A DNA stretch of 64,000 bases, from assembly GCA_903813345.2 (NCBI GenBank), contig CAIIXF020000009.1, forward strand, positions 25,332,740 to 25,396,739. Direction: 5' to 3'. Positions within the stretch are counted from its first letter, which is position 1, and each line of letters opens with the position of its first letter. The notes beneath the pieces were generated by a model. The model made no database searches, was not told where the DNA came from, and saw only the letters and a list, made by a program, of their open reading frames with translations. Below are positions 1 to 64,000 of this stretch, in pieces. The position numbers and the translations under genes are program-made. The stretch is from Owenia fusiformis. Its lineage: Eukaryota > Annelida > Polychaeta > Sabellida > Oweniidae.

Positions 1-916
1 TCTACCTACAACATGTGAAATAAGGGAAATAGAAAATCGTACCTTCGATGTTCCGACATTTTGTTACCGAAACGAGCCGTTTCGGTAACCAGCCTAATCG
101 AGTGCATCACCAGTGATTCCAAACATATGATACCAAGAACAAAAGAAGTGTCTCATGTGTTTTCTAAAACAATATAGAGAAAAGTATACATATAATACAT
201 TTTCAAATTAAACTGTTACCATTCAAAGCAGCAGGTGACTATGGATACTTTACATATTTTATTTCTGAATGTTGACCTTATTTTTACTAAAAATGCAAAA
301 TTTTATTAATGTTGAATGCATAATTGTAATTTGGTTTGAGACATGTTCTACTTCCTAAAGGAAGAGTGAATTCCTCCAGGGACTTTAACAATTTGAATAA
401 CCAAAATGAGCCGAAACCAAAAGACAGCACGCGTTTTTTTTCAATGGGGAAATAACATGGGGAACATTAATCTTTGAGGAGGTTCTACCTTCAGGAACTA
501 ATTGATACATTACAATAAAAAAGACCTAACATTGTAAGAATGACGGCATTTTTGGTGAAAATGAGGTCGACGTTTTGAAAAAGTATGTTGATGGTTTGAT
601 TGCTAGCTTAATATCTCTGAGTCAGATTGTGACCCAAATGTGACCCAGGCATTAATGTTTGCGATAACCTACCCGAACCTTTTAAAAATCCTCGACCAAT
701 TTTACAATTAACTCACACTTCATTCCAGGAAAATAATAACACGTTTTAACACAACCTGCCAAACAGCCGAACGTTACATTCCCGAATACAACTTTTGTGG
801 ACTTAGTTCGGAAATCTGTAACAAATGGCAAGTGATGACATGTATGCGATGCCTTATTTTACTAGACTTGTTAACGTGCTATCATATGTTTTATAACGTG
901 AAATATTGCTTTGTAG
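1..916. other. No gene recognised; contains a short perfect hairpin
   Basis: I see no exon here that I can support. The only distinct structure is a 12-bp perfect inverted repeat at 63-89. The first supported exon starts at 917 in phase 1, so the upstream exon of that gene must lie here unrecognised or left of the window. Confidence 0.5.
63..89. repeat. Perfect 12-bp inverted repeat, 3-nt loop
   Basis: Arms 63-74 (GTTACCGAAACG) and 78-89 are exact reverse complements around the loop AGC. It may be a transposon end or a cruciform; nothing ties it to a gene. Confidence 0.7.
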
Positions 917-976
917 ACGGTGAAACGTATGAAGACAATAGCAAAAGAAAACCCAAAACACCAAAAACAAAATCAG
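917..976 (+). CDS. Lys-rich linker exon (1-1 phase)
   Basis: 60 bp, 20 codons, between TTTGTAG and GTTAGT. It reads GETYEDNSKRKPKTPKTKS. Phase and composition match the three repeated exons downstream (acidic start, then Lys/Thr/Ser), so I place it in the same gene. Confidence 0.55.
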
Positions 977-3900
977 GTTAGTGTAATATGCTAGTTTGTA
1001 CTTCATAAACCATACCGAAGTGAAGACATATGGAGGTAGTATTGCATGTTTATGATAACCCATTTATGCTCTGTGGATTATTTAGATCTAGATATTCTTA
1101 AGTTTGGAACTTTGTAACACCATGAAATTTCAGAAAGAAAAAATATACATAAGAATTTAAATGCAATTTTCTTTTATTAACTTTCCCCAGAGAATATCTA
1201 AAACATGTTTCTTTTAATTATCATCTCTTGCATCCAGATATTTCTGAGTAAATCAACATATAAAATGAGTTGCACTTATGAAGATATTAATTTCAATGTG
1301 GTTATATTTTACTCGAGTACTAACATTGGAATGGTGCTTCGTTTTGTTGATATTCTAAGCTTTATACTTACCACAGGGCGTATCAAAAAAAACGCAACAA
1401 GTAGTTATCTCGTAAAATTCCAAAACTAGTGATGACTACGTGAATTTCATTTGATGTACCATAAAGCCACGTCTCTCCTCTTTGCAATGATATGTCATTC
1501 ATTCACATGTGGTAATGGTTGGGTGAGAAATCCTCCCATTTGCACAGTGGGTCAAAATCGACTCTGGGCCAAGTTTTAGATATTGCAAAAATCAGTGCAA
1601 GGGCTAAGTGCCAATGGAAGTTCCCCTGACTTGAATTGTTGTGACTTTTTCTTTTGGAGCTATCTCAGGAGCATCTGTGCTCACAATTCCTCCACCAGAT
1701 ATTGCAAAACCTTGAGAAAGAATTGCCCATGGGCTGCTTTTCTCTGCTTTAATCCACAGATGAACCATGCATGACGTGGACAGATGAGCGGATCTTTATG
1801 TGCAAGGAAGTGGTGGCAATTTGGAGGAGTATAGGATGTATTCTTGCAAGAGTATGAGTATGAACACTTTACTGTCTATGCCACACATGTCACACCTTCT
1901 TCCAATAGCCCCTATACCCCTTCTACTGACTTTTGCAATGTTTAAAACTTGGGTCCGAGCTAAATGTTGCCCCACTTTGCAAAATTAATGATTATTCGGC
2001 CAGCCATGACTCTCTGTGAATGAATGATATTCCATTGCAAAGAGGAGTAATTTGGCTTTTTGGTACATTGACTGAAAAGGATGCAGTCAGCATTGGTTTT
2101 ATGTTTTCTTCAAATTTTGCATCGGGCTCCGTACACTGACTTTTGGGATGTTTATAACTTGGTCAAAAGCTAATTTTGGCCTACTTGGCAAATGGAATGA
2201 TTACTCGCCCAACCATGACCAAATATCAATGAATGATATATCATTGTAAAGAGGAAACACATGGCTTTATGGTGCATTGAATGAAGTCAATGCTGTTATC
2301 ACTGGTTTTGCACTTTTTCGAGATAACAAACTGTTGTGTTTTTTTGATACGCACTGTATATTTCTAGTAGCCATCTTAGATGCCATATTAGAAACTGATT
2401 ATATTTTTAATACATGTTACAGTTTATCTACATAGCTATGCTTTGGTTTTAATAGTTCCTTTATTTCAAACAATATACAGTATAAACAGGGCCTAAACCA
2501 AGGCATTATTGGCCCTGTATGTAACAGTATTTGATATACATAGTTCATGAGTTTAGATCCAAAGACTGCCCAAACTTTGATACCTTACACAAAGATTCCT
2601 TCCTTGATAGAAGGATAACATTTTGTATTTATCGATTGGTACAGATGTATAATCAAATGTGGCTTCATCACATGACAGCCAGAACTGCTACGCATCGGTC
2701 TTTTTGAAATCAATGACACTTGGTTCAAATATGTGACATCACAAGAACCACGTGCACTGTCACACGCCAGTGACGATACATTCAAAAATAATACTACACT
2801 GCTGTAGTAAGTAAGTTTTTGGATGGTACAATTGTTATCAAATGAAGATATTTTCCAAAATAATTTTCTTATCAAAATTGAATTTCACCTTCAAAATTAA
2901 TAACTTTTACGGCTCAGTCAACATTTTGTGACTAATTTAATTGGTTCCACAAGTGTTTATTGAATTTTCATGGTGTTCCTAGAATCATTTTTGTAGCTTC
3001 ATTTGTATAATATGAAAAGCTGCGATTTTATCATTTCAGTGGCAACTTCATTATTCATTTCCGTGCAGTGTTATTATATTATTGGTGACCTTTGTTGCTT
3101 TATTGCCTTACACCTCGTATAATGCCAAACTGTCTGCTGACACTGATCACGAGAGTATATTTACGACAAATAATGTACATTGTTGTCCTTCATAGACTTT
3201 TAATTGAACATTTTGTTTTGTCATAGTGTGCCCATAAACCCATCGCCATATGTTGTTCATAAGTATTTTCTCATTGATATGTCATAAACGAATGATTTAA
3301 TCCAGTTTGTAAATAGATTCAATTTACCTATTGAAATTGAATACTTTGGTTACATTATCATAGAACAATAAGTAATAAAAGACAAATCCAAATATACTCA
3401 ACTATAATTAGAATAGTCTTAACAATATCCTTTTTCAGAACTAAACTCAATGGGTATTGGAATCCTTATTATTGTGACATTTTAATTTTCATACATGGAT
3501 TTTGTTTACTAATATCAAACTGGTGTCTTGGTTTTATAACTCGAATGCGCCCAATTAAACTAGTTAAGAAATGATTTAAATAAAAAAAATTAAATAAACT
3601 GTTTAAATAAATTACAGTTGATGCGCGGTCGCAGTAGACCAAATGCAACTGGGGTTTAAGTGGCCGTAGAAATGATAGACCGTCCGGTCGCCGAACAAAT
3701 GTGACTGCATCTGCGTCCAATCTTATAACTTTGTTAAGAAAAAGTCGGGATATCATTTATTTGAAGCTACAATGTGCGTTGTATCATGACCGCTTATCCC
3801 ATTTTATTTTGCAATATGGGAATGCAATTCCTCTGCTAGTCTTGCTTAAAAGACCCTGTACCCCCCCCCCCCGTTTATCCTTCTCTCTCTCTTCTCTCTC

Positions 3901-6900
3901 TGTATATTGCCAGGTAAAGAGAGTGAAGGTGACGGTGGGGTGGATACAGTCTTACCTTTAGATTAGCCCTCCCACATTTGTATGTATGCTTCTTTATGTA
4001 TATGCTTGTACCCTGAACACTCTCTCTAGGAATCAAATACACACATAGGCCTATACGGCCCACCTCCACTGCTGCTGCTTTGAGAAAGGAAAGGCGGAGA
4101 AATGGGAAGCACAACAAAGGTTAGAATTACAGGGTGACCCAAAAAAAATGCAACCCTCCATTTCTCGAATATTTTTCTTAAATGGAGGTAAATTGCTCTG
4201 AAATTTGGCACACAAGAACTTCATTCAATGTGAGATCCTCTCGCAAAGTTTCAATAATCATAGTCTTATATTGATAGAGTTATGGTCGTTCCAAAATATG
4301 CTCCAAATTTCATCCATTTCCAATGTGAGGTTTTCGGATGAGTCACATTCCCTTCTTTCTGAACATGTAAACTCAAGAAATAATGTGTTCTCGGATCACA
4401 AATTCCAAATAAAGTGCTTCACAGGCCCCTACATTCTGTTAAATGCACAGCTTGGTCTGCCAATTTCCAAACATGAACTCATCAGCCCCTTTTGGTTTGA
4501 GGTTGATAATGGCAACACTGTTACTGTTAACATACAGCGCAATATTGGCGTTCCCAGGCAGTTTTAGAGTGACACAGAGGCTTCAATAGACAAGAACAGT
4601 GGTTCTAGAAGGATGGAGCTACTCCTCACACTTCTAATGATAGCATAGCCTGGCTCACTAGTCATTTCTATGAGAAGATTATCTCTCCTAGGACGGAGGA
4701 CCCATGGTCATCCCACAGTCTTGTTCTCAATGCCTCCGACTTCTATATACGGGGTTATTTAAAGGTTGATGTGTATGGAAATAACCCTACTGCAATTGCA
4801 CAACTCCAATAAGCAATGGCTGCAAAAATTTGAGCCATACCCATGGGGAAGAATGCATACGTGTTATGAACAGTTTTCCTTGAACATTGCAAGTTTGTTT
4901 TCAGCGAAATTGACGATATCTGGAGCATATTTTGAAACAACTATAACTCTTTCAATATAAGACTATGATTATTAAAACTTTGCCAAAGGATCCCACATAG
5001 AATGAAGTCCTTGTGTGCCAAATCTCAGAGCAATTTACCTCCATTTAAGAAAAATATTGACGAAATGGAGGGTTGCATTTTTTTGGGTCACCCTGTAGAT
5101 AATAAGTGTATTACTTAATTCACTGGTGCTGTTTTAGACGTTTGTCCTTCCTCCAAGGCATGTACATTTTGAGATTTTCCGGTGTGTTTTTTTCTTTTTG
5201 TTCATTTTACTGAGATGATAATATGTATATTTTTAGTCGCTTTATCTATATCACACAGTACATGGTGTCATTTTACATTGCATGCGAAAGTAAAATACTC
5301 CATTATTAACTATCATGTTCATTTACCACTAGAAGTTTGCATGTATGATTTGAAATTAAACGTCATTTCATCAACTATATTGCCATGTTGATTCACCTAC
5401 ATAATGTACGTGCACGCCATGTTTCATGAATCCTGTCTTGTTCAGTAATATGTTCCAGAGTGATGATACAGAAATAGAGATTTCACCTTAAATACAATGT
5501 TTTAGACTGACCTGTCTACTGTTCACAGTGTATCGATTGTATTTATTGGTAACTGCATTTTCCGTTGCATCCTTTATTTCATATCTGAACAAGGGTGTTA
5601 TGCTCTGGCATACACTACCGCAGAAAGTTCAGAAATAAATTTGTGTGTTGATTATCACCTAACAATAGATCTTTCAGATTTCTGACAACAAAAAAATAAT
5701 CAAATTAGCCAATGTAATATATCATAGTTTTTCTCATCTATCAATAGGTGACAGGATTTATCGTAACGATCTGTTGTCAGTTATTACAATGAAACAACAC
5801 ACACAAATTATTTTCTGAAATTCTGTGAGAAGTGTAAATATTCTGTTATTTTCCTCCCCATTTCATTTTATGTTTGTGCTTATTTTGAAATCGCAGAAAC
5901 CAAAGAAAATGGAGGAAGCCAAATGAAGAAGACAAAAGGCATAAACACTGCTCAATCAAAATCCAACAAAGGTAAAGTATTTTCGGTAAGATATGATACA
6001 AGATGTACCAAGATGCATATTATTTATTAAAGTACACCCTCTATATAGAGTACACCCTCCATATAGGTTAGAAAACTCCCGATTGCAGCGTGTTAAAGTC
6101 TGTTTATTTCTGAATTTCGATTTTCTAGATCTCTTTAAGAGAGGACTGTGTGTAAATATAATTGATATATACACAGAGGGATACAGTTATTTATCTTAAT
6201 AAAGTTATTGTGATACAAAGTAACGCAAGATAGACTTGAACCTGAAGAAACTTAGTGGTGCTCAGTTTTAGACGTTTTTCCTTCCTATAAGCATGCAAAA
6301 CTGAAATGTTCCTCTTTGTCACTCTTAAAAATGAATTACTTGAGTATTTCCCAAGTATAAAAATTACTTAAAGTTAAATACTTAGTTTTACTTCATTTTA
6401 CTTAGGTTTAACTTATATTGTCATTTTGAGTTTTTTAATTGCTTAATTATGTAAATGAGTATTACAATTACTACAGTAAGTATTTCAATTTCAATTCTCT
6501 CCTTGCATTAGTAAATTCACCATAAATGAATTACTTAAAAATTACTTAAAAATTATTCAGTAGTTCAAGATTATTTAAGTAATTTTTTACTTAAAATGAG
6601 TAGTACAATTTCTCAATATGAGGAAATCCAAGTAATAATTTTTAAGAGTGGTGTTTTTCTGTTGTTACCTTTACTAAGATGATATACATAATGCACGTGC
6701 ACGTCACTCCCATGTTTCATGAATCCTGTCTTGTTCAGTAATGTTCAGAGCGATTATACAGAAATAGAGATTTCACCTTAGTACAATGTTTTAGACTGGC
6801 CTGTATACTGTTCTCAGTGTATCGATTGTATTTATTGGTAAATGCAATTTCCTTAGCAATGAGTTAATCTTGTTTTTGTATGGTCAGATTTCTGACAACA

Positions 6901-9900
6901 ACCAATGACACAATCAAATTAGCCAATATATCATAGTTTTTCTCATGTATCAATAGGTGGCAGAATTTTTAGGAACGATCTGTTGTCAGTTATTACGATG
7001 TAACAACACACACAAATTATTTTTTGAAATTCTGTGAGAAGTGTAAAGATTGTGTTATTTTCATCCCCATTTCATTTCATGTTTGTGCTTATTATGAAAT
7101 CGCAGAAACCAAAGAAAATGGAGGAAGCCAAACGAAGAAGACAAAAAGCATAAACACTGTTCAATCAAAATCCAACAAAGGTAAAGTATTTTCGATAAGA
7201 TATGATACAAGATGTACCAAGACGCATATTATTTATTAAGGAACATCCTCTATATAGAGTACACCTTCTATATAGGTTAGAAAAGTCCCGATTGCAGCGT
7301 GATAAAGTCTGTTTATTTCTGAATTTCGATTTTCTAGATCTCTTTAAGTGAGGACTGTGTGTAAATATAATTGATATATACGCAGGGGGATACAGTTATT
7401 TATCTTAATAAAGTTATTGTGATACAAAGTAACCCAAGATAGACTTGAACCTGAAGAAACTCAGTGGTGCTGTTTTAGACGTTTTTCTTTCCTATAAAGC
7501 ATGCAAAACTGAGATCGACGTTCCTCTTTGTGTTTTTTCTGTTTGTTACTTGTACTAAGATGATATACATAATGCACTTGCACGTCACTCCCATGTTTCA
7601 TGAATCCTGTCTTGTTCAGTAATATGTTCAGAGCGATGATACAGAAATATACATTTCACCTTAAATATAATGTTTTAGACTGACCTGTATACTGTCCACA
7701 GTGCATCGATTGTATTTATTGGTAAATGCAATTTCCTTATCATCCTTTATTACATATCTGAACAAGGGTGTTATGCTCTGGCATACACTACCGCAGAAAA
7801 GTTCAGAAAGAAATTCGTGTGTTGGCATCATCAATTTAGCCAATATGTCATAGTTTTTCTCATCTATCAATAGGTGGCAGAATTTATCGGAACGATTTAT
7901 TGTCAGTTATTTCGATGAAACAACACACACGAATTATTTTTGAAATTCTGTGAGAAGTGTTAAGATTGTGTTATTTTCATCCCCACTTCATTTCATGTGT
8001 GTGCTTATTTTGAAATCGCAGAACCCAAAGAAAAGGAAGGAAATCAAACGAAGAAGATAAAAAAACAAAACACTGCTCAATCAAAAAACAACAAAGGTAA
8101 GGTATTTTTGATAAGATATGATACAGTTATGTAATTGTAGTTAATGTAATAGCCAAATATAGATTTGAACCCAAAGAAACTCAGAAAAAAATATGGTATT
8201 GCCCTTCACCCAATTCGCGCATGGATAACTTTTACATAAATCCAAGGATTGGCAAAACAGCTAAACTCTTCCAACAAAATGGATAATTCATATTTTTGAT
8301 TGTAGATATAATATATTTATTTAATTTGTCAAACTGCTCTCAAGTGATGCGTTTATGTCATCACGACCCACAGCCAAGTCGCACTGCTCTTCATTAATCA
8401 TCCTTAGTAGCACCGTTGAATAATATATTTTAATACAGACTGACATCCAATCGTTATCTAAAAGTACTAAACCTTTTTATTAAGTTGGATGACCATAAAT
8501 AAAAAAAGATATAAAGATGAAATAAAGAATATACCTCAATATACCATGTCATATGTTTGATGATTAAACCTTCAATGTCATGACATCATTATTGTAATAC
8601 TTTTATATATTTTTCAGAAGATGAAGGGGCTTTTTTATTCTGTGACTTTGAGAGTTCGTCTTGTAAATTTTCAAAGGACACGAGCTTAGATTTTGGCTGG
8701 ACACGTTCAAGTGGTAACACAAACACTGAAGACACTGGGCCATCACGTGATCACACAAAGGGTAATAAAAGAGGTACATACATACATTTACCTCTGACAT
8801 TAACACAAACTGCCCCAATATTACAGGGTGGGCCAAAAAATTGGAACATCTTTCCATCCATTGTAACTTAGTCATGTATGATCTTCAATACTTAAGATAT
8901 TGAAAAACAATTTATTGTCAACAGCTTGTGTAAATATGAATATACAAGCTCAACATTTAATTACTCAACGCAAGGGTGTTCTGAACATGTCTTCCATACA
9001 CCTGAACAATCAGTCAGAGGTGTATTTGACAGTCATACGTGGTTTAAATGGTAGTTTTTGGGACATATTGTGCCAAGGGAGACATGCCTCGCTTCACCTA
9101 GAGATAACTACATAATATGTTTTAATTGATGAAAATTATGTTGAGACGCAATAATCATTCTGTACAAGTTTATATAGGGATTGCAAAAGTTGCTCTCCCA
9201 CGTGAAAATAGTTATATCCATGTTTTTCATCATATATATGTATTGATACTCATCTTTGTTAGGGTATTATTATTACGCCGAGGCCACTGGCCATGCAGCG
9301 CAAGTAGGCGGTACTCTCTCACCAAAAATTCCCCCGGGGACATATTGTTTAGACTTCTGGTTCCACATGTACGGATCACAAGTGGGAGATTTCAAAGTGT
9401 TCCTGGTTGAACAAGGGAAAAAAGACAGGTATATATGTGAAATGTTGTTATAATATCATTGGGTAACTTATTACAATAATACAGTTCATCATTATCATCC
9501 CCGTCATTTGTGACCATCAGAGTCTCTCTATAGTGTCATGAGTTCGTCAGACCATACCTCTCAGAAGATTCGTATCACTATATATAATGATGAAACTTCA
9601 CATCACTATGTATAACTAATATATAAACTCTTTGACCGTGATAGGTGCATTCATGCACCCTCTGGGTCTCTGAGGATCGTGTTGGACCCAGGGGTGCATA
9701 ACGTGCAATGTAAATTTATCAAATTTAAGAAATGCTGAAAAGTCCGGATCTGATGTTTTTGACTTTTCTCCAAAGATCTTACCTCGATCTTGAAAATTCT
9801 TTCACCACTGGATAGCGGGACCAAAAATCTTCAAAATGAACCCATAAATGCTTCGCTTTATTACAGTAATTATGTGTAATCGTTGCAGATAAGACGAAAT

Positions 9901-12098
9901 TACATTTCCGACCGGTCTTCTTGACATTTTCGCTGACCTAATTTCAAGTGCGCATGCGTTGCATAAATCAGTGAGATGATCACGTGACGTAATTTGATGA
10001 TCACCTAACGTAATGTTTTCCAATAACCAGTTGGTAAAACTGCTATAGTGGATTCTTGATTCAATATGTTTGTTATCACTTGTAACTGTTCTGGCTTCAA
10101 ATCAAATCCAAACTTTGGTTTTATGTCATGCGAATAGAGATCATTGATTTCTTCCATCGAATACATGATGGTCGAATGAATGATATAAACTCTGTATAGT
10201 AACATAGATGGCAGCAATATTCAATGGCTACTCTCGTCAAATCTCGTGAGAACTGAAGCCGCCATAAAGATTTTGTGAACATTAGCGACAAACGGCGATT
10301 TTGCTACAAAATTAGCACAATTCAACCTTCTACAACCACAAAGATATGGTAATTTTTTGTATAAATCATCAATGTATCCATTTTGTTTATATTTCTCTGT
10401 AAATGACGCAGAGATTTAAGCAGAAGATTAAACTAAAGTGAACCGTCAAAAATAATCAAGAAAAACTTAGATTGGCATGAATTTACATGGTATAAACACC
10501 GCCTCTAATGCAAGTCCATACGACAATCCAACGCATTAGAGGCGGTGTTCACCGTCTATGACCGTGAGTGCCCAAAAGGACAAGACTCCAGATTTAGACT
10601 TTTTATTTAAAAATGATATTAAATCTGATATTGATGAGAAAATGAGAAGGAATTGTATATGTTCTATTCTTCACACAATTTGAAAAGCAAAATTTGAGCA
10701 ATAATGTGGTAATTGCGAAAATTACAAAAATGACCTAGATTTTAACCCTGACTTTTGACACTCAAAATTTTGAGTTCACTGAGTTTAAGGTCCTTTTATA
10801 TTGCTTTAACTTATTTTAGATTTTGAAAATTTGATTTTTTACTTTCAAGGTCAATTTCGATTTCGAATTGGGAACCCTGTGCAAATTGCCTCTAAAATTC
10901 ATACTATTTTCGATATATTTGGAACACTTGAAATTCACCCTTTTGGGAGTCAAATTTCTCAAAATTTGTTTACATTGAGGCAAAGGGAAGAAAAATATTT
11001 GAAAATACTTTTTGAAAATGGAAAAAACTTACCTAGATTTTGAAATTTGACCAAGATAAAAATTTGACCTAATTTCCGAGAAGGCTAGTTACATACGCTC
11101 ACTGATGCTATAATCAGATTTACCAATAGACTCCAGATTGAAAATCTAAATATATCAATAACCTGAATTCTCTACTTTAATATAATTTTGGTTCATGTAA
11201 TGTGTATTCTATAAAATAACTATACTTATGACGAAGTGTGTACTCGGACCATAACTTCATTACGTTCCAAAATGCCAACGTCAAAATTTAGTGTATCAGT
11301 TACTAGTAGTGATTTTCTAACTTTCATTTCATCCAAAAGATGACCATTAAATTGACGATGTGTAAAATTGTCAGAATGTTTTGATTACTGGTTTAAAGAA
11401 GGTCATTTTAAATTATTGCAATTTTAAATAGGACTTTTAAAAAGGGTGTGAGAAAGAAGTAAATGACCAGAAATTATATACTATGGGATAACTGTAGGTC
11501 TTAACAGTTGATCAATTGTATTTCAAAATCTAAAGATGGGGGAATACAGTAATGCCTATTACTAATTTACACATTTTCAATTGCATTTTAGAACAAAATT
11601 ATTGCGTACTTCTGGGAACCAAGGAGATGATTGGAAAAATGAACAAATATCTATTGACGCAGAAAACAAATTTCAGGTAATGATGAACCATTTGTTAACA
11701 TATAATCTTAATATGCTATTTTATTACTAAAACATATACCATGGTAGTGGAAATTATTCGTAACTTCTCACGCGGCTTGCTGTGACTTGGTCATAGCACA
11801 AACGACGTTTTAGGATGAAAGATGGCAATTACGTCCTCTATATCTTGCACGGGTAAAGAAAGCTGTATTTTGGTCAGTCATATGAGAGAAAAACATTCAC
11901 TCAATAATGAAACAAATATAATGAAATAAAATAATACCAGAATGTAATTAAAAGATCTGGAATGGCGTAGATCTTCCATGTGTTTTTTAAATTATTTTGT
12001 TCTCGCAGGTTGCCTTTGTAGCAGCAATGAAGAAAAACGGCGACAAAGGAGATGTTGCAATTGATGATATCAGGATAACCAGCGGATCTTGCCAATGA
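917..12098 (+). CDS. Lys-rich linker plus C-terminal MAM-domain protein (5' part missing)
   Basis: Exons: 917-976, 5897-5971, 7106-7180, 8022-8096, 8618-8761, 9263-9428, 11592-11676, 12009-12098. The phases agree throughout. The first five exons all begin and end in phase 1, which is typical of shuffled extracellular modules. The last four exons form one MAM domain (meprin/A5/mu, a disulphide-stabilised adhesion domain of secreted or membrane proteins), recognised from CDFES, the DHTKG-YYYYAEA turn, CLDFWFHMYG, GNQGDDW and the closing DIRITSGSC followed at once by Q-stop. The protein thus ends with the MAM domain, with no membrane segment or GPI tail after it, so it is probably secreted. The Lys-rich exons look like a flexible basic linker. 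Function is not known. The 5' end is missing, so domains before the linker cannot be judged. Confidence 0.75.
1374..2356. mobile_element. Mariner-like element with long inverted repeats, decayed
   Basis: The ends are inverted: CAGGGCGTATCAAAAAAAAC at the left, and the complement of CAGTGCGTATCAAAAAAAC at the right, next to TA. Subterminal sequence around ATGATATGTCATTCATT is repeated in inverted and direct orientation. At about 1600-1740 the + strand reads PDLNCCDFFFWSYLRS, which resembles the C-terminal catalytic end of mariner/IS630-type transposases (SPDLxxxDFFLWGYL). No intact transposase is left. Confidence 0.7.
4130..5095. mobile_element. Mariner-like element, about 200-bp terminal inverted repeats
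   Basis: Starts TA-CAGGGTGACCCAAAAAAA and ends with the complement followed by TA, so the element is flanked by the TA duplication typical of Tc1/mariner. The outer roughly 200 bp are inverted copies. Inside, at about 4610-4810, the + strand reads DGATPHTSNDS and later LNASDFYIRGYLKVDVYG, a decayed match to mariner transposase (DGAPxH and DFFLWGYLK). It is dead by stops and loss of the 5' part. Confidence 0.8.
5897..5971 (+). CDS. Lys-rich linker exon, tandem copy 1
   Basis: 75 bp between ATCGCAG and GTAAAG, phase 1-1, reading ETKENGGSQMKKTKGINTAQ and onward. It lies in the first of three tandem genomic copies. Confidence 0.65.
6320..6650. mobile_element. MITE inserted in tandem unit 2
   Basis: 331 bp with inverted ends CACTCTTAAAAATGAATTAC and the complement of CACTCTTAAAAATTATTACT. 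Unit 3 lacks it at the matching position (CCTCTTTGTGTTTTTTC), giving a natural empty site. A 2-bp GT duplication fits. Superfamily not assigned. Confidence 0.8.
7106..7180 (+). CDS. Lys-rich linker exon, tandem copy 2
   Basis: 75 bp, same splice sites and phase as copy 1. It differs by only a few codons (QTKKTKSINTVQ against QMKKTKGINTAQ), so this is a recent duplication kept open in frame. Confidence 0.65.
8022..8096 (+). CDS. Lys-rich linker exon, tandem copy 3
   Basis: 75 bp, phase 1-1, reading PKEKEGNQTKKIKKQNTAQ. It is the most diverged of the three copies but keeps length, frame and both splice sites, which suggests the copies are used. Confidence 0.65.
8618..8761 (+). CDS. MAM domain exon 1
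   Basis: 144 bp after TTTTTCAG, phase 1-1. It encodes the MAM opening: FCDFESSSCKF, then DFGWTRSSGNT and DHTK. The donor is taken at G|GTAATA because this joins DHTKG to YYYYAEA as in other MAM domains. Confidence 0.85.
8823..8920. mobile_element. Possible mariner-type element end
   Basis: TACAGGGTGGGCCAAAAAAT resembles the terminal repeat of mariner-type elements. I could not find the other end, so this may be a solo terminus. Confidence 0.35.
9263..9428 (+). CDS. MAM domain exon 2
   Basis: 166 bp, phase 1 to 2. YYYYAEATGHAAQVGGTLSP, then CLDFWFHMYGSQVGDFKVFL, the most conserved MAM core. Confidence 0.9.
10005..10217 (-). pseudogene. RecQ-like helicase fragment, motif I damaged
   Basis: The minus strand reads FGFDLKPEQLQVITNIL and then TIAVLPTGYWKT, matching the start of RecQ-type helicase cores (LKxEQxxVI...LPTGxGKS). 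The Walker A glycine is replaced by Trp, and no further helicase motifs follow. It lies in an intron of the MAM gene on the opposite strand, and is probably a mobile-element or retrocopied fragment. Confidence 0.55.
10495..10549. repeat. 17-bp perfect hairpin, 21-nt loop
   Basis: Arms 10495-10511 (AACACCGCCTCTAATGC) and 10533-10549 are exact complements. The outer sequence GGTATAAACACC / GGTGTTCACC extends the stem with mismatches. It may be a small foldback element. Confidence 0.7.
11592..11676 (+). CDS. MAM domain exon 3
   Basis: 85 bp, phase 2 to 0. LLRTSGNQGDDWKNEQISID matches the MAM strand pattern of SGNQG-x-x-W. Confidence 0.85.
12009..12098 (+). CDS. MAM domain exon 4 and stop codon
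   Basis: 90 bp with TGA at 12096-12098. VAFVAAMKKNGDKGDVAIDD, then IRITSGSCQ: the closing strand and last Cys of the MAM domain, immediately followed by the stop. Confidence 0.85.
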   Translation, partial: VAFVAAMKKNGDKGDVAIDDIRITSGSCQ

Positions 12099-13157
12099 TG
12101 ACATTTTGTGATTTGAACTGTGATGAACTACACATATGTCTAGACGTTCTTTTGAACTTGTTTCTTTATTCATGGACTTAGATGGTGTCCCAAATATTGT
12201 ACTGTGACATACATATAATATCTCTGTGAGTGAAGATGGAATATTCTTGGCAAATGCTGATCTTACTGACAAACTAATTATCATAAACATCAGAAGGTTA
12301 ACAATGTAAAATGTCCAGCTTTTTTCAATGGAAGCAATGGAAGTTATTTTTGTTTCATTTTGGTACAATTTTTTGATGCACCCGGTTCTTTTTTGAGGTC
12401 CATGATATATTGGACGTTATATATAATTTACTTTTTCATTTGTTTACTGTACATATTTTGTACATGGTACATGGATTTTTATAAAGCCATAACATCTCTA
12501 ATGATCAGATGATGGCCATCGAATAATTGATGAGCATGGCTTTCTTTGTTTAAGATTATATGACCATAAACCATGGAGGGCTATCTAGCGTGAACATGTA
12601 TTTTTATGAAAATTGTTAGATTAAATTAAGCACGGCACGACTTCGTTTTCATCTAAGAAGGATGAAAAACAAAATAACATCATCGTTTGTATCGTTACGA
12701 CATACCAGGAAGGATAAGGATGTGATGAGAATTATTTTAGTGACCAAACCTTATACCGTGAAACGTGGTCGATCTAAAAACTTCATAAAATATTCTAAAA
12801 CGAAAGAACTCTGGAGTGGTTGTACCATAAATAGACTTTAATGCAAATCTTAGATCTTTTACATAGCTTAAGAAGGTTTCGTCATGATACGCACTTCCCT
12901 GATTGGTTTTGGTGCTTCTCATTTTGGGTAATAGATAGTTACACAAAAATGACAATCTTAAAGAAAATTACTGTGTGATGATGACGTCCACCGATTAACT
13001 AAAAATAAGGGTTTGTGTAAATGTTATGTAAGACCATTTTTTAAATTGTATTAACAGTGTCTACAATGTAAGACAAGGTATAAAGTAATTTGTACCATAG
13101 ATATATGTAAATGTAATGTGATTGTGTATGGTGGTTGGCAAGACCGCACATCTGGTC

Positions 13158-13163
13158 AATAAA
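13158..13163 (+). terminator. Candidate polyadenylation signal of the MAM gene
   Basis: AATAAA in the non-coding sequence about 1.06 kb after the stop at 12098. No better-placed signal was seen between. Confidence 0.4.
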
Positions 13164-15143
13164 GTTAGTTAAAAGATAATGGTTGAATTTTATGTTTACC
13201 ATTAACTGCCCGATTCAATGATGCAACTGAAATGGAAGCTAGTTATATAGACTATTAAAGCGTCAGTCATACAACCGAAAGTCAGTTCAACTGAAAGTAG
13301 ATGCGCAGAAAACCTGCGCAGAAAACAAATATAGGTATTTTCACCCAGTGGCCGACTGCCTGTATACACACTATTTTAGACAATTGTTTTATTGTGTGTG
13401 TTCAACTAAGCATCGTAATAGCAAATACACTACCACACCAAGAACAGTCTTCCCTGGAATGACGTCCTTCCACACAAGATAGATCATCCTAACCAGTACA
13501 GCGGATGAACTGGGACTGCCTAAACATGAACATGCCCAATAAATTCCTCGATTTGGGCCAAAGTGACTTTTACTCATACAGTGATGCGTTACTTATGGTG
13601 ACAGTTATGAAGAGTAATATGTAAACATTGTGCAATAAAATGCTGAGATTGATCAAATAGTACTGAAATGGCACCACCTTTGACGTTACTTCTGTGTCAC
13701 TCTGTACATTGAATTCTTCCCTCCATTCTTTAAATTAGGTCTATTTCTTATTTTGAATCGACATTATTTTCATCTTTTTTATCTCTTCATTCATTCAAAA
13801 TGAAATAAATGATTCTGTCAATGAACTTCAACTGTTTGGGCAATTTGTTTACAATTTGAATTTTTTGTTGTCGCTTTAATGAAGTGATATCTACGTCTAC
13901 ATTGAAGATGTTTCTATAATCAATATTAGCTCATCTATATAATCCCGTTTACGTTGCTCGGGAATGGGATAATGGCATTTAGTGATTTATTTAGATGTAT
14001 CATCGGATTTTAAACGCTTTTCCAACCAAGTACTATTGTTTATGGTATTAGGGGAAAGGATTGGATTCGAAATAAAGCATATTATTTTCGTTCACTCGAA
14101 ACTTGTCAAAAACGTTGATGTTTGGAATTAACATGCTTTCTAATTGAAAGCCCATGGAATTAACTTTCGTCACATTGATGTAAATAAACATTGATATAAA
14201 ACGATATACTTCAAGTTCTTATATGTGCTTTGCTTTGGGTTTCAATAAAGCGTTCCATCCTCATTTCAAGACATTTTTGAGACATTGAAGTATTTCATTA
14301 ACCCCGCCTTGGTATCGCCTGGACTAAACGAGGAACCATATGGGCCTATTAAAAGCCGACCTTTCGAGGTTTCAACTGGTTATATACATCCGAACAGACA
14401 CTCATTTATCTGACACTAATTGTATAGATGCCAGTCAAACTTAACAATTCTAAAAACCATAGCCGGGCAAGGCTATAAAAACCAATACAAAGAGTAATAT
14501 CAAAACACAGCAAGGGAAGAAAAAGAAAAGACGGGCCAAAAAATATACAAAACCCCAACATTCCCAAACCTAACTCACAAACTAACAATATTTAACACTC
14601 ATCTGCCTCCGTGTGCATCATTCAGGATTCATTATCACAGTCCAACATCACAGCAGTACAGGCTACAGATATCAGTATGAATGTGTTACTCTCGTACAAA
14701 GATGGACAAAAAAGCAAACAATTCCAATGACCCAGCTATGACAGTTCTATGTTGTTGTTCACGAGGAAGACAAATCACTTATCATAATAGGATTGTATTT
14801 TATATCACAATTTAACAAGACTGATATGCAACTTAGAATTATCAACAAAAGGACACTGGAGGTATCTTTTGAAATTATCGGTTTATAAAAGATCTTCCGA
14901 GAATAGACAACATGCGAGTAGAAATAATCTTGATTTACGTCATTAAATACGTCATCAAAATTCAGCCAAAGTGATATAATATTTGAAATCTACATGTAAA
15001 CGTACATCTAAAAATAACAATTGCTCTAAAAAACAAAAATTAAAACAATTATATAAAATAATTATAAATAATTTTCCTAGACCATATTTAAAAATTGTGA
15101 AGAAAACATTAATCATAAAAGCATGGTCAAATCTTTTGGCCAT

Positions 15144-15558
15144 ATATCGAGTGTCCCCAAGAAAAGTGAATCGCTTTTTGCCAAGTGTTTTCTCAGCAGT
15201 TGATTACACAAAGGATTGGTATCGATATGGCGAACTGAATTGAAAACATGTTTCTCTTAAACCAGTTGTCAAAAAAATCTGAAAACTTTACACGTCAATT
15301 TAAAGACAGTTATAAAAATGTCAATCAGTGACCATTACATAAAGGACTGTGTTCTTTACAAAATGTTTTCAATAATTGGTTTACGAGAAAAACAATGTTG
15401 AATTCAGTTCGTCATATCGATACAATTCCTTTATTGAAAATGTCTACATAATATGTAACTGATCTCTAATATTTGTACAACTTGCTAATAAATTTGAGTG
15501 ATCAGTTGCTGAGAAAACACTTGTCAAAAGCGATTCAGTTTCTTGGGACACCCGATAT
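15144..15558. mobile_element. Nested palindromic MITE
   Basis: Outer inverted repeats of about 50 bp (TATCGAGTGTCCCCAAGAAA at the left, complement of TATCGGGTGTCCCAAGAAAC at the right). A second, inner palindrome runs from about 15212 to 15433 (AAGGATTGGTATCGATATGG and its complement). Confidence 0.8.
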
Positions 15559-15699
15559 ACGCACAGATACCAAGGTAAAATATTAAAAGGTGTTACAAAA
15601 CAGAGTAAGAGATATTTAAGTGTAAACCCATTGCGGAAACGAACCCAAATGTCCTCTGATTGGTTAAAATATTTCTAAATAATTTTCGCATTAAATTGT

Positions 15700-15815
15700 T
15701 GTCAATCAGTCAACATTACATAAAATACCGTGTTCTTTACAGAATGTTTTCAATGATTGGTTTAAGAGAAAAACATTGTTGAATTCAGTTCTCCATATCG
15801 ATATCAATCCTTTGC
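15700..15815. repeat. Partial copy of the MITE inner palindrome
   Basis: Shares TTTAAGAGAAAAACATTGTT and GAATTCAGTTCTCCATATCG with the right half of the inner palindrome at 15212-15433. Confidence 0.7.
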
Positions 15816-16429
15816 TTACCTAATGAATAAAATCCTCTGTTCTGACCCATAATAAGGATTTTGAAAAAAAGTTATTGAATTTTAATTGAAGGATCATAGG
15901 CGACAACCAGGGGTTATTAATATCCATCGTTTTGACTTTGAAGGAATTACCAAAGTATAAATTACAGCAAAAGACTAACACAAACAATTTAAATGTAACT
16001 ATACTTGTACTCTTCACGATTTAAAGCAAAAATATTGAAGTGAAGAATTATAAAATTAAGAAAAAAGATGACCGTGATTTTGACCTTGTGATCATAATTC
16101 ATAATCACATTATCCAGATAAGACATAGATAGCCCATTCATAGACATATGAAAACAAATTGGATAGAAAGACAGAATAGAGAAAGGACAAAGAAAGAATG
16201 CAAATGCAAAAAAACTCCAGATTTATCAGGTGTTGAATAGGATGAAATCCTAAAGTGACTCAAATGTATACCTTGTTAGATAGCAGATGAACAACACGCC
16301 ATCTTTTGAATCGTCTAAGACCATACTAATATAAAATACAAGTTTGGCAAAAAAACAGAAGCAGAAATCTATACATATTATATTATCATTTGTGTAGTTT
16401 TGATTAAAAGGAGAATCAGATCCATTGGT

Positions 16430-16641
16430 GTGACAAAATTACAAGCAACATGTACAATTTGACCTACTAATTTATTCCTTCCGATCTCAAATATAATATC
16501 TCCCAAAAGATCCATGATATGTTATTAACCGGTGAAGTTATTAAGGATGCAAAGTGCCAAAATGGGGAAAATTGTTTAATTTCTCTCAAGTAATAAAATG
16601 GTAACAATAAATAGAAAATGAATGCATTATTGTAAAAATCC
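16430..16641 (-). repeat. Dispersed repeat, inverted copy of 21843-22066
   Basis: Reverse complement of the later copy: ACAAGCAACATGTACAATTT, then ATATCTCCCAAAAGATCC and GAAGTTATTAAGGATGCAAA all recur in inverted order. Confidence 0.7.
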
Positions 16642-17406
16642 ATATATACAGTATATAGTTTGGGATCTGATTCTGCATTTAGATTAACATAATATGGTGT
16701 TGAGAATAATGAATCAAAATCAAAATCTGTAGAAGTTTGTCACCTTCTAATTTGCCTCACTGACCTTTTTATTGTAGGGAATTTCAGTCACAAAGGATAA
16801 CGAGTGACAACTTACATTTAATCCGAGTGAAGTTACTTATCGATCTATTAGTGTCAGGGGAATATGTGTCAGACAATGTCAGTGTACGTTATTGAGATAA
16901 TAATAATTTGTTTGTATTTCATATTTTGTAGCACCGACATGGCGATGATTATGCGCGTTCATTATTCATGGAGTAGTTGTATTGATATGTTTCATTGTTG
17001 TTGTGTTATGATTCTCATTTCACCATCAAACAATCAAACAATCAAGCAATCAAACCTCAATCGTACTCAGTGCCGGGACTCAGTTATGTGAGAATTCCAT
17101 AGGGCAATTGCAATTCTGACTATTCCAGTATTTTTAGTTGATATCGATATTGTAACATAGCGATGCACAAATATTCATCAGTTGAATGGAACATAAAAAA
17201 ACGAAAGTTTTAATTATTCATAATTGCAACGATCAGTGACAGCGTTCAGTAGATCTGATGCTAAAAAGCAGTAAATGATAGTACTAAACACAAATGACAA
17301 AAGTCATAAACTAAGAAAAGTCGGATTGGACTTTAGTAATAGTTTGGAGACGGCGTTCTGAAATAAGGCATATTAGGTGTCGTATGCGCTGGCAGAACGC
17401 GCTAAT

Positions 17407-17434
17407 ATGGCATCATTCAACAACGTACTCTTTG
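17407..17434 (+). CDS. Mesothelin-like exon 1: start codon
   Basis: ATG then ASFNNVLFG, ending G|GTAAGA in phase 1. Chosen because with exon 2 it gives a convincing signal peptide in frame. Confidence 0.65.
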
Positions 17435-20400
17435 GTAAGACATCATATTCTTATATTTGATTATGCCTACTAAAATGCAATTAGTTGACATACGATTTTA
17501 GTTATAATTGATCATTGTAGGTGGCATCTCACAGATTCGGGATATATATAGTGCCTTATTACCTTTTATAGGTTTACAATACTCCCTGTTTTGCAAAAAT
17601 ACATAACAACTGAAAACTGAATTTATTTATGCTTTATAAGTATTACATAATATTATGTAATACTAATAATTATTTAAGCATTATTATGCTAAATAATAAC
17701 AATAATATTGCCAAAAAATATTGAAGATCATAAAGATGAACCATTTGTAACTGATGTGTAAAGACTTTATATTGACAACCAAGTCCAAATTACACATTTT
17801 AGATCAACAGAAAACGATATATGTTTTGTATCTTTTAAGGTCTGATCACAGTGAGCTTGTTTGCTGTCAACGATGCTCAACTTAGTCGTGAGTGTTTATG
17901 ATATAATTTCCCTATCATTTTTACTTTTCAACAACAATTTTTTATCTCTTTTGGGGATGTTGGACTTGGAGCTCGTCATCTGATATATGGCAAGTCTAAT
18001 GAAAGGTTATCGTTAACAAATTGTAGGCCAATAAAATGGATGTAATAATTTCATTTTATATAGTAAATCGATTGATTCAATTATACAAAGTCTCCTTATG
18101 ACATAAGATAAAAAGGGGGGTGTATTTCTTGATTTACATCATCAAAAATGCAGTAAAATGTCATATTTGGAATCTACATGTAAAAGAACATCTAGGAATG
18201 TGGCTTTGAAAAGAGTTTATCGACTATGGAAATTTCGTCAATTTTGGCACACTTTTGTTTGACTTAGACTGTCTTTAACAATCAAATCTCATTTTGCGTT
18301 TGCCTTGCGAACTTCAAAGACTCGAGTCCAATCAAAATTGAATTACACATGAAAGTTTGTGAAGTACTTTGTTTCCGAAATTGTTTTCAATACTTATTAT
18401 TTCCCAGGTGACTGTTTTACAAAATTATTGTGCATTGACTAACAATCAAGTCTCATTTTGCCTTTACTTCAAAGACTGAGTCCAATCAAAAATGAATTAT
18501 CTATACATGAAAGTTTGTGAAGTCCTTTGTTTCGGAAATTGTTTTTAATACGTAACTTATTATTTCCCAGGTGACTGTTTCACAAAATTATTGAGCATTG
18601 TGAATGATCACTATCTCCTGATAGTGTTATGTGTATATGTTTTCCCCACCAAAGGAAGAGGTGCGATTATTGGCAAATATCCCCATGGTCAAAATGAATC
18701 ATTCTTAGGTGTAACATGAAGAATAGAATGTCATTGTCAGTGCTTGGGTACACATACGCTGAGATAGGGTCATTCCGTTCAGTATGGTTGTATTGACTTA
18801 CATAGGGCTGTGCACCATTGACTTAACATGAGGTTATCATCAGATCTCAATAGAGGCCGTTGGATTCCATTGATTATCACAGAAATACCAAAAATACAAC
18901 TATGACCTGAATCGATTGCAAACATAATAATTTCACAATGACACAAATTGTTCATCTCATCAAATGTGCAAATATGAAGTTTGCAATCGATTCAGGTCAT
19001 ACTTTAATTTAAAAGATTGTACATTTTTTTCATTATTTTTCCCCTACAAAATAGCTGTAGAAAAAGTCTCCAAAAACAACTTTTACACCTATCAAATATC
19101 ATAAAACTTTGTAAAACCAAAGATTATAATGTTATATTTCATTATTTAGTATCATATTTGGATAAGATGTAGGGATGCGTAGGATGCAAATGGATTTTGA
19201 TAGACACAAAATATACGTCCTGGTTTGGAATCTACACCTCTACACTTCATGATGAATTCATTTTTAATGGGGAGATCATAATGGCGAGCGCATTACTTCC
19301 TTTTATTTTCAAAGAACACATGATGAATCTTTTATTCCACATTTTCAATTTTGCATCAATTATCTTTAAAGGATTTTTCCCCTGTGAAGGATTCTATTGA
19401 CATTTATATAATTCATGGAAAAGTAAGTCATATTAAGAAACAGGTACACTAACACTGAGTTCCACCCATTCCACGTTTGTGTTAATCTTGAATATCTTTA
19501 TGGCATAAGTGTTTTGATCAAAGTAGGTTGTGAAATCACTAAAGAGAAGTCATGAATCTTATTCCATAAATACCATAAAATTATGTGTGATCACAGAATT
19601 TCTGAACACAATCGGATGTACCCGAATGGTGTCTTATTCATAATGCAATAAATGGAATCATTTGTGGTCTGTATGTGCAGTCTATTTGCCTTATGATAAT
19701 ACATTTACTGTAGTACATTGGTTCTCCTAATATTATTTCCTTATAGATATCCAAACTCTAATCAACAGCAGTTTCAAAATTATCGTATATTGTATTTCAC
19801 CTGAAAAAATATTGTATATGGTATAAGAGAGCTGAAAAATATTGTTTATGGATTTCCAACACTCCCTATACCCCCCCCCCCCACATAAAAGAGGTAAAGA
19901 GATGTACACGTGTAGATTTTTAAAATGCAAATAATGACATCTGACTCACCAAGATCAATCAAAAAGGGCAGATCAAAATTAGATAAAATAAACAGGCAGC
20001 AATTTTGCGACAGAATCATAATATTCTGATAGTCAAACCCACAGATTCAAAGAGTAGTTAAAAATCCTAATGATGCCTTGAATTAAATTTGAAAGGAGAT
20101 CAGGATTCTGTTTTTGCGAATGGAGATCGTATGGAAGGTGAGACTGTAACGGATCCTTACCAAACCACAATGGGTGGTGAGTACTATGGCGATGATGAGA
20201 TGGTATGGGGCTCTATGATTCCTCCAACGGATGAAGATCCTTTTGCCGAACTGGTAAACATACGACTGCTTTTCGATTTGTCAAATGAGAATTAAAATTG
20301 ATATAACCACTTAGAACTACTAATCTGACATAGTCTAACTACCTATTTATATCAACCTATCAGTCCGAAATTATAAAATATTAATATTGAAAAATCGATA

Positions 20401-23400
20401 AAGCCCTCTTAGCCCGGATGAAGCAATAGATAAAGAAAATAATACTGAATAACATTTGGTCATCTTGCATAGAACACAATCCGTACCTCCTCATAAATTG
20501 GTTTAGAGAACCCTTTTGTTCCGTTTCAGAAAATGGAGATAAAGAAGTTACGTGCAAGATTTGGTGTGGTGCCAGACGCTATCCGCAAAATGGTAAAACG
20601 ATGGACTGATGAAATGCAAAATGAAGAGATGAAGAATGTCAATCGGATATGTAAGGAGATAAAGATACGAATGGAAACTCTCCAGAACAGTGAACCTGAG
20701 CAAATTGGTGAAAGTACAAGTTACATGGCTGATATAAACACGATGGCTCCTGATGTATTGCAAAACCATACAAGGAGAGTTTTGAAAAGGTAAATCTGAA
20801 ATTCCATCGTGTGTTTATATAAATTACAGAGTGGCCCATAAAATGTAAACTCTGGTCATAGATTCTCTTCGAATTTCGTTGTGTGGCTAAAAAATTCCGA
20901 TGGAACAGACAGTGGTATACTTATGTTGCTTCTACGACTTAGGATTTAGAGACATGACATTTTCTGTTTAGGTACTTGTTGATCTAGTGTCCGATTGTTC
21001 ACAAACGAGAATAGTAATCCGTCTTTTCAAATCTTATTATGTTTTTTCAGGTTTGCCTGCTTTTTGGAAGATAAGAGTCCTTGTTTTTCATTGGTTGACC
21101 GTGTTGGAATTATGACAGAATTATTTGCGAACAAAACTTGTTTTGACCCAAACGCTCCATTCGAACCAGAGCAAACACCTCGAACCCAAAAGGTGAGTTT
21201 TGTATCTCCCATGTGTATATATATAACGAAGTAGAATTATCATTTTAAACGATTTCGAAATTCTGCAATAATATTGCTAGTAAGGTGACCTTCTTTACCT
21301 AATGCTATATAAATACATAGTCACTATGTGAAATAGAAACGGAAAAATGCTCAATGTGCAACATTTGTTTTATTTGAAGGTATCAGAAGTTGGGTATCGA
21401 TTGGCCTGTGATTTGGAACAAATTCAGGATGTGAAACACCTTCAGCATAATATTATTAAACTTGGAAGTATGCTTTGTGAAATGCCTCAAAAGAAAGTTC
21501 TCGAGCTTTTTAACAGGCTAGATATTAACGATTCATCGACATTCATTACGCAATTCAATTTGAGTAGGCTCTGTGCTCCTGTAGTAAGTCATATATGATA
21601 AAAATTTTGAATAATTTAGATGTGTAATTTTGAAAAATTGGTAAAACCTCACAATGGCAAAATCAAGTTACCACCATATCATTTTATCGCAAAGTCTCAC
21701 TATTTAAGGAACAAGACTTAAATCGGATTGAGCGAGCAAGCTAAACAAAAACTGTTTCTTGTTAAGAATAATTTTGGCTCATGTCATCATTCCATGTCAT
21801 ATGTCTATTTTGTGAAATCCCCAAAGTGCATAAAGATTTTTGCAATAATGTATTTTTCTATGATCATGGTTACCATTTTTATAATTTGGAAGAATTTAAA
21901 CATTCCCTCCCCTGCCCATTTTTGCACTTTGGATCCTTAATAACTTCACCAATCTATAACATGTTACGGATCTTTGGGAGATATTGGATTTAAGAATATA
22001 TATTAGGAATATGTTAGAAGGTCAACTGTACATGTTGCTTGCAATTTTGTCAACCCTATAGATTTGATTATGTCTTTAACTTTAGGTAGTATATGGAACA
22101 GTATTCACAACAAAGTTATTTAACTTTTTCTTTTCAGTGCAAGATACTGAAAGATCTACTTATGGAGGTAGGCGCCAATTATTCACAACACTATGTAGTA
22201 TATGGTTTTAGTTTAGTGGGACTCTATATGGTTTTCTTTACAAAGGATGGGTATCGATATGGTGAACATTTTGAACACACGTTTCTCTTAAACCAGTCAT
22301 CAAAAAATTCTGAAATTTTTACACATCGTCAATTTAATGGTCATCTAATGTTTTCAATAATTGGTTTAAAAGAAAAACATTGTTGAATTCAGTTCACCAT
22401 ATCGATACCAATCCTTTCCAATCTTACACTATTTTGAATATATAATATGATACGATACGATACAATACGATACAACAAAATGCAATACTATACATTTACA
22501 ATACGATAAGATACGATACGATATAAAACAATAACAATTACAATTACTGATTTTAAATCTCATCTCGTTCTTTTATGATGTTTCTTCACTTCAGTCCAGA
22601 GATCTGACGACACTTCAACCAGATGTGATGAGGGAGCTCCCTCGATCGTGCGTACGCATCGTAGCAGATACCAGAATCAGGACAAGAGAAGGAAGTGCAC
22701 CCTTCCAAGCAAGAATGGAGGCAAAGAACACTATATGTGGTGTGCCTCAAATGGCACCAAGTCGCAACCTGAGGGGACGGCGTTCAAAAAGTTCATTAAA
22801 AGCAATGGGACTTCTTAAGCAGGTATTTAAAACATAATTTACTTTTCCCAAAATGCCTCGATGATACAGTACTTACCTATTCTGTTTACAATAGAATTTT
22901 TAAAAAAAACTAAGTAGTGTATAAAAATTTTGAGCTCCACATTTAAAATTATCGAAATCGTTGCCAATCGTCTCTTGTATTGAATGTTTTTCAGGACCTA
23001 CTGAAAGGGGCCACGAGCAAAGATGTGGCTTGTGCGGTTGATGAAATGGCTGCAGAACTCTCAAGAAGAGATGTCACAAATCTGGATACCAATTTCCTTG
23101 CAGATCTCCCATTTGAGAAAAGGAGAAGAGCGTTTGCGAAATCACTAAGATCAGTGGTAGAGTTCTCCTTACAATTAACGTAGACGTATATTTTATTTTT
23201 TTCCTCCTACCTCATACCCACCTACCCACGTACGTGGGACATGATACAGTCTTTGAAGGGTTCAATTTTAAAGATCTTAGTTTATTAAATCTTAGTTTAT
23301 GATGAATTATAGATGCATTTGTAAGGACCCTTGATAGCAAGTTGCTACTACATCCCAGCTGGGTTCAATTCCCACTCGGGGCGTCGAATTTAGCACACTT

Positions 23401-26400
23401 TCTTTCTTTCTGGTCATTACACATTAAAATGCATCGATATGCCTTTAGTTATTGATCTGTCATCTGTCTAGTCATAAAATAAAGCCGGAATTGTAGAAAT
23501 GTTAATAATTTGAGCTATTTTAAGATTTAATAATCTTTAAAATTGAACCCTTCAATGACTGTATCATGTTCCACGTAGGGGGGTAGGTGGGTATGAGGTA
23601 GGAGGTTTTTTATACAAAGCCATTTTCAAAGACTAATGTTTGTAGTTTCTTCCTTCTTTGTCTCATTGATTTTTTTATCTCTTTTTAGAAACTTGCAGTA
23701 AAGAAAGTGATAATTGATGCCGATGCTGTAGAAAACCGAACGATGTGGTGTGACTTCGACAATATCCCAGCACATCTACTGTGTGTCATGACACCAAAGG
23801 ATTTGAAAAAATGCGGATTGTGTAATGATAGACCGTACAAATATCAAGATCCTAGGTGGACTGTCCATACAATATCTAAATTTTGTCAGAGCGATTGCAC
23901 GGATAGACGATTGGTAGGGTTCTATTTACTGTACAACGTATTGTTGAACAATAATAGTCCACCGAATCAATAACTAGATAATTTGGGATGTTATGTAAAG
24001 GTTTCATGAACAAATATTAAAAAGCTTTGAAATAAGAGCATTTTCTGCGAATTTATTGAATGACTAGGTATTTTCTGTTATGAAAAGATTTAAAAAACAT
24101 TTTTGCACTTTTTAACCAGATTCTTTCATATAATTTCTTTTTAAATAATTTTAAAATTAAAATCTACTGTATTTCTAGACCCCCGTTGGGTTGTTTAAGG
24201 AAGCAAACGTTTGCTTCTACGAAGCAATCCAAGGAGAGTTTTACCATAGAATTTCCCATGAATGTTGTACAGCGTCTTTTTGGTATGCAAAAAACAATGA
24301 AATGGGTATCTAAAATTAGATTTTCCCCAAATGCAACTGTTTACAAATAAATGCATTAATTTTTTATATTTTTTAAATAGCTACATAATCTCACTGAAAT
24401 AGCAATTCGGGCTATTATGGATCCTACATACAACACTTTTGCGTTTGACGATGACATTGTGGATAACATGACATGCATCACTTACAGATTTTCGTAAGTA
24501 TTGTTTGCGATCAACCATATTGCTTGCTTTTAAATCGATGTTTTGATTGAAGTTGTTTGGTTTGTTTTGAAATACCTTTTCATCAATTCATTCCTTAGAT
24601 AGAATGTAGGTAATAAAAATGTAATGTGTCATTTTCATAATTTTATGTTCATGCTTCAGTGAATTTCGAAGGAATAATGACGTCGTCGAATGTTCGTCAA
24701 ATTGCGAGAATATTTTTCATAACGTCACATGTCATTGTTTCCTGTGAAACGGGAGTGTGCACCAATAGCGTACTTATAGTAAGATGATTTTGGAAAAAAT
24801 GGTAAATTTGAAGCAAGTTGAAAAAAGACCTTTTTGACCATTTTTGACCTTGAAAAGGTCACTGAAGGTCACATTATTTAACCTTGAAAATGGCATTGAA
24901 TGTCAAAACTATAGTCAGATTTGAACTTTTGAGAACTTGTAGATAATTTTTTTGAAAAATGGTCAATTTGAAGCAAGTTGAAAAACTACCTTTTTTGACC
25001 TTGAGAGGGTCATTGAAGGACAAATCTCAAATCTAAAGTCAGATTTGAACTTCTGATAACTGATTGCTTGTAGATGATTTTGAAAAAGAAGATTGGTCAA
25101 AAAATTGAAGTCAGTCTAAACAGTATTTGTTAAGTTATTGGAAGTTGTAAGAATTTGTTACAGACGGCAACCGCCAACCACCAACCGCCAACCACCAACT
25201 GCCGTCAAAAAACGGAGACCGCCACAATATATCACCACTTTTTGGTGGTGAAATAATAAAAATGCAATTACACTTTTGATAATTCTTAATTTTAGGCCAG
25301 ATATTGTAAGACCGATGATTGGAAATGGCTGGTGGCAATGTGAAAAGAAGAGGATTTGGAAGAAATTCGTTGCATCAGGGATTGCTGAGAGAATGGACTG
25401 TGATTTGGTCAACAAGTGGTTACATGCAATCTCAGAAGAGGAAGTAAATAATGTGACCTGTAATATGGATACCGGTGACTATAACACTTACCCAAACGAT
25501 CCTCATCCATATAACACCAAACCCGATGTTGTATTCATTTATAATAATACCGAAACAACGACCACTGGCGATCAATCTGACTTCGTCGGCAGAGGAAAAC
25601 GTGAAGTCGAAGAAATCTACAATGACGACACCGATAAATACGATAAAGATGAATTCATGCGAAAGATGCAAGGATTGAGATTGAAATGTACGCCTGAAGA
25701 TAGCCTCGGTGACCTGTTGGATGATGATCCGTTAGACCATCTCGAAGAATTGGAAGAAAGATTAGTTACTCCGGAGAATAGACAGAGAATTGCAGAGAAA
25801 ATCACAAACTACACCCTTCATAATAACATGTATGCCTACTAATGATCATATTAAAAAGATTAACATATGTGTATAGTAATATATGTTCCTTATATATCCA
25901 TAGCATGCATTCCATACCGTTAAAAAGCAAAGTCACAAAATAAACGTTACTCAAGGTAATTTAGTTTATCCAAAAATTAACTGAACTTTTTTATGTGTTT
26001 TTGCTTTGTAGATCTGAAATTGTTGATTTGGATATTGCAAAGGCCGGTTCTATCGTCTGCGAGTCACCCAATATCATTGAGCTGTTCCTTAATGACGCGA
26101 CGGGAAAGGTAAGTCATAAATCTTAATCAGGCCTAGATTGGTTTAACAAACCAGAGCATCAATGGAGATTTGCCCCAAGTTTTTTAAAACGTCATGGAAA
26201 ATTATTAAACTTTTCACTGAATTCAAACATGTTTTTAAAAAGCTATACGGAAACTCCTCTATTGTAGCGGAATATTGCAAAAGCGTACAAGTCGCTGATG
26301 AAGAAAATCAACCGATACTTCCATAAGATTTGTCACGATTTGAACGAGTGCAATAAATATACCATCTGTAAAGAATCCCTTCGTCCTGTACGCCAAGAGT

Positions 26401-29400
26401 TGATCCGGACTCGTCAAAGACAGAGGAGAGAAATGACTTGTGATTCGATGATGCCAATAGGTGACAGTATAGCCACTACCAATTCAACTTCAAGCAACGC
26501 TACAGATGCTGAAAAGGGAAAAAGGCGTAAAAGGGAAACAGGTAAAATTAAATAAACATTTAGAGAATGATATTCGATTAACAAGCAAAGCAGATCTAAT
26601 ATATCAGATCCACCTGCCTGGCCGTTTTTGTTTTTAGGGTGCTGGTGAAATTAAGTTGCAAGTTGCTGCAAAAATAAGTGTAATTTAGACTCCCCAAATC
26701 AGTTTGTGTAAGACCTGAACATACTCCAGCTCAATTGGGATTAATCGATAAACTAAAACTTAATATATAGTTGAAAACAGTTGTCCTTGCACATAGAAAC
26801 TACCATCATTGAAAAACGTTTCTTTTTTATTTAGAAAATATCATAACGTTTGATGATGTGGAATTGGACAGTGACGAAATTAAGACAGCGTACACCGTTG
26901 CTGAAATCGAAAGCATAACAGATCTGATTCCACAACTGACCTCAGAATCTCTCACAAGTATGTTTGAAAGTCTTGGAGCCCCGTGTGGATATTCCGATGA
27001 GCAGCTCGGTGCATTCAATGAGTCTGTAACGCTAGCTTTGGATGTAAGAGAACACTTTATGGGGTCAAATCCATGGAGGGCGGGGGGTTAAAAAGCAATC
27101 AAAATATATAGATTTTATTTTCAGACAAAACTAACAACACTTGTTGGATGCCTCTCACTATAGTATTGCTTTGAATCACTAATGCTACGTTTGAATTGTC
27201 ATTTTGGTTGCATTTGGCCTTATCAAATTTGACCTTTTTAATAAAAAAAAGATAGCTTTGTCCCAAAATTGACATGGCAATAATTTTTAAATTGTGTATG
27301 ATTTTGTTTTGCATTGATCACCCTTTATCTTAAAGAGGTTTGTGGGAGAAGGCGTCGATGTGGACCTGGCTATTTTTGGTAGCCTCCTTCAAGGTTTGGA
27401 CCCAATGGGAGTGAAAGAACAATACATGTCCGAGGCCCAGGGAACTGATATGTATTTCCCGTATGGACAATGCCCCTGGCCAGAAAGCAGACAAGATATG
27501 GTACGATATGGTTTATTTTATGTATGTGGTTTAAGACACGCCATCGGGTTAACCCAAATAATTGTTATAACATGCGTTTTCCCCATACAAACGATCTGTC
27601 TTCCAGAGAAAACTAAGATTTGTGAACATGTTTTGCTATCATTCAATCATACCCCAGTATGTTCTCTGTCAGTCAAAAAAGTTTGAATCAAAACTCCCCA
27701 CGAAAATCAAAAGATCGCACCTTTTGAAGACGCCATCTATAGAAAATGTCAAAAAATGTTTAAAGAAAATGCACCTTAATCACATCAAATCATGTCTTAG
27801 AGTTGGTCCATACATACACTTTTTCATCCATGTACTTACCAAAATCCAACCACTGGTGATGCTAATGTAATTACAATAATTGGACTATATTTTTGTTTTT
27901 ATGCCATCTATTCGTCTTCCCGTGTCTCCATCACATGTTTTGATTGGTTGACAATACTTCACTTTAGTATCTCGTCACCTCAAACTAAAATATTAAGTTA
28001 AAATTGACTGTTCAAATAATATAATCCATTATTATAGAAACTTCGCTGACAACAAATTTATTTCGAATTCATGACCTATTTAGGAATTCACTGGAAGATC
28101 AGAATGATCATAATGGCCATTGATGAATGTATTGATTGAAACCTCTCACTTTTCAGGCCGTGGTTGTTCACAATCTTTACACAGAGGCAACTGGCGGCTC
28201 TCTAGATAGTGTTGATTTGACTGCGATGGGCACGCTGGTCTGTGTTCTCGATACCAGTACGATTGACCCAGTTGAAATATAGTAAGTACCGTATTTGAAA
28301 TCGGAAATTAAATTGATAAATCTCCTCAACATTTTAAAGTTAATTCACTTCTTAGCTTATTGATATGTTTGAGACTTGATCCATCCATGGGAAGAGTCGA
28401 CTACGCGATGCGAATACTTTAGAATGCACCCTCAATAATATGGGAAGAAGAAATTTAAGATTAAGAAAATACATTTTGGTCTTCGAGAGCCTTTTTCACA
28501 TATATTGGTAGCTCCGAATTTCAATATTGCTTTAATATTAGGCCAATCAAATGGTGATGCCTATTAAAGCCTATTATAATTCCAGCGATGCGAGAATTGA
28601 GTATAATAGAATATTGCTGGAGTGATGATGATGTGAAAAACCTTCTCGACATTATCCTGGAACATAAGGGTGTCGAGACGGTGTTTGACCTACCAGCTGA
28701 AGATGTGGCTGATTTGGGATTGTGGACAGGTAGATCTCATTTTCTGTAGGAATATTTTACTTGAATTATAGTACGTTGGTGTGCAATCAGACACAGTAAC
28801 TCATCATAGCATTATCAAAATTAAAATGTAGTTTTCAATCCCAGAGTTCACATGTCGTTTCTCGAGCGAAGTCAAACTGGAAGTGCTGATTTCAAAATAA
28901 AGTTTAACATACTTAACATAATGTGGACTGGTCTTGATGTTCATCATGTTTTGGCTTTCAGAATCTGAGGCAGTCAAAACCCAGGAGAGTATGATATCAG
29001 ATAGCACGGATGCAGATGTGCTTCATGAATATGTGCGGTTGGTAGAGCAGGTATGGCCATTTTATTCTATTCCCTGATAAAGAACATTTGATTTTTCATC
29101 TTATATATTCATCTGTGACTTTATGCTTTTGTTGGATTACGAATCATTCATTTCATTCATAGATTCGAAATTTATTTGACTAATTATTTCAATAATGATG
29201 GAGGAGTAATATTCATTTGCATTTTTTCTGTTTTTGGAACATGATCAATTGAAAGTTCTTGAGGTAAAAAGATGAAATATTTTAACTTATATCCATATGA
29301 CTTCGTCAGTTGAAGCGGGTCGTGAAATGGATACTGGACGTTTCTGCTTGGGATCGTCCCAAATGTGATGGTAAATTTAACCCTTCTATCACTGTTCATC

Positions 29401-32400
29401 AATGGAGCTAGTTGGTGAATCTTTATCACCTCTTTGATCTTCCTTTCATGGAAATTGTCCACATTATCAAGATCCCTAACATTGTGCCAGTCATTTTTAT
29501 CTTCTCCCAACGCCATCTCTATATTCAAGTAATTGGCTAGAGAATCGAGTAAGTCATTTCCAGCAGATAGATGAAGATAAGATGACGTATTTTATTGTTT
29601 TCAGCATGAACGCTGTGACGAGCACCCATTACTCAATGACTGCGGAGTTACATTGACCATAACCCCACCTGATGAAACAGATACTGACCAGATTGAAACT
29701 GAAGAGACTACAACTAACGAGACTGCAACTGAAAAGACTGAAACTGACGAAACTACAACTGAGGAGACTGCAACAGACGAGACTGATACTGACAAGACCG
29801 GAACTGACGAGACTAAAACTGACGAGACTGACGAGACTAAAACTGGCGGGACTGAGACCGACGAGACTGCAACTGGCGAGACTGCAACTGATGAGATTGA
29901 AACTGGCTCGACTGCATCTGGTGAAACTCAAACTGACGAGACTGAAACTGACGAAACTGGATCTGGTGAAACTCAAACTAACGAGACTACATCTGGAGAC
30001 ACTCCAACCGACGAGACTATAACTAATGAAACTGCATCAGGTGAGACTCACACTGACGATACTCAAATTGACGAGACTACATCTAGTGTGACTCAAACTG
30101 ACGAGACAACATCTAGTGTGACTGAAACTGACGAGACTGAGACTGAAGTGATTCAAACTGACAAAACTGAAACTGATAAGACTCAGACTGACAAGACTGA
30201 AACTGATAAAACTCAGACGGACGAGACTAAAACTGACAAGACAACATCTGGTGAAACTAAAACGCAGGAGACTAGCACTCGGAAGACTCCAAGTGAGGGA
30301 ACTGGGGAGATTGGAACAAAAGAGCCTGCAAAAGTTGAGTGTCCGAAACCCGACGCGTTTTCAGTAGAGAATCTCAGGGACATATCATGCGATGAAATCG
30401 CATCGATCAGTCCACTTATTAACAGTTGTGTTGACTTGAACTTCATGCGAGCTGAGTGTGTAAGTATGAACCACGTAGGAACTAAAATACGCGAAACTGA
30501 TTTTCTTTCCTTTGAACATAACCAGATCCAAATTTTTCTTCAATAAGTAAAGAACTTACACGGAGACATATAAACCATTTATATGTCTCTGACTTACATG
30601 ATAATAGCATTATGCCCGAGTCACATTTCCTCCCCGATTGAGTATTTTGTTCGAAATTGTATTCAGTTTTGAACAAAAAAACGAATCGGAGCAAAAATGA
30701 CTCGGGCGTTGATTATATTCTAGATCACGACGAACCTATTAGCGATACTGGCCGAAAGTGATTTGAACGAGAACCACAAAGTTGCAATGAAAGGCAAATT
30801 AAAGGCAAAGATAGAACAACTACAAGCGAGTGAAGAACCTACTGATGATAATTTTCATTTCGTTAAAGCGTAAGCAAACGGATACATATGAACATGGCGA
30901 GATAGAAACTTCCATTCGAGCCATGATACCATGATACAATATCGTCAAAAGCATTCTTTTTGTTGCATTCTTGCATGTTTCTTGCTTAAGATGCATTGGT
31001 GCATATTTTGAATTTATCTTTCCAGACAATAATAGCTTTACTGACACCGCAAATGATAAAATACTTATTTTTTCCAATGATACATTACATTTTGTATGTC
31101 TGTTGGAGTTTTGCTTACATTCGGAGGAGCTTAATTGACAATATGTAATAAAGATATGCATTCATTTATTTTGATTAGAAGGCAAAACAAAATATTGATA
31201 ATTATTCACTATATATCCAGTCAATTTAGTTCCAGTAATTTACTTTGAAACATATTTTTCCACAGTGCATTTGCTTATTTGGATGATGTTGAACTGAACG
31301 ATGTCTTCTTACGTGGGGTTTTGGCGTTTGTTACCGAAGATCATGATTATTGGGTAAGTCTGACCATAAACAATCAAAAATTTATTGGTACCATGACAAC
31401 ACTGTCGCTATTTAATCACAAAAAATAAAACATGATAATACAGTAAAATATGTGTGAGTGGAACACCTTTCCTACGTCAAAAATAATTGCCTGGGAAGTG
31501 CTCAACTTTCAAGTCTATTTTACATTAACGGGTAAGACATGACTCAAAAGTGTTCCACTTGTGGAAGAGTTCCACTTTACAAGTTGTACTGTACTCTTTA
31601 AATCACAGTAATGCTACAAAGATTAAGTAACTGATAGGATTGTGCTTGATTGAAGTATCTCTAATATGTAATAGGGGGAAATAACCATGATCAATCATAA
31701 TTTGAGTGACGAGAGCACCTCAAAGATCTATTGTAGTATCGATATGTCTGTACATATAATATAGATATCCAATCACTCATAGAAGTTCTCAATATATAAA
31801 TATACTACTGCTGTAAATACCAACAAATCTTATGACAAAAATTATACTATTTTCTTTTTGCAGGCTGAGAAATTGCAGTTCAAAATAGCTGCTTATTTAA
31901 AAAGCAGCAGTTGCGAAAATGCAGAAGAAATGCGGGGTTGTGTAAAGGAATTAAGACGATTTATGTGTCATATTTCTACGACAACGGCTGAGAAAGTGGA
32001 CAACCTTCTTACTTGGGATGAGGAAACATTGAAGGAAATTACTGACCCTTGTTTCCCATCACTTTTGGTAAATAATTTTAAGGGATGGAAAAACATCCTA
32101 AACGAAATGAAGTGAACTGTTATCAGATGTACTAGCTTAACGTTCTAATATCAAAAAAATTAAAAATTAGTCAACACCTCTGTACATTACATTTGTGATT
32201 TCCCGAGTCTTTGAACATATTATCTTCCCTTTTCTCTTCTTTTCCGTGTCATCAAAATTTTAAATAGTAAATGCTTATGATAAATATTTCATAATTACTT
32301 TATATGAAAAGCGAGTGTTTTTGTCGTTGATCATTTTGCCATTTCTTTCAGGAGAATCGCATAGCCCAAGTTAAGTTGGAGGTATGTTATCGATTTAGTT

Positions 32401-35400
32401 CAACATTTATACTGAAATATTGTTATTCGGCAAAAGAGTATCTTGTCAAGAGCAATACAGGAACTTTGCACATATCTGTTTTAGTTATTTAGTATATTGC
32501 GTTCTTTAGCTCATTGGAGGGGTTGAGAATCTAAAAGCGGATGATATGACTGATGAAACGCTTGTAAAAGGTGTACTACGTGTTTCTACATTCGAAAGTC
32601 TTGCAAATGTGGATGTTAGTGTTGCTACTGCTCTGCTTGTAACTCTTAAACCAAAGAAAATAGCAGCGGCTGATAACTCGGAATTAACTGGGTCTACAAG
32701 TATAGCGTATGTTGAAGAACCGAAAAGAGCTTCACCTGAGGAACTCGCCCTCACGCAAGTGGTAGGTCTATGTAAACTGGGACTTAAATCAATGCCCATG
32801 TATACGGAATAACGCAGACAGAGCCAAGGGCAAATGACCATGAGTGTTGTTATTGCTATTATTGCACAGTAGCTACATTATTACTGTCCTGTAAAAAAAT
32901 ATGTTAATTGATACTATGGGAATGTATGACTCGCCCATTTTACTATTCGAGAATTAACTATCACAAAATAGTCGTAACAATAGATAAAACACTGATATCG
33001 GTAGATGAGTAAACAATTTGCGAATTAAGAATTTGTATAAATTGCATTTACTTTAGTTTGACATACAATCAATATTTTACAGCTAATAGAGTCTACAGGT
33101 GGTATTGAAAACTGTAATGAAGAAGTCTTGGATATGTTGTTCCAAACAAATCTAAGTCCCGATGAGATCGACAAAGCGCCTGCTGATATCAAATGTAACA
33201 TGGAGAAACCATACACATCAATGGACAAAAAGACGGTGAGTGGTCTAAACGTTAAGACCAATGCGTGTTGACAGTCGGCATATATATGACCATAGGTTTA
33301 CACACTGTCCAGGACATTCAGGCTTGGATGACTGTGCCTAGCTTGGGTGTCAGCGCCGTAGACTGCTTGGTCAAATCTGAAAACACCCCCAAAAACCCGT
33401 GTAGCATCAATGAAGTTGACAGGGCTAAGCACAATTGTCAAGAAAGATAAACATTGAATACAGAAAGACAACGCTGAAATGTCTCATTTTGTTCTTCCAG
33501 ATACCAACATTTGTGAGAAGTTGTATGAGAGTTTGGCAAAAATTTGCTTTTGCAACAATGGAGAAGTATGGTAGGGGTGTAGTCGGAGTTACCAGGGAAG
33601 ATTTTGGGAATATTCCTAATGACAAAAACATATGGGATGTTATGGGATTTGTTAAACAATATGGAAACGAACTAGATGATATCCAAGTAAGTTGTTAACA
33701 GTTCAAAGTGTAAGCCTTTTCAATGAAATCTTGCATTTTCTCATTTCATTTAATCTTTCCAATTATTGTTCAATACGTCCTAAGGATAACTTTAAGCATG
33801 AGTTTTAAATGGAGATGATTAATTTTGGCTATTTTAGAGGTCTGGCGTGAAAGAAGCAATCCAACCAAGACTAGATACAGGCATATCTAAAATTGAAGAA
33901 ATCGAAAGTGTAATTTGGTTGAAGACTTTATTTGGGTAAGTTTTGTTTTGGGGCTTTCATTCCAACAATCATTCAATTTATTTTTAAGTTTTTCACTTGA
34001 TCACTCAGTTGTTATATATTGTGCAACATAGACTTTATTCTTTTGATTTTGCAGATCTGATGAATTAAAACAATTTTCCCCAGAGGTTCAAAAGCATGTT
34101 CTTAAATCTGCGTTCCCAACAAACCACTGCTTCACACCAAGAGATAAAGCTCGACAACTACTCGCAATGAGTATTCAGGTTGGGACAAAACTACAGTAAA
34201 ATAGTTGACTATTTTACTGTAGTTTTGAACTAATTGGATAAATTGACACATCAAAAGCATTCGATAACATTACCTCTGGATTGAATAATGATTTACTATT
34301 CTAGCATTCCTTGTATTGCATCATAACATTAACAGATGTAGTAAAAGCTACTTATGGTTGCTTGATTGAGCTACTATTACATAAATAAATAGACTCTTAT
34401 TCTGTAAGAGTTCTACAAGGTTCAATTCTTGCCGTCTTATCTTTTAATTGTATTCTGATCAATTGTTATCTAATTAATATATTTCTTTTATAGCTTGGTA
34501 TATCCGTTTGTGAAATGGATACACAGGCTTTGTCGGTGATGACATCTGATGACTTAGCAATGCTGATTAAACGTGACACCGATGACTTGAAAAGATGTAT
34601 ATTTCAAATTGACAAACATTCACAAATACAGAACATCCAGTCGGATATTTGTGGTTTTGTCAAGGAAAACTTTGGGTTGGCATACATACAGTATTTTGAA
34701 CCAAAATAGTTTAACCCTTATCCTTCCATCCTTCAATTTTGATTAAAATGGTGAAAGTGCAATTTTGCCCCTTTCTGAAAGCTTGAAATTAACGTAGTTT
34801 AATTTTACCAATATCGTCAACATATTATTCAAATTCAGAAAAAGTATTTAGAAATATCTGATAACTTTTGTTACCTTCAGTTATGACACTGGATTCTCCA
34901 CTCTATCCCAAGAACATGCAGGGCTAATGAAGCATATCATAACATATTGTGGTTTGGACTCGGCCCCAGCAGTGAGACATGTTATACAATCTTCATTTTA
35001 GATGTTACCTTTCCAATAGTTTGATTTTTTACCTCATCTAACCTGAGACTAACAAAAAATGATTTTTTTTTATTTTATGATGGTCTCAGATCTAACTCAT
35101 GTACGGGATCTTGACACTGAGTTTTTTAGATGTGCCATGATTAAGTATGTGGCTTCTATATGAGGGTGGTGTTTGGAATGATCCAATACCCAACCACCAC
35201 ATTTAGGGATGTATTTGCTTGCCTAATTTTCGGGCATCCATCGACCACAGCGATATTGGAGCCCTGTGATCGGAGGATGATTTTTGGGGTGTTTTTGAAA
35301 GCTACGTTTAGACTTATAGATGAAGCTTTGGCGTTTGAAGCACTTTCGTTTTGTCGCTTTTAATTTTGTGTTCTAAGAACGTAAATCAAACATCTTAAAA

Positions 35401-38400
35401 ATGAAAAGTTTGTGTGTATAAAACGCATTTTATTTATTAGATGATTGGTGTATTGCATTTTTCAATTTCTCCTCATTATTCCGATTTTAAAATAGATGAG
35501 TTTTATTGGATGTCTTTTAAATTATTTGATTAAAACAATGAATTTACAACAGCACAGAACCATCTCCTAATTGCCGAGTATCATATGATCTTGATGAAAG
35601 CCACCATTATGGAAAGGAAAAGGCAATATATGAAGAACACAAATTTGGACAAAAGTCTGAACTATATCAAAATGTAAAATGTATATGAATAAAGTACAAA
35701 AAATATGTTTTGAGAACACAATATAATAAATATTGATCTCTGAATGTAGGATATAATGGCCGCTGAACTGTCCGCTCTTGCCACTATATGGGAGGAACAG
35801 GACGCGCTGGCCAACTGTAGGAAAGCTAATGGACTGGACTTGAAGAATATTATAACAGAGACAGAAGTTGTCAAGAAAGAAGCCAGAAAGAACCTATTTG
35901 CAAAGTTGACCGCGTCTGGTGGAAACAGACGGAAAAGAGGTGTGATGTAAAACTGTGTTCGTTGGTAGAAATTGTACAACTCATTCTCTTCCTTTACATT
36001 ACTTGTTTTGTTTATCAGTAGAAGCAATTTCCCACTTGGATCAATTTATTTTTAACGGACTTATTAATGGCATTTCCAGCATTGGTTGAAATAACGTGTG
36101 AATTGCTCCATACACTCGGCTCGACCACTGCAGACGTATTAACATCCAGCCAACTGTCTGGACTTGCCAAGGACGAGTTCACTGATTGTGCAACAATGTT
36201 AGGCAAGCTTAAAACATTTGACCAATCCCAATGGTCTTCGCTTGCCAACTTGGCTGTAAAGGTATTTGTATATTTTATGAATCTTTTGTGTGTTTAATCA
36301 TAGAGATCAAATTGTTGACAACCTCCTCATCGTCGATGGACTTGGTGGGATCTTTTCAGGCACGGTTTGCTAGCCTCCGTGCTAAATAGTGTCATGTCGG
36401 CATGTTAATGCGTCATTATCGATCTCTGAATCGGCGCGCATAATGAGCCTGTAGCCTCGTTCAAGCTAAAAAATATCACTTGGATGGTAACTTCTTTTTT
36501 TGTAGCATTGGGGCAATGTTGACTCTTGGGATAGGAATAAGATTAACGACCTACGTGGTATCGTTTCTGGTCTCTCTGTAGATAACATTAAAAAACTTCA
36601 ACTAACAACTATTGATGTTGCTAGTGCTATTGGTAACCATGGCAACTGGGATGACGCAGCGAAGGTTGGTTGTGTTTTAGAAAAATGTATTAGATACTGG
36701 TTTTTAAAGCCCAACAGACGGAAATATGAACATTTTTTCCACTGAATTTGTCGTTTTTGTGAAGGCGGCTTGTATATCATTTGAAAACCTTATCCTCAGT
36801 AATATATTTTGGTATAAGCAAAATTATTTTTAAAGCATGTCAACTGTATCATGGACCTCAATGACAGAATATAACATATCTTACGTTGAAACTTGTAAAT
36901 CGTAATTTTAGATTTACTGAACAAATATTGATATTACATTAAGCTTATGCGTTTGACAACGTTCTCAATGCTTTTCTATTCTACTTTATGATGGACTTCT
37001 GTTTACAGCTTACAGCGGCGTTTAATGAATGGTTAAAGGATTCCAAGAGTAATGATCTTACAACTATTACTGGGAATGAATTGAGGTTGATTGGAGAACT
37101 CGTGTGTGGAGCTTCAACTGATCAAATTACACAGATTCCACAAAATGCCTATATGTATGAAATTACATTTTTTAAACCATTGCATCTATTGTGATTCTCT
37201 CCATCCCAATAATTTAGTTGAACTATTCTGATGAATTATCACAATTGCCTTGTTGGTTTGTGTAGTTCAAAAACACTTTTTAACAAATGACTTGCAAATG
37301 AATGAAGCTATGAACTTCATTTGTAAACTTTAGGACTGCAGTTAAGGAGGTTGGTGCTGCTAGAACGTGTATTGGTCAACAATGGACGCACTACGCACAA
37401 AAGGCTCTAGCTGGGTATGGAGCAGATACCTCTTCATGGACTCTGGACAAGACGAAACTTATTGGAAATGTGATTGGTATGTCCGTTGGTAAAATAAAAA
37501 AGCGTGAATTTAGAAACTAGCCATTCTCTGATTCTGCATTTTTAAATACCTCTTTACTTATCCAATGATTAAAGACAATAAAATGACTTTTAAATAAAGA
37601 GGGCAGTCAAAGAGAGAAAGGTTAATAGGATTCTACCACTGCTGCCACCTTTATATCGGCACAAAACCTATATGCTTCTAGATAAATTTAATTATGAAAA
37701 GGGACGTATTCTATTATCAGTTTTGATGATTCGATTCAGGTGGGCTGCCAAAGGACAACATCAAACAGATGACGAGAGCGCAGATTCAACAGATTACTCC
37801 CGCAACAATTACGAAAATCCCAAACATCAACTTTTGTGTAAGTGGGTCAACTAAACAGCCTCTAGCATATACACAAGTATCAGAGCAGCTTATGATCTTG
37901 TATTTATCATTATCCAATTGGACTATATGGTCAGATATACCAAAACCTATTGATCCACATGACCAATTGTGACATAAAAAGGAATATCGGTCCTTAAAAC
38001 CAAATGAACCACACTTAAATATCACTTACTTAATAAAATACATAGTAATGAAATAAAAGTTGAAATGGGGAAATGATAATATCTTGTGGTTCATAAGCAG
38101 TCTTAATAGTGTCTTATGCCATTGTTTTTGTTTCAAATTCACCATCATATTACAGGGATTCACTGCTGAACAATTTGCGTGGTTCTCTGTCAACCAGGCA
38201 TCTAGTGTTACCATGGGCCAACTGGCTGGTCTTGAGAAGGACCAAAGTGATGCTTTGAAAGAGGTTATGGCTGAGGTGAACGACTACTATTATTATTATG
38301 ACTCCGATGATGATGAAGGAAACAAAGGAGGGAATTCTAGTATGTTCATTATATATATTACATATATTATATAATATATACATGTAAGTTAGGAACCATT

Positions 38401-38702
38401 TTCTTTGTATAGTTCAGCATACCTGAAACTGTACTTTGGTATCAGTTATGATCAGTTATGCTACGAGATGTGTAAAATAAATCAATGGTTACGAAAACAG
38501 ACATTGTGTTATTTGAATATGAATAATATAAGCCAGTAAAAATTGCTAATATAGGCGTTATACTCCAATGCACCATATCATTTTGATTGAATCAAAATTA
38601 ATGTATATTTCTTGTTGTTTAGGCTCTGGTAACCATGGTAATCTCATGCTGATTCTTGCAGTCATGGTTACAGGATTGGTAACTATAGGATACCTAGGAT
38701 AG
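17407..38702 (+). CDS. Stereocilin/otoancorin/mesothelin-family protein, about 2,330 aa, complete
   Basis: About 40 exons (listed separately). Family assignment rests on repeated helical segments with the pattern LxxLGxLVCxL...I, e.g. LTAMGTLVCVLDTSTIDPVEI-like and LRLIGELVCGASTDQITQIP, as in stereocilin, otoancorin and mesothelin, which form ARM-like superhelices. The N-terminus has a signal peptide. The C-terminus has a Tyr/Asp/Glu stretch, small residues and a hydrophobic tail ending at the stop (LMLILAVMVTGLVTIGYLG), typical of a GPI signal or short membrane anchor. Furin-like sites: GRGKR near residue 667, KRRKR near 868, NRRKR near 1984; mesothelin precursors are known to be furin-cleaved. 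A Thr/Asp/Glu-rich region fills residues 1130-1345. Vertebrate relatives act at apical extracellular attachments (otic matrices, mesothelium); a role in cell-matrix attachment is inference. It is longer than human stereocilin (about 1,775 aa). Confidence 0.82.
17840..17887 (+). CDS. Mesothelin-like exon 2: signal-peptide core
   Basis: 48 bp, phase 1-1, LITVSLFAVNDAQLS. Hydrophobic core followed by polar residues; cleavage probably near residues 20-23. Confidence 0.65.
18270..18600 (+). repeat. Two tandem copies of about 165 bp
   Basis: AACAATCAAATCTCATTTTG, CATGAAAGTTTGTGAAGT and ATTATTTCCCAGGTGACTGT each occur twice, about 165 bp apart, in intron 2. Confidence 0.8.
18651..19303. mobile_element. 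Inverted-repeat element, copy 1 (degraded ends)
   Basis: About 650 bp, similar throughout to 61288-62088. It keeps an internal hairpin, ATGACCTGAATCGATTGCAA and its complement, about 55 nt apart. Confidence 0.8.
20096..20253 (+). CDS. Mesothelin-like exon 3: acidic N-terminal segment
   Basis: Phase 1-0. Acidic sequence with MGGEYYGDDEMVWGSM and DEDPFAEL. The acceptor (TTGAAAG) has a poor pyrimidine tract, so the start is the weak point although the phase fits exon 2. Confidence 0.6.
20530..20789 (+). CDS. Mesothelin-like exon 4 (module A, 0 to 2)
   Basis: 260 bp. Charged helical sequence (KKLRARFGVVPDAIRKMVKR), closing YMADINTMAPDVLQNHTRRV. Confidence 0.75.
21051..21192 (+). CDS. Mesothelin-like exon 5 (module A, 2 to 0)
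   Basis: 142 bp after TTTTTTCAG. FACFLEDKSPCFSLVDRVGI; an N-glycosylation sequon (NKT) next to Cys. Confidence 0.8.
21380..21583 (+). CDS. Mesothelin-like exon 6 (module A, 204 bp)
   Basis: 68 codons, 0-0: LGSMLCEMPQKKVLELFNRL. Same length and phase as exon 24. The acceptor TTTGAAG is weak. Confidence 0.75.
21843..22066 (+). repeat. Dispersed repeat in intron 6
   Basis: Same family as 16430-16641 in opposite orientation: TTTGCACTTTGGATCCTTAA, then GATCTTTGGGAGATATTGGA and TGTACATGTTGCTTGCAATT. Confidence 0.7.
22138..22167 (+). CDS. Mesothelin-like exon 7: 30-bp microexon
   Basis: CKILKDLLME between TTTTCAG and GTAGGC. Same length and phase as exon 25 in module C. Confidence 0.7.
22240..22425. 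repeat. Palindromic repeat, solo core of the 15144 MITE
   Basis: Starts AAGGATGGGTATCGATATGG and ends with its near-complement. This is the inner palindrome of the intergenic MITE without the outer ends. Confidence 0.8.
22445..22530 (+). repeat. ATACG-type microsatellite
   Basis: Imperfect GATAC/AATAC pentamers in intron 7, just after the palindromic repeat. Confidence 0.85.
22595..22822 (+). CDS. Mesothelin-like exon 8 (module A)
   Basis: 76 codons, 0-0. DLTTLQPDVMRELPRSCVRI, then a basic stretch NLRGRRSKSSLK that might be a protease-sensitive loop. Confidence 0.78.
22995..23156 (+). CDS. Mesothelin-like exon 9 (module A, 162 bp)
   Basis: 54 codons, 0-0. DVTNLDTNFLADLPFEKRRR. Matches exons 17, 27 and 35 in length (153-165 bp) and phase. 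Confidence 0.8.
23203..23605. mobile_element. Inverted-repeat element with internal tRNA-like box
   Basis: Arms of about 84 bp (CCTCCTACCTCATACCCACC at 23203 and its complement ending 23605). The centre contains GGTTCAATTCC, a perfect match to the RNA polymerase III B-box, and TAGCAAGTTG, close to an A-box. Confidence 0.75.
23689..23913 (+). CDS. Mesothelin-like exon 10: Cys-rich segment
   Basis: 75 codons, 0-0. Six Cys, including WCDFDNIPAHLLCVM, KKCGLCND and FCQSDCTD, fitting an extracellular disulphide-bonded part. Confidence 0.8.
24179..24305 (+). CDS. Mesothelin-like exon 11
   Basis: PVGLFKEANVCFYEAIQGEF. The donor is uncertain: GTATGC at 24283 would give phase 2 and a stop in the next exon, so GTATCT at 24306 (phase 1) is preferred. 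Confidence 0.55.
24403..24493 (+). CDS. Mesothelin-like exon 12
   Basis: IRAIMDPTYNTFAFDDDIVD, then NMTCITYRF with an N-glycosylation sequon. Acceptor GAAATAG chosen for frame; the nearby TTTAAATAG at 24381 would need a phase-0 donor. Confidence 0.6.
24780..25085 (+). repeat. Two tandem copies of about 180 bp
   Basis: TTTGAAGCAAGTTGAAAAA, GACCTTGA...GGTCA and AGTCAGATTTGAACTT recur, in intron 12. Confidence 0.7.
25296..25829 (+). CDS. Mesothelin-like exon 13: long acidic spacer
   Basis: 534 bp, 2-2. MIGNGWWQCEKKRIWKKFVA, then an Asn/Thr/Asp-rich stretch with GRGKREVEE (possible proprotein cleavage) and LLDDDPLDHLEELEERL. The reading frame stays open to a TAA at 25840-25842, but the donor at 25830 joins exon 14 in frame. 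Confidence 0.8.
26012..26108 (+). CDS. Mesothelin-like exon 14 (module B, 2 to 0)
   Basis: 97 bp. SEIVDLDIAKAGSIVCESPN. Same phase pair as exons 5, 23 and 32. Confidence 0.8.
26268..26541 (+). CDS. Mesothelin-like exon 15 (module B) ending in a furin-like site
   Basis: 274 bp, 0 to 1. Three Cys, three N-glycosylation sequons near the end (NST, NSS-type run, NAT), then KGKRRKRET, a strong furin consensus. Confidence 0.8.
26835..27043 (+). CDS. Mesothelin-like exon 16 (module B, 1 to 0)
   Basis: LTSESLTSMFESLGAPCGYS, then DEQLGAFNESVTLAL, with a sequon (NES). Confidence 0.8.
27336..27500 (+). CDS. Mesothelin-like exon 17 (module B, 165 bp)
   Basis: 55 codons, 0-0. DVDLAIFGSLLQGLDPMGVK. Acceptor TTAAAG is weak but frame and length match the other modules. 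Confidence 0.72.
28157..28281 (+). CDS. Mesothelin-like exon 18 (module B, 0 to 2)
   Basis: LTAMGTLVCVLDTSTIDPVE: the clearest family signature. Donor A|GTAAGT is strong and precedes an in-frame TAG. Confidence 0.8.
28586..28729 (+). CDS. Mesothelin-like exon 19 (start uncertain)
   Basis: Reads MRELSIIEYCWSDDDVKNLL and later LPAEDVADLGLW. Starting after CCAG at 28585 fits its counterpart exon 37 in length, but puts the frame one base off exon 18. Starting at 28602 restores frame but loses about six residues. Confidence 0.55.
28962..29050 (+). CDS. Mesothelin-like exon 20 (module B, 1 to 0)
   Basis: 89 bp. TDADVLHEYVRLVEQ. Counterpart of exon 38 by phase and length. Confidence 0.75.
29605..30459 (+). 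CDS. Mesothelin-like exon 21: Thr/Asp/Glu-rich repeat exon
   Basis: 855 bp, 0-0. After a Cys-containing start (CDEHPLLNDCG), about 210 residues of TDET-, TGET- and TDKT-type repeats, then a folded-looking end with four Cys (VECPKPDAFSVENLRDISCD, NSCVDLNFM, AEC). Likely an O-glycosylated, extended, strongly acidic stalk between modules B and C. It is coded by a degenerate GAGACT minisatellite, so length may vary between alleles. Confidence 0.85.
30614..30707. mobile_element. 94-bp MITE just before exon 22
   Basis: GCCCGAGTCACATTTCCTCC at the left and the complement of GCCCGAGTCATTTTTGCTCC at the right. The element ends 17 bp before the exon. Confidence 0.75.
30724..30869 (+). CDS. Mesothelin-like exon 22 (module C, 0 to 2)
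   Basis: ITTNLLAILAESDLNENHKV, then KGKLKAKIEQLQ. Begins 17 bp after a small inverted-repeat element. Confidence 0.8.
31266..31353 (+). CDS. Mesothelin-like exon 23 (module C, 2 to 0)
   Basis: 88 bp. FAYLDDVELNDVFLRGVLAF; aligns with FACFLED of exon 5. Confidence 0.8.
31441..31591. mobile_element. TA-flanked MITE (GTGGAACAC family)
   Basis: 151 bp, TA on both sides, ends CAGTAAAATATGTGTGAGTG and the complement of CAGTACAACTTGTAAAGTGG. Resembles pogo/Tigger-type ends. Second copy at 46369-46525. Confidence 0.75.
31864..32067 (+). CDS. Mesothelin-like exon 24 (module C, 204 bp)
   Basis: 68 codons, 0-0. MRGCVKELRRFMCHISTTTA; the Cys spacing resembles exon 6. Confidence 0.82.
32352..32381 (+). 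CDS. Mesothelin-like exon 25: 30-bp microexon
   Basis: ENRIAQVKLE between TTTCAG and GTATGT; counterpart of exon 7. Confidence 0.7.
32510..32761 (+). CDS. Mesothelin-like exon 26 (module C)
   Basis: 84 codons, 0-0. LRVSTFESLANVDVSVATAL, ending EELALTQV. Confidence 0.8.
33083..33235 (+). CDS. Mesothelin-like exon 27 (module C, 153 bp)
   Basis: 51 codons, 0-0. TNLSPDEIDKAPADIKCNME. Confidence 0.8.
33501..33686 (+). CDS. Mesothelin-like exon 28 (module C)
   Basis: 62 codons, 0-0. GVTREDFGNIPNDKNIWDVM; position and phase as exon 10. Confidence 0.8.
33838..33935 (+). CDS. Mesothelin-like exon 29
   Basis: 98 bp, 0 to 2. VKEAIQPRLDTGISKIEEIE. Confidence 0.78.
34055..34178 (+). CDS. Mesothelin-like exon 30
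   Basis: 124 bp, 2 to 0. LKQFSPEVQKHVLKSAFPTN. Its donor is followed after 8 nt by a perfect 40-bp palindrome. Confidence 0.8.
34187..34226. repeat. Perfect 40-bp palindrome beside a splice donor
   Basis: 19-bp arms AAAACTACAGTAAAATAGT and exact complement around TG; begins 9 bp after the last base of exon 30. Confidence 0.9.
34494..34690 (+). CDS. Mesothelin-like exon 31 (module D, 0 to 2)
   Basis: CEMDTQALSVMTSDDLAMLI, ending ENFGLAYI. Donor GTATTT is weak; without splicing a TAG follows five codons on. Confidence 0.75.
34881..34971 (+). CDS. Mesothelin-like exon 32 (module D, 2 to 0)
   Basis: 91 bp. YDTGFSTLSQEHAGLMKHII, then TYCGLDSAPA. Confidence 0.82.
35750..35941 (+). CDS. Mesothelin-like exon 33 with furin-like site
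   Basis: 64 codons, 0-0 if the donor is GGT|GTGATG. IMAAELSALATIWEEQDALA, ending SGGNRRKRG. Other donors (G|GTGTGA, AT|GTAAAA) put the next exon out of frame. Confidence 0.62.
36022..36261 (+). CDS. Mesothelin-like exon 34 (module D)
   Basis: FPALVEITCELLHTLGSTTA, then SSQLSGLAKDEFTDCATMLG. The start is taken at the second AG of CAGTAG (36020-36021), since using the first one gives stops in all usable frames. Confidence 0.65.
36506..36664 (+). CDS. Mesothelin-like exon 35 (module D, 159 bp)
   Basis: 53 codons, 0-0. LRGIVSGLSVDNIKKLQLTT, ending NHGNWDDAAK. Confidence 0.85.
37009..37154 (+). CDS. Mesothelin-like exon 36 (0 to 2)
   Basis: LRLIGELVCGASTDQITQIP: family signature, counterpart of exon 18. 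Confidence 0.85.
37334..37476 (+). CDS. Mesothelin-like exon 37 (2 to 1)
   Basis: 143 bp. VKEVGAARTCIGQQWTHYAQ; counterpart of exon 19. Confidence 0.82.
37740..37837 (+). CDS. Mesothelin-like exon 38 (1 to 0)
   Basis: 98 bp. LPKDNIKQMTRAQIQQITPA, then TITKIPNINFC. Confidence 0.82.
38156..38339 (+). CDS. Mesothelin-like exon 39
   Basis: FAWFSVNQASSVTMGQLAGL, then a YYYYYDSDDDEG stretch. Five Tyr next to acidic residues fit tyrosine sulphation just outside the anchor (inference). Confidence 0.82.
38623..38702 (+). CDS. Mesothelin-like exon 40: hydrophobic tail and stop
   Basis: Starts phase 1; SGNHGN, then LMLILAVMVTGLVTIGYLG and TAG at 38700-38702. With no cytoplasmic residues after the hydrophobic run, a GPI signal is more likely than a transmembrane anchor. 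Confidence 0.85.
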
Positions 38703-38844
38703 GATGCCTAACAACGGCCTCATTATTCCATTCCATCCATCTTCTGGAAGTTCTTGTTAAATATGAACCTGGAGTTCTGAACTAGAACAATCAATTGTTA
38801 TGAAAGAAAGATGTGATGTGGACATTTCCATGGACGTTTATTTA

Positions 38845-38850
38845 AATAAA
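38845..38850 (+). terminator. Candidate polyadenylation signal of the mesothelin-like gene
   Basis: AATAAA 143 bp after the stop codon. Another candidate lies near 40290. Confidence 0.5.
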
Positions 38851-39739
38851 AGAGGAACATGATATGACATGGGACTTTGAAAGTTCCATCGATGCATTTT
38901 AGTATTTTACATTTAGGGATATTTTTCTATTATATTCTATTTATAACACTAGCCAGGGTCTCTGGTTATACATAATGAAAGACTTGAACTCACGACTTTA
39001 CTCACATACTCTCATTTAGATATTTTGAATTCGTCAGTTTCCTATTTGAGATTTCTTGGTTGAATGTCACAGTCAAACATTTTGTATCAGTAAACAAAAC
39101 GTAAAGGAGTCCAGAAAACACTGTTCTAACATTTAAGGTTATTTTTGAGACATTGTGTGGCAAATGATAGAGACCATTTGAAAATGATTTTTTGGAACTT
39201 GTTCACAATTTTACTTTATGATTAACACACAGCACTTTGCGGATTTTTTAACTATTTTTTATTTCATGAAAATCTTTTTACTGTCATTTGAGAAAAGGAC
39301 GGGGAAAGGGGATTCCGTTGAAGGTTGACATTCTTGTATCCTAAACTTCAAACCTTCTGATCAGCTATCAAATCTCATTCCAGCTGTATATATCACCCTA
39401 AACATGATGGGTGTAAAGGGGCAGAAATGTTGCTTCCAAAATGTTACACACTGTCATTTGCTGCCGGCTACTAAGGTTTATTCCTGTTTGGATTTGGTAT
39501 TCAGTCTTTAATGACCGTAAAATGAAATACGTTCTACCCTGAAGTGTGTAATGAGCGCATTCTGCACTGTTTCCAGCAACTACATTTATATTTTGCATTT
39601 GCGTATAATAATGGATGGTTTAAATATTTTGTACACGTCGATCAACTGCTTAGACTTAGACTATCAGTATATTAAGTGTGTAAGGAATCCATAAAAGCCC
39701 GTCGCATACGTCAAGTGGGCACATTACGCAGGACCTCCA

Positions 39740-39955
39740 ATAGCGGATCTGGGAACCAACAAGGGGGTCCCAAATTTCAGGTCAGAGAAAAAAATTTGGG
39801 CCCCTAAAACCCAAAAGTGGGCCCAAATTTTGAGGCCCATTTTCTTCAAAATTTGGCCTGAAATAACAATTAAGGCCTTAAAAAGCACAGTAATGACCAA
39901 AAAGGCCCACTTTTTGGGGCCTTAAGGCTTTTTGACCCCCTCCCAGATCCGCCAG
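39740..39955. mobile_element. hAT-type MITE with perfect 8-bp target duplication
   Basis: 216 bp bounded by GACCTCCA at 39732-39739 and again at 39956-39963. Ends ATAGCGGATCTGGGA and the complement of ACTGGCGGATCTGGGA. The 8-bp duplication defines the hAT type. Confidence 0.9.
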
Positions 39956-40323
39956 TGACCTCCATATTGTGTGAGAACTCACATAGTGTCCCGTGGTACT
40001 TTATGCGACTAATGGGACTCTGTGTGACATGCCCGGTGCCCCATTAGACTATGCTGGGCTTTAAGGACGATGCCATATCGATGGTATATATTGTTGCTCT
40101 AAATTGAAAAGTTCTGATGGGAATGATCCTGTTTCAAAAATGAAGCTGAGAAATCTGTTAAGGAAGTAAGGTGTGGTATTGATAAAGATATCCTGTATTT
40201 CCTTGATTGATTAAAATAGTGGATGGTGGACTGATCTTTGGATCGCAACGCTGGAATAGAAACTGAACTTGAACTATCATGTTAATAAAATATGACTATC
40301 ACAAATGCTTTGTTGTTGTTTTT

Positions 40324-42000
40324 AGCTCACACGGTGAGCTTTTGCAATCACTCACTTGTCCGTCTGTCTGTCTGTCCGTCTGTTAAATATTAATATGGGT
40401 ATTTCCTATAATTAATATATACTGGATTTTAACTTACCAAATATGACTTCAATATTAATATGGGTTTAAACCTATAATGTATTAAATACTGGATATGACA
40501 AGTAAATAAAATCAATTATAATCTACCTATATGATGTAGATATCCAAATGTTGGTCTGAATTTATCTTTGTGGAAAGATTGTATGCTTCAGTTGCTCTAT
40601 AACAAAACATGTGGGACAGTGTATCTATATATTACAAGATGTCCGTCTGTCCGTCCGTCCGTCAACAATAGTGGCACGTTTTAAAATCTCTGTCGATAGG
40701 ATTTCCGTTTTACGTTATTTCTGTTCAACATCAATACAAAAAACTCCACTATGACTCCTGGTTCAAAAGCTCGCGTATTTTCAAGATGGCCGCCATTTTT
40801 GTCTCGCGAAATTCATTTTGACCCATTTCCTAGCTTTACAAATAATGTCAGGTGTCCTGCATTGTTAAAGTCCATGTCAATGTGAAGAGTAGTTATATCA
40901 AATAATTTTGTTACAAAAAATCAGCAAAAAATTATATCCATTTTTTTATTTTCAGCCATTTTAGTTAACATTGATTTGTCCAACTGACTCGCGAAATCCA
41001 CTTTTCCGTCAACAATAGTGGCACGTTTTAAAACCTCTGTCTATAGGATCACCGTTTTAAGTTATTCCTGTTCAACATCAATACAGAAAACTCCCCTATG
41101 ACTCCTGGTTCAAAGGCTCGCCTATTATCAAAATGGCCGCCATTTTTGTCTCACAAACTTTTGACCCATTTCCTAGCTTTACAAATAATTTCCGGTGTCC
41201 TGCATTGTAAAAATCCATGTCAATGTAAAGATTAGTTGTATGAAATAATTTTCTTACAAAAATTCAGCAAAAAATGATATCCATTTTTTTTATTTTCAGC
41301 CATTTTAGTTAACATTGATTTGACCATCTGTCTCGCGAAATCCACTTTTGAACCAAACCTCCGTCGATAGGATTCCCGTTTTAAGTTATTTTTGTTCAAC
41401 ATTAATACAAAAAAACTCCCCTATGACTGCGGGTTCAAAAATTCGCCTTTTCAAAATGGCTGCCATTTTTGTTTCGCGAAATTCACTTTTGGCCCATTTC
41501 CCAGCTTTACAAATAATTCCAAGTGTCCTGCATTGTAAAAAGCCATTTCACTCTGAAGAGAAGTTGTATGAAATAATTTTGTTACAAAAATCGGCAAAAA
41601 TCATGTCCTTTTTTTATTTTCAGCCATTTTAGTTAACATTGATTTGTCCATCTGTCTCTCAGTCAGTCCAAAATAGTGGCAAGTTTTAAAACCTCTGTCT
41701 GTCAACACTAGGCTTTTTGTTCAACATCAATAAAGAAAAAAAACCTGTGACTCCTGCTTCAAATTCTCGCCTATTTTCAAATTGGCAACCATTTTTGTCT
41801 CGGAAAATTCACCTTTGGCCCATTTCCTAGCTTTACAAATAAGTTCAGGTGTCCTGCATTGTAAAAAGCCATGTCTTTGTAAAGAGTAGTTGTATGAAAT
41901 AATTTTGTTACAAAAAATCGGCAAAAAATCATATCCGTTTTTTTTTATTTTCACTTTTGACCAACACCATGTGAGCCTAGTACCCACGGTACTAATTTTT
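40324..42000. mobile_element. Composite element of four roughly 340-bp tandem units
   Basis: Begins with the foldback AGCTCACACGGTGAGCT and a GTCC/GTCT microsatellite. Units from about 40655, 41005, 41345 and 41660 share CCTCTGTC...AGGAT, AAAATGGCCGCCATTTTTGT, CATTTCCTAGCTTTACAAAT and TTTTAGTTAACATTGATTTG. Ends near the hairpin AGTACCCACGGTACT. Superfamily not assigned. Confidence 0.75.
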
Positions 42001-42154
42001 TAACATAGGTATAGCAACATATAATTGTTGCAATATCGACGTTTTCTGGGTTTTCCTATATTTCTGAGAGTTGACTTGATACATCGAGAAGTCACTTTCC
42101 TGAGACTTACTCTGTTCCTTCACAATGGTGATTAAAAATGTGATAATCTACCAG

Positions 42155-42270
42155 CAGGCCCGTAACCAGGATTTTGTCAGGGGGTTCACCTTTTAAGAAA
42201 TTCTCGGGGAGTTCACTTTTGACAATTTTGGCCAAAAAGGGTCAAAATCACTTTAAAAGTGCTCAGAATG
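42155..42270. mobile_element. hAT-like element fragment
   Basis: CAGGCCCGTAACCAGGATTT, then GGGGGTTCACCTTTTAAGAA; related to 63322-63522. Right end not found. Confidence 0.5.
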
Positions 42271-44578
42271 GTGCCACATATCCCATGTTACTTTCCCACA
42301 GGGAAAACTCGTTGTTGTTTTCAGCATTATTTTGGTCATCGAAATAATTTTCTTCAAAACTAGACTTTCAATACCAGAAGTAGAAGAAGTTTTAGACCCC
42401 TTGTTGAATAATCTTTTCATGTAATAAAAATCAGAAAAAGAAGATCCTCTTTTGAGTAAATAGGAATTGTTCGATTGATAGTGTCCATCATGGGTACTTC
42501 ACTTGAAAGAACATATTGTTAATAAAAAACACTGTATCATTGTGTATTTGTGACCCGGGATTTGTGACCAGAAAGTACTCATTGTGAAAGATATGACCGT
42601 GTAGTAAAATTACTTGCCATACTACACATGGACCTTTTTAAACAACAATTTAAGTGGAATGAGTTACTTCCTGCGAAAATTTTATTGTGAATTTTGATTT
42701 CCAAAATCTAAAATGGCTCTCGAAGTGAGTGATCAGGGAAGGAGCATTTCTTCTATTCAGTGGGCCGGCATATTTGATTTCTGTGTGTAATTTTCTATCA
42801 TATTAAAACAACGTTGACTGGCACAGTTATTAATCTTTATTTCACCCCTCACATTTTCTGAAAATGTCGGGATAAATACCCATTTACACAATGTTAAAAA
42901 ATCTAAATGTCAGAATATAGTTAAACGTTACATGGCAATGGAGTTAAACATGCTGGTTGAAAAATCAAGAAAATGTGACTTTTAGTGTATTCAAAACAAA
43001 ACACACCAAAAACGTAAAATACTTTGAAACTAAAGAATGACATTTTCACATGCATCCCCTTTTTCCATACGGCAGAGAAGGAAAATATATGAGTGTCCCT
43101 ATCCAAAATCAATCAAGTACTATTACTCCCGGGGCTCAAATAGAAGATGGGTAACGAGGGTTGCACTAGACGAAACAAATGTCAATTTATATGATGGAAA
43201 ATAAAAATACGAAATAATTAATATCACCCAATGTATAATAGAAGATAAGTTTGACAGGATGAAACTTATATTGTTAAAAATAATTATAAAACCATATTCT
43301 CGAGGACATCAGTAGATTATTGCTTCAATTTATATTATGTTGTAACAATTTCGTTTGACCTATTATATTCTGTGTTGAGATTTAGAGATAACCCAATCTG
43401 AAAGATGTGAAATCACTAAAAAAAAGATTAAAACGTTCTGTAAAGTAAGTAAACATAATCAAACAAATAATAATATTGCATTCATAAGCGAATGTTACTA
43501 TTGTTCGTGCTTTGCATCTTTAATTTCAGAAATGAGAGCCTGTTTTAATGTCGAAATAGTCGAATGTATTTTGGAATATTTTGTTCGGCGAAAAAAATCA
43601 GCTGACCCAATTCTAAGCTTACTGTTTTTTATCATGTAGTTTAAACTTTTCATTTGATAGGGGTCACTAGAAGAGAGATTGACAAATATGATTCTTAAAT
43701 CAGTATTTTGTCGCAGATTCAAGCCTGACCCTTTGTTAGGTCTATTCTTCTTCTTCTGATAATGTCTAAACTATGCAGCATTTGCTGAAATGATTGAAAA
43801 ATTTGATATGAGTTTCATATGCTGAGCAAAATTATTCCATGCTGTCATGTCAACAACCAATGGGAAGAGTGAACGAAGAAATCCCTGCAAATGATTTAAA
43901 TAATGAAGTAGGGATATACCCTCATCTGTATCTGACTTACTTCAACCAGAAATCAGTGTGTCAACCTTATTTTCTGTAGTGTGGGTATAACAATGAAATC
44001 TCAGTGATTTCCCCCAACATTAAAGCGAGTGGACGCAGCACCCATCTGAGATTTTAAAAACAGGCTTGCACCCACATGAAAATACATTTGCACCCACTTG
44101 AAAATGAGAAAAATCGTGAAAAATGGCTATATTTTGACCAATTTCAGTGTGAATTGTGAAAATGAGAATTTTGCACCCAGTTGAGAAAAAATCCTTGGGA
44201 GATCACTAAATCTTATACACAAAATTATCAATTTGAAGAAGAATTACTTCACAAAAATAAACAGTTCTTTCTTTCTATATCTCTGCTAGCCAATAGATTT
44301 ATACGCAATTGTTCAGAATGACAACAATATTCTCATCTCGCGTGTTGAAGAGCTCAACATGTCTATCACATATTAGTCTATTATTTTTAAGTCGCTCATT
44401 AATAAGAATCAATTCTCTTTTTATTTATGTTTATTTTATCCACCAGAATTTGTGTGCTTACATGTATTATATAAAATACATAAGGGGTTGAAATTATTTT
44501 GTTACATACAATAATAAAAAAAGAATAAAATGTTTATGTACAACCACTTCAATATTTGACTTTTATTATTATTTCAGA

Positions 44579-44728
44579 ATGGCCAAGGCCCCTGCTAAAT
44601 CAGATGAGTCATTTTCATCCAAGTTTAAAAATCTCTTGCGTATAGGAAGTGGAAAAAGTCCTGTTTTGCAAAATGTCCAGGTTAAGCCACAAACAAAGGA
44701 AATAATCATCACCCCAGAGCTGTTAAAG
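44579..44728 (+). CDS. TSC2: TSC2 coding exon 1
   Basis: 50 codons, 0-0. ATG one base after the acceptor [26 protein letters not shown] aligns with the human start. Confidence 0.95.
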
Positions 44729-47700
44729 GTAAGGTACTTCTAGGTTATCAGAATAACGTGGCTGTTTTAATTTGGGGGATCTGCCAAATTGTTTAAGTAT
44801 ACCAAATTAAGTCGCTGTCAGCTCTCCCTGTAATTGAATTAAAAAAGAATTAATTATAAAGGTCATTTAACAGTATCTGCGGTCATACAAATTACTTATC
44901 ATATACTTTTCATCGTCGACTTTTATTTGTTGTCTTTCCATTGCACCAGAATCCTTCCCGTTGGAATCTGCCGTGCTCTGGTATTGCTTTTCAATATTGC
45001 AAGTCCGCCAAATGAAGTAGCCAACAAATGTTCAAAATAGCAAATCCGCCAAAATAAGTAGCGCCAAATTAAGTAGAATTACAGTACCCAAAAACAATTG
45101 TTTTCATTCATATTTTCAGGAAATTAGCTCAGAGAGCCCAGCCAACAATCGTTTGAAAACTATACAAGCCCTGACAGAGGTCGCGAACACAAAGAGACTA
45201 GAAGATGTGAGTTGGCTGCACCATGTAGTGATCCTACATTTTGTATATGTAAAACCATTGTCCCTTTGGAACTCTAAAAATCCCATGGTAAAATAAAGTG
45301 AAATAGAGACCATGTTTAAAAGGATTGGAATTTACATTTTGGTGATTACCAAAAATTTAAATGTAAAATCGTACTTATTTGAAAGATTCAATATCCAAAA
45401 TTAACCAATGTTATTACATATTGTAACCTAGATTCATGTCACCACCAGTTAGTGGAAATATTTTTGTGTCGGCATTTGGTGGTCATAAGCTTGTTATAGA
45501 TTGCTACACTTTTATTACCATTTAATAACTTATACATGTAGATGTGTGGTGATATTATGTTGTGTTTATGCTTTTCTTATTTTTGTAGAATGCCCCACAG
45601 GTGCTATGGTTGAATATCCAAGATTTAGTTCAGCCACAGGTTCCAAGGGAATCCAGGCTGATTGCCCTTAAGTTCCTTCAGGCACTTATAAAAGGACAGG
45701 TGAGTAACACACACTATTCAAAACAACAATGCAAAAAAGCATAATCTTTATTAAAAGTCATTAAAATAATCTTAAAACAAAAAAGTTGTGATTTGTATTA
45801 TATGTATATATGCATTTGTATGTATGAAATAATGTACCTAAAATATGGAAAAAAATCTTTATCCAAATTTTGAATTGATCGAAAAGGTATGGCTAAAGAT
45901 TATTTTTGACACAAAACATTGCATATTGTTTTTGGTGTTATTTTTCAGTACAAGCATCTTGGGTTACTCAGGGGCCATTTCTTCAAGGTGCTTCGGTCGC
46001 ATACTTTATTTGAGGATCTAAATGAAAGGTAAGATGATTGCCTTGCAATACATCAACATATATTTGGTACAAGAGGTTCATTTTTATTATTACATTGAGA
46101 TGGGGTAATCTATTCCTCCTCTTCTGAATGCTATTAAGTAAGATTAATTTTAGATAAAATCATGTTCAATTTTCTGGTGCATTGTCTCAAGTCAAGTCAA
46201 TGTATGAAAGAATAATATTAAAACTTTCATGATAAATGATAAAGATATATTTCTTTGTGAGACCATTGACCATCTGTGTATATGTTCAAAAATACATGCC
46301 TCAAATAATCTCACTAACTTTTTCATAATATTATATGTCACTGTTGGAGGGAAGTGTAAAAGATAATACAATAAAACCTGTCTAAGTGGAACACCTTTGC
46401 TACTTCTAAAAGTGTTCCACTTTGGAGGTGTTCCAGTTATAGAGGTTCATTTAACATTAAGTCAGTTAGATTTGAGAAAAGAGTTCTACTTACAGAGGTC
46501 TTCTACTTCTAGAGGTGTTTCACTGTATTTAAAAATGTTTTATAGGCTTGACATCTTCATATCTCTCACAGACAATGGACGTGATATTGAGCTTTTGGAG
46601 GAAGATATAGGTATGCAATTTTATGAAAACTAATTATACGTTAACTGTTGTCATATTCTTATGTACCCGTATATATATATATGTACATCATATTTTGAGA
46701 GAAATGGAATCAAATATATGTATAGTTCAAATGTATAATGCATGGGTTTCATGAACCATGTCAGACACATTTTAGGGAGGTCCCTTATCAACCAATCTTC
46801 ATATTATATGTATGTTAAAAGCTGATATATCATAAAATATAAATGAAATCAAGATTCTCCATTTTGGATGGTTGACAGACACAACTTTTCCTTTTTGGGA
46901 GAGTAGAAAGTGCACTTAGATTCTATTTATTTCCTATATACTCATAAACATGTACCTAATATACACCCCCAAAATGCAATTAGATTTTCGACGCTGTTTC
47001 TGTGCCAAATTTCGGTGCCGTTTCGGCATCAAATGGACTGACTAGTCCGGTGGCAAATTTTGGTGTCGAAAGGTTTCGGTGCCGGAACGGTGTCGAAACG
47101 GTGCTGGAACAGCGCCGAATGTTTTCGATGCCGAAACAGCGCCAAATTATATTGGCTGTGTATCCTCAATGTTTTGCTCTGTCAGGTGCGTATCTACAAC
47201 AGTTCATGCAGGAAGTAATGAGCAGTGCTCGAGTGCCTGACTATATGCAGTTACTCATTAATGTAGTCAAGTTCAACGCAGCTTACTTAGATGAAAATGT
47301 TGTCTCTGGACTTGTACAGTAAGTTATACAGTTTTTCTCAACATTTTTTAGTGGTTTCTGCATCTATGATTATTTTTCTAAAGCATATTTTTTTTATAAT
47401 TCTTGCTTTACATATTTTGACTAAGAAATGTTCAAAACTCCTAAAGTGTCTGAACTGGGCGCAGATGGGTTTTAAACTCAGTGCAAGGCGTTAGTTTTCA
47501 AATTCTCAATTGGGTCCTGATTTTGTTAAATATACTGAAAGTATTAGCTATATATCCTTAGAATCATGCAATATTCATCCATCAAATTTTTGTCCCATAT
47601 TCCATTAACATATGTTTTATTTCAGGCATACGTGTGTTCTTCTGAATAGAACCAAGTCTGAGGCTGATCTTGATGTAAGTATAGATAACTACCTACATGT

Positions 47701-50700
47701 AGAAAAAAACAAGAACTGTCCATAAGTGTAATAGAGAAAAGGTTTTTGCCATATGATGACCAGGCCTGGTAGAATCACTTCCACATAGGGAGTGTAGGAC
47801 AAAGTTAACTTTTGAACATGAAGAAAATGTATTTTGTTTCTCTGATTTACTTGAAGATTTATGTCTAGATTCATTGCTATATCATCAACCTTATATCTAG
47901 TTTATATCAATCTCAGATATTTTATAATCTTGAGAATTTGATTTTTATAATTATCCATATGATGTATGTTTTTTCTATTCCAGCAATGTCTGAAGGTACT
48001 AGACGTAGTGCTTTGCTATAGCTACCTTCCGCCTGCATCGTTGTTCCATTTTATCACATGTCTTTGTAGAACAGTGAATGTGGAGAAATTTTGTCAGCCA
48101 AGTTGGACGGTGAGTACTATTCATTTCAGGATTTGACATGAACATTAACATATTCACACTGACGTATACTATGTTGCATCCTGACTAACATTTTCACAGT
48201 GATTTATACTTATTAGTTGTTATCCCAACGAACGAAGTTCGTTAGGGATATAGTGAAGCCCTCCGTCCGTCCGTCCGTCCGTCCGTCCGTCCGTCCGTCC
48301 GTCCGTCCGTCCGTCCGTCCGTCCGTCCGTCCGTCCGTCCGTCCGTCCGTCCGTCCGTCCGTCCGTCCGTCCGTCAGTCTGTCAGTCAGTCCGTCCGTCC
48401 GTCCGTCCGTCTGTCCGGAAGATAACTCAAATACTAGTAGACAGATTTTCTTCATATTTAGTGGAAAGATGTATATTGATGAATGGTTTTACGCAAAAAA
48501 TAAATTTTTCAAGATGGCCGCCGCTTTAAAAATGACGGGACTTTTTCGCAAAAATCATAAATTTTTCATTCTAAACCAAAGTAATTTATATTATTGTTTG
48601 AAATTCTGGTAGTGTATTCACAACATTTATCTATTTCACATATATTCCGTGTTTTTCATCCTGACCCCCAGGGGCCATGTATGGGGGGACAGGAAAACAG
48701 AAATTTTCGCTAATTTTTAGATCTTTCTGAAGTATAGCTTTATTATACTCAAATGAAAGGCAATTAAGAGTGGATTGCAAATATTGTATCTTTTTTCTGA
48801 TTCGAGCCTCGTAAAATTCAAAATGGCCGTCTAATCTACGATTTCGCAATAATTTTTCGATCCCTTCAAAGTATGGCTATATTATACTCAAATTGAAGGA
48901 ATTTTGGAGTAGATCACAATTATGGTATTATTTTTCAGATTTGTACCTCAGAAAATTCAAAATGGCTGCTTTGCAGGAATTCGCGATTCTAAAATCTAAT
49001 TTTTTCATTTTCAACCAAAGTAATGAGTATAATTGATTGGAATTCGGTAATTGATATTTTGTTCGTTGGGATTTGCTACTCCGCGGAGTTGCCGTTATCT
49101 AGTTAATATTGATGTACCTTTATTAACTTTTTCACACTGATTCATATTATACTGATTTATATTATAGTATACTCAGATTGTCATTCACACTTACTCGAAT
49201 TGTCTTTAGTTTTGTTTGTTTTATAGATGTAAATCTGCAAGTACACATTAAACAACACATGTATTTCATTAGGAGGGGTCTTAAATTTGTCATTGATCAT
49301 CATTAATATATAAAAATGATCAAAAGAGCAGAAAATACTGTTTACTAAAGATAGAACATATTATGATAGTCTTAATTCTTTGAGATTGTTTACATTTTCA
49401 GTTGATGAGAAAACTCCTTGGAACTCACTTAGGGCATAGCGGGGTCTACTCCATGTGCTGTATATTGCAAGATCAGTAAGTTAGCCCATAGCCATTTGAT
49501 TTGGTTTAAAAATATCATGTTCATGTATACTTACATATTATGTGCTATCAATATTTAAAGCAAAATCTATATGTAAAAATGATCGAATTTACATGAAACT
49601 CCTTTTTGATGAATTTTAAAATTACAATTGTCAATGCAACAATTGAAAGTCATTCAAATATCCTTGAATTTAAAAATTGAACACCCATGTTTACTGCATT
49701 TCCTGTATGATTCAGGAACCACCTGGGAGATTATACATTACTCAGAGGGGCTGTCTTCTTCATTGGAATGGCACTCTGGGGCTCAATGAAAGTAAAGTCA
49801 TTAAAACATACCCCAGCTTCTGTGCTGCCATCTTTTCTTAAGGTAAATCTTTGATACTTTATTTCTATGTTTTAAGGTAAGTGATGTAATGTTGTACTCC
49901 CTTTAAGGGCATACCAGTCTCAATTTGAATGTGTAATGTCAGGGGCATAGCCAGCTTTCAGTCAGGGGGGTGTGATCACCAAAATTTTTTTGTTTTTTAG
50001 TCAGTGGGGTGTGATCGTAGCATAAGCAACCCAAAAAAGATGGAGATTTGTTTTGAATTTTACAAAAATTGATGTAACTTCCTTCAAAATTGAGCTACAA
50101 GCTTCAAATGAAAAGCATTTAAAAGCTCTTTCCTTCCTTTTCTTCCTCTATCTGTTAAATGGTTATATTTTCATTAGTTATAGGGGGGGAGGGGTGCGAT
50201 CACACGCCCTCCTGGCTACGCCTATGAGTGTTATTGGTCCCAAATAGGTGAAATAAGTGTTCTGCACGGTAACTTTTGCTTTTGTTAACACATTTGTATG
50301 TATGTTTAATTGCAGTCGATGGATTCTAAACATGATGTTGTAGCCTATGAAGTTGTTCTCTCCACACAGCGACTTGTGAAGAAATATGGCAAAGATCTCC
50401 CCTATGGAACTTGGGATCAAATTTTTGAAATTGTAAAATCTCTCATACAACATGTAGAGGTATAGAATTTTTGTTTTGAATATTACAGTTGAATTGTAAT
50501 TTTAGAACTCTATAATTATGTATCTTTTGTATTAAAATATATCATTTGAATTGTTTGCTACAATTCTTCAAGGAAAATTCTTTCATACTTAATTTCATCA
50601 AAATCAAATAATTAGAATATTTGAGTAGAGTGAGTGCAGCTCTTTGCCGTAAAGATTTCAGGCCTCTATAAAAACAGGATTATGACAACATCATATTATT

Positions 50701-53700
50701 TTCATATACATACTGAAATAATAAGCTACTCTCAGTAAAGTTGAAACAGTAACAGTGCTGATAATAAACTAGTATTGATACACTCATGCAAGTCATGCTT
50801 GATAAATGTGACTTTTTATTGGTTAAAACTGTATTGACAATATGTGTGATTCCCATAGAGTTAATTGCTATGGTGATATTTAGTCGCCACAAGTTAGTTG
50901 CCATGGTAATATTTCAGGACAACCCCTCATGTGAGAGTACAATCATAGAAAACCTACATGAAGTGATCACTGGGATTGAAGAGCTCTTTGAGAATAATCA
51001 ATTCACAGGCTCTAAACCTAAACTCTTCAACATCATTGAGTCTTGTGCAAATCAAAGAGAGGTTAGTGTACAATGTACTACTCAGCTGTGTTTAACAGTC
51101 ATGTCACAAAATTCCCAAACTTCTTATATTTGAAAATGGAGATTCATAAGCATAGCAGGCTCTCAATAAATTGATCGAAGTATGTAGATTTATATAATAC
51201 TCCATCAAATCTGATGTAAGACAACAAAATTGCTTATTTCAAGGATATTTAATATGAAGCTTTTTTCTTTTTTTCTTTATGAATATGTTAAAAAAAGTGT
51301 CTTTAGTCTTCAGTATCAACAAAAGTAATACCATGTTTTAAAATAATTTTAAAAGGTTCAGATGGTTGCAAAAGATTTGCTTTAATTAAAATTTTAATTT
51401 ATACTTGTATGTATTTCTCTTGCTAGGAACGTTCTATTCTACTGCTGGTGTCCTACAAGGCCAAGAGTTTACACCCGGCCTGTAATGACTGGATGCTACA
51501 TCTCTATGATCTCGTGGAAAGATTTTTCAAGTATGATTTTCGAAAATAGTGTTGTGATTTAGATGTAGACATTCATGTTCAAAATGTGTCACTTCACTGT
51601 AATAGAGTTTAGGTGAAGTCATCTTTCTGAAGCTATTAGAATTGGACAGAATAGAATTTGCACAAGAAATAAACATGTATTTTACACAATCTCTAAAATG
51701 GTTTTCATTTAACCTTTTTGTATCATTCTCTAGGTTTGAGGCCCGTACTGCTGTCCGAGTGAAAACATTGAATGTACTGTCTTGTGTATTAAGTGCAAAC
51801 AGACATATGTATGAGGTACTTGTGCTTCATTTTCTATTAAAACAATTGACATTTAGTAATGTATCTTAACATTTAAAAAGCAGTTGAACAAAATGACAAT
51901 ATAAACCGAATCCGTGCTTCAGTTTTTTTTAACACAAATTGTTTTAGTGAGTTTGTTGAACATTATAAGGTTGTGCAATGAACACATTGTATAGTTGTTT
52001 AATGAACGTTGTATAATTGATTAATCAACACATCGTATGGCTGTTCAATGAATAGATTGTATGGTTGTTCAAGAAACACATTGTGTTTATTGTATGGTTG
52101 TTCCAATGAAAAATATATGGTTGTTCCAATGAGAATTATGTGGTTGTTCCAGGATGATCTGGTTGAGATGGTTGTACTGCCTTTACTCAGCCAGATAGAC
52201 ACAGATATGGATGCAGAGGTGCGGAATGTTGCAGTTCAACTCCTGGTGGATCTTGCTATGACGTGTGAAACACAGAAGTGCCTTGATATGATCAGCATTA
52301 TAGAAAAGGTATGAAAATATTAAGATGTACAAGCAGTGTAATCAACAGCACAAATGACCTGATCAATAATATCATTTTATCTTGATTATGGGTTCATATT
52401 TGGTACAATTGTAACTTACTTTCAACCATTGTCTACTTTTTGACGAACAGTGAAGTGCAATCAAATCGTAAGTTGCTGCAGTTCCAAAAACAGACCCCTG
52501 AATGATTAGGATTATTTTCCCCACAGATTGATACAATTTCAAATGTTTGTATTCCAGGTTATTAATAAACCCCCATCAAAGCCAGAGTCTGGTACTAGTC
52601 AATTGGCCACCACTCTAAGTGAGGAGCCACTGATCAAAGACAAGAAAACAGCAGCAATTGGATTGCTGAACATATTTAAAGTAAGGAAACAGATAATAAA
52701 TTAGGGGAAATTAGTAACAAGATGAAGAAAGCTTAGAAAAAAAATTAGTTAGTAGTTAACTACAGGGTGTTCCAAAAGTAACTGGACTGGTGCTGGCATT
52801 TTGATAATTCTGAACCAAGTGTCAATTTTCACAAAATTTAGTTTGAAGCATTACAACTAAAACTGTAAGATTTTGAAGAAAATTGGCTCATATCAAACAA
52901 AATGCCAGTACCAGTTCTGTTTCTTTTGGAACACCCTCTATGATTAACAAGTTTGCTTTAAATGTAACAGAGTAAAATTAAAAAATTAGCCATAATTACT
53001 TCCTATAACTATTTTTTTTGCTGTCATTGAAATGCATATATTTTGAATTGCATATATTTTGAAATGCATATATTTTAGGCCAAACTTAGCCAACTACCGT
53101 GTGGAATTCCATGTAAAGTATTTGAGGTGCTAACATCCCATTTAAAGATTCACTATAAGAAAGTGTCTACCAGTGAAAGTCTCACTGACTATGAGATTGA
53201 TGCACAATGGCTCACTACAACACTCTGTGAAATAAGATGCAAGGTAGGGCTGTCTGCATTTGGGAAATTATGTTTTACAGTAAATGTTGACATAAGATAG
53301 AAGTCAGGCAGGGGTTTAAATAAAAAAAAGCAATAAGAATACACTGAATGGCAACAACTTAGAAATAGTATTTTTTGTTTTGCATCAGCCGGGTGTCGAA
53401 ATATGTTCTTATAAGAAGGAAATAAATGCTTTTACTTATAAATGGAGGCATATTTGATTGCTCTGTAATTATTGCTATATACTCTAGCAGTTGGATTGTT
53501 TTTCAGATATTTGAATGCTTCCTTGATATGAGGGCTGATGAAGAGTACAGACTTGGAATGATTGATGATAAAAATAAAGTTACATACAGTCCTTATGTAA
53601 TATGTGACTATAGGTATAAAGCAAAATATTTGCTGACATTCTAATATAAAACTACATGTAATAGATTAACAAATTAAAGAGAGATATAGTCTTATACTGT

Positions 53701-56700
53701 TACATGTCAAGCTTTTGACACGCAGATATTTGAAAAAAATTACAAAATAGTAGAGACGCCATGCACCTTTTTAATATAATTCACATATCATATCTCGTGA
53801 CTTAAAAAGTTTTAGACATTTTTAGAAACAGTTGAAGTTGGTCAAGTTTTCAAATATTTTAATATTCTGCTATTTCAGCAACAAAAGTTAAGATTTTTTG
53901 ATCAACAAACTAACAGGTAGGACTATTCATTTTGTAGGATGGACAATGCTGAACCTCGTCATAGCAACTCTTCATCCCCCACTACATCCCCACTACCCCA
54001 GCAAAAGGATATCACTGTGATACCATTTAATGATGCATTTAAGGCCATCGTGAGATGTCTTGATCATGTAAGTAAATTAAAACCATAGATAGTTCATATA
54101 GTATTGTGTATTTATCTCAGTTTTTGAAAGCATATCATGTTTTGAATACGAAATTTGTGTTTTTTTATAGGAGGTTGATTGGAATGTGCTGAAACTGGTG
54201 CTAGAGAAGTTGCCTCTTCTGCTACAGAACAAGACATTGATTCTGTCAGGACAGGCCTATATTGACCACTTTTGCAAAAGAGTTTGTGCTATGGTAATAT
54301 TCAACACTATTATTATACCACTTAAAAATTAAAGGGGGATATAGAGAAACTGTCTGTCCATTCATCTGTCTGTATGTGTGTTACCCTGCGTGCAGAGTCT
54401 AGTTAAACTACACTCTGCCTAGTAGAGACCATATTACAGTTTAGTAGCCCCGCATGTACCAATAGGCTTATGCCTCGTGGTGTGGGACCTCTGCTTCAGA
54501 ATGAATTTTCAATATGCTGTTTTCTAGTTGGTCCTTCTAGAGGGTAAATTGTAGACCTCCACTTGTATTCATGTTGATTAAAACCTGGTCAGTTGGATAA
54601 CTCACCAATCATATTTTACGCTGGTTGTATACAATTTAACCAGTACAAGAAGTCAGTGCACTATAACAATTATTACTGTTATATATTTCTTGTTGAATAA
54701 TTACAAAAATATTTACACCTATTTATGGTAACAATAATAACAAAAAAAAGTAAAATGGATATGTTTTATATTTTAGGTTGGTGATCGAAGACATACCATG
54801 TTACAAGATGCATTGATCAACACTCCCCCTGGCTTTCTCAAGTCTGACTTCCACGCCTGTGTTCTACCAGTCCTCACCTGTCTTGTTTCATATCATCGAT
54901 ACCTGGATAAACAACAACAGGTATTATATACAAATTGAAGAGTTTAAACATGATAATTCATGGTTCATTAGTGAGATCATGTATGAATTACATTGCATGG
55001 TGTTTACATGAAATAAAGTTGAGCGTTAAGATACAATAAAATATATATGGCAAAATTGTATTTGCTCAACCTGACTTCAAAATGTGCAAATATCAGTCGA
55101 AGGTACGTTAAACTTTTCAAAAAAGCCTTGGTGTTTTTATTTTTCAAGTTAATAAGCAAAAATGGATTCTGGGAAGAATATTATTTTGAATTTCAGAAAA
55201 CCTTGATACGTTGCCTCGAATTTGGCCTGGTGTCAAAATGTGCTAGATTGTGCTTGGCAGCATTAACTGTATGTACACTAGAGATGCAGGATGCAATGAT
55301 GCGACTCTTACCCTCTGTCCTAGTGAGGATGTCTCAGATATCAGCAACTGTTGCCATGGCAACACAACTTTTAGAGTTTCTATCAAGTAAGCTATATAAT
55401 GTTATCAGGAAAAAGTGATTGAATATATTTAAAAAACAAATAAACATTGTTGTATGTTCGAAATCATATTTCTGAGTCAATATGAAAATTAAAGGATACT
55501 CGTATCGAGAAAGTAACCCATTTATTTTCAGGATACAGCGTACTGTGTGATAGTTATCAAATAGAACAACTTGTATAAAAATAAATCCAATTTGTTTACA
55601 GATTTGATTCGTGTGCCTAAGTTGTACGCCAACTTTGTTGAGGAACAATACATGAGTGTGTTTGCCATAGCTCTTCCATACACAAACCCATTCAAGTGAG
55701 TGTGTCAGTTGAAAGTCTGCAATTTGCCTGGTGATCATGTACATGTATAGTCAAGACAGAGTAAATTATCAATAATGCCACCATTAGTAACATACAAAAT
55801 TATTCAGAAAAAGGCTTGCATGATTCATGTTCACTGATCTTTTTCAAAAACGTTATTGGATAATGGATTTCTTATTGTATCTACACTCATTTTGATGTCA
55901 GTATTTTCAACATGTAATGTTATGACTTCTATATGCCATTGGATGATTGTCTCATGGTCTAGTACTTTTTGATTGTGATAATGATCAATACATGGTGTGG
56001 TAACAGGATGTAGATTATTGTGCATTAGGTCATAGTTTGGGATGCTGGTGTTTGTTTTCCTTACAGCTAGATGTGCTCTGAGATGTGTCTTATCCTTTAT
56101 TGTGTTTTGTAATTCTGCCTTGACCTCCCCAAACAGCACTTGGACAAATGGTGCAAATTATTACATGTATGTCTCATGTAATGAATGTTATTTTAGGTTC
56201 AGTCACTATGCAGTGTCTCTAGCTCACCAGGTGATCGCCTTGTGGTTCCTGAAGTGTCGACTTCCTTTCAGAAGGGATTTTGTGCAGTTCATAATGAAGG
56301 TATTTATTCATGTATCGATTGCAATTATTTTCATTTTCCCAGGTAAAAAGTAAATGGAGGGATATAGAGAAGCCAGTTCATCTAAAAGTACATCATCTGT
56401 CCATATTTTTGGGTAATAACTCAATTGTGCCTTTGCTCATGATGGCATTTTCGAAATTGTCAACACTTCTTTTTGACATATTGACAGCATGTCTATTGCT
56501 TCACCCATATTTGGAATATTTTTGCATAACAGCTGAATAATCTCTATTGATTTTTCAAATCTTCAAAATGGCTGCTATTTTTTATTTATTTTGTAGTTTC
56601 TAGAATATTGTGCGTTTCTCTACCAATCAAAATTTTGACTCAAATGTAAGTTTGTATGATTTGCATTCACCAATGTCAAAATGTCATTAAAACCATAGAG

Positions 56701-59700
56701 AATTACTATAGGATTGTTTATATATGATTCTTAAAGTGGAACCAGTTCACCCGCATACTTAATTCTGGATTCCTTGCTTGTATGATTATGTCACAAATAC
56801 ATGAATGTGCAATATTAAACAGTAACACAAATTAATATTCTACTTTAGGGTTTAAAGGCGAATGTTTTACGCCAGTTCGATGAGACTTCCAAGCAACATA
56901 TTGCGCAGTATGACCATATAAGGTCATCGGGTCTGAATCAAGATTCTAGTGGTAGACGTCGCATTGGAAGTGGAAGCAGCTTCAGTGAATGGTCAAAGAA
57001 GTAAGTTAAATAATAAATCTATAGATTAATCAATTTTTGACATTGCATCTTGAGTAGTTGAGATTTTGACTATTGACCATATTTAATTCTTCCATATATT
57101 TTATTATTTACAGATTATATATTTCTGTGCATTAGAAGTGGGTTGGGTGTTGGGTAAATTGTAGCTCGGGTAGCCATGGTAACACCCATGGTTCACCAAT
57201 AAAGACACCCAACCCACATTTATGTATAGACATTGTACTTATGAATGAAATTTTCAGTGTATGTGCAAAAGTTTCTTACACTTGTGACAATCTTCGTTAT
57301 TGAATTTTTCAATAAAAAACACGAAATTGATAATGTAATTGAAAACGTAATTTATACTTTAAGTGTCTTATCTGTTCACACATTACTTAATGTAGCAAAG
57401 AACTTTAATCCACGCCTTAAATATATTCAGCATTGGTGTAGTACACTTTATGTATACATGAACACTTAACATGGAAGACTATACTGCTTACATAATAGCA
57501 TGTCATACATTTGTATATGTAACAATGATTTATATCAACTGTAGCTTCGAAATTCTAACATTTTGTTTTTCTGCATATTATTTACTTAGTGAAGAGAAAC
57601 ATGAAGGGTTTGTATACTATTTTGGTTGTGTTATACTCTATATGTATACTGTACTCTATATAGGGGTGAGACAAGTTCACATGTTTTGAGGGCAGCAAGG
57701 TTATCAGTTCAGAGGCTTAACCAACAGTTGTATCTGGTCTTGTATCAAAACTCTTTCCATAGTATTTCCACAGTTAGAGTGTGCATTCAAGCATTGATGG
57801 AGAGTTACACGAGGGGCTTGTACAAAAAGGGAGTGTGACAAAAGGGGATGTTACAAAAGGGGGAGTTACAGAAGGAAAGAGCATTACTCAAGGGGCTGGT
57901 ACATAAAGGGAGAGTTACAAAAGGGTGTTACTCAATGGGAATGTTACAAAAAGGAGTTACAGAAGGAAGGAGCCTTACACAAGGGCCTGGTACATAAACA
58001 AAGTGTTTCAAAAGGGTGTTACACAAGGGGAAAGTTACAAAAAGGAGTTACAGAAGGAAGGAGCCTTACACAAGGGGCTAGTACATAAACAAAGTGTTTC
58101 AAAAGGGTGTTACACAAGGGGAATGTTACAAAAGGGGAATTACAGAATGAAGAAGTGTTACAAAAAGGAAAGTGTTACATAAAAGGCCATTGCAAAAGGG
58201 GGGTTGTTACACAAGGGAAGTGTTACACAAGACCTGATATTTAGACTTATTTTGGCAGGTTTTGCGATCTTATATATTGAGGTTTGTCTCACCTCTACAC
58301 TATATCATCTAAACCAATTCTTCATTTCCCTCATAGGTTCTAACACATTACATGTAACAAGCATGTTACAACTGCATGTAACAAGCATGTTATAATGCAT
58401 GCAACAACTGCATGTAACAAGCATGTTCCAACTGCATGTAACAAGCATGTTACAACTCCATGTAACAAGCATGTTACAACTCCATGTAACAAGCGCAGCA
58501 TGTAACAAGCATGTAACAACTTCATTTTCCAATGCATGTAACAAGCATGTAACAACTGCATGTAACACACATGTAACAAGCATGTATGCATTTAACAACT
58601 GCATGTAACAAGCATGTAACAAGCATGTTCCAATGCATTTAACAACTGCATGTAACAACTGCATGTAACAAGCTATGATATTGCTTTTGTTCCAACATGA
58701 ACATCAAAGAATGCAATATCCTTGGTCTGGAGGCTGTTTCTCAAAATATTTCAGATCAGCTTTTTATGTCACCATCAAAAGTGGTGATCATTATGTTTGT
58801 AACAAATGACAGGTGGTGACATTTTGCATGTTAATGCCTTGCATTGTTAATATTTTGGAGAAACAGTCTTATGTTATGTTATTAACAAGTTGTGTACATG
58901 TTGCTTTACTTGTTGTTCCTAATACTGTGTATTAGTATTAGCAATGATGTCAGCTAAACCATTCATATCGATATCATATATGTATAATTATGTCTCACAT
59001 ATTTTAAGTTCTTGAAAATTAAGATGCTCTGTTTCATGTATATGTATGCTTTTTACAGCACAATATGCAAAAAGTAATGGCCTGTTATACTTGTACATGA
59101 TTTTTTTAGCATATACCTTTAATCCAGTTCTTTATTCAAATTTTCCACCCTCCCTCAGAAAGTATTAGATATAAACATGTATAAGATAGATCAATATACA
59201 TAGGCATGTATGCCATTACCATAGACTTCAGAAAGAGAGTTCAGTTACTCAATGAAACAGCAGGAAATCTGATACAATGGACCATTTTGAACCAACTTAT
59301 GAATAACACTTCAAAAATTTGACTGTCTTCTCTATTGAGTATAACTGTGACAAAATTGTAAAATATAATTAAATTTGAAATATTGCAATTTCCATTTTTT
59401 AGAAACATGCCCCAGTAAAAACAAATTATTTCATCTGACATATTATTGTTACTTGATCGTACAACTGGTAACTGGACCCAGGACTTCAATCAGTCATCCC
59501 GTATACATATATCCCCTAAAACACTTGAATACCTCCACACATTTTTACACATATCACAGCAATATATTAACCAGACCTGGAAATACTTTGTGATTTCTCG
59601 TGGTATAATATTGTATCATTGTTAATAATATTTGACAAAATGCACTAATATAGTGAATGTTTACAGTCTCATTTGGGCATACAGGGTATTTATTACTATT

Positions 59701-62700
59701 ACTAGCAGTTATTTAAATGTCCCGGCGCTGGAGATTTCAACTCAAGAATGTACGGCGTATGATGTATCTTAAGCCATTTGTGACACCCAACATATATTAT
59801 AAAAATATGCTGAGATTAATCTTAGACTGACCATAAACTGACTGTAAAATTCACTAAATTATTGAGTTCCATTTATATTTTGATATAATACCTTCATCAA
59901 CACATTGCGATAACAAACACATGTATTGTGTGATATTTTACTAAAATATGCCTTCATTGTGGCAGCTGCTAGAAGTTCTTGCACCAGTTGACTCCATTGC
60001 TTTCTATATAATATAATATTACAAGTAAGAAAGAAAAGCTTAGATAATTTGTAAATAACACTAAATAATAGCATGGGAAGCTCCCTACACTTTTGTGATA
60101 TTTTTAGTAAACTCTTGCAAAAATTGTTAGAACTCACAGCTTCGTAATTGTTTTCATAACAACCATTTTGTTCTCACAGAGACCAACCATCACCTTAGGA
60201 ACAAGCAATAGTCATAATGAAAATGTTGTATTCGTAGGAGACAGAAGAGGTTACAACAACAGCCCAACCTTGAGCCAGTGAAGCTTATGTCCCCTGCCCC
60301 CTCTCCCTCCCCGCTCTGTGATGACTCCATGTTGACGTTCCACAAGGAGCTGACAGAGACCTGTATCGATATGATGGCAAGATACACCTTTTCTACCATC
60401 ACTACAATGCCAAAAAGGTACAGCCTATGGGTTAAATAGCATTTTGTAAATCCATTTGAAACTGTAGATTGAGGTGAGAGTGGAGCATTCTTTAATAAAT
60501 AAACTCTTTATATTGAGTAAAAGAAAAAAATTCAAAAAGCTCACAAGATTTCACTGTGGCAGGATGGATTTCAGACAGTATTTCATTTGAGGGTCTCAAT
60601 TCTGGACCAGATCATGGAATTCATTTCTTGAAGATGTACATGAATTAGGATTGAATCTCAGAAAAATTTCAAGAAACTTACCTTTATCAAACTCACCTTT
60701 TACTTATTTGTTCAATTTACAACCTACCCTTACAGGTAACATTAGTCTAGCTACAAGCCCTATTGACCACCACCTCCCCACTACACATCCCAAAAGAAGG
60801 TGTGTAGTCAAGTAGATGAGGGGGTCACAGGGGCTTGTCGCTAGACAAAAGTCAACAACTATATAAATCTCTATACAACTTACAGATCTGATGTCACTGA
60901 ATTTCTATTGGATGGTGGCCAATCCCAAACCTGGTTGCTAGGTAACCGCCTCATCACTATAACAACAAGTGGTGGAGGAACAAAGGTGGGGAAAAGTGGA
61001 GTCTGTGAGAAGTGTAACAGTCTGATGATGGTTCATATGAAGAAACAACATGAGAATCTTCAAAGGAGCTCAAGTGTATCAACGAGTAATGAGAGTTTAG
61101 CTGGCCGACGGCGGAGACATAAATCAGCAGCAGTAAGGACGTTAAGTTCTGTTGAACCACTTCAGAGCTTAAATCTCAGCCAGGATGATATGTTCTTGCA
61201 GAGGTAAATCATACTGTAAATGATAACTTTTTTTTGAAAAAGTTATGAAGACTATTTTTGTCAAATATTAATGTAATACAAAGAATAAGAAAGGATCTTG
61301 TACACCTGCCATTATGATCTCCCCATGAACAAAATGAATCATTTTTAGGTGTAATATAAAGAATACAATGTTACATAATACTTTGGAAAATATTTAAGCG
61401 TTTGGCCCCACATGGGCTGAGGTTGGGGTCATTAAGTTCAGCAAGGGTGTATTGACTTGACATTGGATGTGTTCTATTGACTTAACATATGGATACCATC
61501 AGATTCCAATGGAGGCCATTGGTTTCTATTGATTTTCACAAAAATACCTAAAATACACTATGACCTGAATCGATTGCAAATTAAATAATTTCACAATATG
61601 ACACAAATGGTATTTCAGATCAGATGTGCAAATATAAAGTTTGCAATCGATTCAGGTCATACTTCAAATTAAAAGATTATTCTTTTTTTTCATCATTTTT
61701 TTCCTACAAAATGGCTATAGAAAAATGCTTCAAAAGCAACTTTTACACTTATGAAATCCCATACAACTTTGTAAATCCAAAGATTATACTGTTATGATTC
61801 ATTAATTAATAACATATTTTGATAAGATGTAGGGATGTGTAGGATGCAAATGGATTTTGACAGACACAGAAAGACTTCCTGGTTTAGCATCTCTACCCCT
61901 GTACACTTTATGATTGAATATTGCCCTAAAAAGTGGCCCATTCATCAATACAGTGCTGAATATAGGTCAACAAGATACTAGTGTACATATAAATGTAATA
62001 ATAAAAGCAGTATATTTATTTTGAAAAATCAGATGAATTTATTTTTGTTCATGGGGAGATCATAATGGCAGGTGTACAAGATCCTTTCTCCCAGATTGAT
62101 GAAAACAGTTTCTGAGAACTACATGCTATTTTAGATTACACTAACCCTAAAAAGAACCATTCATATTTTCCTACCCATAATGCATTGTGCTTTTAGACAG
62201 CAGACGGATGATGCTGGCTTCTCACAGAGTGACACAAATGTCATACAGAGAAAGGTGTCCATGCAGACGACACATACAACACATAGCCTAGAAGATACAC
62301 CTGACAGTCTCAGTAATTCTGATGCACAGCTGAATATGTTAAAAGGTGAATATGATAATATATTACATTTTAGACTCAGTTATGTACATTTAAGCATGTG
62401 GGCCAAGATGAAAACACCTGAAAGGTAACTAAAAACATCCAAAACGTTCCCTGTCAAAATCAAAGAAATCCTCCTCTACATCAATGTTTATTCCATACAA
62501 TTTTGACTATTTATGACAATTATATTCTATTCCTGTGCATTGCAGAATTGAATCGAGCTAATAATTCCACAAGTGAGATACAGCCAGGCTTTAACCCTCA
62601 CTTATGCAACTGCTGGTGTCAATCATGGGCGGAGGTCCACATACGTAGACCCACAGGGAACATCTCCTGGGTGATGAGATTACAAAATGACCCAAATACA

Positions 62701-62917
62701 CTCACGGGCTCTCCTGAGGTATCTCTCGCAGATCTTTCCTCTTTGTTTATGCCGACACCTGAAAAATCTTCGAAAATGATTTCTCACTTGACACGCTTGG
62801 AGAAAATTGACACGGAAAGCTTGGATGGAAATAAATATGACGCCATGCATGAAGATTATTTCGCAAGCAGCGTGCCATCCACACCTTTACCTAAAGCTAG
62901 CATTTCTGAATTCTCAG
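44579..62917 (+). CDS. TSC2: Tuberin (TSC2), N-terminal three quarters; 3' end beyond window
   Basis: 29 coding exons, phase-consistent, about 1,327 codons of a protein that is about 1,800 residues in human. Tuberin is the catalytic subunit of the TSC1-TSC2-TBC1D7 complex, a GTPase activator for Rheb that restrains mTORC1 at the lysosome. Identity is clear from MAK start and [104 protein letters not shown] and RRPTGNISW, all in human order. Residues 1-420 match the hamartin-binding part, about 550-900 the central tuberin domain. The C-terminal RapGAP domain with its catalytic Asn is to the right of the window. The first coding exon is preceded by an acceptor, so at least one non-coding exon lies upstream. 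Introns are rich in repeats. Confidence 0.97.
45120..45206 (+). CDS. TSC2: TSC2 coding exon 2
   Basis: 29 codons, 0-0; [20 protein letters not shown]. Confidence 0.95.
45589..45699 (+). CDS. TSC2: TSC2 coding exon 3
   Basis: 37 codons, 0-0; [20 protein letters not shown] (human LWKAVADLLQPERPLEAR). Confidence 0.95.
45949..46028 (+). CDS. TSC2: TSC2 coding exon 4
   Basis: 80 bp, 0-2; [20 protein letters not shown]. Confidence 0.95.
46369..46525. mobile_element. TSC2: TA-flanked MITE (GTGGAACAC family) before TSC2 exon 5
   Basis: 157 bp; left CAATAAAACCTGTCTAAGTG, right complement of CAGTGAAACACCTCTAGAAG, TA on both sides. Related to 31441-31591. Confidence 0.75.
46546..46610 (+). CDS. TSC2: TSC2 coding exon 5
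   Basis: 65 bp, 2-1; [20 protein letters not shown] ends 20 bp before it. Confidence 0.95.
46990..47146. repeat. CpG-rich GGTGCCG repeat patch
   Basis: Degenerate repeats of TTTCGGTGCCG and GAAACGGTGC in both orientations, with inverted ends around CGCTGTTTC. It stands out from AT-rich surroundings and ends about 40 bp before exon 6. Confidence 0.65.
47186..47318 (+). CDS. TSC2: TSC2 coding exon 6
   Basis: 133 bp, 1-2; [23 protein letters not shown]-rich patch lies just upstream. Confidence 0.95.
47626..47674 (+). CDS. TSC2: TSC2 coding exon 7
   Basis: 49 bp, 2-0; [16 protein letters not shown]. Confidence 0.93.
47984..48109 (+). CDS. TSC2: TSC2 coding exon 8
   Basis: 42 codons; [20 protein letters not shown]. 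Confidence 0.95.
48223..49102 (+). mobile_element. Helitron-like non-autonomous element with GTCC microsatellite
   Basis: Begins TC (TCCCAACGAACGAAGTTCG) and ends CTAG, preceded by the hairpin ACTCCGCGGAGT at 49078-49089, and sits between A and T, all as expected for Helitrons. GTTCGTTGGGAT at 49061-49072 is the complement of the left end. (CCGT)n fills about 48262-48416. Confidence 0.7.
48262..48416 (+). repeat. (CCGT)n microsatellite
   Basis: About 28 near-perfect GTCC tetramers, then GTCAGTCT variants. It is open in several frames on both strands without being coding. Confidence 0.95.
49402..49475 (+). CDS. TSC2: TSC2 coding exon 9
   Basis: 74 bp, 0-2; [20 protein letters not shown]. Confidence 0.95.
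49716..49842 (+). CDS. TSC2: TSC2 coding exon 10
   Basis: 127 bp, 2-0; [20 protein letters not shown]. Confidence 0.95.
49940..50226. mobile_element. hAT-like MITE in TSC2 intron 10
   Basis: CAGGGGCATAGCCAGCTTTC at the left and GGCTACGCCTATG at the right. The CAGGGGCGTAGCC-type terminus is common in hAT elements. No clear target duplication. Confidence 0.6.
50316..50459 (+). CDS. TSC2: TSC2 coding exon 11
   Basis: 48 codons; [20 protein letters not shown]. Confidence 0.95.
50918..51061 (+). CDS. TSC2: TSC2 coding exon 12
   Basis: 48 codons; [20 protein letters not shown], close to human TVEELCDQNEFHGS. Confidence 0.95.
51427..51530 (+). CDS. TSC2: TSC2 coding exon 13
   Basis: 104 bp, 0-2; [20 protein letters not shown]. 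Confidence 0.95.
51734..51815 (+). CDS. TSC2: TSC2 coding exon 14
   Basis: 82 bp, 2-0; [20 protein letters not shown]. Confidence 0.95.
52000..52152 (+). repeat. TSC2: Tandem repeat running into the exon 15 acceptor
   Basis: Five to six units of TGGTTGTTCAATGAACA-type sequence; the last unit ends GTGGTTGTTCCAG, which is the splice acceptor. Confidence 0.8.
52153..52308 (+). CDS. TSC2: TSC2 coding exon 15
   Basis: 52 codons; [20 protein letters not shown]. Its acceptor is the end of a tandem repeat (52000-52152). Confidence 0.95.
52558..52680 (+). CDS. TSC2: TSC2 coding exon 16
   Basis: 41 codons; [19 protein letters not shown]. Confidence 0.93.
52763..52938. mobile_element. 176-bp mariner-type MITE
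   Basis: TA-flanked; CAGGGTGTTCCAAAAGTAAC and complement of GAGGGTGTTCCAAAAGAAAC; about 43-bp inverted ends. Confidence 0.85.
53079..53243 (+). CDS. TSC2: TSC2 coding exon 17
   Basis: 55 codons; [20 protein letters not shown] (human VYEMLVSHIQLHYKH). Confidence 0.95.
53507..53613 (+). CDS. TSC2: TSC2 coding exon 18
   Basis: 107 bp, 0-2; [19 protein letters not shown]. Confidence 0.95.
53938..54067 (+). CDS. TSC2: TSC2 coding exon 19
   Basis: 130 bp, 2-0; Ser/Pro-rich linker, then [14 protein letters not shown]. Confidence 0.95.
54171..54293 (+). CDS. TSC2: TSC2 coding exon 20
   Basis: 41 codons; [20 protein letters not shown]. Confidence 0.95.
54777..54920 (+). CDS. TSC2: TSC2 coding exon 21
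   Basis: 48 codons; [20 protein letters not shown]. Confidence 0.95.
55197..55386 (+). CDS. TSC2: TSC2 coding exon 22
   Basis: 190 bp, 0-1; [20 protein letters not shown], ending [16 protein letters not shown]. Confidence 0.95.
55602..55695 (+). CDS. TSC2: TSC2 coding exon 23
   Basis: 94 bp, 1-2; [18 protein letters not shown], nearly identical to human. Confidence 0.96.
56197..56299 (+). CDS. TSC2: TSC2 coding exon 24
   Basis: 103 bp, 2-0; [20 protein letters not shown]. Confidence 0.96.
56849..57000 (+). CDS. TSC2: TSC2 coding exon 25 with Akt-type motif
   Basis: 152 bp, 0-2; [16 protein letters not shown], then [16 protein letters not shown] fits RxRxxS and lies about where human tuberin has Akt site Ser939. 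Confidence 0.93.
57785..58235 (+). repeat. Minisatellite of GTTACAAAAGGGG units
   Basis: Many irregular units GTTACA(C/A)AAGGG(G)A, with a longer about 100-bp higher-order unit (GGAAGGAGCCTTACACAAGG) seen at least twice. TSC2 intron 25. Confidence 0.85.
58338..58675 (+). repeat. Minisatellite of GCATGTAACAA units
   Basis: About twenty copies of GCATGTAACAA(C/G) and GCATGTTACAAC variants. TSC2 intron 25. Confidence 0.9.
60238..60417 (+). CDS. TSC2: TSC2 coding exon 26
   Basis: 180 bp, 2-2; Pro/Ser-rich start ([14 protein letters not shown]), then [20 protein letters not shown]. Confidence 0.95.
60886..61203 (+). CDS. TSC2: TSC2 coding exon 27
   Basis: 318 bp, 2-2; [19 protein letters not shown] (human TWLVGNKLVTVTTSVGTGT), then basic [15 protein letters not shown], a second RxRxxS. 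Confidence 0.95.
61288..62088. mobile_element. Inverted-repeat element, copy 2 (intact ends)
   Basis: 801 bp with about 43-bp terminal inverted repeats (AGAAAGGATCTTGTACACCT at the left, complement at the right). Internal hairpin TGACCTGAATCGATTGCAAA. No coding capacity seen. In TSC2 intron 27. Confidence 0.85.
62197..62345 (+). CDS. TSC2: TSC2 coding exon 28
   Basis: 149 bp, 2-1; low-conservation linker, [20 protein letters not shown]. Supported by phase and splice sites. Confidence 0.85.
62546..62917 (+). CDS. TSC2: TSC2 coding exon 29 (last in window)
   Basis: 372 bp, 1-1; [20 protein letters not shown], then SWVMRLQN (human [22 protein letters not shown]). Confidence 0.96.
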
Positions 62918-64000
62918 GTAAGAATATTGTGTACTCCTTATTTCAAAAGCCTAGGATCAATTACAGTTCTTTCTTCCAATATTTCTTCAACTGTTGCATT
63001 TTACATGTTGTTTGTTATCTACTTCATGCAAATTATCTTTGTTTCATTCTGAACTTTTGATACATTGATACAGTAAATACAATAAATGGATGATACATAA
63101 TGGGGGTTGACACATACATTTAGTATGACTGTTGATAAAATCCTTGGCTCAAGTCTAGGTTTCAGTTGTCATTGAAAACAATCTATGATCATTTGTCACA
63201 GTCAACAAAAAAAAGGTCCTTGGTTGAGCATTGCAACCCAAACTATGACCCATCCCTTGTACATGTGTTTCACTACACGTTAAGCAAATTACATAATATT
63301 AATACACTAATCTGTTTGATTCAGGGTCATGGTCGACTTTGCCAAGGGGGTTCACTTTTCAAAAAATTCCATTGGGTTCACATTTGACACCTTTGGCTCA
63401 AAATCATTAGTAAAAGTGCTTGAAATGCTGACAAACTGCATGATTTTGAAAGAATGTTTGTCCAGGGGAGGGTTCACTTGAATCCCCGGAAATATCCCCC
63501 CCCCCATCTGGCTATGGGTTAGGAATAGTGTTTTTTATAAATGTGTTTTGAATCAAGTTCATAAAAAGAAAAAAGAAAAATTATCATAGAACAGTGTACT
63601 TTTGTTTCCAATATTGAAAATCTAACTGCAATTTTTTCAGAGGGAGATTTTAAAATAAACGATGTGATGCACTAATAATGGCTTATTTATTAAACACTCC
63701 CCTGGAGGTCATTTGTTAAAAATATTGGGAAAATAGTTCAGAAAATTCAATCATATTTACAATATCACAGTTACATTGTGCAAGGCAACTGAAAACCAGG
63801 AATTCAAAATCCCAATATTTTCAAGAAATGACTTTCAGATGTGTTAGATGTTGCCTCATATGTGTTGCACCAAATTTTACATGTTAATGGAACTGTTAAG
63901 TCAATGGGCCTGGGAAAAGGGCAGTTTTGTAAATAGGTAAAAAATTTGAAGGTACATTTGATGTATTTATTCAGTACAGTACATTACAGTACAGTACAGT
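62918..64000. other. TSC2: TSC2 intron 29 up to window edge
   Basis: No further exon recognised. Holds a hAT-like MITE (63322-63522) and an ACAGT microsatellite running off the end (from about 63971). Confidence 0.6.
63322..63522. mobile_element. hAT-like MITE
   Basis: CAGGGTCATGGTCGACTTTG at the left, CATCTGGCTATGGGTTAG at the right (imperfect complement). Shares GGGGGTTCACTTTT with 42155-42270. Confidence 0.5.

Follow-up and report, generated by a model that had tools for sequence, protein, structure and literature searches.

Exon structure suggests a twofold tandem duplication within a mesothelin-like gene beside TSC2 in Owenia fusiformis

A unit resembling the mesothelin precursor was probably duplicated in tandem within one gene of Owenia fusiformis, with a Thr/Glu-rich linker between the copies, as judged from the repeated exon structure of a predicted gene model. 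The model lies in a 64-kb window (64,000 nucleotides, the whole stretch of DNA analysed) and is an edited prediction of a mesothelin-like gene, comprising 39 exons on the + strand (17407-38702) that encode about 2274 aa. In an unguided self-alignment of its exon list, exons 4-19 paired with exons 21-37 as 16 units alike in phase and length. The predicted features are as follows:

17407-17434 and 17840-17887, + strand: exons 1-2, start codon, then a hydrophobic N-terminus that looks by eye like a signal peptide
20096-20253, + strand: exon 3, phase 1-0, encodes an acidic segment and has a weak acceptor (-2.4)
20530-20789, + strand: exon 4, phase 0-2, 260 bp, opens half 1, partner of exon 21
21051-24493, + strand: module A1 of half 1, exons 5-11, 1104 bp in total
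21051-21192, 21380-21583, 22138-22167 and 22595-22822, + strand: predicted A1 exons 5-8
22995-23156, 23689-23913 and 24381-24493, + strand: predicted A1 exons 9-11
25296-25829, + strand: exon 12, phase 2-2, 534 bp, acidic insert with RGKR motif, partner of exons 29+30
26012-29050, + strand: module B1 of half 1, exons 13-19, 1103 bp, with RRKR close to where exon 14 ends and a frame problem at exons 17/18
26012-26108, 26268-26541, 26835-27043 and 27336-27500, + strand: predicted B1 exons 13-16
28157-28281, 28586-28729 and 28962-29050, + strand: predicted B1 exons 17-19
28356-28366, + strand: candidate 11-bp microexon, hypothetical, with a weak donor, which would mend the exon 17/18 frame
29605-30459, + strand: exon 20, phase 0-0, 855 bp, Thr/Glu/Asp-rich linker
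29683-30242, + strand: degenerate 15-bp repeat within exon 20, makes up the linker
30724-30869, + strand: exon 21, phase 0-2, 146 bp, opens half 2
31266-33935, + strand: module A2 of half 2, exons 22-28, 1011 bp, of which exons 25-28 align to human mesothelin
31266-31353, 31864-32067, 32352-32381 and 32510-32761, + strand: predicted A2 exons 22-25
33083-33235, 33501-33686 and 33838-33935, + strand: predicted A2 exons 26-28
34055-34178 and 34494-34675, + strand: exons 29-30, jointly phase 2-2, 306 bp, partner of exon 12
34881-37837, + strand: module B2 of half 2, exons 31-37, 1009 bp, RRKR at the end of exon 32, followed by the mesothelin-like chain
34881-34971, 35750-35939, 36080-36261 and 36506-36664, + strand: predicted B2 exons 31-34
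37009-37154, 37334-37476 and 37740-37837, + strand: predicted B2 exons 35-37
38156-38339 and 38623-38702, + strand: exons 38-39, last part of the mesothelin-like chain, then a hydrophobic C-terminal tail that looks by eye like a GPI signal

Exon borders were obtained with a gene finder blind to repeats, whose codon training started from 12 hand-picked exons, and it returned nearly all of the borders drawn in the first-pass annotation of this DNA. Four edits were made to the predicted model with the pattern already known: short exons at 25164-25247 and 33313-33348 were removed, and the donors of exon 17 (phase 1 to 2) and exon 35 (phase unchanged) were shifted. Border robustness was assessed under 24 predictor settings, of which 12 used the neighbouring TSC2 gene for training. 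Exons 1, 4-8, 13-16, 18-19, 21-26, 28-29, 32, and 34 were recovered exactly in all 24, exon 33 in 23, exons 2 and 3 in 22, exon 27 in 20, exon 12 in 19, exons 9, 30, and 31 in 18, exon 10 in 13, exons 11, 20, and 35-39 in 12, and exon 17 in none. Exon 17 ends in phase 2 at its consensus-like donor (28281, GTAAGT) and exon 18 requires phase 1, a frame problem that would be mended by a weak donor at 28256 or by the 11-bp candidate microexon, whose donor scored -4.2; a microexon search between exons 17 and 18 with a donor cut-off of -2 returned no candidates. A tblastn search of the protein against the 64-kb window (E up to 1) gave no match beyond the gene itself.

The self-alignment score of 45.6 was reached by none of 1000 exon shuffles and none of 1000 phase-and-length shuffles. 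When intron 17 was set to phase 1 the score was 39.9 (0/1000 in each type of shuffle), and the unedited model scored 37.2 (0/1000 exon shuffles, 1/1000 phase-and-length shuffles). Compared directly, half against half also scored 45.6, while random 17-exon lists gave 14.1 +- 3.4 with none of 5000 as high; shuffling lengths with phases fixed likewise produced no equal in 5000 (top 44.0). Lengths of paired exons were correlated (16 pairs, r = 0.93, or 0.86 when the microexon pair is omitted; 0/20000 permutations), and paired intron phases agreed at 17 of 17 positions with exons 29 and 30 merged, or at 16 if intron 17 is in phase 1. Shuffling one of the two lists gave 16 agreements in 2 of 200000 trials. 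At the module level, exons 4-12 matched exons 21-30 (modules 1 and 3), and B1 matched exons 31-37 (modules 2 and 4), in each case with 0/400 random lists as good. Paired exons 6 and 23 also showed four helices in like places when folded alone, both at low confidence (exon 6: helices 3-10, 18-33, 37-46, 52-58, and 61-64, pLDDT 57.6; exon 23: helices 2-14, 20-37, 39-48, and 53-58, pLDDT 66.7).

The first-pass annotation had claimed weak sequence similarity in agreement with the exon pattern, and this was barely borne out (half-to-half p 0.014-0.128). Against random pairing, paired exons gave p values of 0.043, 0.064, 0.014, and 0.087 with four matrices, a rank test of paired versus unpaired scores gave p 0.128, and identity in paired exons was 18% and 21%. 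Exons 8-10 aligned in register with exons 25-27 at scores reached by 10, 11, and 17 of 500 shuffles. When 528 exon pairs were aligned locally, the 25 top-scoring ones included a single half-to-half pair (17 with 35), and the two best (6 with 13, 14 with 38) fit no register. Local alignment of the whole halves was equalled by 28/300 shuffles, modules M1 and M3 by 8 and 9 of 300, and M2 and M4 by 26 and 47 of 300 (two matrices each). The best module pair was the cross-type M1-M2 (2/300 in BLOSUM45, 11/300 in BLOSUM62), aligned out of register with exons 6-10 against 13-16. Hhalign comparisons of individual modules and of profiles with two rows, with mesothelin as a further target, returned probabilities of at most 3% (M1-M2, E 0.015), and no DNA similarity between the halves was detected at E 0.01. 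As the sequences link the two halves only marginally, the twofold claim rests on the predicted gene structure. These results suggest a duplication so old that protein letters no longer clearly reveal it.

Several of the exon lengths and phases listed in the first-pass annotation were recovered in the predicted model. The short phase 2-to-0 exons of 142, 97, 88, and 91 bp are exons 5, 13, 22, and 31; the runs of 204+30+228, 274+209, and 204+30+252 bp are exons 6-8, 14-15, and 23-25; the 0-0 exons of 162, 165, 153, and 159 bp are exons 9, 16, 26, and 34; and a 204-bp exon followed by a 30-bp microexon occurs in the same order in two modules (exons 6-7 and 23-24). The annotated span, 20530-37837, runs from the start of exon 4 to the end of exon 37 in the edited model. 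Its numbering is one higher than ours at the trios (18-20 and 36-38 for exons 17-19 and 35-37), and its earlier exon numbers had no unique match to the model, so exons were identified by length. The repeated trio of phases 0-2, 2-1, and 1-0 held at exons 35-37 (146, 143, and 98 bp, after one edit), whereas at exons 17-19 the donor phase 2 of exon 17 conflicts with the phase 1 needed. A fourth run given as 192+240 bp was replaced by 190+182 bp, with phases 0-1 and 1-0 like those of 274+209, and under this reading the matching exon junction of each half carries a furin-type RRKR, and a cysteine falls at +7 after the furin-type motif, its position in human mesothelin too.

RRKR occurs only twice in the protein, once 3 residues ahead of where exon 15 starts and once 1 residue ahead of its partner, exon 33; 70 of 5000 shuffled proteins contained any RRKR. 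Three further furin-type motifs (exons 8, 12, and 14) have no counterpart in half 2. The chain behind the second RRKR carries cysteines at +7, +37, +147, +175, and +243, compared with 7, 31, 147, and 173 in human mesothelin. Given five cysteines, exact placement at +7 and +147 has a chance of 0.0002 (0.002 within one residue), a coincidence noticed before it was computed. More generally, and not confined to this chain, cysteine pairs 26-31 apart numbered 14 versus 8.6 (p 0.053). The C-terminal chain was similar to human mesothelin both locally (53 versus 33.2 +- 4.4; 0/300 shuffles with BLOSUM62, 1 and 3 of 300 with two other matrices) and globally (z 4.1, 4.8, and 3.1; 2, 0, and 4 of 1000 shuffles). 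A2 reached mature mesothelin at the level of 5, 1, and 0 of 300 shuffles with three matrices and, in a second test against human mesothelin, 3, 71, and 53 of 1000; the corresponding counts were 120, 84, and 265 for B1 and 213, 81, and 120 for A1. Mesothelin similarity peaked at 75 and 78, compared with 58 for the reversed sequence, 55 for TSC2, and 64 for reversed TSC2.

When the protein was searched in four pieces (630, 364, 485, and 419 aa; E up to 5), none matched Pfam PF06060, which human mesothelin matched at 9e-183 as a control; two weak Pfam matches were unrelated. With the C-terminal module, a phmmer search of PDB (E up to 1) did not return mesothelin, two chains at E 0.05 and 0.23 being unrelated, and NCBIfam gave no family. 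The mesothelin label of the first-pass annotation stands in substance for the C-terminal module, by alignment and cysteines, without a Pfam Mesothelin match. Similarity above chance, the furin-type site, and two cysteine pairs argue that this module belongs with mature mesothelin.

A pattern of this kind might conceivably arise with no duplication, either because exons of solenoid genes tend to like lengths and phases or because prediction created it. The borders are indeed predicted, the halves draw marginal or no support from their sequences, and the TSC2 exon list aligned with itself at a score reached by 29 of 1000 shuffles, so that the self-alignment test is somewhat generous. However, the halves scored just 21.3 and 26.1 against the TSC2 exon list, the predictor was given no repeat and, when trained on TSC2 with unit splice weight, still returned 28, 31, 29, and 29 of the 39 exons, the 204-bp exon and 30-bp microexon recur in order, and RRKR lies at paired junctions. 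We consider an origin with no duplication unlikely. Internal duplication, which the first-pass annotation had put at two rounds, is upheld for the one round that relates exons 4-19 to 21-37 in exon structure.

The second, older round would give four equivalent modules in the register of a short 2-0 exon, 430-490 bp, and a 0-0 exon of ~160 bp. Of the five exons in phase 2-0, four are followed by that pattern, the fourth having 372 bp in place of 430-490, and its likelihood behind any one 2-0 exon is 1.3-2.7%. The pattern was defined post hoc, however, and since modules 3 and 4 repeat 1 and 2 it amounts to two independent instances, not four. Module sums are nearly equal within each half (1104/1103 and 1011/1009 bp), and in three-block groups cross-type sequence scores were no worse than same-type scores (A1-A2, B1-B2; mean z 0.20 versus 0.19), a result that also counts against sequence similarity of the halves. 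All four A-B comparisons of exon structure were nevertheless at chance (250, 265, 219, and 288 of 400 random lists reached the score), and the best A-B sequence agreement pairs exon 16 with 25, not 26; four equivalent modules are accordingly improbable. An older ancestor common to A and B, with the register shifted by one exon (8/25 with 16/34, 9/26 with 17/35, 10/27 with 18/36, 11/28 with 19/37) and intron phases that have since diverged, is compatible with the twofold duplication and has a better claim, short of even odds. Exons 25-28 and 34-37 both align within human mesothelin residues 69-268, and exons 16-17 aligned with 25-26 at 13, 6, and 25 of 500 shuffles (three matrices). Against this, direct c3-c4 alignment was reached by 242, 132, and 81 of 500 shuffles, c1-c2 by 171, 183, and 75, and c1-c4 by 141, 198, and 270; a profile of mesothelin and two modules found nothing in half 1 (best -2.7 bits, with one shuffle at 3.8); and helical repeats of solenoids can resemble each other without module-level duplication.

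Under the twofold duplication, the product would be a secreted, probably GPI-anchored mesothelin-precursor relative with two putatively homologous halves, its hydrophobic N-terminus and C-terminal tail being judged by eye only. We infer an ancestral unit of ~sixteen exons, in which module A at the N-terminus is followed by a furin-type site and then by module B, which resembles mesothelin. This unit would have been duplicated in tandem inside the gene and joined by the Thr/Glu-rich linker exon; its protein letters would then have diverged almost to background, with intron places and phases kept. Each half may form an ARM/HEAT-like helical solenoid, furin would cleave behind RRKR in each, and the C-terminal chain of about 305 residues may stay membrane-anchored and bind partner (glyco)proteins as mesothelin does.

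Like the human MSLN precursor (PDB 7ued, 8cxc; PF06060), the protein has a furin-type site, a chain, a hydrophobic tail, and a collinear alignment, with cysteines at +7 and +147 and partners nearby (+37 and +175 versus 31 and 173). Unlike it, the predicted protein has about 2274 rather than 622 residues, two halves, a Thr/Glu-rich linker, a second RRKR, a fifth cysteine (+243), and no Pfam match. Mature human mesothelin is E296-T600 with disulfides C302/C326 and C442/C468 (PMC10035497); its 305 residues equal those counted here to the end of exon 38, where no anchor site is known. Otoancorin and stereocilin are described as larger superfamily members with a predicted ARM-type superhelix and GPI anchor (PMC2628672), features that the predicted product may share; the terms exon, intron, and duplicat- are absent from the main text of that paper. 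As in bicycle genes, which were found by gene structure, exon lengths and intron places outlast sequence similarity as evidence of homology, although there the comparison is between genes and species and here between two halves of one gene (PMC9168663). No paper on invertebrate mesothelin genes or internal duplication in the mesothelin family was among the open-licence matches listed, which does not prove absence.

The mesothelin-like gene neighbours TSC2 in Owenia fusiformis. Human TSC2 lies in 16p13.3. Since human MSLN is also placed at 16p13.3 (PMC10035497), the MSLN-TSC2 linkage may be old. A bolder and rather doubtful extension would trace the mesothelin superfamily back to the sixteen-exon A-furin-B unit as its ancestral gene unit and make the O. 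fusiformis gene a double precursor, whose two furin sites would free a soluble middle solenoid and leave a membrane mesothelin chain; the same intron phases would then tie otoancorin, stereocilin, and mesothelin genes together, a link beyond the reach of sequence. If the twofold reading is true, intron phases record an internal duplication hardly visible to protein comparison, a mesothelin-like gene with matching furin-type site and cysteine geometry is placed beside TSC2 in Owenia fusiformis, and a testable unit (A, furin site, B) would be available from which mesothelin, otoancorin, and stereocilin could have arisen.

The mesothelin-like gene was modeled with a small, custom gene finder that used generic splice-site weights, was blind to any repeat, and drew on a codon table seeded with 12 hand-picked exons and then retrained on its own output. 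In the window (G+C, 34%), whose introns and genes point to animal DNA, it predicted 41 plus-strand exons in a single 6870-base frame whose translation is hydrophobic at both its N-terminus and its C-terminus. Four edits were made with the exon pattern already known: short exons 25164-25247 and 33313-33348 were removed, and exons 17 and 35 were given different donor sites. The resulting features are:

17407-38702, + strand, edited mesothelin-like gene, 39 exons, ~2274 residues, one frame problem (exon 17/18 join)
23203-23605, inverted repeat pair in the exon 9/10 intron, ~90 bp, 88% alike
28157-28729, + strand, exons 17 and 18, out of frame when joined by the best-looking splice sites
28356-28366, candidate 11-bp microexon that would restore the exon 17/18 frame; donor poor
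29683-30242, degenerate 15-bp tandem repeat, ~38 copies, within exon 20, encoding a Thr/Glu/Asp-rich linker that joins the two halves
40717-41953, tandem repeat (unit, 326 bp; 3.7 copies) lying after the mesothelin-like gene and before TSC2
42713-63675, + strand, TSC2 (tuberin), predicted, the next plus-strand gene
48262-48417, TCCG microsatellite, 39 copies, within TSC2; its inclusion in a predicted exon is probably wrong

The frame break could reflect a weak donor, the 11-bp microexon or an assembly error. Across 24 predictor settings (12 with training on the adjoining TSC2 gene), most paired exons were exact in every run; the edited form of exon 17 was recovered in none, and TSC2-trained runs with unit splice weight recovered the shifted end of exon 35 and lost exons 36-39.

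Self-alignment of the exon list, scored on incoming and outgoing phases plus length with exon merges permitted, paired exons 4-19 (half 1) with exons 21-37 (half 2), exon 12 matching exons 29 and 30 merged.

Lengths of paired exons in the predicted model (bp, half 1/half 2)
Pairs 1-4: 260/146, 142/88, 204/204, 30/30
Pairs 5-8: 228/252, 162/153, 225/186, 113/98
Pairs 9-12: 534/306 (exon 12/exons 29+30), 97/91, 274/190, 209/182
Pairs 13-16: 165/159, 125/146, 144/143, 89/98

The score of 45.6 was matched by 0/1000 exon shuffles and 0/1000 phase-and-length shuffles; the unedited model scored 37.2 (0/1000 and 1/1000, respectively). The test is somewhat generous, since the TSC2 exon list against itself gave 29/1000. 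Compared directly, the halves again scored 45.6, against 14.1 ± 3.4 for random 17-exon lists (0/5000 as high), 21.3 and 26.1 for the halves against TSC2, and a maximum of 44.0 when lengths were shuffled and phases kept (0/5000). The first-pass annotation had proposed four repeats from two rounds of duplication. Modules of the same type did agree (exons 4-12 with 21-30 and exons 13-19 with 31-37, each 0/400), whereas the four cross-type comparisons were at chance (A1-B1, 250/400; A1-B2, 265/400; B1-A2, 219/400; A2-B2, 288/400, A and B being the first and second modules of each half). In the predicted model, the exon structure supports a twofold rather than a fourfold repeat. Nearly all of the lengths and phases reported in that annotation are present, except 192+240, for which the predictor gives 190+182 (phases 0-1 and 1-0), like the 274+209 of module 2; the frame problem at exons 17/18 makes its first 0-2, 2-1, 1-0 trio tentative. 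Seven-exon sums are nearly equal within each half (exons 5-11, 1104 bp; 13-19, 1103 bp; 22-28, 1011 bp; 31-37, 1009 bp; within 21051-37837), which may be chance.

Sequence likeness between the halves is weak. Paired exons exceeded random pairing at p = 0.043, 0.064, 0.014 and 0.087 in four matrices (rank test, p = 0.128), pair 17/35 ranking first or second in all four, and entire half 1 against half 2 was matched by 28/300 shuffles. No DNA similarity between halves was found at E 0.01. In register, exons 8-10 resembled 25-27 (10, 11 and 17 of 500 shuffles in three matrices) and exons 16-18 resembled 34-36 in one matrix (10/500; 132/500 and 163/500 in the others). Among cross-type comparisons only exons 16-17 with 25-26 stood out (13, 6 and 25 of 500), displaced by one exon from the register proposed earlier; three-block groups gave mean z of 0.19 for same-type and 0.20 for cross-type pairs. 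In the best 25 of 528 exon pairs, 17/35 was the only half-to-half pairing; the top two, 6/13 and 14/38, lay outside any register. Exons 6 and 23 (68 residues each), folded singly, gave helices at like positions (mean pLDDT, 57.6 and 66.7), which weakly suggests homologous halves.

By sequence comparison, the C-terminal chain is mesothelin-like. Its local alignment with human mesothelin scored 53 against 33.2 ± 4.4 in shuffles (0/300; 1/300 and 3/300 with two further matrices), and global alignments gave z of 4.1, 4.8 and 3.1 (2, 0 and 4 of 1000 shuffles). Exons 25-28 also matched that region of mesothelin (5, 0 and 0 of 500 shuffles). Alignment peaks of the protein were 75 and 78, against 58 for the reversed protein, 55 for TSC2 and 64 for reversed TSC2. 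Half 1 showed no such likeness (B1, 84-265/1000; A1, 81-213/1000). With the 190+182 reading, a Cys falls at +7 behind the junction's RRKR, as in human mesothelin; Cys lie at +7, +37, +147, +175 and +243, compared with 7, 31, 147 and 173. Counted up to where exon 38 ends, which is no known anchor site, the chain has 305 residues; mature human mesothelin is given as E296-T600, also 305 (PMC10035497). Since Pfam Mesothelin (PF06060) matched 0/4 protein pieces and mesothelin was not among the PDB matches to the C-terminal module, we did not assign the protein to PF06060 and call it a distant relative.

The predicted TSC2 protein matched Pfam DUF3384 and Tuberin. Human TSC2 lies at 16p13.3. Because human MSLN is also placed there (PMC10035497), the MSLN-TSC2 linkage may be old.

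The protein holds RRKR at just two places, the ends of exon 14 and of its partner, exon 32. Half 1 has three further furin-type motifs (exons 8, 12 and 14), all unmatched in half 2. Mesothelin is described as a furin-processed, GPI-anchored ARM/HEAT solenoid whose binding partner is a glycoprotein (PMC2628672; PMC10035497). By analogy, the Owenia protein would probably be cleaved behind each RRKR, its last chain probably staying membrane-held, and a similar fold and binding may be envisaged.
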